DNA of 64,000 nucleotides, taken from Physcomitrium patens (taxonomy: Eukaryota; Streptophyta; Bryopsida; Funariales; Funariaceae). This document shows positions 1-64,000 of the stretch, piece by piece (position 1 is the first letter of the stretch; the number at the start of each line of letters is the position of its first letter). The notes under the pieces are model-generated. The model worked only from the letters and a program-made list of their open reading frames with translations. It was not told the origin of the DNA and made no database searches. The stretch spans positions 2,703,680-2,767,679 of the forward strand of contig NC_037270.1 of NCBI RefSeq assembly GCF_000002425.4, read 5' to 3'. The translations under genes and the position numbers were made by a program.

Positions 1-624
1 ATGGATGAATAGTCAGGAAAAGTAGTTATCATTTGTAGTATAAGGAGGATGGGAGAGGGGAAGAAAATGCTAGACTACGATAGTACTGAGCCGGAGATAA
101 GCTTGGCGCTATCTCTTCTTCTTAGTTTTCTTGTTTTTTTTGTATTAGTGTTGATTCTAGTGAAGAGAATCAATTTAATGAATTAATGTTTGATATACAA
201 AGTTGTTTATGGATCACTGTTTATTAGTTTTTGTGAAAGATTGAAGACGTATGAAAGTTTCCAGTCACTGTTTATTGCAAGGTTATAAGTTTAGTAGAGA
301 AGAATTGTAATCGAAGGAATTGTCTTGATCAGATTCTGTGGATTGGAAGTTGTTCGTTCCAGTGTTTGGGATATGCTTGTGTATTCGTGACTTATACAGG
401 GTACTGAAATCATTGTCGTGGATGTTATTATATTGATATGAGAGAGTGGACAGTAGGAGGAAAAGTTAAGTGTTCTTCGGTATGGTAAGCATTCAGCAGT
501 AGCAGTTAATTGCGTGATCCTAACAATTGGAGCTCATATACATGGTCTTTCTCTGTGTTTGAATCCCCATATATGGATTTATTCTGGGAGGTTTCTTCCG
601 AAATAAGTAAAATGAGCAATTACA
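1..624 (+). mobile_element. RLG-2a 5' LTR, left end outside window
   Basis: This is the 3' part of a long terminal repeat. It matches 6690-7390 (3' LTR of the same element) and 45282-46053, sharing a block near 91-118 (GAGCCGG..ATAAGCTTGG) and the end AATGAGCAATTACA. It stops at CA, 624, just before a TGG primer site. The first roughly 95 bases of the LTR lie outside the window. The two LTRs of this element differ by many substitutions and an indel near position 40, so the insertion is old. Confidence 0.8.
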
Positions 625-627
625 TTT

Positions 628-647
628 TGGCACCGCTATCAAGGATT
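628..647 (+). promoter_or_regulatory. RLG-2a primer-binding site
   Basis: TGGCACCGCTATCAAGGATT starts three bases after the LTR end, where the minus-strand tRNA primer of an LTR retrotransposon anneals. The related element at 46054 has TGGCGACGCTGCTGGATA at the same place. The two differ enough that I cannot name the tRNA. Confidence 0.6.
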
Positions 648-731
648 AACAACATTATTGAGTATTAGGAATTAACTGTCAAAGCAATAAAGGAGATTAG
701 AAAGCAAACTCAATAGAAATAATGAAAGACT

Positions 732-876
732 ATGGTTATTAAGAATGAGAATTTAACAGCAAAGAGAATAAAGCAATCAAAGGAAAGAACAGAGAGATCG
801 CAAGCAAGAAATTTGTTGCGTAATGAGCAAGATCGCAAATTGAAAAAGAAGCATCGACAAAGTTGGATTAAGCCGT
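732..876 (+). pseudogene. RLG-2a gag, N-terminal piece
   Basis: An open frame from ATG 732 encodes a basic, lysine/arginine-rich segment (KERTERSQARNLLRNEQ) that matches 46165-46305 in RLG-2b. It is cut at 876 by a solo LTR; the interrupted segment resumes at 2529-2532, where GTGGTTGCATGC continues as in the uninterrupted copy. Gag forms the particle shell that packages element RNA. Nothing suggests a functional product here. Confidence 0.6.
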
Positions 877-2528
877 TGTCGTATTACATGTTGTCTTCTT
901 CGGGAATACACTGGGTATATGGCTGTGGAAGGTATAGTTGTTTTTGCAAATAACAAAAAAACCCTAATAGATTTTATCCATGTATAAAGAATATTATTGA
1001 AATATCAATTTCCAAATATTTAAAAACACTCTTCATAGTCATTTTAACCATAAAATATTCCAATTGCTTTATTTCTTTTATAATTAAGTTGTTTTTGTTT
1101 TTCTTAACAAGCCCTAACCCTAGCCAGTGAGCTTTGACAAGATGTAACTTTTGATCCAACTGTCCACTTAGTGTGAAATTTTGCATTCAAATACCAGTAT
1201 AAGCCTTCTATATGCTTAGAAAAATTCAGCCCAATCCAACTTACAGATTGCAAGAAAACGCCCAAAAACTGCACTGATGACACTCGGCCGCAACCTTGAA
1301 ATTTGATGTAGAAACTCCAAAAGTGATTTCTCCTTTGTCAACCGTTAACTCCAGCTCAAAATTGAATAGCCGCTTGATCTCCAAATCTTCTATTACCAAG
1401 CCAAAAATTACGTTGATCCAACTGGTAGATCTTCAGATATCACAGAAACCCTATCCAACCCTAGACTGCCAACTTTTGACAACCCTTTGTACTAAAACCC
1501 AGATATCTCTTGATTGCATCGTTAGATTAACACAAATTTTTGTATACACTTAGCACACCCAACTATCCAGACAATACCAAATTTTAATCCATAGATGCTA
1601 CACGACTTGCACAAACCAATTGAGAATGCAAACCATCAATGTTATATATAAAATCCAAAAACACCAAAATAAACACTGACTTTGAGCAGCGATTGCTCTC
1701 CCCTCACAAACCCGAATGAAACCAAACTAGTGACCTTGAAAAGAGCTTGAAGCTAGTTCTTCGATCCAAAAAAAAACCTGATCTGAAAAAAAAAAAAAAA
1801 AAACCCCTCATTTCTTAACCTTCCTCCTCTTTAACCCTAATTCTCTCCTCTTTCAAATCCTAGCCTCTGAATTTCTTCAATCTTCTATCTTGGATCCGGA
1901 ATTGGCTCCTTCCGTCTTGGATCCGAAATTGGCTCTCGCCGTCAGAGCTTTCTCCTTCGTTTTTACCTTTAAGAGATCCTTTTATGGAAAACAACGTTCC
2001 CTGAAACGACACAGAGAATAGGACAGCGTGAAACAGAATCGAAACCTCGTAATCGAAACCACATTGAGTCACCTGACCAATTCAGGTCTCATATCGGCTA
2101 AGAGTCTAGTAGTAAGATCCGGATGTTCCCGTAATTGGATCAAATTGGTCCTTCGCATCAGATTGGTTGAGGCCCTTAGTAAGACCTGGATTTTTCTGTA
2201 ATTAGACTACATTGAGTTGCTCGACCAATTCAGGTCTCATATTGGATAAGAGGACCCGGATTGGATTCTTAAAATTGGATCCAATTGGCTCTTCGAACCA
2301 GGCTCACCTGTCGTGTGAATTGGTCCTTTCCCTTCCTGCTGACTCTCATTATTGGAATCGAACGGAGCATTTCAATATGCCCCGGCTGACTGTAACAGGG
2401 TGACTGAACCTAGCCTCTCAGTATTTGCACTGGAATTGGTCGTTGCTCCCAATATTCGAGGTAACTGAACATTAATAAAAGTCCTCTTTCTTTATATTTT
2501 CATAGTATACTCGTGTTACAACACGACA
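877..2528 (-). mobile_element. RLG-1 solo LTR with 4-bp target duplication CCGT
   Basis: It begins TGTCGTATTACATG and ends TTACAACACGACA, the RLG-1 LTR ends, and is flanked by CCGT at 873-876 and 2529-2532. Removing it with one CCGT rejoins the gag sequence seen uninterrupted near 46300. No internal region or second LTR is present, so it is a product of LTR-LTR recombination. Element sense is the minus strand, judged from RLG-1b. It is 1652 bp and closely matches 26485-28079. Near 1860-2300 it carries the RLG-2-like coding segment described in the findings. Small frames on either strand inside it recur in the other copy only because the LTRs are copies. Confidence 0.9.
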
Positions 2529-3470
2529 CCGTGGTTGCATGCTTGTGTGCATATTCGATCGTACCCAGAAAACGATCGACCTCTAATATTTTAGAAGTAC
2601 ATACCGTTAAAGAAATTGTCAAGAGCACTTGCAGGGAGCGCTGCTAATAGTCTAGCAAACCTCTCGAAGTCGTTAATGGAAAACGAGGAAGGCACAGAGG
2701 AATTACGTACCCCAATGGGTATCTTCTCAATTGAAAATACGTCCGATCCTAACAAGACTAATTTTGAAGATCGGCATAAATCACTTGCCAATAAAGACCA
2801 ATTCAGAGTTTATCAAAACCTGTCGTTTTCACCTCATATTCAACCAATAAAATTATTTGGAGATAATAATAATCAATCGGGAAGGCCTGGAAGTCCGAAA
2901 AAGACTTTTGTGGGAGAAATTTTTTATTTTAATAAGAAATTGAGCGGAACACTAGCATCTTTAATAACGTCCGGAGGACCAACAGTTTCGATTGCAGTTC
3001 AAATGGATGTAGTGGGTAATCGAATGACTAACGTCGCGCCATTACCTACTTTTTGGGGTTTGCCAAGTACAGATTTTGATCAACATTTGTCTCAATTCTT
3101 GACGATGTGTGTAGCCTATAATGGAAGAAAAGAAGACATTTAGCTGAGATGGCTGCCAACGACATTGAAAGACACAGCGTTTGAGTGGTATAATTGCCAA
3201 CTTGTGGAAAAATTTATCAATTGGGAGGCATTGAAAAATACAATTTTAGCCCATTTTCGACCAATTGGTTTTAAAAAACATCTTAGAGAAAAATTAATGA
3301 ATAGCAGAAAGTTATCTGGGAAGGAATGATTATGGTATAATTCCACAAAGAATAGTGGATGCCGTTCCATTGCAAGCTGTACCACCATCATCATCACACT
3401 CATATGCGCCTTATTCCATGTATCAAAAACCAATACCTACAAAGGAATTACCAAATGCATTGGTATGAAG
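2529..3470 (+). pseudogene. RLG-2a gag, capsid region
   Basis: The longest frame is 2616-3143. It ends at a stop, but the next frame continues with the retrotransposon gag (capsid) core DTAFEWYN..NWEALKN..HFRPIGF, seen also at 46929-47204. A second stop at about 3328 and a deletion remove the rest of the capsid (the LYYGRV..ILNKWPNH segment of RLG-2b). Capsid protein multimerises into virus-like particles. The copy is dead. Confidence 0.75.
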
Positions 3471-4340
3471 GGATCCCAATGAGTCATTGCTGTTAACATT
3501 GATGAAAAAAATGGATGAATTGGCTGTGAATCTGACCAAGGATAAAGAAAAAAGATATAAACCAATCAATATGCATCCCAATGTCTAGTATAGCAATTGT
3601 AAGGGGCAAGATCATTTAGTAATAGAATGTCTTTCACCACTCCAAATGAGTGTACAATGTACCTTTTGCGGGGGTAAGCATATTACCACCAATTGTTGGA
3701 ATTTACAGAAGCAACAACAACTCAGAACCAGATAATGACTCAACCAACTTCGTAGGATGTCAATCAAGTACAAACAAATAATAGATTTGATTGGAATAGA
3801 AATCGAGCGAATAAACAAAACAAGAATTATTCTAATTTCTTCAACTCTAAATTTTACCAAGAAGGTGTATCCAATAGTCACGATATCAACCTGGATACCA
3901 TCAATATCCACCCATGACAAAGCCAATGCCTGATTCTACAGTAACAATGAGTCAACTAAGATCCTTTACTCATCCAACATGAAACAGACCTAGCCGTTAT
4001 ATACCAGTAGACACCCATTATCCCTGAAGGAGTTGGTAGGAGACCACTTAATTGCTATCGTTGCAGACAAATCAGACATTATGCGAGTGAATGTCCTAAT
4101 CCAAGGGCCAGTGATGACTATACTCTAATATGTAGAAATTGTAAGTAGTTTGGTCACACTTATCAACAATGCAATGTGCCCTTTAATTATAATAACCAGG
4201 ACCAGCAAATACAAACAAGCCAACCGGTAGAGGACAAAGGCCCTATTCAACGAGACTCACCAGTACATCGTATCGAGATGGTGAACGTAGTGCTTACCAG
4301 AGGCCAACAAAAAGACAAGAATCTAATTTAAGATATGGAT
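3471..4340 (+). pseudogene. RLG-2a gag nucleocapsid region with repeated CCHC knuckles
   Basis: The translation over 3590-4190 shows four cysteine-histidine modules. The first is near 3593 (first Cys changed to Tyr, then NCKGQDHLVIEC). The second is CTFCGGKHITTNC near 3660, the third CYRCRQIRHYASEC near 4055, and the fourth CRNCK-stop-FGHTYQQC near 4135. Knuckles of this type bind element RNA. In-frame stops show decay. The first two modules recur on the minus strand at 33239-33541, and traces of the third and fourth near 31380-31540, so the arrangement belongs to the family. Confidence 0.7.
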
Positions 4341-4883
4341 GAACCAATCGCAAGAAAGTAAGTATTGTCGTCCACGGGGCTAAACAAACCAATATCAGTA
4401 TTGGGACGTATCTCAATATTGAGACCTCAATAGACTAAGGAACCCAATTCGGTCTCACATGCCAATTTATCGGGACCATCCAATCCAGGTCCTGTTAGGG
4501 GCTTCGTACCCAATATGAGACCTGATTGGATGGCACAACCCAATGAGGTCCCAATTACGGAGGCTTCGGTTCCATTCCAAGCAACTCCAATATCTACGCA
4601 ATTCCAAGAAACGTCCTATCCGTTGAAAGATCCTCTTGGCGATGAGAATTCCAAGGAAGCCCCGACTGCTGTTCCAATTTCAAGTCTAGAGCGGAAGAAT
4701 ATCTTATCTGACGGAGTTAAACTCAAACGAATGAAAAGAAAGAGGGCATTGAAAACTATCCAAAATATGAAACCCTATGATATTTTGAAGGATCTGGATG
4801 CTATTTGGCCTTCTATTTCTATGAAGCAACTTCTAGTGGTCGCACCAGAGTGCCATTTTACATTGAATTCATCGTTAACATAG
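4341..4883 (+). CDS. RLG-2a gag-protease linker segment
   Basis: The open frame from ATG 4515 encodes a proline-rich start (NMRPDWMAQPNEVPITEASVP begins just upstream), then a basic patch near residues 72-84 (KLKRMKRKR), then YDILKDLDAIWPSISMKQLL and LNSSLT before a stop at 4881. The YDILKDLDAIxPSI block recurs at 30748-31257 on the minus strand, so it is a conserved family segment just upstream of the protease. Its role is unknown to me. The stretch 4470-4690 is collinear with part of the RLG-1 LTR (see findings). Confidence 0.6.
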
Positions 4884-4919
4884 CATAGGCAATATAATAA
4901 AGAAGTTTGTGAAGTCAGT

Positions 4920-5867
4920 TTGAACCCTGAACAAGGTACACCAACCATCGATGTTTTGATTGACGGTGTTATGATCTCAGGTGTTCAAGTAGATGGTGGT
5001 TCGAGCGTCAATTTAATGAATGCTGATACAATGGATGCTTTAGATTTGGAACACTTAGTATCCACGACATTGGTATTACGGATGACAGATCATAGCCGAG
5101 TTAAGCCAATGAGTATCTTACGGAGTATTCAAACTATGATTGCCAGTATTACATATGAAATCGACTATATCATCTTTCGGTTACAACGTTCAACTTTATT
5201 GTATCCAATTTTATTAGGACGACCCTGGCTTTATCAAGCAAAGGCCAAGAACGATTGGGATCAGGGTACTTTGACAATTGACAAGAGCGGAGATAAAATG
5301 GTGTTACAAATGTACCCAGTACACTATCACGGGGAATCTCAATTGTCAGCATCTGAATTAACATCAGATGATGAGCTTAGCTCCGATGACGATGCAGTAG
5401 CATCAATTACGGAGGCGACTATGGAGGCAATACTACACCTTGGAGTGGTGTATCAATGTAGAGGTTCGGGGGAGTACTTGATATACCCGACGGACTCGGA
5501 AAACTCGAATTATGTTAGTACTGATTGGATGACCAAGTATGATGTGCACCATGTTAGTGCCCTGGACACAAGATTCAGTACTTCGTACATATCAAACTTA
5601 TCGACTGACTTTAAACTAGTGCGGGAGTTGAAACCAAACATCGCCACTGTACCTTTATGTCAAACTATCAACTTGGCGACCACAACAGAACCTCGGACAA
5701 TTAAGGTCTACGAAGGTATTAAGGAACAAGAGTTGACTTACTGGACCGAATTTTTCTTGCATCGTAAATCCACTTTTGCTTGGACTTATGATGATTTAAA
5801 AGGTATTTCCGCTGAAGTCTATGAGCATCGTATTATTTTAGAGGAGAACGCTAAACCGGTACGGTAG
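4920..5867 (+). CDS. RLG-2a aspartic protease and start of reverse transcriptase
   Basis: A 315-codon open frame. Residues 10-25 hold the protease active-site strand VQVDGGSSVNLM; the usual D-T/S-G is D-G-G here. LLGRPWL near residue 98 matches the second conserved strand of retropepsins. An acidic linker with many serines follows (residues 145-180). FAWTYDDLKGI near 283 and EHRIILEENAKPVR at the end are the conserved lead-in to the reverse transcriptase. The stop at 5865-5867 interrupts the motif rather than ending a protein. The protease would cleave the element polyprotein. Confidence 0.75.
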   Translation: MNPEQGTPTIDVLIDGVMISGVQVDGGSSVNLMNADTMDALDLEHLVSTTLVLRMTDHSRVKPMSILRSIQTMIASITYEIDYIIFRLQRSTLLYPILLGRPWLYQAKAKNDWDQGTLTIDKSGDKMVLQMYPVHYHGESQLSASELTSDDELSSDDDAVASITEATMEAILHLGVVYQCRGSGEYLIYPTDSENSNYVSTDWMTKYDVHHVSALDTRFSTSYISNLSTDFKLVRELKPNIATVPLCQTINLATTTEPRTIKVYEGIKEQELTYWTEFFLHRKSTFAWTYDDLKGISAEVYEHRIILEENAKPVR

Positions 5868-6240
5868 AGACAACACCGGCTTAACCCAAATATCTTTTTT
5901 TAGTGAAAGAGGAATTGGATAAACTTCTTGACGTGGGTTTTATTTACTCAGTATCAAATAGTAAGTAGATTTCTCCAATCGTGATGGCACCAAAGAAGAA
6001 TGAGAAAATCTGAATTTGTCAGGATTTCCGGAAACTTAATATGGCCACCAAAAAAGATTACTTTTCATTACCTTTCACGGATAGTATGGGTAACATGTTG
6101 TCATTATCACGAAGTAATAAAAGAATAGGAGTGGGGCACGAGTTAAAGTCATTCTGTGGTGTTGTTTAGGGTTGGCTGGAGTGCCATTTTCTTATATTTC
6201 TTGTATTTTTGAGAGTAGTAGTTCCAGTTAAAAGCTAACA
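5868..6240 (+). pseudogene. RLG-2a reverse transcriptase N-terminus, internally deleted
   Basis: The translation continues with VKEELDKLLDVGFIY..SPIVMAPKKN and CQDFRKLN..TKKDYFSLPFTDS, the fingers of a Ty3-type reverse transcriptase, with several stops. Near 6095 similarity ends. The catalytic DD motif, RNase H and integrase are absent and only about 500 bases remain before the 3' LTR. This copy could not move by itself. Confidence 0.75.
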
Positions 6241-6441
6241 TTGAGGAGCCGGTCACAAGTATCGATTGAAGATGTTCTAGAATGGATGGATCAACAACAG
6301 CAACAATTAGAACTTCGGGATGTCGAGATCTTGAAATTGGAAGCTCAAGTCTGTATACTGGGTGAGTATAATGAAGATCTATCAAACCACTTGAGGAAGG
6401 AGTCGATGGACTGGAGGAAGAAGAAGAAGATGTGCAATTAG
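6241..6441 (+). CDS. Short coiled-coil-like frame at the 3' end of RLG-2a
   Basis: A 66-codon frame rich in Gln, Glu and Leu (WMDQQQQQLELRDVEILKLEAQV), with a heptad-like spacing that could form a coiled coil, followed by a basic tail. It lies just before the 3' LTR and after the deletion. It may be the extreme C-terminus of the pol polyprotein or a small 3' gene. I do not recognise it and see no second copy in the window. Confidence 0.35.
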   Translation: MRSRSQVSIEDVLEWMDQQQQQLELRDVEILKLEAQVCILGEYNEDLSNHLRKESMDWRKKKKMCN

Positions 6442-6582
6442 AACTAGATTTGGTCGAACCTACATTCGATAATGTAGCAAATGATTAATTAGATAGGCCA
6501 GAGGGATCGTAATTTTTGTAGAGTTTTGTTAGATAATTTTTAGATAGGTATCAATTGAATGTTTGTGAGGACGCTGCATAGT

Positions 6583-6596
6583 TAGGAATGGGGCTA
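6583..6596 (+). promoter_or_regulatory. RLG-2a polypurine tract
   Basis: AGGAATGGGGCTA lies immediately before the LTR start TGTAGAATA at 6597. It is the purine-rich primer for plus-strand synthesis, although it is interrupted by CT. Confidence 0.5.
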
Positions 6597-7390
6597 TGTA
6601 GAATAAGTAGTTATTTTTAAAATGTAGATACCTAGTGTATAGTATAAACAGGGATAGATAACTGCTGAAAAGGTGGTTCAGTAGGTAGAATAGATGAATA
6701 GTCAGGAAAAGTAGTTATCATCTGTAGTATGGGAGTTGGTATCTGGAGGTAGTATAAGGAGGATGGAAGAGGGGAAGAAAATGCCAGACTGTGAGAATCG
6801 TGAGCTAAGGGCCATCGCTATGATAGTGTGAGCCGGGGTAAGCTTGGTGCTACCTCTTTTCTTTTGTTTGTTATTTTCTTTGAATAAGAGGATTGAGAGT
6901 TTTTAAATATTGTGAAGTGAATTATGGAATGGAAATGTGATTGGTATTATTTGAGAAGAATAAAGATTGAATGCTAAAATCTGATTGTAGTTTAGTAGAG
7001 AGAATGAGTTTGTGTTTGTGTGAAATACCGTAATGAGAATGGCAGTTCTGTGTGAAGAATTCGAGTGATTGGAATGAGGGTAATTGTGTACTGAAAGCTG
7101 TGAGGGCGTAGTATTATAGTTGAAGATTATGAGGGTGAATATATTGGTGGAAATAGCAGTTATTGGTATGACTGAATTACTGTAAGGAAGAGACCGATAA
7201 GGTGAAGGGAGAGATTATAGTTTCCTTGTGTATTCAGATATTGAAAATAGAGACGATACATTCACGAGATAATTGATTGTGTGACCCTAACGTAAACGCT
7301 TAAGCAACTAATCATTCCCCGTATTCGAATCCCCCTATACGGGTTTATTCTGGGAGGTTTCTTCCGGAATTAATAAAATGAGCAATCACA
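6597..7390 (+). mobile_element. RLG-2a 3' LTR
   Basis: The LTR is 794 bp, begins TGTAGAATAAGTAG and ends GAGCAATCACA. The start is supported by the matching start TGTAGAATAGA of RLG-2b at 45282. It matches 1-624 over its length, with substitutions and an indel. GAGCCGGGGTAAGCTTGGTGC, shared with 45485-45506, may be part of the promoter-leader region. Confidence 0.8.
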
Positions 7391-7532
7391 AGGACTTAAA
7401 ATTTAGAATTTATTTAGGCCTTAGGATTTATCTAAGGTTAGATTTAGAATTTAGAATTTAGAATTTAGTTAGGATTTGACCTAGAATTTAGTTAAGATTT
7501 GTTAGAATTTCAATTAGAATTAAATATCATAA
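7391..7532. repeat. AT-rich short tandem repeat, likely LTR remnant
   Basis: Repeated units close to AGAATTTAGTTAGGATTT. The same kind of array lies inside the RLG-1 solo LTR at 11590-11740 and, reversed, at 16510-16680. It is probably a fragment of such an LTR between RLG-2a and RLG-3a. Confidence 0.5.
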
Positions 7533-7963
7533 AAATATACATGTAAACCAATAATTACCTATATAATTAGATAAAAGTAAATAAAAGTGGATTAATTCCA
7601 TAATATCTTGTATTAAAGCTTCTTAAAAGCTTCATAGATGTTGCTTTGACTTTATAGGTATCTATAATTGATTTCTTAGCTTAGAAATGTGGTCAATAAG
7701 TTAGCCATGTGCCACATATGTTGGTAGCTTGAAAAACAAGCTAATTATATGGCCCATACTTAGAAAACTTTTTTTGTAAGCTAAATCATGTATCATGCAA
7801 AATCAACATATATTAGAGGTCCTATGGAACATTGTCATGTAATTCCTAGGTAGATAGTCTATATAGAGGCAAGAGAGAAGCCCTCTTCATTCTTATCAAT
7901 TCTTTTCTTATTTCTAGTCTAGATTTAAAAGTCTTTAGTTTCATTATCTTTTGGCAATAGCCA
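7533..7963 (+). mobile_element. RLG-3a 5' LTR (approximate ends)
   Basis: It matches 14098-14550 read on the opposite strand, including AATATACATG at its start, the GGTCC..GGAACATTG block, and TTGGCAATAGCCA at its end. The first bases are mutated, so the start is approximate. An RLG-3 gag and pol follow on the same strand. Confidence 0.6.
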
Positions 7964-8281
7964 TTTCAATTTTTTTTAATATATATGCTACTTTATTATT
8001 ATTTTATCACTTTTCTTTTGACAAACATTTCTCAGGCTTATGCATCTTCTTCTAATTCATGTCTTTTATAAATTTATAAGAATATATTGATAATATTAGA
8101 ATTTTTTCTTTTCTTAATTAAGAATGGATTATCCCATTCTCTTGATAAGACATAAATGTATTAGAAGTTGCATATTGACCTCTTTTAAATTAATATTGTT
8201 CTTAGTATCTTTTTTTTCTCAAGTCCTCTCTTTTGTTTATCTTAAGTAATATTAGATATTTATTTTCTAACTATTATCATC
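7964..8281 (+). other. RLG-3a leader, no clear gene
   Basis: This is AT-rich sequence between the LTR and the first recognisable gag similarity. I see no open frame of note and no canonical primer-binding site after the presumed LTR end. Confidence 0.35.
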
Positions 8282-8762
8282 ACAAAGCTTGTTGAAATGA
8301 AGAGTGAAATGACAATTTTGATAATTTGCAATTGATATCAAGTGGGATGATCTTACATTTATTATCCAATTTCTCTATGGATTATAATATGAGATAAAGA
8401 ACTTGATATTCAACTTACATAATCGTCAAATATTAAGTCAAGCAATTGACTTTGCTATGAAGTATAACAATCAACTTTTTAAATTTTAATCTGAGAGTCA
8501 GACAAATGGGCTTCAACGTTAGTATAATTCAATAGAAATATCAATGCTTTCTTAACACATGTATTTAGAATTAGAGGATATGCAAATTAATATGGTATAT
8601 TTTGAATCTCTTATTGAGCAAAAAAAGACTTGTCACCATCAAGAAGAATTATGCTTATATTATGGAGAACCTAAGCACGCTACTCAACATTGTCCAAAGA
8701 AGCAATACAATTATAAAATGAAGAGTATAAATATCAAAGAAGACAAAATATTAAAAAAATAA
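8282..8762 (+). pseudogene. RLG-3a gag remnant with a CCHC-like knuckle
   Basis: The last frame (8559-8762) contains CLYYGEPKHATQHC, a C-x2-C-x4-H-x4-C knuckle in which the second Cys is Tyr, followed by a basic tail. Upstream frames are broken. It sits directly before a protease, as expected for chromovirus gag. Confidence 0.6.
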
Positions 8763-8786
8763 GTTTGTCTAGCTACAATAAGGACT

Positions 8787-9143
8787 GTGCAGTTGAAACC
8801 TTATACAATACCTAATGAAGGTCCTATTCTCTCTTCAAAACCTTCTCTTTGTTTTATATTAAATATTATTTTAAGATCTAAACATTACAAAGTCTCTTTT
8901 TTGTTAGATTCAAGAGCCTCAGCATGTTTCTTAATTGAAAAATTTGCTAAAAAACTTAACATATCTTTAGTAAAGAAAAATAAACCTATTCATATAAAAT
9001 TTATAGATAGTCATCCATTATCTTCTAGACATGTTACTCACAAAATCCTTCCTATAGAAGTGCTAACCAATGGTCATAATAGCTTTGTGGTATTTAATAT
9101 CATTAAATATCTCTTTAATCTAATTATTTTAGGCTTATCATGA
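8787..9143 (+). pseudogene. RLG-3a aspartic protease
   Basis: A 118-codon frame with the active-site strand LLDSRASACFL (normally DSGA; Gly to Arg) near residue 37, and the strand NLIILGLS (normally ILGLPWL) at the end. The loop residue needed for catalysis is altered and the frame closes before the usual W-L, so it is inactive as read. Confidence 0.65.
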
Positions 9144-10571
9144 TTAGAAAAATACAATCCTTGAATAAAGTGAATTTCTTATACTTTCAACTTTTCTAAA
9201 AATATAACTAAGAGTTTACTTAATCAAGTAGAAAATTATAAGTTTAATATAATTAAACTTATATTTGTATGTATAAGAATATTCTTACATGTTGCAAAAG
9301 AAGAATCACCTTATATCATTTATATTACATCCATTTCTAATGGTGCAAAGACTTTAAGTGGCATTCTAGGCTAATATGAAGAATTTCAAGATGTATTTGA
9401 AAAAAAATACAAATACTCTTTCAGAACATCATCTCTATGACTACTCAATTGACCTTAAAAAATGAGCAGAATTACTATTTGGACCAATCTATAATTTATC
9501 AAAAAATAAATTGGCTAAATTTAAAGAATATATTAAAGAGAATCTAGTCAAGAACTTCATAGCCATTTTAAATTTCTAAGAAGAGCTCCAATTTTATTTG
9601 TGAAGTAAAAAAAATGGATCATTGCTAATATGTGTTGATTGTTAAAGACTCAAGAAGATCATTATCAGGAATAAGTATCCACTACCTTTAATATATAGAT
9701 TTCTTGGTCACTTAAATTAAGCTAAGATCTATATAAAAATAGATCTATAAAGAGCATACAATCTGGTATGCATCAAAAGAGGAGGTGAATGGAAGATTGT
9801 ATTTTGAACTAGATATGGATATTTTGAATATAATGTCATGTCTTTTAGACTTACAAATTTACTAGCATCTTTTGAACATCTTATGAATGATATTTTTTGA
9901 GAGTCTTTGGCTAATTTTATTATCTGTTATCTAGACGATATTTTGATCTATTCTAAGAATACAAAAGAATATGAACTTCATATTTGTCATATGTTACAAA
10001 AACTAAGTAATACGAGACTCTATGCCAAGATAGAAAAGTATATATTCTATACTACTTAAGTTGACTTCTTAAATTACATTATTTCAAATGATGGACTTAT
10101 GATGGATCTTAAGAGAGTTCAAATTATTATAAATTGAAAGATCTCAAAAATGGTATGAAATGTCAAATGTTTTTTGGAATTTGCGAACTACTATCAAATC
10201 TTCATCAAAGACTTTTCTTGAATTGCAACTCCACTTACACATTTGACTTGTAAAGTCAAACATTAGTGGATTCAAGAAGCAGAAGGAGCTTTTGAAGCTT
10301 TAAAGATAGCATTTATTATTTTACCAAACTTATATCGCATTGACTTCTCTATAATATTCTTTATGGAAAAAGAAGCATCATACTTTACTTTAGATATTGT
10401 ATTATTATAAATGGGAATAGATGATAAACTTCACCTACTAGCTTTTCATTCCAAGAAATTTTCAATTACCGAAATTAACTATGAGATCTATAACAAAGAG
10501 CTTGTTGCAATTGTGGATTCTTTTTAAGAATGGCGTTATTATCTAGAAGGTGCTTCTAGTCCAATCACCAT
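9144..10571 (+). pseudogene. RLG-3a reverse transcriptase and start of RNase H
   Basis: Visible in order: FGPIYNLSKNKLAKFKEYI (RT lead-in, near 9480), NKYPLPLI near 9675, the catalytic strand CYLDDILIYSKN near 9927-9962, and the RNase H segment [19 protein letters not shown] near 10446. Many codons are stops, several where Arg or Trp is expected (for example TGA after GACTTTTCT near 10217). Similarity is to chromoviruses. The copy is interrupted at 10571 by a solo LTR within RNase H. Confidence 0.8.
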
Positions 10572-12005
10572 TGTTATAATATAAAATGGCTAATAGATGA
10601 AAAGATGAGGAAAATATCATATTTTTGAAGATCTTATTTCAAATATATTATAATAAATTATCTTAGAAAAATACATAATAATCAAGGAATAAAAAAATTA
10701 AAGGTGTTAATGCTACTTTTTTGTAAAAAAGGCTTCTACTCACTTTGTAGGACCACAAGTAGAACAAAATAACGTAGACTAGAAAAATAAACAATATAGA
10801 CAGCTTTAAAAAGGATAAATAATAAACAATATAGACACCAAGAGTTGATACCTAGAGGAGACCGGTTATCAACTAGGATCAAAGTCAAATCCTAAGGCAC
10901 AAAACTAAGCTTTGACAATAATTCAAGGATTTTTTGGTAGATCAAAGAGTGGAATTAGAGAGCAGACTAGATAGAGTATCAATGGACATTGATTTGAGAT
11001 AATTTACATTTATATTGACTTTGTAAGAGCTTTACAAAGTTAGGATTTATTTTGGGTGATTTTAGATTTGTGAAATAAAATAGGAGATATTTTTTGAATA
11101 ATTCCATAAGTTTGGCAATAGATCTATGGATAAAAGTTTGAAGATTCATAGGTATATATGTATTTAAAATATGCATTGAGTTTGAGCTTAATCAAAGGAT
11201 TGAATTAAGGATTATTAAGGTTTAACTGGGTCAAGGTGTTGGAAAGTAGAGTTTTAGGTCTAATGAGGATTTCTAAGATTTCTTACAATATATTAATTAG
11301 ATTGGAGTAAAAATTATGTATATAGATAATAGAATTATTTTCCTATATATATGAAAATTTTGAGATCAATTGAATGATTTGATAAGGAGATATTAGCACT
11401 AGAAATTCAACATTCAAATTGGAGAAAGAGGCCAATCAACATCCAAGCAAATTTTAGGATCGATGTTCTTTTCCGTGAATTTGATCTTCTTCAAAAAATT
11501 TGTATTTATTTTTAACTTAATTTTTAAGAAGTATGCAAAATTTGAGTTAAAATCAACAGTTCATTCATTAATTATTGAGGTTTAAATTTGCTATAGGAAT
11601 TTCTTGGAATTATTTAAGATTTTATTAGAATTTATTTAGGATTTGACTAGAATTTTTTTAAGATTTGTTTAGGATTTGATTAGAATTTGGTTAAGATTTG
11701 ATTAGATTTTGATTAAAGTTTTTTTAATATTTAATTAAGATTTTTATTTTAGTATATTTTTGAATTTCTATATTATTTTTTTATAATTTCTTTAAATAGT
11801 CTCTAAAAATTCTTTGTGTTTCTTATATAATTCTTTTGAAATTTTAATTGAATTTAATCGATGTTTGATTATATTTGCTAATCTTTACTTATAATTTATT
11901 TGAGAATCTATTAGAATTATTAGGAATTATTATTACAATTTTCTTTTTATCTTCTATAGCTAGATATCTAGTGTATTTTCAAGCCAAACTTCATGTAATA
12001 CGACA
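10572..12005 (+). mobile_element. RLG-1 solo LTR with target duplication CCAT
   Basis: It runs from TGTTATAATATAA to GTAATACGACA and is flanked by CCAT at 10568-10571 and 12006-12009. Read backwards, its end matches the TGTCGTATTACATG start of the 877 copy, so it is an RLG-1 LTR in the opposite orientation. Removing it with one CCAT restores the RNase H reading frame of RLG-3a, where a YTDHKNL-type motif spans the site. The region 11590-11740 is an 11-bp-type array of TTAAGATTTGA / TTAGAATTTGG. Confidence 0.9.
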
Positions 12006-13377
12006 CCATATATACGGATCACAAGAACCTCAAGTATTTCATATTAGCTTGTATTTTGAATCACTGCCAGGCTCATTAGAGCATGTCTCTGTCAAGATTT
12101 AAGTTCAATATCAATTATCTACTAAGAAAATAATAATATTTTTCTAATGCTCTTTCTAGACATTCTTATCTTATACCTAAAGAAGGAGATGCAGCTTTTC
12201 ATAAACTAAAGATAATTTTATTGAAGCCACAATAATATCATCTTGGAGTAGTGAAATCAATATTAATTATTCATTTAACTTTTCTCAAAAAAATTCAATC
12301 AAGTATGTCCTCTAATCTTCTTGTTTATGATATCAAGAATACTTCTTTGAAGTCTCATGACACTTTCAAGTTCAAGCTCAAGAATAACCTATTTTATTTC
12401 AAATAATACCTATATGTTTCAAAAGAAGAAGCATGTTTATATGTTCTTTAAGTACATCATGACTTTTCAACGGCAAGATATTTTGGTTACAATAAGACTT
12501 TGGAACTAATAACCAAAACAATTTGATGGTTGTAAATGTAGAAGGTTGTAAAAAACTTTTTTCAATTATGTAATATTTATTCAAGGTCAAAAACTTGGCA
12601 TTGACCTTATGACTTCTTCAGTCTTTACCTATTTTAGAATAATCATGGTCTTTTATTTCTATAGATTTTATTATGGATCTTCTAGTCTCAAGTTTATGTG
12701 ATTTTATATTCGTGATAGTATATCATTGTACCAAAATGGCACATTTTATACTATGTACAAAATCTATTATAGGTAAAAAAACTACCAAGCTTTTCTTTGA
12801 TAATATCTATTAATATCAAAGATTATCAAAAGATATTATATTAGATAAGAAGATTCAATTTATATCAAGCTTTTAAAAAACTCTTTTTAAAATTCTAAAG
12901 ATGAATATAAATCTTTCTTTAGCCTTTCATCTTTGAACTAATAGACAGATATAGTGTGTAAATCAAGTTTTGGAGCAATACTTAAGGTATACCATCAATT
13001 ATCAACAAGATGATTAGAGAATCTTCTTACCATTGATAGAATTTGCTTATAATAATACAATACATTCTTCTATGTAAAAAAATATCTTTTTTACTAATTA
13101 TGATTACTATCAATGACTTGATACTTTTGACTTTTTAAAAATTAATAATTCTGTGGCAAAAGATTTGGCAAATTGTTTATCAAAGCTACATGCAACAATA
13201 AAAGAGAAATTAATGGAAGCTTAAGAATAAGAAAAGATCAACTCGAATGCCTATCAAAAAGAACAACCACAATTCAATGTAGGTAGTAAGGTATGGTTAT
13301 TTTGTTGTAATATCAAGACTAGTCTTTTTGATAAGTTAGACTACTGGAGGCTTTGAACTTTTTTTATTTGTGGACAA
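12006..13377 (+). pseudogene. RLG-3a RNase H end and integrase
   Basis: Translation shows the RNase H tail, then an HHCC-like region near 12400-12560 (VHHDFSTARYFGYNKTLELI), the integrase core start (SWSFISIDFIMDLL near 12650, TKMAHFI near 12735) and further core segments to 13280. Stops and frame changes are frequent. The order matches Ty3/gypsy pol. Opposite-strand copies of the same region lie at 14570-15640 and 17707-19022. Confidence 0.75.
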
Positions 13378-13683
13378 ATGAATCTAGTTGCTTATCAATT
13401 ACATCTATCAAAGTCAATAAAGATCCATCTTATCTTCTATATATCTCTTTTAGAATCATATAAGACTGTGAATTTACCAAAAAGAACACAAGACTCACCT
13501 CCTTCTATAGAAATGGATAATAATAAAGAGTTCAAAGTGGAAGAAGTTCTAGATTCAAGACAGTGCCAAAATAAATTACAATATCTTATCTATTGGCATG
13601 GATATGTTATTAGTGAATGTACATGGAAGTTAGTAAAGAATCTTGTAAATGCAACAAAGGCAGTAAAGGCTTTTAATCAATAA
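13378..13683 (+). CDS. RLG-3a integrase C-terminus with chromodomain
   Basis: A 101-codon open frame. The first third (NLVAYQLHLSKSIKIHLIFY and SLLESYK) is the integrase C-terminal segment before the chromodomain. Residues 52-100 form the chromodomain: FKVEEVLDSRQ, LQYLIYWHGY, CTWKLVKNLVNA. Chromodomains steer integration to chromatin marks such as methylated H3K9. This defines RLG-3 as a chromovirus. The domain is intact across its length although the upstream pol is dead. Confidence 0.85.
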   Translation: MNLVAYQLHLSKSIKIHLIFYISLLESYKTVNLPKRTQDSPPSIEMDNNKEFKVEEVLDSRQCQNKLQYLIYWHGYVISECTWKLVKNLVNATKAVKAFNQ

Positions 13684-14097
13684 CATCCATCAAAATTAAG
13701 ATAAAAAATAATAAGAGTTTGCTATGAAAGAAACAAGATTTACAAAAGATTGCATTCTATCTTCTATTCTTGTTTGTGATTTTTCTAATACTAAGGAAAT
13801 GGAAAACCAACAACCAATGGATTTGACTCAAGTACCTTTATTTGCTAACTTGTCGGACGAGATATTGTGATTATCACAATCTTCAAGATGATGCAATCAA
13901 GATGAAGATCTTTAAGAATGATATATTCTTCTTTGAATAGATGGCAAAATACAACACGTTTGATATTACAACCTTAGAAAGGACTCTCAATGTTTGATAA
14001 TTTTATAAAAAGGACATGAATCTTGAAGAAAAGAAATTCTCAATACACTCTTGTGTCACTGAAGAAAATTAGAAAGTCACTCAAAAGGTGATGTAAT
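13684..14097. other. Unassigned segment between two RLG-3 copies
   Basis: After the chromodomain there is a run with a short frame from ATG 13799 (MENQQPMDLTQVPLFANL) that reads like a gag start but ends after 23 codons. A further frame near 13931 contains FDITTLERTLNV. I cannot match either to another part of the window. It may be RLG-3 3' sequence, a gag remnant, or host DNA. Confidence 0.3.
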
Positions 14098-14550
14098 ATT
14101 TAACTAGAATGGCTATTGCCAAAAATAAGAAGACTAGAAAGACTTGAAAGAAGACTAATGACTAGAACAACATTGACAAGAATGAAGAAGGCTTCACTCT
14201 TGCCTCTTTATATACTTATAACTACAAGCTACGTAGCAATGTCCTATAGGACCTCCAAAACATGTTGACTTTGTTAACCACATGTTTTAACTTGTAAGGC
14301 AAATTATCTATGTATGCACTATATATTTAGCTTATTCCATGAGCTACTATATGGAGTTAACTTATTCTATAAGCTATCAATACATGGTTAGCTTGTTGGC
14401 CGAGTTTCTAACCTATAAACACATCTAAAGTCAAAATTGCATCTATAAAGCTTCTAGGAAGCTTTTCTAGAAGACTTTATGAAATTAATCTATATTTACA
14501 TACTTCTATTTAATCATATAAGTAACTATTGAGATAAATGTATATATCCA
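14098..14550 (-). mobile_element. RLG-3b 3' LTR
   Basis: It is the reverse complement of 7533-7963, ending at CCA 14550 (TGGATATATACATT on the minus strand). It follows, in element sense, an integrase-chromodomain remnant on the same strand, which makes it the 3' LTR of a truncated minus-strand copy. The 14098 limit is approximate. Confidence 0.65.
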
Positions 14551-14569
14551 TGATATTGCCTCTTTTTTT

Positions 14570-15640
14570 AGGGATAAGTTCCATGAGGAGCGGTCATCAT
14601 GTCTTATGGATCTTCGCAATTCTTTATCTTGATTTTGATGGATGTCATCAATGAATGGCCTCAACTTTCTTTATTGCATTTGCAAGATTCTTTGCTAGCT
14701 CTCATGTACATTTGCTAAGATCATATCTATGCCAATGAAGATGATATTTCAACCTATTTTGATGCCACCTTGAATCTAAGACTTCTTCCATCTCAAAAAC
14801 TTGATTATTATCCACTTCTATAGGAAGAGGTGGTATTTGTATTTTTTCTAAGATATTCATTGTCTTATATGGCTAAAAAAAGGATACATGAAATACAAGA
14901 TGAAGATGTAATTGATAAGCAAAAAGATTGATTTATTCACAAATAAAAAAAGGTCTCAGTCTATGATAGTCTAACTTATTACAAAGGCAAGTAATCTTGA
15001 TATTTCAACAAAGTAAACATATCTTGTCACTTGTATTGAATTGTAGTTGCTCTTTATAATAGGAATCCATATTAGTCTTTTGCTATTCTTGAGCTTCTTT
15101 TAATTGTATCTTTATTGTTGCATATAGCTTTGACAAATGATTTATTAAATCTTTTACCGCAAGATTATCAACTTTTGAAAAGTCAAAAGTATTAAGTGGT
15201 AGATGATAATCGTAATTGATAAAGAAAGGTATTTATTGAGTAGAAGAATATACCAAATCATTGTATGCAAACTCTGTTAATGACAAAAGAGTTGTCCGAT
15301 CATTTTGATGATAATTGATGGTATACCTCAAATACTACTCCAAAACTTAATTCACTCATTTTGTTTATCTATGAGTTTGAGGATGAAAAGCCAAAGAAAG
15401 CTTTATATCTATCTTTATAATCTTGAATAGAATTCTTCAAAATCTTGATACGAATTGAGACCTTCTATTTGATATAATATTTTTTGGCAATCTATAATAG
15501 TGATAGATATTGTTAAGAAAAAACTTGGCTGTTTCTTCACGTGAAATAGATTTTGTACATGATATAATATGTACCATTTTAGTGAAGTAAACTACAATTA
15601 TGAATATAGAATCATATAAATCTGAGATTGGAGGATCCGT
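14570..15640 (-). pseudogene. RLG-3b integrase and chromodomain remnant
   Basis: Read on the minus strand it repeats the RLG-3a region 12700-13700. The chromodomain end (AKNLANAIKKVEA) is near 14640-14690, and integrase core stretches lie near 15300-15400, where the reversed text matches 12940-13060. Everything is broken by stops. Upstream pol is missing because an LTR begins at 15641. Confidence 0.7.
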
Positions 15641-16515
15641 TGTCGTACTATAATTGCTTATAGTATGTAAAAATTAATTAAAAAATATAATATGTTTGTA
15701 AGTCTTGATATAGATTAGAGTGGTTAGTAAATAAATTTAAAGAGAATTGAAATAAGAAAATTTATTTGGAGATTTATCTATTATGATTATAGTATTTATA
15801 TTATATAGGATTTAGATATTTAGTATAAAACTTAAAGGAAGGTTGGAGTCTGAAGATGAAAGTCTAAACTATTAGGAGGCTTATTGGGAGGTATGAAAAC
15901 AAGGCATGGTTGGATGAAGGCAAAGAATGGAGATCTTCATTCCTATTAGCTGAAGGCCATATCCAATGGGCTTCAAGGAGGCTGCCCAAGGCCTTATTAG
16001 GAATTAGGATTTCTCTTTCGAAGTCATTTGATCTTTGGAGGCTAGGATCAGTAAGTTCAGAGTTTTGGATATAATTTGGATGAAGAGTTTGTATGATTTC
16101 GAGTTTTTATGAAGGAGATATACCTGTTCAAAGTTAAGGTGTCAAATTTGTACCTACTGTCACTCTTTGAAGTATAATATATGCATTTAGAGAGCAATAA
16201 AAGTTTGGCAACTAGAATTGGAGAGAAAACTTTCTTGGCTATACTTTACATATATTTTTTGATAAATTCTAAGTCTAGATAAAAGAGTTATAGGGCATTG
16301 AAGACAGCATATATAATTCAATGGCAATAAGTGAGTCATTATGTTTTTAGTAATGGTTGGAGCCATATCTTAAATTTTTGGATGAATTTTTGGCTCTAAA
16401 TTTCCGTAAGTGTGAATTATTGAATTAAAAAGCTATAGATCAAAGTTTCATGGTATTTGAGTACTTATTTTGTGAGATATGAAGAAATTAGCACACAGGT
16501 GTATGTAAGCTAGGA
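15641..16515 (+). mobile_element. Partial RLG-1-type LTR
   Basis: It starts TGTCGTACTATAATTGC and includes the blocks shared with 19962-21283 and 33914-34580: AGTATGTAAAAATTA, GAGGCTGCCCAAGGCC and GAAGGAGATATA. It lacks the 3' third of the LTR and runs straight into another LTR fragment of opposite sense. Confidence 0.6.
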
Positions 16516-17706
16516 TTTAAAGCTAATCCTAATAAAATTCTAGACTAAATCCTAAATCCTAATCAAACTATAAAAAAATCCTAAATCAAATTTTAATTAA
16601 TTTTTAATCAAGTTATAAATCAAATTCTAAATCCTAATCAAATTATAGGCAAATCCTAAATCAAATCCTACAGCAAAATAGAACTTCAATAACTAATGAT
16701 CAAACTATTGATATCAATTCAAAATTTGTAATTTTCTTAATATCTTAGTTAAAAATAAGAAAAAAAAAATGAAATTGATTGAACTTATGAATTAAAAAAA
16801 ATACAAGATAATCCCATTGGCTATTAAGTAGCCTCGTATTCCAATCTGAATGCTAAACTTCTAGTGCCAATATTTTCTTCTTGAACTATTGAATTGCTTT
16901 CAAATTTCATCTAAAATGTTGAAAATCAAGTCTAGTATCCATAAAAAAATATTTTACTTGAATTCAATGAAAAAATTACTAAAAATCTTAGAAATACTCA
17001 TTAATCCTCAAACTCCAATTTTTGAGTCCTCAATCCACAAAAACCTTTACACACTTCAATCTAACTATTTAATTAATCTCAAAATTAGTATTCATATTTA
17101 TAACTAGCACACCAACTTATTTTTTTAAATTCTCTTATAGACATACCATAAAACTTAAGAAACCTTTAAATTTGTAAACATATTTTTATTTCTCAAAGTT
17201 CAAACCAATTAAGAATATTTGTAGCTTTGAAAATCCTTCAAAAACTCAATATTAAATCAATTAACATAAATCTAATGTCCAAAAATCTCTTCTCAAGTTT
17301 TCTCTCAAATACCACTCTTTGATCTACTAAAGAGCCTTAAAGTCACCATAGATACATGATTTTATACCTTAAATTTGATTTTGATCCAAGTTGACAATTA
17401 GTTCTTTCTAAGTATCAATTCTTAGCTTCTTGAGGAATAATTTGCTAAAATCTAATCTTAATTCTCTCCTACATATGTTTATATTATTTAATTTTCTAAC
17501 CTATTTTTTTTATCTTATTTATGGCCTTACAAAGTAAGTAGAAGCTTATTTTATAAAAAAGCAATAATAGTATTCTTTAATTTTATTATCATTTTGATTA
17601 TTATATATATTTCTAAGATAATTTGGTATAATATTTTAAAATAAGATCTTCTATAACATAATATTTTTTTCTCTCTTTCCTTCATTAACTATGTTATATC
17701 ACAACA
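16516..17706 (-). mobile_element. Partial RLG-1-type LTR, opposite orientation
   Basis: The reverse complement matches the 10572-12005 LTR, including the short array (16510-16680 here, repeats of CTAAATCCTAATCAA) and the end ATGTTATATCACAACA at 17706. The terminal 250 or so bases beyond the array are absent. Together with the previous fragment it looks like one LTR recombined with, or inserted into, another. Confidence 0.6.
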
Positions 17707-19022
17707 CTTTGCTAACAATTAAGATGTTTTAATCTATTTTAGTGTCATTATGAGTCTAAAACTTCTTCCACCTTAAATTCTTCATTATTATCTACTTTTA
17801 TAGAGAGAGGTGGTACCTATTTTTTTCTTGGTATATTCATTATCTTTTATGGTTTAAAAAAAGATATATGGAATATAGAATAGATCTTTATTGACTTTGA
17901 TAGGTATAATCAATAAGCAACTAGATTGATATGTTCACAAATAGAAAAAGGTCCAAGCTTAGAATAGTCTAACTTGTCACAACGGCAAGTAATCTTGATA
18001 TTACAACAAAATAATAATAGCTTTTTGCTCACGTTGAATTGTAGTTATTCCTTGTAATGGGCATTTGTATTTATCTTTTGTTATTTTTAAACTTCTTTTA
18101 ATTGCACCTTCATTATTGCATATAACTTTGACAAAAAAATTTTCAAATCTTTTGCCCTAAGATTATCAATTTTTAAAAAGTCAAAAGCATCAAATTATAG
18201 ATGATATCTATAATTAATAAAAAAGATATTTTTTGAATAAAAAAGTATATCATATTATTACAAATAAACTTTGATAATAACAAAAGAGTTCTTCAATTAT
18301 CTTATTGGTAGTTGATGGTACACCTCAAATATTGCTCCTAAATTTGATTAACATACTTTTTTTGTCCATTAATTTGAGATTAAAAGATCAAAATTAATTT
18401 TATAACTATTTTTAGAATCTTAAAAATAATTTTCTAAAATCTCGTTATAAATTGAATTTTCTTATCTAATATAATATCCTTAAATAATCTATAATTGTAA
18501 TAGATATTTTTAATAAAAAACTTAGCTATTTTTTTTTACCTATGATAGATTTTGTACATAATATAAAATATGCCATTTTAGTAAAATGATCTACTATTAC
18601 AAATATAAAATCATACAAACTTGAGATTAAAAGATTTATGATAAAATCCATAGATATAATAGACCATAGTTATTTGAGTAAAGACAATAGTTGGAGAAGT
18701 CTATAGGATCAATGATAAGGAGTTTGTGACCTTAAACAAATATTCCATGACTAAACAAAGTCTTTCACTACCTTTCACATTTGTAGCAATGAAAAAACTT
18801 TGGATATAACTCCAAAGTCTTGTTATATTTAAAATATTTGACTAATAGAATGTCATGACGTGCTTGAAGAATATATAAATATGTTTTTTTTTTAGAATAT
18901 ATAAATATCTTTTGAAATAGAGTAGATTATTCTTGAACTCAAACTTCAAAGTATCATAAGATTTAAAAGGAGAATTCTTGATATCATAAAAAAAAGATTA
19001 GAGGACATACTTAATTGAATTT
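17707..19022 (-). pseudogene. RLG-3c integrase to chromodomain remnant
   Basis: On the minus strand the order is RNase H-integrase linker (near 19020-18850, matching 12290-12500 reversed), integrase core (18700-18250) and chromodomain side (17760-17820). It is a second antisense copy of the region also present at 14570-15640, more AT-rich and more decayed. It is cut at 17706 by an LTR. Confidence 0.65.
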
Positions 19023-19039
19023 GTTTGTGAACAAGTGCA

Positions 19040-19961
19040 ATGAGTTATGCTGAAAGGAGAAAATTTACTACAAATGATATAAAATGTATTGGTAATAAAA
19101 TTCAATAAATTATTAGATAGGATAATCCAGTACATAGATTATTTGTGTATGTTCATATTGCAAGGAGTCAACATATAGCGTTAATAGAAGAAAAACAAAG
19201 GAAAGTTGAAAATAATGAAGGGCCTTCAAAAGAAACTACAAGAGGAAAAAAAATACAACAACAAAAGAATCTTATACATGAAGAGATAACAGAGAATATT
19301 TCTATAAAAAAAAAAAAAAAAAAAATTAGAAAAGAAAAAGCAAAGTCTTGCAAATAAGATTTGTAAAAAAAGAAGATATCATTCAAGCTTCTAGCCATTA
19401 TTTTAGAAGTTATTGGATAAGGGCTACTATGAAAACTTTGATAAAATTAGAGAATTAAGAAGAATCAATTGTAGCATTGATTGATCATGGTTTTGAAATC
19501 AATCTATTTTCAAAAGAATTGTATAATATAAGAAAATGGCCTATTGATATTGAACTTGGATGGATGATAAGAGCAACAAATAATTCAAAGGGAGATTCGT
19601 ATAGAGTATATCCAAATATGAAGGTGACAATAAGAGATGTTATTTATGAACAAATTTTTTTGTACAAGACATGTCTACATATCCTATCATATTGAGACAA
19701 CCATATATTACTACCACACAAATAGAGACAAAGATTATGAATGATGGATTGGCTTATGCAAGGATAAGAAGTCAAGACAAAAAGAAGGTGGTGTAATTTT
19801 TAACAGTTTTTATAAATCATCGAAGAAATTGGAATAGTTTGAGAAAACATCATTTGCCAAAGATACAAAAAGAATTTGAAGATCTTGAAGACTCAAAGAA
19901 TTTTTATTAGATGCCATTTTAAAGCAGGATTGTGATGGTAAAAAGAGTGAAGGCTTCTTGC
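19040..19961 (+). pseudogene. RLG-1d gag end and protease remnant
   Basis: 19145-19357 encodes VHIARSQHIALIEEKQRKVE, which matches the gag end of RLG-1a/b (VHAYIAKSQHEALMEEKRR). 19477-19695 is the protease: LIDHGFEINLFSKELY and ANNSKGDSYRVYPNMKV, against LVDHGSEINLMSKDLY in RLG-1a. A run of A at 19307-19324 and several stops break the frame. The 5' part of the element (LTR, primer site, most of gag) is missing. The copy is far more AT-rich than RLG-1a/b. Confidence 0.7.
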
Positions 19962-21283
19962 TGTCGTATTGTGGTTCGGCTACTATGTAAAAATAATGTA
20001 ATTATATAATTAATATATAATTTATTAAATAACATAGTAAGAGCCATGTTAGTAGATTTTAATTGGTTGTAGAATGTAATTTGATTATTACCTTTAGAAG
20101 AGGTTGTTTAAAAAGATTACTATAGAATTTGTATAACTTTAATTTTCTTTTTGATAGTGGCTTTTAAGATTGGTTTTGGTTGATAGTAACTTCTAAATAT
20201 TTAGAGCCACCTTTGTTAGACATTGGTCACCTTTGAAAACTTATTTTGGTTCTTTTATTTGGTGTTTAGAGCATAAATTATGTAAATCTTATAAGAAGAA
20301 GGATTGAAGAAGGATTTTGGTAGCAAAGGGAGTAATTAGGGCACCAACATAGATGAATGGAGATGAATGATGAAAATCTCCATTCCTATTGGTCAAAAAT
20401 CATGACCAATGAGCTTTGAGGAGGCTGCCCGAGGCCATATTAGAGATTAGGGTTAGTTTTTCAGAGTCATTCGAGCTTTGAAGGCTAGGATCAGCAAGTT
20501 TAGGTTTTTGGCTATTGTTTTGGTACAAATCTTATATGATTTGGAGTTTATATGAAGGAGATATAGGTGCTCAAAGTTAAGGTGTTGATTGGCAAGCTAC
20601 TATCACTCTTTTCGACATAACGCATGCGTACAAATGGCAATTGAGGATCAGCATCTGCGACTAAAGAGAGAAATTTTGCAGCTACACTTTTTACATACTT
20701 CTTGCTGGATTCCAAGTTTAAGTGAAGGAGTTATTGGATTTTGAAGTTAGTGTATGCAATCTAAGAGTAGTAAGTGACCCGATTTACTAGTGGTTGTATC
20801 TTCAGCTACATCTTAAGCAATTTGACAAAGTTTTGGGTCAAAATTTCAAGAAATGTGTAATATCATGCTAGTAAAATTTATACATAAGTTTTATGAAATT
20901 TGAGTATTGGATTCTTGAGATATTAAGAAAATAGTGCTTAGGTACTTGTAAATTAGGGTTTAGAGCATCTACTAGAGTTTCTTAGATGTAAGAAGATTGG
21001 AAGTGAATTTTCACTTAGTTTTTTTTTGTGGTAAATTTTATGGGTTATTTCTACCTATCCTATAAATTTGAGACAAATTGAACGGCTAGATCAAGAACTA
21101 TGAATTTCTAAAGTTTGAGAAGAAAAAATCTTTTGTGGAAAAAATATATTTTGAAGAGATTTTGTTATATTTTGAGTTTTATGCAAATCACAGGAGTTTT
21201 GGAAGTTAAGACAAGATTTATATAAAGGTTTAAGCTTAACTCTCTAAAGCTAGATATCCAATGTATTTTCAGATAGAAAATCA
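19962..21283 (+). mobile_element. RLG-1-type LTR inserted in RLG-1d
   Basis: It begins TGTCGTATTGTGGTTCGG and shares its length with 31735-33068 and its 3' third with 39645-40121. The expected end (CCATACGACA, seen at 40112) is missing: the sequence goes from AAAATCAT directly into reverse transcriptase coding text. Part of RLG-1d between protease and RT is also missing, so a deletion accompanied or followed the insertion. Confidence 0.65.
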
Positions 21284-21775
21284 TACCAAAGTTAGTTAAA
21301 TTGTTCAATGAAAAGATTAAGATGGAAATTTTAAAACCATCTATTGCACCATATTCCAATTGGTGGTTCACAATACCTAAGAAAAATAGAACATTGAGGT
21401 TTATTCAAGATATACAACTGATAAATAAGATAACTATTAGAAATATGGACTTCTAATTATGGATGAGTTTGTACATGCGTTTGCAAGAAGAGTAATTTAT
21501 TCTATGGAAGATCTTTATTTGGAGTACAATCAATTTCAATTGGCAATACAAAGCAGAGATTTGACAACTATGAAGACACCATTAGGATTGGTCAAAATAT
21601 GTACCTTACCATAAGAGACTACAAATTCTATGGCACATATGATGAATAGAATGTATAAGGTATTAAGAGATTTTATTCTAAGAATAATAATACCTTTCTT
21701 AGATGATGCACCAATTAAGGGGTGTGAAGAAGAAAAAAAAGATGAGAATTTAGATTCAAAGGGATGTAGGAAGTT
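21284..21775 (+). pseudogene. RLG-1d reverse transcriptase remnant
   Basis: It includes KIKMEILKPSIAPYSNWWF and IPKKNRTLRFIQDI near 21318-21415, then YSMEDLYLEYNQFQLA near 21500, TPLGLVKICTLP near 21580, and the catalytic strand PFLDDAPIKGC near 21691. At about 21776 it jumps to RNase H, losing the thumb region. Stops are present. The FLDD motif assigns it to RLG-1. Confidence 0.75.
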
Positions 21776-22403
21776 TGAAGTGGAAGGTCAGTAGTATTAA
21801 TAATTGATGCAAGTCCAATTAGAATAGGTTGGGCACTTAGACAAGATGATGAATAAGAGAATAGATATGTAGTAAGATTTGGAGAAAAGGTATTGAATGC
21901 CAAGCAAAGGAATTATGCGCAAATCAAAAAAAAATTATGGAGTGTAGTAATAGCTTGATTGAGACATCAATAATTATAGAAACAGATTGTCTATCTTTTT
22001 TTAGGCATGATTACAAATTTTTCAACTCTTAATATTGCTATATAATCAAATAGCATATATTTACAATAAATCTATAAATCTAAAATTTAAACATATTACA
22101 AGGAAAAAAAACTCAGTTGTAGATATGTTATTAAGAGCAAGGTATTATGATGAAGAAGAGATGATTGATTTGGAAGTTGATGTGGGTACAAAATTTTATA
22201 CTAATACATTATCAAAAAAAAAAATCATATGTTTGAATATACCATTGGAAATATTTTTAAGAGATTTATATAAAAATGAATGAAAAGATGTTAGAGAGTA
22301 TTTGAGCATATTAAAGTGACAAAAAGGTTGGACAAATCAAGAATTTAAGAAAATCCGTAAAAAAACCTACGGATATTTTTTATGTGATGGATATTTATGG
22401 AAG

Positions 22404-22439
<36 letters not shown>

Positions 22440-23660
22440 CACAAAGGGTGATATGTGGTTTAGAAGCTCAACAAAGGATTATTAGAGAATTTTATGAAAG
22501 TTTATGAGTAAGGCATCAGGATATTTAGGCAACATTTACTAAATTAAGAAAAAAATATTGATAAAAGAGAATGTACAAAGATGTAGCAAATTTTGTAGAA
22601 TCTTGTGAGACTTATAAAAAAATTTCAAATATTTGGCATCAAGATGGATTACACCCAACATATCCTTTGGCTTTACATTATAAGTAGGTGGTGGATTTAG
22701 TAACAATGCCTATGGAACTTGACAAATAAAGTATTTGGTACTTGTATGAGAAGATTTATTGAATATAATTGAAAGACGAGTATTAAGAACAAAAGATATT
22801 AAAAGTATATGCTGATTTTTATTGGAAGAGATTATTTGTCGCTATGGTTGTATTAGAAAAATCATGGCAGATAGAAATGAATTAGATGCAAAGAAAGCAT
22901 AAAAATTCTTTAATAGAATACGAATTAAACTTTCTTTAATAACAACATATAATCCAGAAGATAATAGTAAAAGTTAGCGTGGACATTCACTTATTGTTAA
23001 GGCATTAATAAAGGCATGCAATAGCAAAGCACATGAATGGCCTAAACTACTACTATTTGAACTATGGACAAATTGTACAACTCATAGTCCAGTAACAAGT
23101 TATATGCCTTCTAAATTAATATATGGGCAAAAATTAATAATGCCAATAGAAAATGTAGTACCTACATGGGGTGTATTACTTTGAAAGAATGATCTCAATA
23201 AAAAAGAACTTTTAACATTACGGATTCAAAAATTAAAAAGAAGACCTAATAATATTGAAGTGGCAATAGAAAAACTGAAAGAAGCAAAGAAAAAGAATAA
23301 AGAAAGATTTGATAAAAAACATTGATTACGACAAAAGGCAATTGAAGATGGTAATTAAGTATTAGTTTATCATAGTAGCTTAGACAATTAATATAGCACT
23401 TCAAAGAAGATTGCAAACAGATGGTTTGGACCTTATATTATCAAAAGGGCATACAACAATAGAATATACTTGTTACAAGAACTTGATGGTACAGAATTGA
23501 AGGTCCCTATAGCAAGAAAATAAATCAAGTTATTTAAAGAAAGAAATGAAGATATTTATTTCAATGAAGAACAAAGTCCAATACAAGATATTGAGATTGA
23601 AATAGAAGAGCAAATTGAAGTTCAAGAATTAGACTAAGATGAAGAACATTCTACATCAAC
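21776..23660 (+). pseudogene. RLG-1d RNase H and integrase remnant
   Basis: RNase H text is scattered over 21780-22030. 22035-22283 encodes AYIYNKSINLKFKHITRKKN and MLLRARYYDEEEM, matching the RNase H end of RLG-1a. The integrase HHCC end (FVESCETYKK) lies near 22590, DGLHPTYPLALHY near 22640, and core segments follow to about 23650 in changing frames. A 30-A run at 22407-22436 replaces the lysine-rich stretch KRPKKG of other copies. The purine-rich tract AGAGAGGAGTGGA at 23703-23715 precedes the LTR. Confidence 0.75.
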
Positions 23661-23715
23661 AAATTGAAGAACATTGATGTATGTTGAAAGATGTACAGAT
23701 TCAGAGAGGAGTGGA

Positions 23716-24730
23716 TGTGATGATGTAACATGAATAATAGGTAAAAGATTGTAAAAATTATTATAATATAAAAAATCTTAATTCAAAGTATTAAAATAAA
23801 TTATCTTAAAAATATAAATAATAGTCAAAAAAGATAATAAAATTAAAGGGTACCAATATTACCTTTTACAAAATAGCCTTCTACTTATTTTATTGGACCA
23901 TAAATAAGGCAAATAAAGTAGATTAGGAAAATAAAGAATATGAACATTTATAAGAAGTAAGGAGTTGATTTAAAAAAAATTAACTCAAAAAGATAGAATT
24001 TGATATCCGAGGACGACAACTTTTCAACTTAGGTTGAAATCAAACCTCGAGGTACAAAACTAAGTACCTACGGCAATTTTGGGGTTCTTTTGTAAATTAA
24101 AGAATGGATTTTAAGAGAAAACTATATAGAGTTTTTATGAGTGTTTTTTTTGTGTGATTTAGATTCGTAATAACTTTGAAAGAGCTTTACAAAGTTGAAT
24201 TTGTTTTTGGATGACTTGAATTTTCTGAAATAAAATAGGGTTGATATTTTGGAAGATTTCAAGAGTTTTGTAATAGATCTACAAGTGAAATTTTGTAAAT
24301 TAATGGTTATGGTTGTACTTAATATGTGTTGTGAATTTTAGCTAGATTTAATAGTTGGATTCAAGGTTATTGAGGTTTAAGTAGGTCAAGGTCTCAAAAA
24401 GTAGAATTTTAGGTCTATTGAAGATTTTAAGATTTCTTAAAATCTACTACTTGGATTAGAGTGAAAGTTGTGTGTTTGAATAGTAGACTTCTTTTCCTTT
24501 GTATGTGAGAATTTTGAGATTGATTAAATGGTTTGATGAGAAGAAGTTGGCATTGGAAATTTAGCATTCAGATTAGAGAAGAAGGCTGACCTACACCCGA
24601 GCACATTTTTGTGATTTTCATCTATTGAAGTTAAAAATATTATCTTGCTCTTCAAAAATTTTGAACTCAATCCACCAATTGGATTGGAAGAAATTGAGTG
24701 CTAAAGTTCTATAATTTTGAAGGATATTTG
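23716..24730 (+). mobile_element. RLG-1d 3' LTR, first part
   Basis: It begins TGTGATGATGTAACATG after a polypurine tract. The body is collinear with the 10572 LTR: TAAATTATCTTA, the AGCCTTCTACTTATTT block and GAGCTTTACAAAGTT all recur in order. The LTR continues into the minisatellite at 24731, and its last 250 or so bases were displaced by the RLG-1c insertion at 25358. Confidence 0.75.
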
Positions 24731-25357
24731 TTATTACTATTAGATATTAATTATTGCTACTAAATATTGGTTTTCAATACTAGATATTGATTATTACTAC
24801 TAGATATTGATTGTTGCTATTGGATATTGGTTTTTGCTACTAATTATTGGCTATTGCTAATGGACATTGGTTACTGCTATTGATTTTTTATTACAGCTAT
24901 TGGTTATTGGCTATTATTACTGATTATTGGCTACTGCTATTGGATATTAGTTACTGCTATTGGTTTTTGGTTACTGCTATTGGATATTAGTTATTACTAT
25001 TGGATATCGGTTTTTAATACTAGATATTGGTTATCAATATTGAATATTAGTTATTGCTATTAGATATTGATTTTTGATATTGAATATTGAATATTGCTAC
25101 TGGATATTGGTTTTCAATGTTGGATATTGGTTATTGCTATTGAAAATTGGCTACTGCTACCATATATTAGTTACTGCTATTGGTTTTTGGTTACTGCTAG
25201 TGTATATTGGTTATTACTATTGGATATTGATTTTTAATATTGGATATTGGTGATTGATACTAGATATTGGTTGTTGCTACTAGATATTAATTTTTGCTAC
25301 TGATTATAGGCTACTGCTATTGGATATTAGTTATCGCTATTGATTTTTGATTACCGC
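24731..25357. repeat. 20-bp minisatellite, 31 units plus a partial unit, inside an LTR
   Basis: Units close to TTATTGCTATTGGATATTGG follow one another in exact 20-base register from 24731 to 25350, then 7 bases of a 32nd unit. Units vary but no insertion or deletion breaks the register. Units 11-16 (24931 on) pair with units 22-27 (25151 on), a higher-order period of about 220 bp. It occupies the place where the 10572 LTR has a different array. Confidence 0.9.
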
Positions 25358-26453
25358 TGTCATATTATGTGCTATCTTGCTTGAGAACGTGTCGGATGTC
25401 TAGCTATAGGAGGTAGTATGGAGATTTGCTAATATTCAAGTAGTCTATCGATTTTTGACTGTTGGAATATAAATGATTACAAGAATATACTATAAATCTA
25501 TACGGATGTCCTTCGACTGCTCGTCAAAATCCTTTTTGCTCCAGCCGGTAGGTCTCTAGACGTTACAGAGAACCTCGAACAACTCAATCTACTAATCTTC
25601 GATACCGCTTTATACTCACGACCTTGTATCCACTGACTGTCTTGTTAGATTAATCCAAAAATTTTCATTCACTCCGCATATTCAATCCTATAGACATCCT
25701 TTTAATTCTTCAATCACATACGTAACTTTGATTTCACAAAACAGTCAAGAGTAATCACACCCACTTCATTAAAACTCCAATTCACCAGTACAACACTGAC
25801 TTTCCGCAATGATTGCCTCAGTCTTCCCAAAACCCTATGAAGAAAAAAAAAAACCCTAATTCTCTGTCTTTTTATTTCTCCCCCTGAAGCATGAAGCTAG
25901 CTCTCCGACCCTTAAAATCTTAGTTCTCCCTCCTTTCAAATCCTAGCCTCTGAATTTCTTCAATCTTCCATCTAAAATCTTGAATTGGCTCCACCGTCAG
26001 AGCTTTCTCCTCCATTTTTTGCCTTTTAAAAGGTTCTTTTCCGAAAACAACCTTCCCTGAAACGGCATAGAGAACAGGATAGCCTGAAATGGAATTGAAA
26101 CTCCCGTAATCGAGACCACATTGAATTGCCTGACCAATTCAGGTCTTATATTGGCTAAGAGGCCCGTAGTAAGACCTGGATATTCCTGTAATTGGGTCAA
26201 ATTGATCCTTCGCGTCAGGCTCGCTCAGTCATCGATTTAGTCCTTTTGATTCTGTTGACTCCCACTATTGGACTCGAACGGAGCATTTCGTTACTGGTAA
26301 GTATGTCCTGATCGACTGTAATGGGGTCTTTGAACTGGCTCCTGAATATTGGCACTGGAATTGGTCGTTGCTTCCAATATTCGAGATAACTGAACATTAA
26401 TAAAAGTCCCTTTTCTTTATATTTTCATGGTATATTCGTGTTACAACACGACA
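25358..26453 (-). mobile_element. RLG-1c 3' LTR
   Basis: It starts TGTCATATTATGTGC and ends TTACAACACGACA. On the plus strand it is followed by TCCATCCCCTCTGAACC, the reverse complement of the polypurine tract, so it is the 3' LTR of a minus-strand element. Its length, 1096 bp, is shorter than other RLG-1 LTRs. It cut into the LTR minisatellite of RLG-1d. Confidence 0.8.
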
Positions 26454-26470
26454 TCCATCCCCTCTGAACC
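26454..26470 (-). promoter_or_regulatory. RLG-1c polypurine tract
   Basis: The minus strand reads GGTTCAGAGGGGATGGA, ending at the LTR border. The same site in RLG-1a (49208) and RLG-1b (56482) reads GGTTCAAAGGGGGTGGA. It primes plus-strand synthesis. Confidence 0.75.
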
Positions 26471-26484
26471 TGTGCATCCTCCGG

Positions 26485-28079
26485 TGTCGTATTACGTGTT
26501 GTCTTGTTTGGGAATACACTGGGTATCTAGCTGTGGAAGGTATAGTTGTTTTTGCAAATAACAAAGAAACCCTAATAGATTTTATCCATGTATAAAGAAT
26601 ATAATTGAAATATCAATTTCCAAGTATTTAAAAATACTCCTCATAGTCATTTTAACCATACAATATTCCAATTGCTTTATTTCTTTTATAATTAAGTTAT
26701 TTTTGTTTTTCTTAACAAGCCCTAATCCTAGCCAGTGAGCTTTGACAAGCTGTAACTTTTGATCTAACCGTCCACTTAGTGTGAAATTTTGCACCCAAAT
26801 ACTAGTATAAGCCTTCTATATGCTCATAAAATTTCAGCCCAACCCAACTTACAGATTGCAAGAAAACGCCCAAAAACCGCACTCATGACACTCGACCGCA
26901 ACCTTGAAATTTGATGTAGAAACTCCAAAAGTGATTTCTCCTTTGTCAACCGTTAACTCCAACTCAAAATTGAATAGCCGCTTGATCTCCAAATCTTTTA
27001 TTACCAAGCCAAAAATTACGTCGATCCAAGTAGTAGATCTTCAGATATCACAAAAATCCTATCCAACCCTAGACTGCCAACTTCCGACAACCCTTTGTAC
27101 TAAAACCCAGATATCTCTTGATTGCATCGTTAGATTAAGACAAATTTTTGTATACACTTAGCACACCCAACTATCCAGACAATACCAAATTTTAATCCAT
27201 AGATGCTACACGACTTGCACAAACCAATTGAGAATGCAAACCATCAATGTTTTATATAAAATCCGAAACACCAAAATAAACACTGACTTTGAGCAGCGAT
27301 TGCTCTCCCCTCACAAACCCTAATGAAACCAAACTAGTGACCTTGAAAAGACCTTGAAGCTAGCTCTTCGATTCAAAAAATCTGATCTGAAAAAACCCCC
27401 CCTCTCCAAACTCTTCTCTCTCTTTTAACCCTAATTCTCCCTTCTTTCAAATCCTAGCCTCTGAATTTCTTCAATCTTCCGTCTTGGATCCGGAATTGGC
27501 TCCTTCCGTCTTGGATCCGGAATTGGCTCCTTCTGTCTTGGATCTGGAATTGACTCCATCGTCAGAGCTTTCTCCTCCATTTTTACCTTTAGGAGATCCT
27601 TTTACCGAAAGGACGTCCCCAGAACAGCACAAAGGACGGAACAACCTGAAACGGAATCGGAGCCCCGTAATTGGGACAACATTGAGTCGCCCGACCAATT
27701 CAGTTCTCATATTGGATAAGAGGCCCGTAGTAAGATCTGGATGTTCCCGCAATTGGACCGCATTGGGCTGCCCGACCAATTCAGGTCTCATATTGAGTAA
27801 GAGGTCCCGGATTGAATGTCTTGAAATTGGATCCAATTGGCTCTTCGAACCAGGCTCATCCGTCGTTGAATTGGTCCTTTCCCTTTCTGTTGACTCCCGT
27901 TATTGGAATCGAACGGAGCATTTCAGTAAGCCCCGGCTGACTGTAATGGGATGACTGAACCTAGCCTCTCAGTATTTGCATTGGAATTGGTCGTTGCTCC
28001 CAATATTCGAGGTAACTGAACATTAATAAAAGTCATCTTTTTTTATATTTTCACAGTATACTCGTGTTACAACACGACA
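26485..28079 (-). mobile_element. RLG-1 solo LTR nested in RLG-1c, duplication CCGG
   Basis: TGTCGTATTACGTGTTG to TTACAACACGACA, flanked by CCGG at 26481-26484 and 28080-28083. RLG-1a shows the uninterrupted sequence TCTTCCGGTATGCACC. It is 1595 bp and nearly collinear with the solo LTR at 877-2528, so both belong to one sub-family. The minus strand near 27470-27840 contains the RLG-2-like segment. Confidence 0.9.
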
Positions 28080-28083
28080 CCGG

Positions 28084-29062
28084 TATGCACCAATTTATCC
28101 AATTGCTGTTTGATTTATAATATATTCTCTACGTCTTTGTCCAGTTTGTCTTCATCACCTTCATTATCCAAATCACTTTTATCTTCTTGCTGCGAAATCT
28201 CTATACCTTCATTAAGGTCTCCATATTCATTTCTGCATTTCTTTGTTTAAACAACTTCACTCTCTTCCCTGCAATTGGTATTTTTAATCTTGTGCCATCT
28301 AACTCCCGCAATAAGTAAGTCGCATTATCAAGAACAGTTGTTACCACATACGGTCCAAACCAACGTTTTAAAAACTTCCGTAAAGTGCTCTATTGGTTGT
28401 CCAGACTACTATCATAAATAAGTACCTAATCACCTTCTTCGATTGCTTTAGGTCTCAATCGATATTGCTTATCGAATTGCGCCTTGTTTTGTAACCTTGC
28501 TCTTTTTAACCTTTCCAATGCTATTTGCACATCTTCCGATCTTTGCTCCATTTGTCAATTCTTAATAGCCAGAAGTTCTTCTCTTGTCAATCCATCTTCT
28601 CATGGTAGCATACTCCAAATAAGTACCTTTTCTTCAATCGGCATAATTTATTTTCGACCTGTCATAAGTTCTACTGGCATATATTATGTCAGTGAACTAT
28701 AAATTTGTCGTTCGATCAGTCCATAATGCAAATGACAAAAGCCGTGGCCACTCTCTAACTTTTCCATTACAAGCTTTAACTAATGCTTTGACAATCGGTG
28801 GGTGACCACGTTCGCTTTTTGCATTCCTTTTCGAATTATAAGCAGTAGTCAGTGATAGTTTAACTCCACATCTTTCAAAGAACTTACGAGCTTCTTGTGC
28901 ATTTAATTCTCTACGATCTATAGTGATTTTTTCTACGCATCCGTAGCGGCAAATGACATCTTCAAGCAAAAACCTACAAATCCCCTCTGTAGATTTTGTC
29001 CTCAATGCTCTTCCTTCTACTTGATTTGATAAATCTTCACGAGCTAAGACCAGATATCTCAT
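28084..29062 (-). pseudogene. RLG-1c integrase core and C-terminus
   Basis: Minus-strand frame 28697-29062 starts MRYLVLAREDLSNQVEGRALR, then GICRFLLEDVICRYGC. The second catalytic Asp region is altered (IDRRELNAQEA; DRGEL in RLG-1a), and the Glu region reads AKSERGHPPI. The rest of the C-terminus (28084-28690) is broken by stops but follows RLG-1a. At the upstream border a Gln codon before MRYLV is intact here, while RLG-1a/b have TAG. Confidence 0.75.
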
Positions 29063-30076
29063 CTGTCATAATCCAACTGGCATAATAACTAAATCAACAA
29101 CCTATTTAAAATGAATAGCTAGAGGATACGTAGGATGAAGACCATCTCGATGTCGGATATTGGAATACGATTGACGAATTTCACATGACTCTACAAATGA
29201 AAGCACATCTCGATACATATTTTTCCACCAATATCGTTCCTTGAATTTAGCAAAAGTAGCCCAGATTCCTCTATGCCCTGCCCCTAAAATATCATGAAAC
29301 TCCTTTAATAATTTTAATTTTTCTTCTTTTTTACCTATCACTCGATGTGGCATCCCAATTCCTTTCTTCGGTCTCTTCCATAAGAATCCATCTCGAAGCA
29401 AAAATCCATATGTTTTTTTTCTTATTTGTTTGAATTTTTCTGTTGACCAATTCTCCTACTTAGTCAAAGTATTCAAGTAATGACCAATATCCAATAATTC
29501 TCCTTCATAAGATTCTTGAAGAAATAGCTTGTCTTCTCTGTTGAGATTTGATATTGAATAGAATTTCAATCTGACGTCATCAATGTCTTCAACCATTTCG
29601 TCCCCCCTCTCATATCTTGCTCGAGATAGCATGTCTGCTACTAAATTATCCTTCTCAATAACATGCTTAAATTCCAGATTTAGTGACTTAATATAAGCAA
29701 TCCATCTCAACATTGCAATATCTGACGTTGAACAGTTAGTAATCATTCCAAGCAATGGCAAGCAATCTGTTTCAATTACTACTATTGCCCCAATCAAATA
29801 GTCCTTTTTAGCTTTCATAACCGAAACAACTCCCCAAAGTTCTCTTTTGACTTGCGAATATGCACGCTGATGAATACTTAAAACTTTAGCTCCAAATCGA
29901 ACTGCAAATCTATTTCCACTTGAATCATCTTGACCTACAGCCCATCCAATGGCAATTGGACTAGTGTCCACAGTAAGAATCACTGTTCTATTGCACTTAT
30001 AATCAACCTTTGTCAATATTGGAGGTGACATCAATAATTTCTTCAATCTTTGTATTGCTTGAATATGCTTTTTTTT
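29063..30076 (-). pseudogene. RLG-1c RNase H and integrase N-terminus
   Basis: Two minus-strand frames, 29456-30046 and 29102-29401. The first shows RNase H: VILTVDTSPIAIGWAVGQ, ETDCLPLLGMI and DNLVADMLSRARY. The second shows the integrase zinc region: FHDILGAGHRGIWATFAK, then YRDVLSFVESCEIRQ, where the last Cys is Arg. A stop near 29455 separates them. Confidence 0.8.
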
Positions 30077-30792
30077 CTATTTAAATCGGTAGCCCTTACG
30101 TAACAGTTCATATAATGGATCTGCTCTGTGAGCATAATGAGGGATCCAGATTCGATAAAATACACATGCACCTAAAAACCTGCAAACCTCTGTTAAAGAA
30201 TCACAATCCTCTTTCATCCTTCCAATTCCATCAACTTTAGTCGGATCTAGTTTTCTTCCGTAAGATCCACATAAATGTCCAACAATCACAACCTCTCGTA
30301 CTCCAAATATGGACTTCATACCCGATAATGTACGATGAACTTCCTCAAGCCGAGTTAAAATCTTTTCACAATCTTGTATATGATCAATAACATATTTGCG
30401 ACATCCCCTCTTATCTAAAGTTTCATCCTTGTTTCCTTCTCTGCACCCTTTTATAGGAACATCATCCAGAAAAGGCATAGTCTTTTCCGGAATAAAATCT
30501 CTCAATACCTTATTCATCCCATTCATCATATGTGCAACTGAATTGGCCGCGCCTTGAGGAAGAGTGCACATTCTAACCAATCCAAGTGGTGTTCTCATTG
30601 TTGTCATATCTCGACTGCCTTCAGCAAGTTGAAATTGATCATAACCTGAATACAAGTCACCCATTGAAAAGATCGCCCTTCCTACAAACGCATCAGCAAA
30701 TTCATCCACAATAGGTCCAATTCCTGCATTCCTGACAGTTAGTGCATTCACCGGTTGCATATCTTGAATAAAACGTAGTGACCCATTTTTCT
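30077..30792 (-). pseudogene. RLG-1c reverse transcriptase, 5' truncated
   Basis: Minus-strand frame 30077-30760 covers palm and thumb: YSGYDQFQLAEGSRDMTTM, TPLGLVRMCTLPQGA, the catalytic PFLDDVPIKGC, then MKSIFGVREVVIVGHLCG and RFLGACVFYRIWIPHYAH. Unlike RLG-1a/b, the Arg codon after VFY is intact. At about 30792, in the K-K-N-G-S-L-R-F region, the text switches abruptly to an RLG-2 remnant. No protease, gag or 5' LTR follows. Confidence 0.8.
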
Positions 30793-31734
30793 ATTACGGG
30801 ACCTACATCTTATTAATGAAGAATTCAATATAGAATGATATTTTGAGGCTTTTGCCAAAAGTTGCTTTATTATAATAGAGGGCTGAATTGCATCCAAATC
30901 TTTCAAAATATCATATGATTTTATATTGGTAGTAATTCCCAAAGTCCTTTTTTTCATGAGTTTTAACTTAACGCCTTGAGATAATATATCTTTCTTTACA
31001 GAATTCAAATGTAGAGTAGCTAAATAAACTTTATTAAAATATCCATCTATAAGAAAATCCTTTAATATATAAGATGGCTCTTGAAACTTCCTAGATAAAG
31101 GTATTGGTTTAGGTTGATTCAATATCTCGGTTCTAAGAACATTATTCGGTAGCACAGATGAATTAAGTTCTAATATTGGTAATATTTCTAGTACAAGTAT
31201 TGGATCTAGTCCTCCTATAATTGAATTGAAGTAGTCCTTCACAACTAGTGCATCCAATTGTGGAATTGAATCTTTCTTTTTTTACTGGCCTTTGGTAAGT
31301 ACTCTATGAATGCATTTGACTCAATTTATAAGAGAATCTTGTGGCCCTCGATTATTTTTCTGTCTTATTATGTAGTTGGATTTGTTGGTATTAGTTATTA
31401 AAATTAAATAAAAAATTACACTACTAATATGTATATCTTGATTGCTTATAATTTCTACATACTAGAGTATTTTCATCACTTGTTCTTAGATTGGGACATT
31501 CACTAGTATAATGTCATATTTGATTGCAACAATAACATGGAAGTAATCTTCTTCCAATTCCATTAAGAATATTAGGTATTTCTACTACTATATAGTAGCT
31601 AGGCCTATTTCAAGTTGAGTGGGTAAATGATCCCGGCTATCGAGTTTATATTGTAGAATTTGAAATTGGTTTCTGAATGGGTGGATATTAAAAATATTTT
31701 TTTTTATTTTGCTCAATATATTGAGAATTGGATT
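30793..31734 (-). pseudogene. RLG-2c linker and nucleocapsid remnant
   Basis: The minus-strand frame covering 30793-31257 contains ILKDFLIDG, the basic KLKLMKKR patch, YDILKDLDAIQPSI and LNSSLIR, matching 4600-4880. Its last residues, beyond 30793, are RLG-1c text. 31380-31620 holds decayed CCHC text matching 4000-4180, for example a lysine-poor reversed form of the third knuckle near 31500. The copy is interrupted at 31735 by an LTR. Confidence 0.65.
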
Positions 31735-33068
31735 TGTTATTGCATTATGATTTGGGTGCTATATGAAAATAATGTAACTATATACTTAATATATAATTTA
31801 TTAAGTAACATGATGAGAGCCATATTAGTAGATTTTAATTAGTTGTAGAGTGTGGTAAAATTACTACTTTAAAAGGAGGTTGTTTAAAAGGATTATTATT
31901 AGAATTTATATAACTTTATTTTCTTTTGATAGTGGCTTTTGAGTTTGATTTTTTAGGTAGTAACCTTAAATATTTAGGGTCTCCTATATTAGACATTAGT
32001 GATCCTTGAAGTCTTATTTTGGTTCTTTTATTTCGTGTTTAAAGCATAAATTATATAAATCTTATAAGAAAAAGGATTAAAGAAGGATTTTGGTAGCAAA
32101 GGGAGTAATCAAGATATCAATATAGATGAATGGAGATGGATGATGAAAACCTCCATTCCTATTGATCAAAAATCATGACCAATGGACTTTGAGGAGGCTG
32201 CCTGAGGCCATGTTAGGGATTAGGGTTAGTTTTTCAGAGGGATTCAAAATTTGAAGACTAAGATCAGAGAGCTCATATTTTTGGCTATGGTTTTGATACA
32301 AATCTTATATCATTTAGAATTTATATGAAGGAGATATAGGCGCTCAAAGTTAAGGTATTGATTGGCGAGCTACTATCACTCTTTTTGACATAACACACAC
32401 GTATAAATGGAAATTGAGGATCGACAACTACAACTAAAGAGAGCACTTTTGCAACTATACTTCTTGTATATTCCTTACTGGATTCCAAGTTATAATGAAG
32501 GAGATATTGGATTTTGAAGTCAGCACATATAATCTAAGGGTAGTAGGAGACTCGATTTACGAGTGGTTGTATCTTGAGCTATATTTTGAGAAATTTGACA
32601 AGGTTTTGGCTCAAAATATCAAGAAATGTGTAAATTCATATTAATAAAATTTATGCATAAGTTTGATGGTATTTGAGTATTGGATTCTTGAGATATTAAG
32701 AAAATAGAGCTTGGGTACTTATAAATTAGGATTTAGAGTATTTACTAGGATTTCTTAGATGCCAAAAGATCGAGAGTGAATTTTCAAATGGTTTTTTTTG
32801 TGTTAAAACTTAAGAATGAATTATACTTATTCTATAAATTTGACATAAATTAAATAGCTAGATCAAGAGTTATGAATTTCTAAAATTCAAGAAGAGATAA
32901 TCCTTCATAGGAAAATATGTTTTGAAGGGATTTTGCTATATTTTGAATATTTTATGTAAACTAAAGGAGTTTTGGAAGTTAAGGCAAAATATATATAAAA
33001 ATTTAAGCTAAAATCTTTACAACTAGATATCCAGTATATTTTGAGATAGCAAATCATGTGATATGAGA
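31735..33068 (+). mobile_element. RLG-1-type LTR nested in RLG-2c
   Basis: It runs from TGTTATTGCATTATG to about ATATGAGA and is collinear with 19962-21283, including AATATATAATTTATTAA, GAGGAGGCTGCC and GAAGGAGATATAGG. The flanking RLG-2c text resumes on each side. No matching 4-bp duplication is evident (GATT against CCAC), so the ends are approximate or altered. Confidence 0.7.
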
Positions 33069-33913
33069 CCACATGCTTGGTTATACCCAGAATTTTGAAA
33101 ATTAGAAAAATTCCTATTTTATTTATTTGAATGATTTGTGCTCTAATCAAACCTATTTCTTGTCTGAATTTGATTAACAGCCAATAAAGTCAATTGAATC
33201 ATAGTCTAATTACCAAATTGTTGTTGCTTTTGTAAATTCTAATAATTGGTGGTGGGATGATTATTCTCACAAAATGTACATTGCACAATCATTTGGGGTA
33301 GTGAAGAACATTTTGTTACCAAGTGGCCTTGTCCTTTATAATTACTACACCAAATATTGAAATGCATATTGGTCGGTTTTTGCCTCTTCTCTTTATCCTT
33401 CTCTAGATGAACAACCAATTTATCCATCTTTTTTGTCAAACTTAATAACAAGGACTCATTTGGATCCTTCAATAATTTTTCATAAGATAATTCTTTTGTA
33501 GGTATTGGTTTTTGATATAAGAGGTATAGTAGATATGGCATTGCTGCTATTGGTGGTACAACCTATAATGGAATAGTATTAACTATTTTCTACCAATTAA
33601 GATTTATACCATAAATAATTATTCTTAGATAACTATCCATTGCTTCATTCCAAGCTGGTATTTGATAACCTCTAAGAGATAGAATCATCCTAGTTCTTGT
33701 AGTTAAGAATTAGTCATAATGATATTTTTTTCATACCTTAACTTGATCAAGTAAAGAAGCAACAATGGCTGGATGAGCTTTCTTTATAAACATCTTTAAT
33801 TCTGGTGGATATAGTCTATTAACCAATATAAAAAAAACAAACAAATTCAAAATTTGGTTATTTTGGCCATTTACAACAGATATCTACTACTCGGCCATAA
33901 TATGATTACACCA
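33069..33913 (-). pseudogene. RLG-2c gag remnant
   Basis: Minus-strand frame 33239-33541 has KKMDKLVVHLEKDKEKRQKP, then knuckles CSNYKGQGHLVTKC and CTFCENNHPTTNY, each with one Cys changed to Tyr. 33550-33913 holds capsid-end text with stops. It matches 3400-3720 and 47325-47740 of the plus-strand copies. It is cut at 33914 by an LTR. Confidence 0.7.
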
Positions 33914-34580
33914 CTGTCATACTGTAAAAGCTTACAATATGTAAAAATTAGTTAAAATATATTATACGTTAATAAGTCTAGATATATATTAGAATGGTTA
34001 ATACATTAATTTAAAGAGAGTGGATTTAAGAAACTTTATTTTGAGTTTTATCTTTTTTGATTATAGCATTTAAAAAAAATTATAAGACCTACATATTTAG
34101 TATAAAGCCTTGAGAGGAAATTAGAGCCTAAAGAAGAAAATTTTAACTAAATGGAGGGTTATTGGAAGGGATAAAAGTAAAGCATGGTTGGATGATGGCA
34201 AGGAATGGGAATCTCCATTCCTATTGGTCAAAGGCCATGTCTGATGGGCTTCAAGGAGGCTGCCCGAAGCCTTATTAGAAATTAGGGTTTCTCTTTTGAG
34301 GTCATTCGAGCTTTGGAGGCTAAGATCAGCAAATTCAAGGTTTTGGATGTAATTTGGGTGAAGAATTTGTGTGATTTTGATTTTTTGTGAAGAAAACATA
34401 GATGTTCTAAGTTAAGGTATCAAATTTGTACCTACTGTTATTCTTTGAAGCATAACATATGCATACAGAGAGCAATAAAAGATCGGCAACTGAAATTAGA
34501 CAGAATAATTTTTTGGCTATACTTTACATATACTATTTAACAAATTCTAAGTTTAAGTGAAGGAGTTATAGGGCATATAG
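33914..34580 (+). mobile_element. Partial RLG-1-type LTR
   Basis: It starts TGTCATACTGTAAAAGC and is collinear with 15641-16320, including CTCCATTCCTATTGGTCAAAGG and GGAGGCTGCCCGAAGCC as separate blocks. The 3' half is missing and the text changes near 34580 to a different element. Confidence 0.6.
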
Positions 34581-35944
34581 CAATTTTGACTACACCATGG
34601 TATTCAAAAACATCCAATTAGCTTAGGAACCTTGTAAGGCCTTCAAATCTTACTCCATTTCTTCATAATGGCTTCCCAAGTGGTAAAAGTCATTTTTACC
34701 AAGGTTTTGAAAATTTCTCTCAAAATTCCTAAAAATATTTAAATAAATTCTAAATAAATTCTTTAAAATCTTATGATATTTCTACAATACTAATATCCAT
34801 TTAAAGCTATAATTTCCTATCTTTTTGATTTTTTATAGTAAAAAAATCAATTTAAATCCTCTATAAATCCTACTTTTTTTTATAAATAACTAAAAAGACA
34901 TGAGGTTTTTTCTCATGTTTTTTTTTTTTTTTTTTTTTTTTCTTCTAACTACTAAAAAAAATTTATAGTTTTTTATAAGTAATATATATAGATGTAAGAT
35001 CAATATATATATATATATATTGATCTTAATAACTAATCTTTATTACTTAATATAAGTAAAAATACTAAATCAACTAAAATAATTACCTTGAAGACTTACT
35101 AAGATTCCATTTCTTATCCACTAATACTATTCTTCTTCCTTTAACCTCTTCTAAGAACATCTTTACCTAAAAATTGTAATTTTTGTACTCTATATGCATT
35201 CTTTTGACCTAAAATAATCAGTGAGTCTATTTGATGACTCTTACATTGCGACCATCTCGGATGACTTGTAAAGGAGAAGATCTTAGAGCTGACTTCTCAA
35301 AATACAGTTGAATAAAAAGGTGGTTTGTCTACAAATATTTTTAACAACTATCTAAGTCAAGAATGAGTAAGTTGCTACTAGTCTGAAGGAATTAAAGTAG
35401 ATTTTTTTCTATAGAATTAACTAGAAAAAAGAAATATATATATATATAGCTAACTTGAAAACTAATGATTATAGAAAAAACATAAAAAGATATTAGCATA
35501 TACTTTCTAAAGCTTATATATCTATCGGGTGTCAAGATTGGTCTTTTCCTGTACTAACACTAGCTCATAGGGATAGCCCATTTTTTCCAATCAGATTCAA
35601 ATCTAAAACACTTACTTAACAACTTCTCACCTGATCAACCCTTTTGTGTCCTTTGGATGATTTGATAAGATTTAACAACCAATTTTTTAATTTTTTAATT
35701 TTTAATTTTTTAATTTTTTTTCATGAAAGTCTAATCAAGTACTCATTTCTTTCATTTATAATATCTATAATTGTTTAGGTGAAGGAACTAAGTTGAAAAA
35801 AGAACAAGACAATTGAATATAATTATAGCTTATTTTAAACTCGAATGTTTTTACTTTCTAAATTCTTTTCGATTTTGATAATTTGCCATGTAAAAAATTA
35901 GATAAAGATGAATTCGAGGATGAGCCATTTGACTTTGTGTATGA
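34581..35944 (-). other. Probable RLG-4 3' untranslated region and LTR
   Basis: No coding similarity is visible. This stretch lies 3' of the RLG-4 integrase in element sense, where a 3' LTR is expected, but no second copy is in the window to set its ends. It contains a poly-T run (about 34917-34941), a TA microsatellite (34999-35020) and an A/T-rich direct repeat TTTTTTAATTTTTTAATTTT near 35683-35715. Confidence 0.35.
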
Positions 35945-36912
35945 TAAAAATCACATTCTATATTCTTTACATCTATTTTCAGATGTTCTAGTAAAAAAGT
36001 CTTTCTCATTGAGTGTTTGTAGCTAAACTAAATTATTTAGAAAGACTTTTTTATCTAAGTAGGGGCTTAATCATATGGCATCAAATTTTCCTAGAAAATC
36101 TAATTACCTAGCATCTTATAAGAGGATTAAAATGCTAAGCTTAAGGATCCTAATCTTATGTCGTTTATCAAAGGCAATTTTTTTCTTCTTTAAATTTCCT
36201 CTCTATATTGAACACTTCTTCTTTTGGCTTCATCTAGACCTTCTAATCATTCTAGCCTATCAATTAAAGATTATTTAGTCAATAATCTTTCTGTCAAGAC
36301 AATACAAAGTAAAGGAATTTCAAACTCAATTGGTAAAATAGCTTCTATGCTATAAACCAAGGAAAATGGAGTCGTTTAGGTTGTCACTTTAAACATTGTT
36401 CTATAAGCCTACAAGGCTGCAAGGAGCTTTGTATCCTAATTTCTTTTAGATGTTGTGATAGTTTTCTTAAGGATACTGACTAGGATTTGATTTATCCTTT
36501 CTTTATGTCCATTTATTTGAAGGTGATAAGGAGTAGTTTTTCTATGGTCAATTTTAAATCAAAAGGTCAAATCTTCTATTACTTCATTTAAAAAATACTT
36601 GTCTCTATTACTAATTAGGATTTTTGGACATCGAAAGCTAGTGATGATTTTTTCATAGAGAAATTTGTTAGCCTATTTGGCATCATTAGCTTTAACTCCC
36701 TTTGCTTCAACTCACTTGGTCAAGTATTCAGTTGCTACTACTATGTATTTCATACCACTAGTGGAATTGAGATCAATCTCTTTAATATAATCAATTCTCT
36801 ATTTTTCAAAGGGAACTAAAGGTAGGAACACATGGAGAAGCAAACTCATCTTTAGATTATTCCTAGCATACTGTTGGCATGCGTCGCATGACTTAATATA
36901 TCTATGCACATC
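35945..36912 (-). pseudogene. RLG-4 integrase
   Basis: Read on the minus strand: after the zinc region come core segments around 36600-36870 (ISIPLVV and QQLNT near 36730-36780) and the C-terminal segment with KKKIAFDKRHKIRI near 36180, ENLMPYD near 36080 and a VFPNNS-like strand near 36030. Stops interrupt it throughout. Such a long C-terminal region is known in gypsy integrases of the GPY/F type. Confidence 0.65.
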
Positions 36913-37585
36913 TTAGAATAATGTAGGCCAATAGTAATGTGCTCTAAGTATTTTTTGGCCTATTAAGATTCTTGAAAAGTGACCCTTGCATGCACTATCG
37001 TGACATGCCGATAGTATGGTAGGAATTTCTTCTTCCATTATATACCTCCTTAACATCCCATCAACTCCATGTCTATATAATTTGCCACCAACTATGACAA
37101 AGTCTCTACTATTAATTCTTACCTTCCTACATTCTATTTTAGAAAGATGAGGAGACAAGGCTTGAGTTGTCAAGAACTTGGTAATTAATTCATACCAAGT
37201 AGGCATGGTTAAAATAATAAATAAGATTTCATCTATCAATGTATCATCAATTGGAGCTTCAACAATTTTGTCTGACAATCTAGATAAATAATCTGCTTGC
37301 TTGTGCATCCTTCTTGGCTTATATTCCACTATATAATCAAATTCTTCTAGTAGAAGTATCCACCTTGCAAGTCTACCACTTAAATCAGCCTTATTCATAA
37401 GGTACTTGATTGTCATGTAATCCACAAAAAAATACCATTGGATTTAAGAGAAGGTAATATCTAAACTTCTTGATAGAAAAAAACATAGCAAGGCATTTCC
37501 ATTCTATGGTAATATAATTCTTCTCCATTGGATTCAATTGCCTACTAGTAAAGGCTATGAAATAGTCTTTACCTTTTTTTTCCAC
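36913..37585 (-). pseudogene. RLG-4 RNase H and integrase zinc domain
   Basis: The minus-strand frame 37391-37585 gives YFIAFTSRQLNPMEKNYITIE (RNase H). Frame 36913-37425 continues with LSGRLARWILLLEEFDYIVEY, QADYLSRL and the HHCC region around HDSACKGHFSRILIGQKILR. The switch near 37391-37425 is a single frame change. RNase H removes the RNA strand during reverse transcription. LARWxLLLxEFDYxVEYKP is a form I associate with non-seed-plant and conifer elements. Confidence 0.75.
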
Positions 37586-38480
37586 TTATTTGACACAACG
37601 TGCTTCCTATGGCTACAGATGAAGCATCACAAAGGACATGGGAGGGCAATGACCAATTGAGGGGTCTTAAGATGGAAAAGGTACTAAGTTTTTCTTTAAG
37701 GATATTAAATGCCTCTTAGCATTTTTTATCCCATTCAAACTTCATCTCTTTTTTTATTAGTTGAATTATGGGCATGGAAAGTATAGCATAATCTTATATG
37801 ACTTCTTGATACCACTCTATGTGTCCTAACATCCTTTGTACTTCTTTCACTATAGAAAGAGGTTTTAATTCTACAATAACTTTGACCTTTTTTGGATTGG
37901 ATTCTCTATCCTTTTTCGATACCACATATCCTAGTAGAATTCCTTTTTGAATTATTAGGAATATTTTGTTAAGATTTAATCCAATCCTAAATTTCTTATA
38001 TCATTAAAGATTAGTTCGAATACATTCCAAATGTATTGTCTTAGAAGATTGGGTGCTGAAGTCGTCAATAAACATTGTCATTGGCTTATGTAGAAAGTTC
38101 AGAGAAGGCATAGGACATGGCCCTTTGAAATGCTGCTGGAGCATTACAAAGTCCTAAAGGCATCACTACATCAATGAAGGTGCCTCAAAGTATAGTGAAA
38201 GTAGTTTTATGGTGGTTCTTTGGAGCTATGGATATTTAATTATACCCTAAATATTCATCCATAAATGTGTAGAATTCATGACCTGCTACTTCTTCCAAAA
38301 TAGTATTAATAAAAAGAAGTGAAAAATGATCTTTTTAAGTATACTTGTTGAGTTTCTTATAATTGATGCATACTCTAAGCTTTCCATTCTTTTTATTTAC
38401 TAGAACCATGTGTGAAATACAATCTGTAATCTCCACAAGTTGAATAAACCTTCCTTATAAGAGTTTCTCTAATTTTATCT
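37586..38480 (-). pseudogene. RLG-4 reverse transcriptase remnant
   Basis: On the minus strand near 38050-38080 the text reads PMTMFIDDFSTQSSKTIHLE, holding the catalytic strand as FIDD. Upstream segments near 38340-38460 (FTLVNKKNGKLRVC-like) fit the RT fingers. Frequent stops and frame changes make it inactive. Confidence 0.65.
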
Positions 38481-39644
38481 TTACAATCAATTGTAGGTTG
38501 GAATTCATCCTTCTTTCTTTCTGTCTAACTGGAATTGAGCCTAGTAATAATAGTTAATGATGTTGGGCTACTTCGGAAGGTATATCCTTCAAGTCTTTAT
38601 AAGACCATGTAAATACATCTGAATATTTGATTACTAAAGATTTATACTTTAATAATTCATCTTTTGTCAATTGGACTCCTACCTTGATTAATTTTTGCTC
38701 TTCATCCTTAAGAGACACATATATAAATTTATAATCTATATCATGAATATGGGATTGTTTTGTAGGTCTTATATATCAATTATTTGGTATTTGTAGATAA
38801 ATTGCCACATCACTTTCAACCCTAAGTCCATTAGAAGTTTATTTGAAGTGTAGAGGTGGGTTAAGGTCACTCTCTTCTATTATGTCTTCTACATTGTGAA
38901 ATTGAGTGCCATCAATATTCACTCCATAAACATCTTCAGAATTGATATTATCTACCAATATTACCAGATCTACTTCCAATTCATCTTGTTGCCAAGTGAC
39001 AAAACTGTCTATAAAATTGATATTCATTACTTCATCTCCACTTGAAGTAAGATGTTCTGCTTACCATTGAGTAAATTCTCCATCATCTTTCCAATCGTAT
39101 AATCTAGAGTCCATGCAACTAAATGGTATAGGTTTCACTATCTTGTGTTGAACCCACTCTTTATCCCCCAAATAAGTAAATCTTACTTTTTTCTTCAATT
39201 GTCCATTAGGTTGATGAGTATGAGTTTCATCCTCACCAAAACTAGTAGAGACTCTTTCTAATAGTAATACTTGATATTGAATAAAGATCTTTGTAAGATT
39301 TTTTGAAAGACCATAAAAGATATGGGATTTTTTCCACCCTAATCAATTTTTGCTTTAGCTGTCCTCAGCCAAGGTCTGCTTGGTAGTAATGGGTAAGAAT
39401 TCTTACTTAGATGCATATGAATAACATGGAAAGTGAGAGAACACTCCTCCCCATCTGTTATTATCTTACATCTATTAATTTGGTCCAAGGAGGTGTCTTA
39501 GCTTTGATTAGCCATATTAATTACATAAAAAGAAGGATTAGTGATACTAAGACCTAATTTCTCTATCGTTTGTATGGATATTATATTTAATCCACTATCT
39601 CCATGAATAATGGTAAAAAGTATGATTTTATCTACTATATTAAA
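38481..39644 (-). pseudogene. RLG-4 protease and linker
   Basis: Minus-strand text near 39560-39620 gives IIHGDSGLNIIS, the protease active-site strand with D-S-G preserved but shifted context, and SRPWLRTAKAKIDW near 39350. The linker contains an acidic frame at 38839-39027. The element is truncated at about 39644 by the RLG-1e LTR; no gag remains. Confidence 0.6.
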
Positions 39645-40121
39645 TTTGAAAAGGTTTTGGCTCAAAATTTCAAAAAATGTGTAATTTTATATAAGTAAAC
39701 GTTGTATATAAGATTTATGATATTTGAATATTGGATACTTAAGATATTAAGAAAATAGTGCTCAGATGCTTATAAATTAGGGTTTAGAGCATCTGCTAGA
39801 GTTTCTTAGATTTCAGAAGATCGGAAGTGAATTTACAATTGATTTTTTTTTTGAGATAAAATTTAAGGATAAATTCTACCTATCTTATAAACTTGAGACA
39901 AACTGAACGGCTAGATCAAGAGTTATAAATTTCTAAAGTTTGGGACAAGAAAACCCTTTGTGGAAAAAATATGTTTTGAAGGGATTTTGTTATATTTTTA
40001 GTTTTATGCAAAATAAAGGAGTTTTTGGAAGCTAAGACAAGATTCATATAAAGGTTTAAGCTACATTCTCTACATCTAGATACCTAGCGTATTTCCAGAT
40101 AGCAAATCACTCCATACGACA
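39645..40121 (+). mobile_element. RLG-1e 5' LTR, 3' part only
   Basis: It is collinear with the end of the 19962 LTR from AAAGGTTTTGGCTCAAAATTTC on, and ends CACTCCATACGACA at 40121. A primer site follows, so this is a 5' LTR that lost its first two thirds. It links the 19962 and 31735 LTRs to RLG-1. Confidence 0.75.
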
Positions 40122-40125
40122 GACA

Positions 40126-40142
40126 TGGTGAACCTAACGTAA
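40126..40142 (+). promoter_or_regulatory. RLG-1e primer-binding site
   Basis: TGGTGAACCTAACGTAA begins four bases after the LTR end. It is the mutated form of TGGTGAACCCGACGTGA in RLG-1b. The complement TCACGTCGGGTTCACCA resembles the 3' end of tRNA-Trp as I remember it. Confidence 0.7.
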
Positions 40143-40189
40143 AAATTTCTGGGATAGAAAGTTTTAAAGAAATAATTTTGGCTCTCTAT

Positions 40190-40443
40190 TATGGAAGGAG
40201 GGCAAAGAAGTGGTAGTAGGGATTGCTTTGGGATATCTCCATTGCAACTTGATCCTGCTACAATTCAAATATTTCAAGCATTTGCACTTTTTATACAACA
40301 ACAGTAAGCAGTGGAACGCAAGGAAGCAATGGATACTAAAGCCTTGTAATTTGTTTTTGGTTTATTAGACCAATTTTATGGAAGAAATATTTTCAAGTAT
40401 CTTAAGTATTATTCTCAGGAGATGGAGCTCAATAAAGTACCGG
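40190..40443 (+). pseudogene. RLG-1e gag, N-terminal part
   Basis: From ATG 40192 the text reads MEGGQRSG, then QIFQAFALFIQQQQAVERKEA and LLDQFYGRNIFKYLKYY, matching the start of RLG-1b gag. One stop follows the KAL segment. It is cut at 40443 by a solo LTR and resumes at 41767. Confidence 0.7.
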
Positions 40444-41766
40444 TGTCATGATGTAATACGACTATATAGTAAAATTATAATCAAAATTAAATTTTTAATT
40501 ATTATATAATTATCTTAGTTTAATTATAATTTGAGGTATCTAAAAATGGCTTTTATAAAATCCTCTTAGGTTATTTTTTTATCTTAATAATTAGTAGGTT
40601 GAGGGTTATTTAATAATTTTACCTTCTAGATTGTAGAGACTCTTCTACTACCTTAGAAAGACCATAAACTGATGAAATCAGGTTAGAAGAGATAAATAAT
40701 TAGTATAATTGATACTAGGGTTAAGTTGAGAGGAGGATTGGGCTAAAAATTCCTTAGGATAGGATAGATTCATACCCGGGGGTCGACTATTTGTGAGACA
40801 GGGTCGAAATCAGACCTTTGGCTACTAAAACGATGGCTTAGGGCAAAATAGGGTCTCATTCAAAGATCGAAGGTTAGATTTTGAGAGCTAGCTTGAAGTT
40901 CTTTTTAGAGACATAAGAATTGTTTTGAGAGGGTTTTGGAAGACTTAGCAATTGTTGTTCAAAGTCAGGGTTTATATCAAAGATTTGGATTTTATATAAT
41001 ATAATTAGGGCTAGAAATTTTGGCTAGTTCGTACAATTGGCATGACATCTATGGTTGAAAATTTGAAATTATTTGGATTATTGGATGTGCTAAGTTTATA
41101 CAAAATTTTGCGATAATCTAACAGCGTGGATTAGAGATATCTAGTTTTTAGCACAAGAAGATTTCAGAAGGTAGCAGTTTGAAGTTGGGTAGGGTTTCTA
41201 TGATATCTAAAGATCTATCAGTCGGATTAAGGTGAAAATTGGCATAGTATTGAAGGACCTTAAGATCAAGCTACACACCAATTTTGAGACAAAGTTAACG
41301 GTTAAAGAAGGAAAAATCATTGCTGGGATTTTTGCTTCACTTTTCAAGTTGGCAGTCGAGTGACATTGGTAGAAATTTTTGAGGTTTTCTCACATTCTTT
41401 AAGTTGAATTGGACTAAATATTCTTGAGAATTTAAAAGACTTGCATTGGCAATTGTACGCAAAATTCTACATCAAGTGGACGATCAGATTGGATGTTACA
41501 ACTTATTAAAGCTCACTGATGTAGATTGGGGTTTATAAGAAAAATCTAAATTGCTTAAATATGAAAGTAACAAGGTAATTGGGATTTATGTATGGTTAAG
41601 ACTACTAAGAAGAGTGTTTTAAGCACTTTTGAATTGAAATTCAGATTATATTCTTCTCACATAGATGAAATCTATTAGGGTTTCTTGGCTACTTATGAAA
41701 CATAATCTCATCTTCCACAGCTAAGTGTCCGATATATTCCTGAGCAAAACAATACATAATGTGACA
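40444..41766 (+). mobile_element. RLG-1 solo LTR with duplication CCGG/CCGA
   Basis: TGTCATGATGTAATACGAC to CATAATGTGACA, flanked by CCGG (40440-40443) and CCGA (41767-41770), one mismatch. Gag text is continuous across the site once it is removed. It has the same orientation as RLG-1e. Confidence 0.8.
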
Positions 41767-42660
41767 CCGAATAAAGATATGATCCTAACATTTGAGCTTG
41801 TAGTTGTACTAGAGCTTTGAGAGAATATAAAGAGAATTATTAATAATCATAGAGAGAAATGGAAGGATTTTATCCCTTAGCTAAAAGAAGAATATTCTTT
41901 AAAAGATACAGAAAGGGTGCCAAGAAAATCGTTTATAGAATGGGTCAATAAATTCAACATGGGATTAGTTGCAACAGAGTTATTTTGAGAATTTGAAAGA
42001 CAATTTCTTCAATTGTCTCGAATCGAAAAGCATACACTTGAAAATGATAAAGTGGAGTTATTTCTTCAATTAGTTGGCAATAATTTACAAAAGGAGTTGG
42101 AATTACTATTAGAGGATAATACAAAGGACAACAAACTTACTACTGATTGGAAAAAAGTCTCTGAAGCTGTGGGCATACTTGCTAAAAGAGGGTACTGGAG
42201 GGGTAAGGTGGTAGTAAGGCAAGAGACTAGACCTCCACCAACTACAATACCTCATAGGCAATTGCCAAAATCTGCTATACCAGTAAGTACTATTCTAGTT
42301 CCTATGTCTACAGTTGCATTGCACAAAGATGCAATTGATGAGTTGGTAAAAGGAATGAAAGACTTACAAATCAAATTGGCAAAGCTAAAGGAGAAAGAAG
42401 GATTACTTGAGAGCAAATCTGTATCAAAGCCAAGATATATACAAAGATATATTTGGTGCAATAATATGGAGCATCCTCAAAGAGAATGTGGAGATTTTGT
42501 TGATATTCTAAAACATGGAGTAATTTTATAGAAAGATGGAAAAATTGCTTTGTGAGATATTAGTGAGTTTTTTAAAACCAATTTTGAAAAGGGAAAAATG
42601 AAGAAGGTTTTTAAAGAGCATTTATCTCAACAGGCTATGGCATTAAGGTTGTAAGTAAGA
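41767..42660 (+). pseudogene. RLG-1e gag, capsid and CCHC knuckle
   Basis: It contains FERQFLQLSRIEKHTLENDK near 41993 and LQKELELLLEDN near 42090, with the Gln that is a stop in RLG-1a/b. YIWCNNMEHPQREC near 42448 is a knuckle; the first Cys of C-x2-C is shifted by a substitution. The main frame is 42013-42531. It is collinear with RLG-1b gag (61750-61300). Confidence 0.75.
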
Positions 42661-43100
42661 AAGAGGATGGTTTTGATAAGCATGTAAATACAAGGGATCT
42701 ATGGAATCATATTATAATTAGCATAAATAAAAAAAAATCAATAAGGTAAGAATTACTTAATATAGCCACAATAATTAGAAATGTCACAAGATGGGACAAT
42801 CCTATAGATACTATGTCTGTACATACTTATTTGGAAAAGTTCCAACATGAAGCTCTAGTGGAGGTAAAAAGAGAAAGAAATGAAATAGAAGAAAATTTTG
42901 AAGAACCAACCAACAAAAGGAGATCTCAAAGGCATTCAAAAATAACAAAAAATAAAGAAATACCTATATTACAAGCTAATAGACCATCCAGAGCTGGGCC
43001 ATCAAGATCGACACCATTAAGCGAAAGAGGCAATTGATAGGAAAATCTATTGTATCTAATGCTTTGGATATAATCTTGACTGAAAAAGGGGAACATGAAT
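42661..43100 (+). pseudogene. RLG-1e gag C-terminal tail
   Basis: Frame 42813-43037 begins VHTYLEKFQHEALVEVKRERN, matching VHAYIAKSQHEALMEEKRR of RLG-1b, then a basic Ser-rich tail. Function is unknown; the segment separates the knuckle from the protease in all copies. Confidence 0.6.
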
Positions 43101-43650
43101 TGGTAAAATGTTGAATCAATAAAAAGGGACAATTTGATTTAGATGAATAGAAGGATGATGACAAGAGCCCTAGACACTATACCAAGGGACATTGGACAAG
43201 AGCCACCATAGAAACTTTAGTAAAAATGAAAGACTTGGTAGAACAAGTAATTGCTTTCATTGACCATGGATCTGAAATTAATATTATGACAAAAGAAATC
43301 TATAAACATGGAAGGTAGCCCATTTATATTAACTATGGATGGATGATTTGGGCAGCAAATAATACACGAGGAGATCTTTATGGTGCTTGCCTCAATGTGA
43401 AGGTAAAAGTTAGAGATGTAACCACAGAACAAATTTTTTTTGTTTAAGATACTACTTCATATCCAGTGATTCTTGGTCAACCATATATTATAGTTGTGAG
43501 GATGGAGACCAAGGTTTTGGATGATGGATCAGCATGTGCCCATAGTAGAAGTCAAGATGGAACAAGAACAGTGCAATTTCTAACAGTACCTGCTACCCAT
43601 GAGCGCAATTGAGATTATTTACGAAGTAATTTATTACTAAGGATTAGTGA
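43101..43650 (+). pseudogene. RLG-1e aspartic protease
   Basis: Near 43250 the text gives IAFIDHGSEINIMTKEIY, then AANNTRGDLYGACLNVKVKV, DTTSYPVILGQPYI and ATxxERN at 43590. The active-site triplet is D-H-G, as in RLG-1a/b/d, so it belongs to the family and is not local decay. Two stops are present. Confidence 0.75.
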
Positions 43651-44520
43651 AGAATTTACGGATTTTTACAGGGTACTACTATAGAGGGAGAATATAGTGG
43701 TACATCAAAGAAGGTACTCTCATATGAAAAAAAATTACCTTTTGTACAGGTATTGTAGAATTATCTAATAATGGATTTGCTATCTATACACAACTTAATG
43801 ATCTACCAAAGTGGAAGAAAAAAGTTGTACAAAAATCTGAAAAAGATCTAAAAAGAGTGGATGTACTTGATAGAGATGATAAGATAGTAGGTGTATATAT
43901 ATATATATATATGGAGACTTATTTAGAAGATTTTATAGAAGAACTTTTAGAAGTTGAACAAGGAAATGAAGATCAAGTAGTGCAAGTACATTCAAGAGAG
44001 CTCTACTTAGCTATACAAGCATTTTAAGATTATGAAGTCAAAGTTGAAACTAGGTACAAGATTGTGGAAAAGAAAATAAAACTTATAGCTATACCATTAC
44101 CTAATGATTCCAATCATCAAGTTCAACAAGCTTTGAATGAGAAGGGCTTATGGGATCTTAAACAAATTGGCCATAAGTTTATCAAAAATACACTCAATGA
44201 GTTGAAAATAGGATCTACAAATTTTCTATTATCTATTGAAGAAATAGAATTTAGAAATATGTTAAGTACACATGGAAAGGCTTTTATTTTTTAACCTTCA
44301 GAAATTGAATGTGTCAATCTAAGTGTTGTGGCACCAATGATTATATTTATAGTTCTGCATGTTCCTTAGGATTTAAGATCAATTTCGGTGCCTAAAGCAC
44401 ATCTACCTAAACTTATGAAGCTTTTAAAAGAAAAGATGCAAATGAAGATCTTAAAGCCATCATTTGTAACATATTCTAGTCATTGGTTTACAGTACCAAA
44501 GAAAAATGGAACACTATGGT
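43651..44520 (+). pseudogene. RLG-1e protease-RT linker and RT start
   Basis: The linker is acidic (YLEDFIEELLEVEQGNEDQV near 43920) and contains a TA microsatellite at 43894-43912. Frame 44064-44294 holds IGHKFIKNTLNELKIGSTNF. RT text follows: KMQMKILKPSFVTYSSHWF near 44430 and VPKKNGTL near 44490. It is cut at about 44520 by an LTR. Confidence 0.7.
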
Positions 44521-45281
44521 ATTGTATTACATACTATCTAGCTTGAGAATGCACCAAGTATCTTGTTGTGGAAGATATAATAATATTTTATAAATATCCA
44601 AGTAGTCTAGTGGATTTCAACCATCTAAATATAAACTATTTTAGATTTCAATGTAAAAGCTTAATTCCAATACAAAGTACTTAAAAACACTATTTTTAAT
44701 AAATTCTAGTTATTATAAGCATAAATTCTTTTGTTATTTGTTAGTTTTATTTATATTTTTGTTTTTTATTTTTTATTTTTATTTTTATTTTATTTTATTT
44801 TTTAAATTTTTTTTAAACCCTAACTATAGACAATGAGCTTTGGCAAGTTGTAATTCTCAATTTGACCATCCGATTGTTGTAAAACTTCTATCACTAGTGT
44901 CTTTGTAAATCTTCTAAATGTTCAAGAAGTTCAATCCAATCCAACTTATATATTGCAAGAAAACACTATAAATCCACACTAATGTCCCTTAACCGTCGCC
45001 TAGAAAGTTGATGATAAACTTTGAATTATAATTTCTCCTTCTCTAACTATTAATTCTCATTCAAACTTTGTGTCCAGCTTCGCCTTTAAGTCCTCGACTA
45101 ATTACATTAAAATTCACCTTATTCCAACTGATAGATCTCTAGGTATTACAAAAATCCTAAACAGATTCAATATGCCAACTTTTGATACCTCTTTACACTA
45201 ATGATCAAATATCCTCTATCTGTACCATAAGATTAATACAAATTTTTGCATGCACTTAGCATACTCAACCATTTAGACACA
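44521..45281 (-). mobile_element. Partial RLG-1 LTR cut by RLG-2b
   Basis: It starts near TGTATTACATACTATC and is collinear with 877-1580 and 47874-48250, including AAACCCTAAC..GACAATGAGCTTTGGCAAG and TTGCATGCACTTAGCATACTCAA. It stops at 45281 where the RLG-2b LTR begins; the rest of it lies outside the window or was lost. Confidence 0.75.
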
Positions 45282-46053
45282 TGTAGAATAGATACTAGTT
45301 CGTTTTTGTAAGATATTGATAAAATAGATTAATAGTCCATAGAATAGTCAATTTAGGAAGACAAATGATTAATTCAGTTATTAAAAGTGATTTATTATAG
45401 GATTACGATCAAGATCTGGAAATCAATAGCAATTATATAGGAGTTGTAGAAGTTTGTTGGGGTGCCAAGTTGTGATAGCTATGAGCCGGGATTAAGCTTG
45501 GTGCTTCCTCTTTGTTTTTTTTTGTTGTCTTTATTGTTGAAGAGTAATGGATAGTTTCTGAATACTGAGAAGTAAGTCTGTGGAATGAATCAGAGATTGA
45601 TTTATGAGTTATTGATTATGTAATTGGAAGACTGAGTGATTGAATTATATGAGAAGTTATTAGAAGATTGCTTATGGATAGAAGATTATGATTGTAGTTT
45701 ATTGAAAGTTGTGTATGTGTGTTTTGATAGACGAAGTCTGTGATTACAGAATTTCTATGAATTCAGATTGTTTGAAGTAAAGTATGTTATTCTTGGTGTT
45801 GGATGAAATTTATTGAGTTTTGAGCAGTCTTTTGAGAGTGCAGGGTTGCACATTGTGGTTATCAGTTGATGAAGGAGTATTGTTACTAGGAGGAAGCATT
45901 GTAGTATTTCTTAGTATTTTAGTGGATTGGAATACAGTTAATTGTGTGATCCTAACAAGTGAAACTCATGTGCTTAGTCTTTCCTTATATTCAAATTCTC
46001 CTATACAGATTTATTTTGGAAGAAATTGTAGAATAAATAAAACGATAATCACA
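45282..46053 (+). mobile_element. RLG-2b 5' LTR
   Basis: The LTR is 772 bp, TGTAGAATAGATACTAG to ACGATAATCACA. It shares GAGCCGGGATTAAGCTTGGTGC with RLG-2a. TGGCGACGCTGCTGGATA, the primer-binding site, begins at 46058. It inserted into an RLG-1 LTR. Confidence 0.8.
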
Positions 46054-46164
46054 TTTTTGGCGACGCTGCTGGATATTGACAATAGCATTGAGTGTTAGGA
46101 ATTAACTGCCGGATGAGTAGATGGAAAATAGGAAGAAAATTCAATAGTATATAATGAAAGATTA

Positions 46165-47204
46165 TGGTTATTAAGAATTAGAACATTGTAGTAAAGAAAA
46201 CATGCTAGTCAAAAGAAAGACAAGAGAGAGTGCAAGTAAGAAAATTGTTACAAAACAAGCAAGAAGGTAAGTTAAAAAAGAAGCATCTACAAAGTTGGAT
46301 TAAGCCATGGTTGCATGCTTGTCGGCATATCCAAGCATATCCAGAAGCTGGCCGTTCTCTAATATTTCAGACATATATACCATTAAAAAAATTGCCAAGA
46401 CCACTCATAGGTAATTTTTTCAAGAGTCGAGCGTATCTCTTGAGCTCATTAATTACAAGTGGAGGATATACAGAAGAATTGGATACTCCGTTGGGTATCT
46501 TCCCAATAGCAGAAACTATCGATTCTTTAAAAACTAGTTCTATAGAATGGCATAAATTGCTTGCCAGTAAGGGCCAATTCAGTGTATTTCAAAATCCATT
46601 GTTTTTACCTCCAATTCAACTATTAAACTTATTCAGGGATAATAATATTAAATTGAGGAGGTTAGAAAGTCTGAAAAAGATAATTGGAGAAAGTAGTGGT
46701 AATTTTAATAAGAGATTAAGCGGCACATTGTCCTCTTCATTGGCGATGGGTGGTCCAGTGGTTCCAATAGCAGTACAAATGGGTGACATGAGTGATCACA
46801 CAACGAGCATGGCTCCATTACCTACTTTTAGGAACTTTTTGGATGTGGATCCCGATCAACATTTGTCTCAGTTTTTGACAGCATGTGTAGCCAATAATGG
46901 AAGAATTGAAGATATTTTGTTATGATGGTTGCTAGCAACCATAAAAGACACAGCATTTGAATGGTACAACGGCCAACCAGTGGATCAATTTTCAAATTGG
47001 GAAGCATTGAAGAATGCATTTTTAACCCATTTTTGGCCAATAGGTTTTGAAGATCGTCTTCGAGAGAGGTTAATGAATAGTAAAATGATCCTAGGAGAGG
47101 AGATGAAATTGTATTATGGTCGAGTGGCTGATATACTCAATAAGTGGCCGAATCATCAAATGTCGAAGGTATTTATCTTATCCATATTAATCAATGGTTT
47201 GTAA
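46165..47204 (+). pseudogene. RLG-2b gag, matrix-capsid region
   Basis: Two frames, 46230-46925 and 46929-47204, separated by one TGA. The first contains LTACVANNGRIEDILL at its end. The second is the capsid core DTAFEWYNGQPVDQFSNWEA, then LTHFWPIGFEDRLRERLMNS and YYGRVADILNKWPNHQMSK. Only two stops interrupt it, so it is the best-preserved RLG-2 gag in the window. Confidence 0.8.
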
Positions 47205-47873
47205 CCACCAGAGTTAAAAATATTTGTGAAGGAAGTTCAACTCGTTACGATGTCTACATCCCTTAATAGAGCCAAGGTTTGGGAGGAATACCATTATGAT
47301 TAGTTTTTCACTACGAGAGCTACGTTGATTCCAGTTCATGACAGATATCAAAATCCGACTTGGAACAGATCAGTGGGTTCTTATCCATGGATGTTAGATA
47401 CAAGGGCCAATACCAGTGCCAATATTCAGAGACCAATTAATGTCACCCCATTGCAAGCTATACTACCAAACGTGACAACATCATATGCTCCCTATTTTCT
47501 GTATCAACAACAAGTATTAACTCCGACAGAATTACCAATAATACCAGCCTCAAAAGATTCCAATGAAGCCTTGTTGTTGAATGTGACAAAGAAAATGGAG
47601 GAAATGGCCGTCAATATGGCCAAAGATAAGGAAAAGAAGAAAAAGCCTACCAATACTATAACCAATGTTTAGTACATTAATTGTAAGGGCCACGGTCATT
47701 TGGTAACAGAATGCCCTTCATCCTTACAAATGATGGGTCAATGTATATATATTGCAGAGGAAAGCACTTAACAGCTAATTATTGGAATTTGTAAAGGCAA
47801 CAATGATTCAATAATCAAACCATGATTCCACCAATTCACTGGGATGTTAATCAAGTTCAATCGAGAAATACGT
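47205..47873 (+). pseudogene. RLG-2b gag C-terminal part
   Basis: Frame 47325-47672 runs through a Pro/Thr-rich linker to KKMEEMAVNMAKDKEKKKKP. Beyond its stop the first knuckle reads YINCKGHGHLVTEC (first Cys lost). The segment ends at 47873, where RLG-1a begins. ACGT precedes the insertion and would be its target duplication, but the partner side is not preserved. Confidence 0.7.
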
Positions 47874-49207
47874 TGTCGTATTACGTGCTTTCCTGCTCGA
47901 GAACGCGTCGGGCGTCTGGCTATAGAAGGTAGTATGGAGATTCGCCGATAGTCAAGTAGTCTATCAGTTTTTGACTGCTGGAATATAAACGACTGCAACA
48001 ATGTACCATAAATCTATACGGGTGCTCTTCGACTGCTTGTCGAAGTCTTTTTTGCCTCAGCCGGTAGGTCTCTAGACGTTACAGAGAACCCCGTACAACC
48101 CAAACTGTTAACCTTCAATACTGCTTTGTACTTACGATCTTGTATCCACTGACTGTCTTGTTAGATTAACCCAATAAATTTCATTCACTCCACATACTCA
48201 ATCCTATAGACATCCTTTTAATCCTTCAATCACAGACGTAACTCGATTTTACAAAACAGTCAAGAGTATTCAAACCCACTTCATTTAAAAATCCCGATTA
48301 ACTATTACAACACTGACTTCAGCAACGATTGCCTCAGTCTTCCCCAAAACTCTACGAAGAAGAAAAATCCAAATTCTATGTCTTTCCTTCCCAGACCCAA
48401 AGCATGAAGCTCCTCTCTCTAATTCCCTTGATCTTCAAAAACCTCCCATAAAAAAAACCGAACTGGTAACCTTGCAGAAGCCTGAAAAAATCCTTCCCCC
48501 TCCGATTTTCCTCAAAAAAAAACCACCCCCAAAACTATATCCCACCTAACCTTATCCTCTGAATTTCTTCAATCTTCCGTCTTAGATCCGGAATTGGCTC
48601 CCACCTCAAGCTTGGATCCAAAATTGGCTCTTGTCGTCAAGCTTTCTCCTCCGTTTTTACCTTTACAAAATCCATTTACCGAAAACAACGTTCCCTGAAA
48701 CGGCACAGAGAACAGGACACCCTGAAACAGAATCGAACCCCGTAATCGGGACTACATTGAGTCGCCCGACCAATTCAGGTCCTATATTGGGAAAGATGCC
48801 CGTAGTAACCAGGATGTTCCCGTAATTGGGTCAAATTGGTCCTCGCGTCGGATTGGCTAAGACCCGTAGTAAGACCTGGATTTCCCGTAATTAGACTGCA
48901 TTAGGTTGCCCCACCAATACAGGTCTCATATTAGGTAAGAGGACCTGGATTGGATTATCGAAATTGGATCCAATTGGCTCCTCAAACCCGTCGTGTGAAT
49001 TGGTCCTTCTCTTCCTACTCACTTCCCTTATTGGAATCGAATGGAGCATTCCACTATGCCCCGGCTGACTGTAACGGAGTCACTGAACCTGACCACTCAG
49101 TATTTATACTGGAGTTGGTCGATGCTCCCAATATTCGAGGTAACTGAATATTAATAAAATTCCCCTTTCTTTTTATTTTCACTGTATAATCATGTTACAA
49201 CACGACA
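47874..49207 (-). mobile_element. RLG-1a 3' LTR
   Basis: The LTR is 1334 bp, TGTCGTATTACGTGC to TTACAACACGACA, followed by the reversed polypurine tract. Its U3 half (from about 48700 to 49207) appears identical to the U3 half of the RLG-1b 3' LTR. Its other half differs from both RLG-1b LTRs at many positions. Confidence 0.9.
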
Positions 49208-49224
49208 TCCACCCCCTTTGAACC
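49208..49224 (-). promoter_or_regulatory. RLG-1a polypurine tract
   Basis: The minus strand reads GGTTCAAAGGGGGTGGA and abuts the LTR. It is the primer site for plus-strand DNA synthesis. Confidence 0.8.
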
Positions 49225-49269
49225 TGTGCATCTTCCGGTATGCACCAATTTACCCAATTGCTGTTTGAT

Positions 49270-50214
49270 TCAGAATATATCCCCTACGTCTTTGTCCAGT
49301 TCGTTGTCGTCACCTTCATTATCCATATCACTTTCATCTTCTTGCTGCGGAATCTCTGTACCTTCTTTAAGGTCTTCCATATTCATCTCCGCATGTCTTC
49401 GTTTAAATATTTTTACTCGCTTCCCTGCAATTGGTATTTTCAATTTTGTACCATCTAACTCCCGTAATGAGTAAGTCGCATTATCATGAACAGTTGTTAC
49501 AACATATGGTACAAACCAACGTTTTGAAAATTTCTGCAAAGTAATATGTTGATTATCCAGACTATTGTCATAAACAAGTACCCAGTCACCTTCCTCGATT
49601 ACTTTAGGTCTCAATCGATGTTGCTTATCGAATCGCGCCTTGTTTTGTAACCTTGCTCTTTTTAACCTTTCCAATGCTATCTGGACATCTTCCGTTCTTT
49701 GCTCCAATTGTCGAATCCTAATAGCCAGAAGTTCTTCTCTTGTCAATCCGTCTTCCCATAGTAGCATACTCCAAGTAAGTACCTTTTCTTCAATCGGCAT
49801 AATTGGTTTTTGACCTGTCATAAGTTCTACTGGCATATATCTTGTCACCGAACTATGTGTTGTTCGATCAGCCCATAATGCAAATGACAAAAGCCGTGGC
49901 CACTCTTTAACCTTCCCATTACAAGCTTTAACCAATGCTTTCACAATCGGCGGGTGACCGCGTTCGCTTTTCGCATGCCCTTCCGGATTATAAGCAGTAG
50001 TCAGTGATAGTTTAACTCCACATCTTTCAAAGAACTTACAAGCTTCTTGTGCATTTAATTCTCCACGATCTGCAGTGATTTTTTCTACACACCCATAATG
50101 GCAAATGACATCTTCAAGCAAAAACCTACAAATCCCCTCTGTAGATTTTTTCCTCAATGCTCTTCCTTCTACTTGATTTGATAAATCTTCACGAGTTAAA
50201 ACTAAATATCTCAT
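49270..50214 (-). CDS. RLG-1a integrase core and C-terminus
   Basis: A 314-codon frame. EDLSNQVEGRALR near residue 9 and the second catalytic Asp in TADRGELNAQEA near residues 46-57 mark the core; the Glu is in AKSERGHPPI near 85. The C-terminal domain has GDWVLVYDNSLDN and KFSKRWFVPYVV (GPY/F-like, near 232-243), then a Lys/Arg strand and an acidic tail (EDESDMDNEGDDNELDKD). No chromodomain follows. The first catalytic Asp is in VVDLV in the frame upstream, separated by one TAG codon. Integrase joins the element DNA to the target. Confidence 0.85.
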   Translation of the reverse strand: MRYLVLTREDLSNQVEGRALRKKSTEGICRFLLEDVICHYGCVEKITADRGELNAQEACKFFERCGVKLSLTTAYNPEGHAKSERGHPPIVKALVKACNGKVKEWPRLLSFALWADRTTHSSVTRYMPVELMTGQKPIMPIEEKVLTWSMLLWEDGLTREELLAIRIRQLEQRTEDVQIALERLKRARLQNKARFDKQHRLRPKVIEEGDWVLVYDNSLDNQHITLQKFSKRWFVPYVVTTVHDNATYSLRELDGTKLKIPIAGKRVKIFKRRHAEMNMEDLKEGTEIPQQEDESDMDNEGDDNELDKDVGDIF

Positions 50215-51207
50215 CTACCATAACCCAACCGGCATAATAACCAAATCAACAACCCATTTAAAATGAATAGCTAGAGGATACGTAGGATGAAGACCATCTC
50301 GATGTCGAATATTAGAATACGATTGACAGATTTCACATGACTCTACAAATGAGAGCACATCTCGATACATATTTTTCCACCAATATCGTTCCTTGAGTTT
50401 AGCAAAAGTAGCCCAGATTCCTCTATGCCCTGCCCATAAATTATCATGAAACTCCTTTAATAATTTTATTTTTTCTTCCCTTTTGCCTATCACTCATTGT
50501 GGCATCCCAATTCCTTTCTTCAGTCTCTTCCATAAGAATCCATCTCGAAGTAAAAATCCATATGCTTTTTTTCTTATTTGTTTGAATTTTTCTGTAGACC
50601 AATTCCTCTGCTTAGACAAGATATTCAAATAATGACCATTATCCAATAATTCTCCTTCATAAGATTCTTCAAGAAATAGCTTGTCTTCTCTGTTGAGATT
50701 TGATATTGAATAGAATTTCAATCCGACATCATCAATGTCTTCAACCATTTCGTCCTCCCTCTCGTATCTTGCTCGAGATAGCATGTCTGCTACTAAATTG
50801 TCTTTTCCAGTGATATGCTTAAATTCTGGATTTAGTGACTTAATATAAGCAATCCATCTCAACATTGCAATATCTGGCGTTGAATAGTTAATAATCATTC
50901 CAAGCAATGGCAAGCAATCTGTTTCAATTACTACTACTGCCCCAATCAAATAGTCCTTTTCAGCTTTCATAGCCGAAACGACTCCCCAAAGTTCTCTTTT
51001 GACTTGCAAATATGCACGTTGACGAATACTTAAAACTTTAGCCCCAAATCGAACTGCAAATCTACTCCCATTCGAATCATATTGACCCACCGCCCATCCA
51101 ACGGCAATTGGACTAGCGTCTACAGTAAGAATCACTGGTCTATTGCACTTATAATCAACCTTCTTCAATATTGGAGGTGACATCAATAATTTCTTCAATC
51201 TTTGCAT
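50215..51207 (-). CDS. RLG-1a RNase H and integrase zinc domain
   Basis: Two frames in one register: 50494-51207, and 50215-50493 after a TGA (CGA in RLG-1b). RNase H shows VILTVDASPIAVGWAVGQ near residue 21, VKRELWGVV, ETDCLPLLGMI near 94 and DNLVADMLSRA near 130. The zinc domain is FHDNLWAGHRGIWATFAKL, then VESCEICQ. It ends HFKWVVDLVIMPVGLW and a TAG stop. Confidence 0.85.
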
Positions 51208-51906
51208 TGCCTGAATATGCCTTTCTTCCCATTCAAATCGGTAACCCTTACGTAACAGTTCATATAATGGATCCGCTATGTGAGCAAAATGAGGGATCCA
51301 GATTCAATAAAATACACATGCACCCAAAAACCTGCGAACCTCTGTTAAAGAACCACAATCCTCTTTCATCCTTCCAATTGCATCAACTTTAGTCGGATCT
51401 GGTTTTCTTCCGTAAGATCCGCATAAATGTCCAACAATTACAACCTCTCGCACTCCAAATACGGACTTCATACCCGATAATGTAAGATGAACTTCTCCAA
51501 GCCGAGTTAAAATCTTTTCACAATCTTGTATATGATCAACAACATATCTGCGACAGTCCCTCGTATCTAAAGTTTCATCCTTGTCTCCTTCTTTGCACCC
51601 TTTTATAGGAACATCATCCAGAAAAGGCATAGTCTTTTCCGGAATAAAATCTCTCAATACCTTATTCATCCCATTCATCATATGCACAACTGAGTTGGTC
51701 GCGCCTTGAGGAAGAGTGCACATTCTAACCAATCCAAGCGGTGTTCTCATCGTTGTCATATCTCTACTTCCTTCGGCAAGTTGAAATTGAACATAACCTG
51801 AATACAAATCACCCATTGAATAGATTGCACTTCCAGCAAACGCCTCAGCAAATTCATCCACAATAGGTCCAATTCCTGCATTCCTGACAGTTAAAGCATT
51901 CACCGG
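51208..51906 (-). CDS. RLG-1a reverse transcriptase palm and thumb
   Basis: Frame 51304-51903 contains IYSMGDLYSGYVQFQLAEGS, TPLGLVRMCTLPQGA, the catalytic PFLDDVPIKGC, MKSVFGVREVVIVGHLCG and ends at VFY, where a TGA replaces the Arg codon of RLG-1c. A TAG separates it from the fingers upstream (QDL-stop). In the palm, D of SGYDQFQ is V here. 51208-51303 is the connection to RNase H. Confidence 0.85.
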
Positions 51907-52668
51907 CTACAAATCTTGAATAAACCGTAGTGACCCATTCTTCTTAGGTACCGTAAACCATCGACTAGAATACGGCGCAAATGAAGGTTCTAATATTTTC
52001 ATCTTTATCTTTTCTTTCAATAGTTCGACCAATTTGGGTAAATGTGTCTTCTGTACTAGAATCGATCTTAGATTCCTAGGTACATGCGGTACAGTGAAGA
52101 TAACCATAGGTGTTATAATATTTGGATCCACACACCCAATTTCATGAGATTCGAAGGCAAACGATCTACCTTGTTTAGCCAACATCTTTTTGAAGCAAGT
52201 AATTTCCTCTGGCAATAAAGAACCATCAGAACCAATCTTCAATTCTTCAAAAGTCTCTTCAGTAAACTGATGTCCAATACTCATTGGATCTCTTAAACTT
52301 GCTTCTTTTGATGCTTCTCCCATTTGTTCTTTAGAATCCTCTGGTAATGGTCCGAAAATAGGCTTTACCTTCTTATCTACCGTTTTATATCTCGTCTCTA
52401 CTGTGACTTTTGGTGCTTGAAAAGATTCAAGCATGGTATAAACCTCTCTCGAATGAATCTCAACAATCTTATCATTATCCCCTAACTCAATAGATGTAAT
52501 CAATTCCAATGAATCTTCTTGCCCATTTTCTTCATAAACACCCAAAATCCTCTCATCATCTTGCAATGTACCTATCTTGCGTAGCTGTCCTTCAATATCA
52601 TATAATCTTTTTCTTTCTTTTCTTTTAAAATCATCAACTTTCTTATACATAATATTTCCATTCTCCAA
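51907..52668 (-). CDS. RLG-1a linker and reverse transcriptase fingers
   Basis: A 253-codon frame from MENGNIMYKKVDDFKRKE. A charged linker of about 130 residues with HSREVYTMLESFQAPKVTVE is followed by QFTEETFEELKIGSDGS, SFAFESHEIGCVDPNIITP and the RT start LVELLKEKIKMKILEPSFAP, then FTVPKKNGSLRFIQDL. It lies in the -1 frame relative to the protease upstream. Confidence 0.8.
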   Translation of the reverse strand: MENGNIMYKKVDDFKRKERKRLYDIEGQLRKIGTLQDDERILGVYEENGQEDSLELITSIELGDNDKIVEIHSREVYTMLESFQAPKVTVETRYKTVDKKVKPIFGPLPEDSKEQMGEASKEASLRDPMSIGHQFTEETFEELKIGSDGSLLPEEITCFKKMLAKQGRSFAFESHEIGCVDPNIITPMVIFTVPHVPRNLRSILVQKTHLPKLVELLKEKIKMKILEPSFAPYSSRWFTVPKKNGSLRFIQDL

Positions 52669-52743
52669 TATACCAATAAAACTCGCATCAAAGGCACCTT
52701 CATCTCGCGAGAGTACCTCCTCTTTTGTACCTCTATAATCTCA

Positions 52744-53653
52744 CTTTACAGTGGTACCTCCCCAAAATCCTTAAATCCTTCAACAATCTTTGGCAATGGT
52801 TTCTCCCTCAACCTATCTCGATTCCGTTCATGGTTAGGAGGTACTGTTAGAAATTGTACAGCTTTCTTCCCATCTTCGCTCCGTCCCTTACTTAAGTAGA
52901 ACCATCGTCAAGTTCTTTTGTTTTCATCCATGTTGCTGTGATATAAGGTTGTCCTAAAATCAACGGATAAGACGTTGTATCTTGAACGAAGAAATGTTGC
53001 GCTGTCGCAACATCCCCAATCCGAATTTTGACATCTGGACAAGCTCCATATAATTCGCCTTGTGTGTTATTAGCTGCTCGTATTGCCCATTCATGTTCCA
53101 TATCAATTGGCCATTTTTGCTTCTTATAAAGATCTTTAGACATGAGATTTATTTCAGAACCATGGTCCACCAAAGCAACAATTGGTTCTTCTATATCTCC
53201 TACTTTCACCAATACCTCAGTAGTTGCCCTTGCCCAATGCTTTAGAGTATAATGGCTCAAAGTTTCCATTTCCTTGTCACTAGAATCTTCGAAATGTACT
53301 CGCTGTTTATACCCATTCTTTTCATTTGTTGGTTGCTTGTAACCAATATCAACCTTTTCTTCATCTCTACATATTCTTGCATCAATAGCATGACTCATTC
53401 CAGTTTCGCTCATTAATTGCCTCTTTCGCTTAATGCTGTCAATGATAACATCATGAAACTCCTTCTTTGCAATTTCCAAGACTTCTTTCAATGTGAATTC
53501 CACTTTAGCATTTAATATACGTTCTTCCAACACCCCTTTCAAATTTGTTGCCGCTTCAATGTCAGAAAGTAGCTTATAGGCAATTGATTTGCCCTTATCT
53601 TTTGTCTCCGTTGTTTTTTCTCCCAATGATGATGAGGTATCCTTTACATGCAA
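52744..53653 (-). CDS. RLG-1a aspartic protease
   Basis: Frame 52892-53653 has an N-terminal tail with NAKVEFTLKEVLEIAKKEF, a basic patch KRKRQL, then the protease core EPIVALVDHGSEINLMSKDL near residue 160, ANNTQGELYGACPDVKI and SYPLILGQPYITATWM. D-H-G replaces the usual D-T/S-G. After a frame break the text continues NHERNRDRL and ends GFKDFGEVPL-stop near 52752. Confidence 0.8.
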
Positions 53654-53874
53654 TTCTTGTGAAGCTGCCTCCCGAACCTTGTCTCCTCAAGTTTGCCTCT
53701 TAAAAGAATTTCCTTCTCTAGTATCATCAAAATTTCCTCGTCTTTTTTCTTCCATCAAAGCTTCATGTTGGCTCTTAGCAATATATGCATGAACTGAAAG
53801 AGACTCAACAGGATCCTCCCAACCTGTTCTTCCTTGTATTGTAGCTACAGTTCTCAATAACGCTTCTCGAGTTA
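53654..53874 (-). CDS. RLG-1a gag C-terminal tail
   Basis: The minus-strand text matches RLG-1b 60929-61149 (VHAYIAKSQHEALMEEKRRG and so on) with few differences. It contains the shared TGA at 53687-53689. It ends at 53874 where a foreign-looking segment begins. Confidence 0.75.
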
Positions 53875-53961
53875 CCTGCCCGTCTGTGACCGCGTTGGCG
53901 AGGATTTGAGCTGTGCCGCGAAGTTAGTTCGCTTTCCCCCGTGTGCCCCGTTCTTTTTTGC
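53875..53961. other. GC-rich 87-bp segment beside the assembly gap
   Basis: From CCTGCCCGTCTGTGACCGCG to the gap, the sequence does not match RLG-1b, which is nearly identical on both sides. It is rich in G and C, unlike anything else in the window. Its position at a contig edge suggests a mis-joined or contaminating read end. Collinear RLG-1b has 274 bp where this segment plus the gap takes 280. Confidence 0.7.
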
Positions 53962-54154
53962 NNNNNNNNNNNNNNNNNNNNNNNNNNNNNNNNNNNNNNN
54001 NNNNNNNNNNNNNNNNNNNNNNNNNNNNNNNNNNNNNNNNNNNNNNNNNNNNNNNNNNNNNNNNNNNNNNNNNNNNNNNNNNNNNNNNNNNNNNNNNNNN
54101 NNNNNNNNNNNNNNNNNNNNNNNNNNNNNNNNNNNNNNNNNNNNNNNNNNNNNN
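53962..54154. other. Assembly gap, 193 N
   Basis: A run of N. By comparison with RLG-1b the missing sequence is gag around the CCHC knuckle (61150-61423). Translations across it are meaningless. Confidence 0.98.
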
Positions 54155-55030
54155 AGTGTGTGAAGCATCATCACACCAAATGCATCTTTGTACATATCCC
54201 TGTTTTGAAACATTCTTCGAATTGTTTATAGAAGTATTCTCTTCAAGTCTTGCCAATTTGATCTGAAGATCTCGCATTCCTCGTATAATTTCTTCCATAC
54301 CCATATCTGCTTTCTTTGACAAGGATGTCGAAGGTTGAACTGTAGGCATTGTCGGTGGTGTAGTACGTACTGGAGCTTTGGGTGCTTGTACTGTTTTCGG
54401 AATATTACTCCTATCCTTTCTCCTTTCTTTTTTTGTAAGCAACCCCACTGCATCTTCAACGTTCTTCCACTTCGTTGTCAATCCTTCATCTTCTTCTTTG
54501 TCTTCAAGAAGGAGTTCTAATTTCTCTTACAATTTTCCATCAGCAGCTTGAAGAAATAGATCAACTTTGTTCGGCTCCAATGTCAATTTTTCTACCTTCG
54601 ATAATTGAGAGTACTGCCTCTCAAATTTCCTTAGTAGCTCTGTTGCTTGCAAATTCTTGTTGGGCCGTTCAATCCATCCCAGAAACAGCTTCTTAGTAAC
54701 GCGATCAGCATCTTCCAAGAAATATTCGTCTTTCAATGCATGTGAAAAATCCTCCCATGAATTCCCACAACGATCCGTAATCGATGTAATGTGGTTTCTT
54801 ATCTCTGGTATCATAGCAAGTCCAAATAGTGCAACCATTTTTTTCTCAGAAACCCGATTTAATTCCATTTCACGAACATAACATCTTAAATACCTTGAAA
54901 GATTTCTCCCATCAAATTGATCAATTTTATTGACCACTGCTTGCAATGCTTTGGTTGCCAAAGCTTCCTTTCGATCAGTGCTTTGTTGTTGCTGCATTGA
55001 CAATGAGAAGGCTGAAACAAACTAGCAATA
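54155..55030 (-). CDS. RLG-1a gag, capsid region, 5' truncated
   Basis: Minus-strand frames 54155-54481 (MTTKWKNVEDAVGLLTKKE) and 54527-55003 (DGRNLSRYLRCYVREMELNR, DEYFLEDADRVTKKLFLGW) are separated by a TAA that RLG-1b shares. The match to RLG-1b ends at 55030, about 100 bp inside gag, so the start codon, primer site and 5' LTR are missing. RLG-2-type sequence follows directly. Confidence 0.8.
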
Positions 55031-55190
55031 GTTGCTTGGACTTATGCTGATTTAAAGGATATTCTCGTTGACGTTTGTGAGCATCATATCATTTTAGACG
55101 AGATCGCTAAACCTGTACAACAGAGGCAACATCGCCTTAATCTTAAAAATTCTCTCATGGTAAAGGAGGAATTGGACAAGCTTCTTGCGG
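55031..55190 (+). pseudogene. RLG-2 protease-RT junction fragment
   Basis: TTGCTTGGACTTATGCTGATTT onward matches 5775-5935, encoding the A-W-T-Y-x-D-L-K and E-H-H-I-I-L lead-in to the reverse transcriptase, up to LDKLLA. It is split at 55190 by RLG-1b and resumes at 63773. It may be part of RLG-2b, with the middle of that element deleted around RLG-1a. Confidence 0.75.
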
Positions 55191-56481
55191 TGTCGTATTA
55201 CGTGCTTTCCTGCTCGAGAACGCGCCGGGCGTCTGGCTGTAGAAGGTAGTATGGAGATTCGCCGATAGTCAAGCAGTCTATCAGTTTTTGACTGCTGGAA
55301 TATAAACGACTGCAACAATGTACCATAAATCTATACGGATGCTCTTCGATTGCTTGTCGAAGTCTTTTTTTTTTTTTTTGCCCCAGCCGATAGGTCTCTA
55401 GACGTTACAGAGAACCCCGTACAACCCAAACTATTAACCTTCAATACTGCTTTGTACTTACGATCTTGTATCCACTGACTGTCTTGTTAGATTAACCCAA
55501 TAAATTTCATTCACTCTACATACTCAATCCTATAGACACCCTTTTAATCCTTCAATCACAGACGTAACTCGATTTTACAAAACAGTCGAGAGTATTCAAA
55601 CCCAATTCATTTAAAAATCCCGATTCACCATTACAACACTGACTTCAACAACGATTGCCTCAGCCTTCCCAAACTCTACGAAGAAGAAAAATCCAAATTC
55701 TATGTCTTTCCTTCCCCGACCCGAAGCATGAAGCTCCTCTCTCTAATTCCCTTGATCTTCAAAAAACCTCCAATGAAAACCGAACTGGTAACCTTGCAAA
55801 AGCTTGAAAACTCGCTCCCCCCCGATTCCCCCCTAACCTTCTTCAATCTTCCGTCTTAGATCCGGAATTGGCTCCCACCTCAAGCTTGGATCCGAAATTG
55901 GCTCTCACCGTCAAGCTTTCTCCTCCGTTTTTATCTTTAAGAAATCCATTTACCGAAAACAACGTTCGTTGAAATGGCACAGAGAACAGGACACCCTGAA
56001 ACAGAATCGAACCCCGTAATCGGGACTACATTGAGTCGCCCGACCAATTCAGGTCCTATATTGGGAAAGATGCCCGTAGTAACCAGGATGTTCCCGTAAT
56101 TGGGTCAAATTGGTCCTCGCGTCGGATTGGCTAAGACCCGTAGTAAGACCTGGATTTCCCGTAATTAGACTGCATTAGGTTGCCCCACCAATACAGGTCT
56201 CATATTAGGTAAGAGGACCTGGATTGGATTATCGAAATTGGATCCAATTGGCTCCTCAAACCCGTCGTGTGAATTGGTCCTTCTCTTCCTACTCACTTCC
56301 CTTATTGGAATCGAATGGAGCATTCCACTATGCCCCGGCTGACTGTAACGGAGTCACTGAACCTGACCACTCAGTATTTATACTGGAGTTGGTCGATGCT
56401 CCCAATATTCGAGGTAACTGAATATTAATAAAATTCCCCTTTCTTTTTATTTTCACTGTATAATCATGTTACAACACGACA
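55191..56481 (-). mobile_element. RLG-1b 3' LTR, target duplication GCGG
   Basis: The LTR is 1291 bp, TGTCGTATTACGTGC to TTACAACACGACA. GCGG at 55187-55190 and at 63769-63772 flanks the whole element, and the interrupted RLG-2 text is continuous across it. The LTR is mosaic: 55191 to about 55965 follows the 5' LTR, while about 55995-56481 follows the RLG-1a 3' LTR. Confidence 0.92.
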
Positions 56482-56498
56482 TCCACCCCCTTTGAACC
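56482..56498 (-). promoter_or_regulatory. RLG-1b polypurine tract
   Basis: Minus strand GGTTCAAAGGGGGTGGA beside the LTR, identical to RLG-1a. Confidence 0.8.
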
Positions 56499-56543
56499 TG
56501 TGCATCTTCCGGTATGCACCAATTTACCCAATTGCTGTTTGAT

Positions 56544-57488
56544 TCAGAATATATCCCCTACGTCTTTGTCCAGTTCGTTGTCGTCACCTTCATTATCCAT
56601 ATCACTTTCATCTTCTTGCTGCGGAATCTCTGTACCTTCTTTAAGGTCTTCCATATTCATCTCCGCATGTCTTCGTTTAAATATTTTTACTCGCTTCCCT
56701 GCAATTGGTATTTTCAATTTTGTACCATCTAACTCCCGTAATGAGTAAGTCGCATTATCATGAACAGTTGTTACAACATATGGTACAAACCAACGTTTTG
56801 AAAATTTCTGCAAAGTAATATGTTGATTATCCAGACTATTGTCATAAACAAGTACCCAGTCACCTTCCTCGATTGCTTTAGGTCTCAATCGATGTTGCTT
56901 ATCGAATCGCGCCTTGTTTTGTAACCTTGCTCTTTTTAACCTTTCCAATGCTATCTGGACATCTTCCGTTCTTTGCTCCAATTGTCGAATCCTAATAGCC
57001 AGAAGTTCTTCTCTTGTCAATCCGTCTTCCCATGGTAGCATACTCCAAGTAAGTACCTTTTCTTCAATCGGCATAATTGGTTTTTGACCTGTCATAAGTT
57101 CTACTGGCATATATCTTGTCACCGAACTATGTGTTGTTCGATCAGCCCATAATGCAAATGACAAAAGCCGTGGCCACTCTTTAACCTTCCCATTACAAGC
57201 TTTAACCAATGCTTTCACAATCGGCGGGTGACCGCGTTCGCTTTTCGCATGCCCTTCCGGATTATAAGCAATAGTCAGTGATAGTTTAACTCCACATCTT
57301 TCAAAGAACTTACAAGCTTCTTGTGCATTTAATTCTCCATGATCTGCAGTGATTTTTCCTACGCACCCATAACCGCAAATGACATCTTCAAGCAAAAACC
57401 TACAAATCCCCTCTGTAGATTTTTTCCTCAATGCTCTTCCTTCTACTTGATTTGATAAATCTTCACGAGCTAAAACCAAATATCTCAT
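56544..57488 (-). CDS. RLG-1b integrase core and C-terminus
   Basis: A 314-codon frame, nearly identical to 49270-50214. Differences include VGKITADHGEL, where the Arg after the catalytic Asp is His, and ICGYGC for ICHYGC. The C-terminal GPY/F-like strand KFSKRWFVPYVV and the acidic tail are intact. The frame starts just after a TAG codon, so the true polyprotein would be continuous only if that codon were sense, as it is in RLG-1c. Confidence 0.87.
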   Translation of the reverse strand: MRYLVLAREDLSNQVEGRALRKKSTEGICRFLLEDVICGYGCVGKITADHGELNAQEACKFFERCGVKLSLTIAYNPEGHAKSERGHPPIVKALVKACNGKVKEWPRLLSFALWADRTTHSSVTRYMPVELMTGQKPIMPIEEKVLTWSMLPWEDGLTREELLAIRIRQLEQRTEDVQIALERLKRARLQNKARFDKQHRLRPKAIEEGDWVLVYDNSLDNQHITLQKFSKRWFVPYVVTTVHDNATYSLRELDGTKLKIPIAGKRVKIFKRRHAEMNMEDLKEGTEIPQQEDESDMDNEGDDNELDKDVGDIF

Positions 57489-58481
57489 CTACCATAACCC
57501 AACCGGCATAATAACCAAATCAACAACCCATTTAAAATGAATAGCTAGAGGATACGTAGGATGAAGACCATCTCGATGTCGAATATTAGAATACGATTGA
57601 CAGATTTCACATGACTCTACAAATGAGAGCACATCTCGATACATATTTTTCCACCAATATCGTTCCTTGAGTTTAGCAAAAGTAGCCCAGATTCCTCTAT
57701 GCCCTGCCCATAAACTATCATGAAACTCTTTTAATAATTTTAGTTTTTCTTCCCTTTTGCCTATCACTCGTTGTGGCATCCCAATTCCTTTCTTCGGTCT
57801 CTTCCATAAGAATCCATCTTGAAGTAAAAATCCATATGCTTTTTTTCTTATTTGTTTGAATTTTTCTGTAGACCAATTCCTCTGCTTAGACAAGATATTC
57901 AAATAATGACCATTATCCAATAATTCTCCTTCATAAGATTCTTCAAGAAATAGCTTGTCTTCTCTGTTGAGATTTGATATTGAATAGAATTTCAATCCGA
58001 CATCATCAATGTCTTCAACCATTTCGTCCTCCCTCTCGTATCTTGCTCGAGATAGCATGTCTGCTACTAAATTGTCTTTTCCAGTGATATGCTTAAATTC
58101 TGGATTTAGTGACTTAATATAAGCAATCCATCTCAACATTGCAATATCTGGCGTTGAATAGTTAATAATCATTCCAAGCAATGGCAAGCAATCTGTTTCA
58201 ATTACTACTACTGCCCCAATCAAATAGTCCTTTTCAGCTTTCATAGCCGAAACGACTCCCCAAAGTTCTCTTTTGACTTGCAAATATGCACGTTGACGAA
58301 TACTTAAAACTTTAGCCCCAAATCGAACTGCAAATCTACTCCCATTCGAATCATATTGACCCACCGCCCATCCAACGGCAATTGGACTAGCGTCTACAGT
58401 AAGAATCACTGGTCTATTGCACTTATAATCAACCTTCTTCAATATTGGAGGTGACATCAATAATTTCTTCAATCTTTGCAT
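57489..58481 (-). CDS. RLG-1b RNase H and integrase N-terminus
   Basis: An uninterrupted 330-codon frame: RNase H residues 1-150 (VILTVDASPIAVGWAVGQ, ETDCLPLLGMI, DNLVADMLSRA), a linker (RNWSTEKFKQIRKKAYGF), the zinc domain with HDSLWAGHRG (near 259) and CEICQ, and the first integrase Asp in KWVVDLV near 319. It is the best copy of this region in the window; RLG-1a has an extra stop within it. Confidence 0.87.
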   Translation of the reverse strand: MQRLKKLLMSPPILKKVDYKCNRPVILTVDASPIAVGWAVGQYDSNGSRFAVRFGAKVLSIRQRAYLQVKRELWGVVSAMKAEKDYLIGAVVVIETDCLPLLGMIINYSTPDIAMLRWIAYIKSLNPEFKHITGKDNLVADMLSRARYEREDEMVEDIDDVGLKFYSISNLNREDKLFLEESYEGELLDNGHYLNILSKQRNWSTEKFKQIRKKAYGFLLQDGFLWKRPKKGIGMPQRVIGKREEKLKLLKEFHDSLWAGHRGIWATFAKLKERYWWKNMYRDVLSFVESCEICQSYSNIRHRDGLHPTYPLAIHFKWVVDLVIMPVGLW

Positions 58482-58577
58482 TGCCTGAATATGCCTTTCT
58501 TCCCATTCAAATCGGTAACCCTTACGTAACAGTTCATATAATGGATCCGCTATGTGAGCAAAATGAGGGATCCAGAT

Positions 58578-59405
58578 TCAATAAAATACACATGCACCCA
58601 AAAACCTGCGAACCTCTGTTAAAGAACCACAATCCTCTTTCATCCTTCCAATTGCATCAACTTTAGTCGGATCTGGTTTTCTTCCGTAAGATCCGCATAA
58701 ATGTCCAACAATTACAACCTCTCGCACTCCAAATACGGACTTCATACCCGATAATGTAAGATGAACTTCTCCAAGCCGAGTTAAAATCTTTTCACAATCT
58801 TGTATATGATCAACAACATATCTGCGACAGTCCCTCGTATCTAAAGTTTCATCCTTGTCTCCTTCTTTGCACCCTTTTATAGGAACATCATCCAGAAAAG
58901 GCATAGTCTTTTCCGGAATAAAATCTCTCAATACCTTATTCATCCCATTCATCATATGCGCAACTGAGTTGGTCGCGCCTTGAGGAAGAGTGCACATTCT
59001 AACCAATCCAAGTGGTGTACTCATCGTTGTCATATCTCTACTTCCTTCGGCAAGTTGAAATTGATCATAACCTGAATACAAATCACCCATTGAATAGATT
59101 GCACTTCCAGCAAACGCCTCAGCAAATTCATCCACAATAGGTCCAATTCTTGCATTCTTGACAGTTGCAGCATTCACCGGCTGCATATCTTGAATAAACC
59201 GTAGTGACCCATTCTTCTTAGGTACCGTAAACCATCGACTAGAATACGGCGCAAATGAAGGTTCTAATATTTTCATCTTTATCTTTTCTTTCAATAGTTC
59301 GACCAATTTAGGTAAATGTGTCCTCTGTACTAGAATCGATCTTAGATTCCTAGGTACATGCGGTACAGTGAAGATAACCATAGGTGTTATAATATTTGGA
59401 TCCAC
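58578..59405 (-). CDS. RLG-1b reverse transcriptase
   Basis: A 275-codon frame covering the RT domain. It includes LVELLKEKIKMKILEPSFAP, KKNGSLRFIQDMQPVN and YSGYDQFQLAEGSRDMTTM (catalytic Asp in the palm). PFLDDVPIKGC holds the FLDD motif at 58885-58899, and IVGHLCGSYGRKPDPTKVD and RRFLGACVFY follow. The closing TGA at 58578-58580 replaces an Arg codon. The enzyme copies element RNA into DNA. 58482-58577 continues in frame towards RNase H. Confidence 0.88.
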   Translation of the reverse strand: MDPNIITPMVIFTVPHVPRNLRSILVQRTHLPKLVELLKEKIKMKILEPSFAPYSSRWFTVPKKNGSLRFIQDMQPVNAATVKNARIGPIVDEFAEAFAGSAIYSMGDLYSGYDQFQLAEGSRDMTTMSTPLGLVRMCTLPQGATNSVAHMMNGMNKVLRDFIPEKTMPFLDDVPIKGCKEGDKDETLDTRDCRRYVVDHIQDCEKILTRLGEVHLTLSGMKSVFGVREVVIVGHLCGSYGRKPDPTKVDAIGRMKEDCGSLTEVRRFLGACVFY

Positions 59406-60019
59406 ACACCCAATTTCATGAGATTCGAAGGCAAACGATCAAACTTGTTTAGCCAACATCTTTTTGAAGCAAGTAATTTCCTCTGGCAATAAAGAACCAT
59501 CAGAACCAATCTTCAATTCTTCAAAAGTCTCTTCAGTAAACTGATGTCCAATACTCATTGGATCTCTTAAACTTGCTTCTTTTGATGCTTCTCCCATTTG
59601 TTCTTTAGAATCCTCTGGTAATGGTCCGGAAATAGGCTTTACCTTCTTATCTACCATTTTATATCTCGTCTCTACTGTGACTTTTGGTGCTTGAAAAGAT
59701 TCAAGCATGGTATAAACCTCTCTCGAATGAATCTCAACAATCTTATCATTATCTCCTAACCCAATAGATGTAATTAATTCCAATGAATCTTCTTGCCCAT
59801 TTTCTTCATAAACACCCTAAATCCTCTCATCATCTTGCAATGTATCTATCTTGCGTAACTGTCCTTCAATATCATATAATCTTTTTCTTTCTTTTCTTTT
59901 AAAATCATCAACTTTCTTATACATAATATTTCCATTCTCCAATATACCAATAAAACTCGCATCAAAGGCACCTTCATCTCGCGAGAGTACCTCCTCTTTT
60001 GTACCTCTATAATCTCACT
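59406..60019 (-). pseudogene. RLG-1b protease-RT linker
   Basis: Minus-strand text equals the RLG-1a linker, but with private breaks: a TGA at 59439-59441 where RLG-1a has Arg, and another stop near 59817-59819. Frame 59439-59783 carries ELITSIGLGDND and HSREVYTMLESFQAPKVTVE. Its role is unknown; a charged spacer of this length is seen in all RLG-1 copies. Confidence 0.7.
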
Positions 60020-60928
60020 TTACAGTGGTACCTCTCCAAAATCCTTAAATCCTTCAACAATCTTTGGCAATGGTTTCTCCCTCAACCTATCTCGATTCCG
60101 TTCATGGTTAGGAGGTACTGTTAGAAATTGTACAGCTTTCCTCCCATCTTCGCTCCGTACCCTTGCATAAGCAGAACCATCATCAAGTACCTTTGTTTCC
60201 ATCCGTGTTGCCGTGATATAAGGTTGTCTTAAAATCAACGGATAAGACGTTGTATCTTGAACGAAGAAATGTTGCTCCGTTGCAACATCCCCAATCCGAA
60301 TTTTGACATCTGGACAAGCTCCATATAATTCGCCCCGTGTGTTATTAGCTGTTTATATTGCCCATCCATTTTCCATATCAATTGGCCATTTTTGCTTCTT
60401 ATAAAGATCTTTAGACATGAGATTTACTTGAGAACCATGGTCGACTAAAGCAACAATTGGTTCTTCTATATCTCCTACTTTCACCAATACCTCAGTAGTT
60501 GCCCTTGCCCAATGCTTTAGAGTATAATGGCTCAAAGTTTCCATTTCCTTGTCACTAGAATCTTCGAAATGTACTCGCTGTTTATACCCATTCTTTTCAT
60601 TTGTTGGTTGCTTGTAACCAATATCAACCTTTTCTTCATCTCTACATATTCTTGCATCAATAGCATGACTCATTCCAGTTTCGCTCATTAATTGCCTCTT
60701 TCGCTTAATGCTGTCAATGATAACATCATGAAACTCCTTCTTTGCAATTCCCAAGACTTCTTTCAATGTGAATTCCACTTTAGCATTTAATATACGTTCT
60801 TCCAACACCCCTTTCAAATTTGTTGCCGCTTCAATGTCAGAAAGTAGCTTATAAGCAATTGATTTGCCCTTATCTTTTGTCTCCGTTGTTTTTTCTCCCA
60901 ATGATGATGAGGTATCCTTTACATGCAA
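60020..60928 (-). CDS. RLG-1b aspartic protease
   Basis: Frames 60353-60928 and 60020-60238. The first ends in the protease core VALVDHGSQVNLMSKDLYKK; RLG-1a has DHGSEIN. A stop at 60353-60355 (CGA to TAA relative to RLG-1a) splits the domain. The second holds ILRQPYITATRM, AQ-free tail NHERNRDRLREKPLP and FKDFGEVPL-stop. The downstream polyprotein continues in the -1 frame. Confidence 0.8.
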
Positions 60929-61795
60929 TTCTTGTGAAGCTGCCTCCCGAGCCTTGTCTCCTCAAGTTTGCCTCTTAAAAGAATTTCCTTCTCTAGTATC
61001 ATCAAAATTTCCTCGTCTTTTTTCTTCCATCAAAGCTTCATGTTGGCTCTTAGCAATATATGCATGAACTGAAAGAGACTCAACAGGATCCTCCCAACCT
61101 GTTCTTCCTTGTATTGTAGCTACAGTTCTCAATAACGCTTCTCGAGTTAATTTCCCTTCTTGCATTGTAGAAACGGCAGAAGCCCAAAACTCACTAGTTT
61201 CCGTACTTCCACGAATTTCATCATCTACTCTAGCACCATAACTTGCACTTTCTCGTGCTGCTGTTTCATGCTCTTTTAAGTAATCTTGAACCAATGCTCT
61301 CATTCCTCCCTTGCCAAAATTGGTTTGAAGAAGATCCTCCCTATCTTTCAATGCTATCTTCCCATCTTTCCAGCAAATAATTCCCAGCCATATCATATTA
61401 TAAAATTCATTGCAATCTTTTCTAGTGTGTGAAGCATCATCACACCAAATGCATCTTTGTACATATCCCTTTTTTGAAACATTCTTCGAATTATTTATAG
61501 AAGTATTCTCTTCAAGTCTTGCCAATTTGATTTGAAGATCTCGCATTCCTCGTATAATTTCTTCCATACCCATATCTGTTTTCTTTGACAAGGATGTCGA
61601 AGGTTGAACTGTAGGCATTGTCGGTGGTGTAGTACGTACTGGAGCTTTGGGTGCTTGTACTGTTTTCGTAATATTGCTCCTATCCTTCCTTCTTTCTCTT
61701 TTTGTAAGCAACCCCACCGCATCTTCAACGTTCTTCCACTTCGTTGTCAATCCTTCATCTTCTTCTTTGTCTTCAAGAAGGAGTTCTAATTTCTC
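60929..61795 (-). CDS. RLG-1b gag, C-terminal half with CCHC knuckle
   Basis: A 262-codon frame, 60962-61750. A basic Pro/Thr-rich start (KAPVRTTPPTMPTVQPSTS) is followed by a helical segment RGMRDLQIKLARLEEN, the knuckle CIWCDDASHTRKDC near residues 101-114, a Cys-poor region, and VHAYIAKSQHEALMEEKRRG. It ends in a TGA shared with RLG-1a. The reading frame is open up to the TAA at 61796, so it continues from the N-terminal half. Confidence 0.83.
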
Positions 61796-62392
61796 TTACA
61801 ATTTTCCATCAGCAGCTTGAAGAAATAGATCAACTTTGTTCGGCTCCAATGTCAATTTTTCTACCTTCAATAATTGAGAGTACTGCCTCTCAAATTCCCT
61901 TAGTAGCTCTGTTGCTTGCAAATTCTTATTGGGCCGTTCAATCCATCCCAGAAACAGCTTCTTAGTAACGCGATCAGCATCTTCCAAGAAATATTCGTCT
62001 TTCAATGCATGTGAAAAATCCTCCCATGAATTCCCACAACGATCCGTAATCGATGTAATGTGGTTTCTTATCTCTGGTATCATAGCAAGTCCAAATAGTG
62101 CAACCATTTTTTTCTCAGAAACCCGATTTAATTCCATTTCACGAACATAACATCTTAAATACCTTGAAAGATTTCTCCCATCAAATTGATCAATTTTATT
62201 GACCACTGCTTGCAATGCTTTGGTTGCCAAAGCTTCCTTTCGATCAGTGCTTTGTTGTTGCTGCATTGACAATGAGAAGGCTTGAAACAAACTAGCAATA
62301 GACGGATCCATGTGCATACCTTGTCCTTTAGAAGACTCCCCACCAGAAATTTCTCCCAAAAATCCTTCAAAATTTTTATTTTCGTTTTCCAT
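61796..62392 (-). CDS. RLG-1b gag, N-terminal half
   Basis: A 198-codon frame from ATG 62392, about 50 bp after the primer site, so the start is likely right. It shows MDPSIASLFQAFSLSMQQQQ, then the capsid fold segments IDQFDGRNLSRYLRCYVREM, WEDFSHALKDEYFLEDADRV and FERQYSQLLKVEKLTLEPNK. The closing TAA (61796-61798) stands where RLG-1e has Gln. Gag would assemble into cytoplasmic particles. Confidence 0.85.
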   Translation of the reverse strand: MENENKNFEGFLGEISGGESSKGQGMHMDPSIASLFQAFSLSMQQQQSTDRKEALATKALQAVVNKIDQFDGRNLSRYLRCYVREMELNRVSEKKMVALFGLAMIPEIRNHITSITDRCGNSWEDFSHALKDEYFLEDADRVTKKLFLGWIERPNKNLQATELLREFERQYSQLLKVEKLTLEPNKVDLFLQAADGKL

Positions 62393-62442
62393 AAAAATAA
62401 AGATAAAATCAACCGAAATCCAATATCTTCCACCTCAAGCTT

Positions 62443-62459
62443 TCACGTCGGGTTCACCA
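62443..62459 (-). promoter_or_regulatory. RLG-1b primer-binding site
   Basis: In element sense TGGTGAACCCGACGTGA follows the LTR after TAAG. The plus strand here reads TCACGTCGGGTTCACCA, ending in CCA like a mature tRNA. From memory it resembles the 3' end of eukaryotic tRNA-Trp (TCACGTCGGG-TCA-CCA). Confidence 0.75.
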
Positions 62460-62463
62460 CTTA

Positions 62464-63768
62464 TGTCGTATTACGTGCTTTCCTAGTCGAGGACGCACCG
62501 GGCATCTGGCTGTAGAAGGTAGTATGGAGATTCGCCAATAGTCAAGCAGTCTATCAGTTTTTGACTGCTGAAATATAAACGACTGCAACAATGTACCGTA
62601 AATCTATACGGATGCTCTTCGACTGCTTGTCGAAGTCTTTTTTTTTTTTTTTGCCCCAGCCGGTAGGTCTCTAGACGTTACAGAGAACCCCGTACAACCC
62701 AAACTATTAACCTTCAATACTGCTTTGTACTTACGATCTTGTATCCACTGACTGTCTTGTTAGATTAACCCAATAAATTTCATTCACTCTACATACTCAA
62801 TCCTATAGACACCCTTTTAATCCTTCAATCACAGACGTAACTCGATTTCACAAAACAGTCAAGAATATTCAAACCCACTTCATTTAAAAATCCCGATTCA
62901 CCATTACAACACTGACTTCAACAACGATTGCCTCAGCCTTCCCAAAACTCTACGAAGAAGAAAAATCCAAATTCTATGTCTTTCCTTCCCCGACCCGAAG
63001 CATGAAGCTCCTCTCTCTAATTCCCTTGATCTTCAAAAAACCTCCAATGAAAACCGAATTGGTAACCTTGCAAAAGCTTGAAAACTCGCTCCCCTCCGAT
63101 TCCCCCCTAACCTTATCCTTTGAATTTCTTCAATCTTCCATCTTAGATCCAGAATCGGCTCCCACCTCAAGCTTGGATCCGAAATTGGCTCTCACCGTCA
63201 AGCTTTCTCCTCCGTTTTTACCTTTAAGAAATCCATTTACCGAAAACAACGTTCGTTGAAACGGCACAGAGAACAGGACAGCCTGAAACAGAATCGAATC
63301 CCGTAATCGGGACCACATTGAGTTGCCCGACCAATTCAGGTCCTATATTGGGAAAGATGTCCGTAGTAACCTGGATGTTCCCGTAATTGGGTCAAATTGG
63401 TCCTCGCGTCAGATTGGCTAAGACCCGTAGTAAGACCTGGATTTCCCGTAATTAGACTGCATTGGGTTGACCGGCCAATTCAGGTCTCATATTGGATAAG
63501 AGGACCCGGATTGGATTATCAAAATTGGATCCAATTGGCTCCTCGAATCCGTCTTGTGAATTCGTCATTCTCTTCCTGCTGACTCCTGTTATTGGGATCG
63601 AATGGAGCATTTCAGTATGCCCCGGCTGACTGTAACGGAGTGACTGAACCTGACCACTCAGTATTTGTATTGGAGTTGGTTGATGCTCTCAATATTCGAG
63701 GTAACTGAATATTAATAAAATTCCCCTTTCTTTTTATTTTGACTGTATACTCGTGTTACAACACGACA
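62464..63768 (-). mobile_element. RLG-1b 5' LTR
   Basis: The LTR is 1305 bp, TGTCGTATTACGTGC to TTACAACACGACA. A T-run at 62637-62652 is shared with the RLG-1b 3' LTR and absent from RLG-1a. Beyond about 63250 it differs from the 3' LTR at some 25 positions by eye. GCGG follows at 63769. The minus strand near 63215-63500 contains the RLG-2-like segment. Confidence 0.9.
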
Positions 63769-63772
63769 GCGG

Positions 63773-63826
63773 TTGGTTTTATTTACCCGGTGCTAAATAG
63801 CAAGTGAATTTCTCCAATCGTCATAG
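63773..63826 (+). pseudogene. RLG-2 reverse transcriptase fragment
   Basis: GGTTTTATTTACCCGGTGC, AATAGCAAGTGAATTTCTCC and AATCGTCAT match 5936-5985 (the GFIY..SPIV region). It continues the 55031-55190 fragment across RLG-1b and is cut at 63827 by an inverted RLG-2 LTR. Confidence 0.75.
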
Positions 63827-64000
63827 TGTATAATTGCTCATTTTACTTATTTCGGAAGAAACCTTCTAGAATAAATCCATATAGAGAGATTCAAACACTG
63901 GAAATGACTAGTTGCTTAAGCGTTCACATTAGGATCATGCAATCAATTACCTTCTGAATGTATCATCTCTATTTTCAATATGTGAACACTCAAGGAAACT
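63827..64000 (-). mobile_element. RLG-2 LTR, 3' end, inverted, cut by window edge
   Basis: TGTATAATTGCTCATTTTAC is the reverse complement of the RLG-2 LTR end (GTAAAATGAGCAATTACA at 607-624). The text continues with the reversed GGAAGAAACCTCCCAG-like block and GGATCATGCAATCAATTA. Its orientation is opposite to RLG-2b. Confidence 0.8.

Follow-up and report, generated by a model that had tools for sequence, protein, structure and literature searches.

RLG-1 LTRs of Physcomitrium patens contain a gag-pro piece very probably captured from the RLG-2 retrotransposon family

Recombination between LTR retrotransposons is already known, and the closest described systems, taken here from the available parts of the cited reports, each resemble the present case in a different respect. 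The recombinant centromeric retrotransposons of grasses are Gypsy elements that acquired LTR parts from another subfamily and then multiplied; like is swapped for like there (LTR for LTR, gag for gag) between related subfamilies (PMC4079200), whereas RLG-1 carries gag-pro sequence of a different family in what is plausibly its U3. The complex insertions of the Triticeae consist of two elements joined in reverse transcription, with template switching as the proposed route, but these are large fused elements with a common LTR (PMC1950507) and not a short internal piece built into U3. Arabidopsis Onsen recombines frequently during transposition, with one event in U3, and this recombination stays within one family (PMC5668417), unlike that between RLG-1 and RLG-2. 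The differences among the crapaud subfamilies of Podospora lie chiefly in U3, before the TATA box; in contrast to RLG-1, the available text does not describe another family's coding sequence as the source of the variants (PMC10787394). Finally, Cassandra retains foreign sequence in its LTR across the family, and its 5S-like insert supplies a promoter (PMC10853983), whereas the RLG-1 insert is a decayed coding piece to which no role is assigned. The titles, abstract openings and passages of the literature that were covered, few of them from subscription papers, hold no description of this capture or of another family's gag in U3.

The window, the whole stretch of P. patens DNA analysed here, is 64,000 nucleotides long (NC_037270.1, 2,703,680-2,767,679) with a GC content of 33%. 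The labels RLG-1 and RLG-2 are those of an earlier sequence-only reading of the window and are not equated with the families published as RLG1 and RLG2 in P. patens. Searches beyond the window covered one genome (470 Mb, 101 contigs). The RLG-2 profile was built from 35 a/c-type RLG-2 copies, RLG-2a included, with no LTR rows and no RLG-2b rows. Four duplicates (L001, L009, L024 and L039) were removed before counting, as was L003, the anchor of which is shifted by an insertion; L003 is left out of the stop and codon counts and of the 76-tip tree and is still included in the linker-only identities. The RLG-2 copy c25 is L069+L025. The coordinates of all features are collected in Table 1.

Table 1. 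Features of the RLG-1, RLG-2, R and S families in the window, in window positions
Feature	Position	Strand	Basis or remark
RLG-2-derived stretch, RLG-1 solo LTR (about 873-2528)	1909..2476	-	RLG-2 profile and c25 comparison
RLG-2-derived stretch, single linker unit, RLG-1 LTR (about 25355-26453)	25964..26401	-	RLG-2 profile and c25 comparison
RLG-2-derived stretch, RLG-1 LTR (about 26481-28079)	27530..28027	-	RLG-2 profile and c25 comparison
RLG-2-derived stretch, RLG-1 LTR (about 47871-49207)	48573..49073	-	RLG-2 profile; weak capsid-end match, score 22 versus 13 for the best shuffle
RLG-2-derived stretch, RLG-1 LTR (about 55188-56481)	55847..56347	-	RLG-2 profile; weak capsid-end match, score 22 versus 16 for the best shuffle
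RLG-2-derived stretch, RLG-1 LTR (about 62464-63768)	63174..63706	-	RLG-2 profile and c25 comparison
RLG-2a gag zinc-knuckle / gag-pro linker region, spanning 4470-4690	3927..4718	+	RLG-2 profile matches 3927-4457 and 4471-4718; RLG-2a is one of the 35 profile rows
Gag-pro region of RLG-2b, the second RLG-2 family	30971..31657	-	Collinear match to positions 25-713 of the RLG-2 a/c profile (E 7e-74)
Capsid-end piece in c-like RLG-2 fragment (45938-47870) cut by RLG-1 LTR	47389..47455	+	LTR profile E 0.0021; fragment 76% identical to c25
R-family LTR	40444..41775 (end approximate)	+	Start and last ~890 bp homologous to RLG-1 LTRs; different U3 between; no RLG-2 piece
S-family LTR	23716..24619 (end tentative)	+	Related terminus; no RLG-2 piece
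RT_RNaseH and Integrase_H2C2 in RLG-1	57489-58481	-	E 6.5e-14 and E 1e-20
RVT_1 in RLG-1	58578-59405	-	E 2.3e-13

The sequence-only reading had reported a segment, 4470-4690, common to RLG-2a and the RLG-1 LTRs in the same sense. This homology is confirmed: window positions 4483-4698 align with the minus strand of all six RLG-1 LTRs in the window (4403-4632 for one LTR), with local scores of 37-58 against maxima of 16-20 over 200 dinucleotide shuffles per LTR, so that every LTR lies above every shuffle. A profile of the six LTRs matches 4445-4688 (E 1e-20), and the best of its remaining non-LTR matches (E 0.002 or weaker) is itself RLG-2 gag, the capsid-end piece of Table 1. The RLG-2 profile in turn matches all six LTRs, with best E-values from 9e-40 to 1.5e-25. 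Several details required correction. Two of the three anchor spacings said to be identical are so (40 and 43 bases in both); the third is 61 in RLG-2a and 59 in the LTR, the LTR values of 59 and 43 having been counted by eye, with an earlier CGTCC standing at 36. The segment, described as partly repeated within the LTR, is doubled in five of the six and single in 25355-26453. Its extent had also been set too short, the homology covering ~500 bp in c-type RLG-2 and a separate gag piece of 70-85 bp located ~780 bp upstream.

The RLG-2-derived part of the RLG-1 LTR runs from about base 50 to base 490-620 and is composed, in RLG-2 order, of the end of the gag capsid, a zinc-knuckle remnant and the gag-pro linker, with ~780 bp missing inside. 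LTR 53-138 matches c25 3099-3182, past the capsid part of gag. This capsid-end piece scores above all 1000 shuffles in all six RLG-1 LTRs and in family M (described below); in the R LTR, the observed score was reached by 504 and 984 of 1000 shuffles for two donor copies. The single-unit LTR (25355-26453) matches the gag-pro linker of c25 (LTR 192-490 to c25 4127-4429, 68%) and the second zinc-knuckle stretch (LTR 90-209 to c25 3923-4042, 65%), the latter match being unexplained by the capsid-end piece from about LTR base 136. Identity between RLG-1 and c25 is 62-72% in most blocks, and the LTR reading frames are broken by 4-11 stops per frame over 580 bp. A TATA-like box ~260-270 bp downstream of the insert in two of the six RLG-1 LTRs aligns with one in R, and none is seen at that place in the other four or in M. 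A location of the insert in U3 is plausible.

Two related families, R and S, have LTRs without the insert. Homology of the R LTR to the RLG-1 LTRs covers its first ~73 bp (68-71%) and, at the other end, the final ~890 bp (70%), such that in the RLG-1 LTR the RLG-2 blocks lie inside, with R-like sequence on both flanks. The R-type U3 is common to all 40 scored matches at an identity of at least 90%. The RLG-2 piece is absent from eight of eight R loci and two of two S loci, the window's own among each, and the window's LTRs of both families give no match to the RLG-2 profile up to E 0.01. In the internal region, RLG-1 is 63-70% identical to S over stretches and 58-63% identical to R.

A third family, M, has LTRs of intermediate form. 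The RLG-1-type LTR-start pattern, with up to three mismatches allowed, occurs at 3,849 sites genome-wide (1,895 + 1,954; control 2 + 0). Only seven of these were read, picked by position from 100 listed and all exact matches on contigs C1 and C2; the linker is present at all seven, and one, L091, represents family M. The L091 LTR consists of an RLG-1-like start, then c25 3099-3183 joined to 3736-4485 (76-78%), then R from base 414; the insert matches c25 at 76-78% over about 720-755 bp, with ~550 bp missing inside. All five M LTRs fetched hold c25 3099-3183 and about 3736 to 4452-4485 at 76-82%, and the 40 scored matches to M, among them the query itself, all show 86-100% identity across nearly all of the 650 bp. 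For the 1 kb preceding the L091 LTR, identity is 82% with RLG-1 internal DNA and 65% with S. The M LTRs retain a decayed CCHC zinc knuckle with at least one residue changed, and they have the same outer ends and the same left edge of the inner gap as the RLG-1 LTRs. RLG-1 LTRs resemble M with a further deletion from that left edge and, in most of them, a tandem duplication.

In RLG-2, the region is native and coding. An open frame of 650 aa spans it in copy c37, and the native frame is free of stops over 303 bp in 10 of the 35 a/c and 5 of the 30 b copies. Differences between a/c and b copies at codon positions 1, 2 and 3 are 0.385, 0.331 and 0.489, lowest at position 2 and highest at position 3, whereas those of the LTR copies are nearly flat (0.152, 0.147 and 0.135 among M; 0.178, 0.179 and 0.198 among RLG-1). 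No coding pattern in codon-position differences is seen within b (0.261, 0.225 and 0.196) or, in a short alignment, within a/c (0.163, 0.168 and 0.160).

The sequence-only reading had favoured RLG-2 as the source of the segment, which stands for the family and not for RLG-2a, the closest donor being a c-type RLG-2 with a different gag half. The profile of the RLG-1 LTRs reaches as much as 128.7 bits with a c-type copy, versus 67.4 bits with RLG-2a, and the single copy nearest to the LTR copies in the tree is L018 (99/100). Among 20 other a/c-type copies listed (plus-strand loci), 17 match RLG-2a at 77-88% from 4462-4474 onward and, where an upstream match is listed, at 66-78% before that point; the other three match throughout (87-90%). 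The gag half of RLG-2a is therefore unusual. RLG-2a is a mosaic, this half stemming from a different RLG-2 lineage. Within RLG-2a, ~80 bp are present twice, at 4375-4457 and 4471-4553, which occupy the same profile positions.

Phylogenetic analysis of the segment used 76 tips (35 a/c, 30 b, 5 M and 6 RLG-1) and was rooted on b. The copies from the LTRs of M and RLG-1 group in a single clade (95.5/100), nested within a/c-type RLG-2 in the best tree; an alternative tree that places the LTR copies outside all a/c copies is unrejected (AU p 0.17). Mean identities in the 76-tip alignment are 0.744 between a/c and M, 0.606 between a/c and RLG-1 and 0.598 between a/c and b; in the linker only, with L003 included, they are 0.620 between a/c and the LTRs and 0.516 between a/c and b. 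The tree is not the main basis for the direction from RLG-2 to the LTR, which is drawn mainly from R, S, M and RLG-2b.

The collinear native region in RLG-2, the intermediate M and the R and S LTRs without the insert argue that the lineage ancestral to RLG-1 and M took up a gag-pro piece of RLG-2 into its U3, and we consider capture from RLG-2 very probable. The proposal in the sequence-only reading, that an RLG-1 ancestor gained RLG-2 sequence in U3, is supported: R and S lack the piece, two RLG-2 families have a native collinear region, and M is longer and less decayed. The donor family, the sense and order of the pieces, the missing inner stretches, the outer ends common to M and RLG-1 and the relatives without the insert can all be read from the sequences themselves. 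The ancestor would have gained the piece from a c-type RLG-2 after its split from R and S, between about LTR base 52 and the block matching R from R base 414, presumably in a single event.

Template switching is the probable route. Reverse transcriptase copying the 3' end of the RLG-1-ancestor RNA would have jumped, at short matches, to an RLG-2 RNA packaged with it and then returned. During replication of LTR retrotransposons, U3 is copied into both LTRs; because both new LTRs take it from the RNA 3' end, one such event would place the piece in both. The outer and inner junctions have matches of ~3-6 bp and lack GT-AG, both judged by eye, and the matches are consistent with a template switch inside a particle containing both RNAs. 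Since the junction shows no GT-AG, splicing of the RNA was rejected as the source of the inner gap. The insert would then have eroded while the family grew to ~3,850 LTR-start sites, and its decay argues that it is now mostly passenger sequence. More speculatively, and in our view improbably, the captured gag-pro piece may have been useful at first: lying close to the 3' end of all RLG-1 and M genomic RNAs, it could have worked as a signal of RLG-2 for packaging or pairing, or have given U3 new regulatory sequence, allowing use of RLG-2 particles or escape from earlier control and aiding expansion to thousands of copies before it decayed.

A possible but less likely route than template switching is capture at the DNA level, in which a fragment of a broken RLG-2 element entered, by joining or gene conversion, the LTR of a genomic copy of the RLG-1 ancestor, and this copy later transposed. 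The short junction matches suit end joining equally well, and RLG-1 and RLG-2 are nested in each other within the window; however, such an insertion alters one LTR first and must still reach the transcribed U3, whereas template switching does so in one step, a difference that is not decisive. The number of events is a separate matter. M matches c25 at 77-78% and RLG-1 only at 62-72% in most blocks, as might be expected had there been several captures or had M regained RLG-2 sequence by gene conversion after the RLG-1/M split, and later exchange with RLG-2 could also explain the better match of M. We find this unlikely given the common outer ends, the same left gap edge and the single clade of M and RLG-1, and favour one capture.

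The opposite direction, in which a fragment of an RLG-1 LTR entered RLG-2 and became its gag-pro linker coding sequence, is very unlikely. It draws on the AU test, which leaves LTR copies outside a/c possible, and on direct alignments of RLG-2b with the LTRs, which are near shuffle level in five of six LTRs and clearly exceed the shuffle maximum in only one (26 versus 20). RLG-2b nevertheless has the region in collinear form, the M LTRs contain zinc-knuckle sequence, which is a gag feature, the R and S LTRs lack the piece, and the LTR copy has inner gaps where RLG-2 runs continuous. Uptake of LTR sequence by RLG-2a in particular was dropped given the c-type copies, the RLG-2b profile match and the R and M LTRs. 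As for chance or low-complexity similarity, the modest identity of the segment first reported (61-75% in alignments) might invite it, but the shuffles rule it out, and the profile E-values and the 76-82% collinear blocks in M leave it a negligible probability.

With capture from RLG-2 as the preferred reading, a series that can still be read survives in one genome: the coding sequence of the donor, LTRs without the insert, the long-insert intermediate M and the abundant eroded form. It can therefore be asked how U3s gain sequence and whether captures change expression or packaging. A practical consequence is that annotation by LTR or gag similarity will cross-match the RLG-1 and RLG-2 families.

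A Pfam domain scan finds the Ty3/Gypsy order of reverse transcriptase, RNase H and integrase in RLG-1, with the integrase core (rve) downstream of Integrase_H2C2 weak and below cut-off (E 0.0061 and 0.066). The full element at about 55188-63768 has LTRs that are 94.5% identical (62464-63768 and 55191-56481), ends TGTCG...CGACA and, judged by eye, a 4-bp CCGC target-site duplication on both sides. This element is inserted in an RLG-2 pol fragment, 55032-55186 and 63771-63828 being adjacent in c25. The available text on published P. patens RLG1 gives 5,092 complete elements and an RLG1 tree less clearly congruent with host relationships (PMC7466625). The 3,849 LTR-start sites of RLG-1 fit that very high copy number. 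The chromodomain, a feature of published RLG1, gave no match at E up to 1 in two RLG-1 integrase ORFs, where degraded copies may hide one.

Other features of the RLG-1 copies were also noted. The copy at 47871-55031, 97% similar to its neighbour, has no 5' LTR of its own and includes an N run at 53962-54154; assembly or truncation may account for this structure. Among RLG-1 LTRs of similar U3, the 3' part comes in two very different kinds (873-1760 and 26481-27367 versus 47871-48553), one of which matches the R LTR at 70%; families may have exchanged LTR halves. A diverged internal-repeat array occupies 24722-25358, separating the S LTR from the RLG-1 LTR that follows it. Finally, there are weak matches to Pfam DUF4100, a family of fungal Gypsy elements, ahead of the RLG-1 protease, at 52892-53653 (-) and 60353-60928 (-), with E-values of 0.0012 and 1e-5, both below the curated cut-off.
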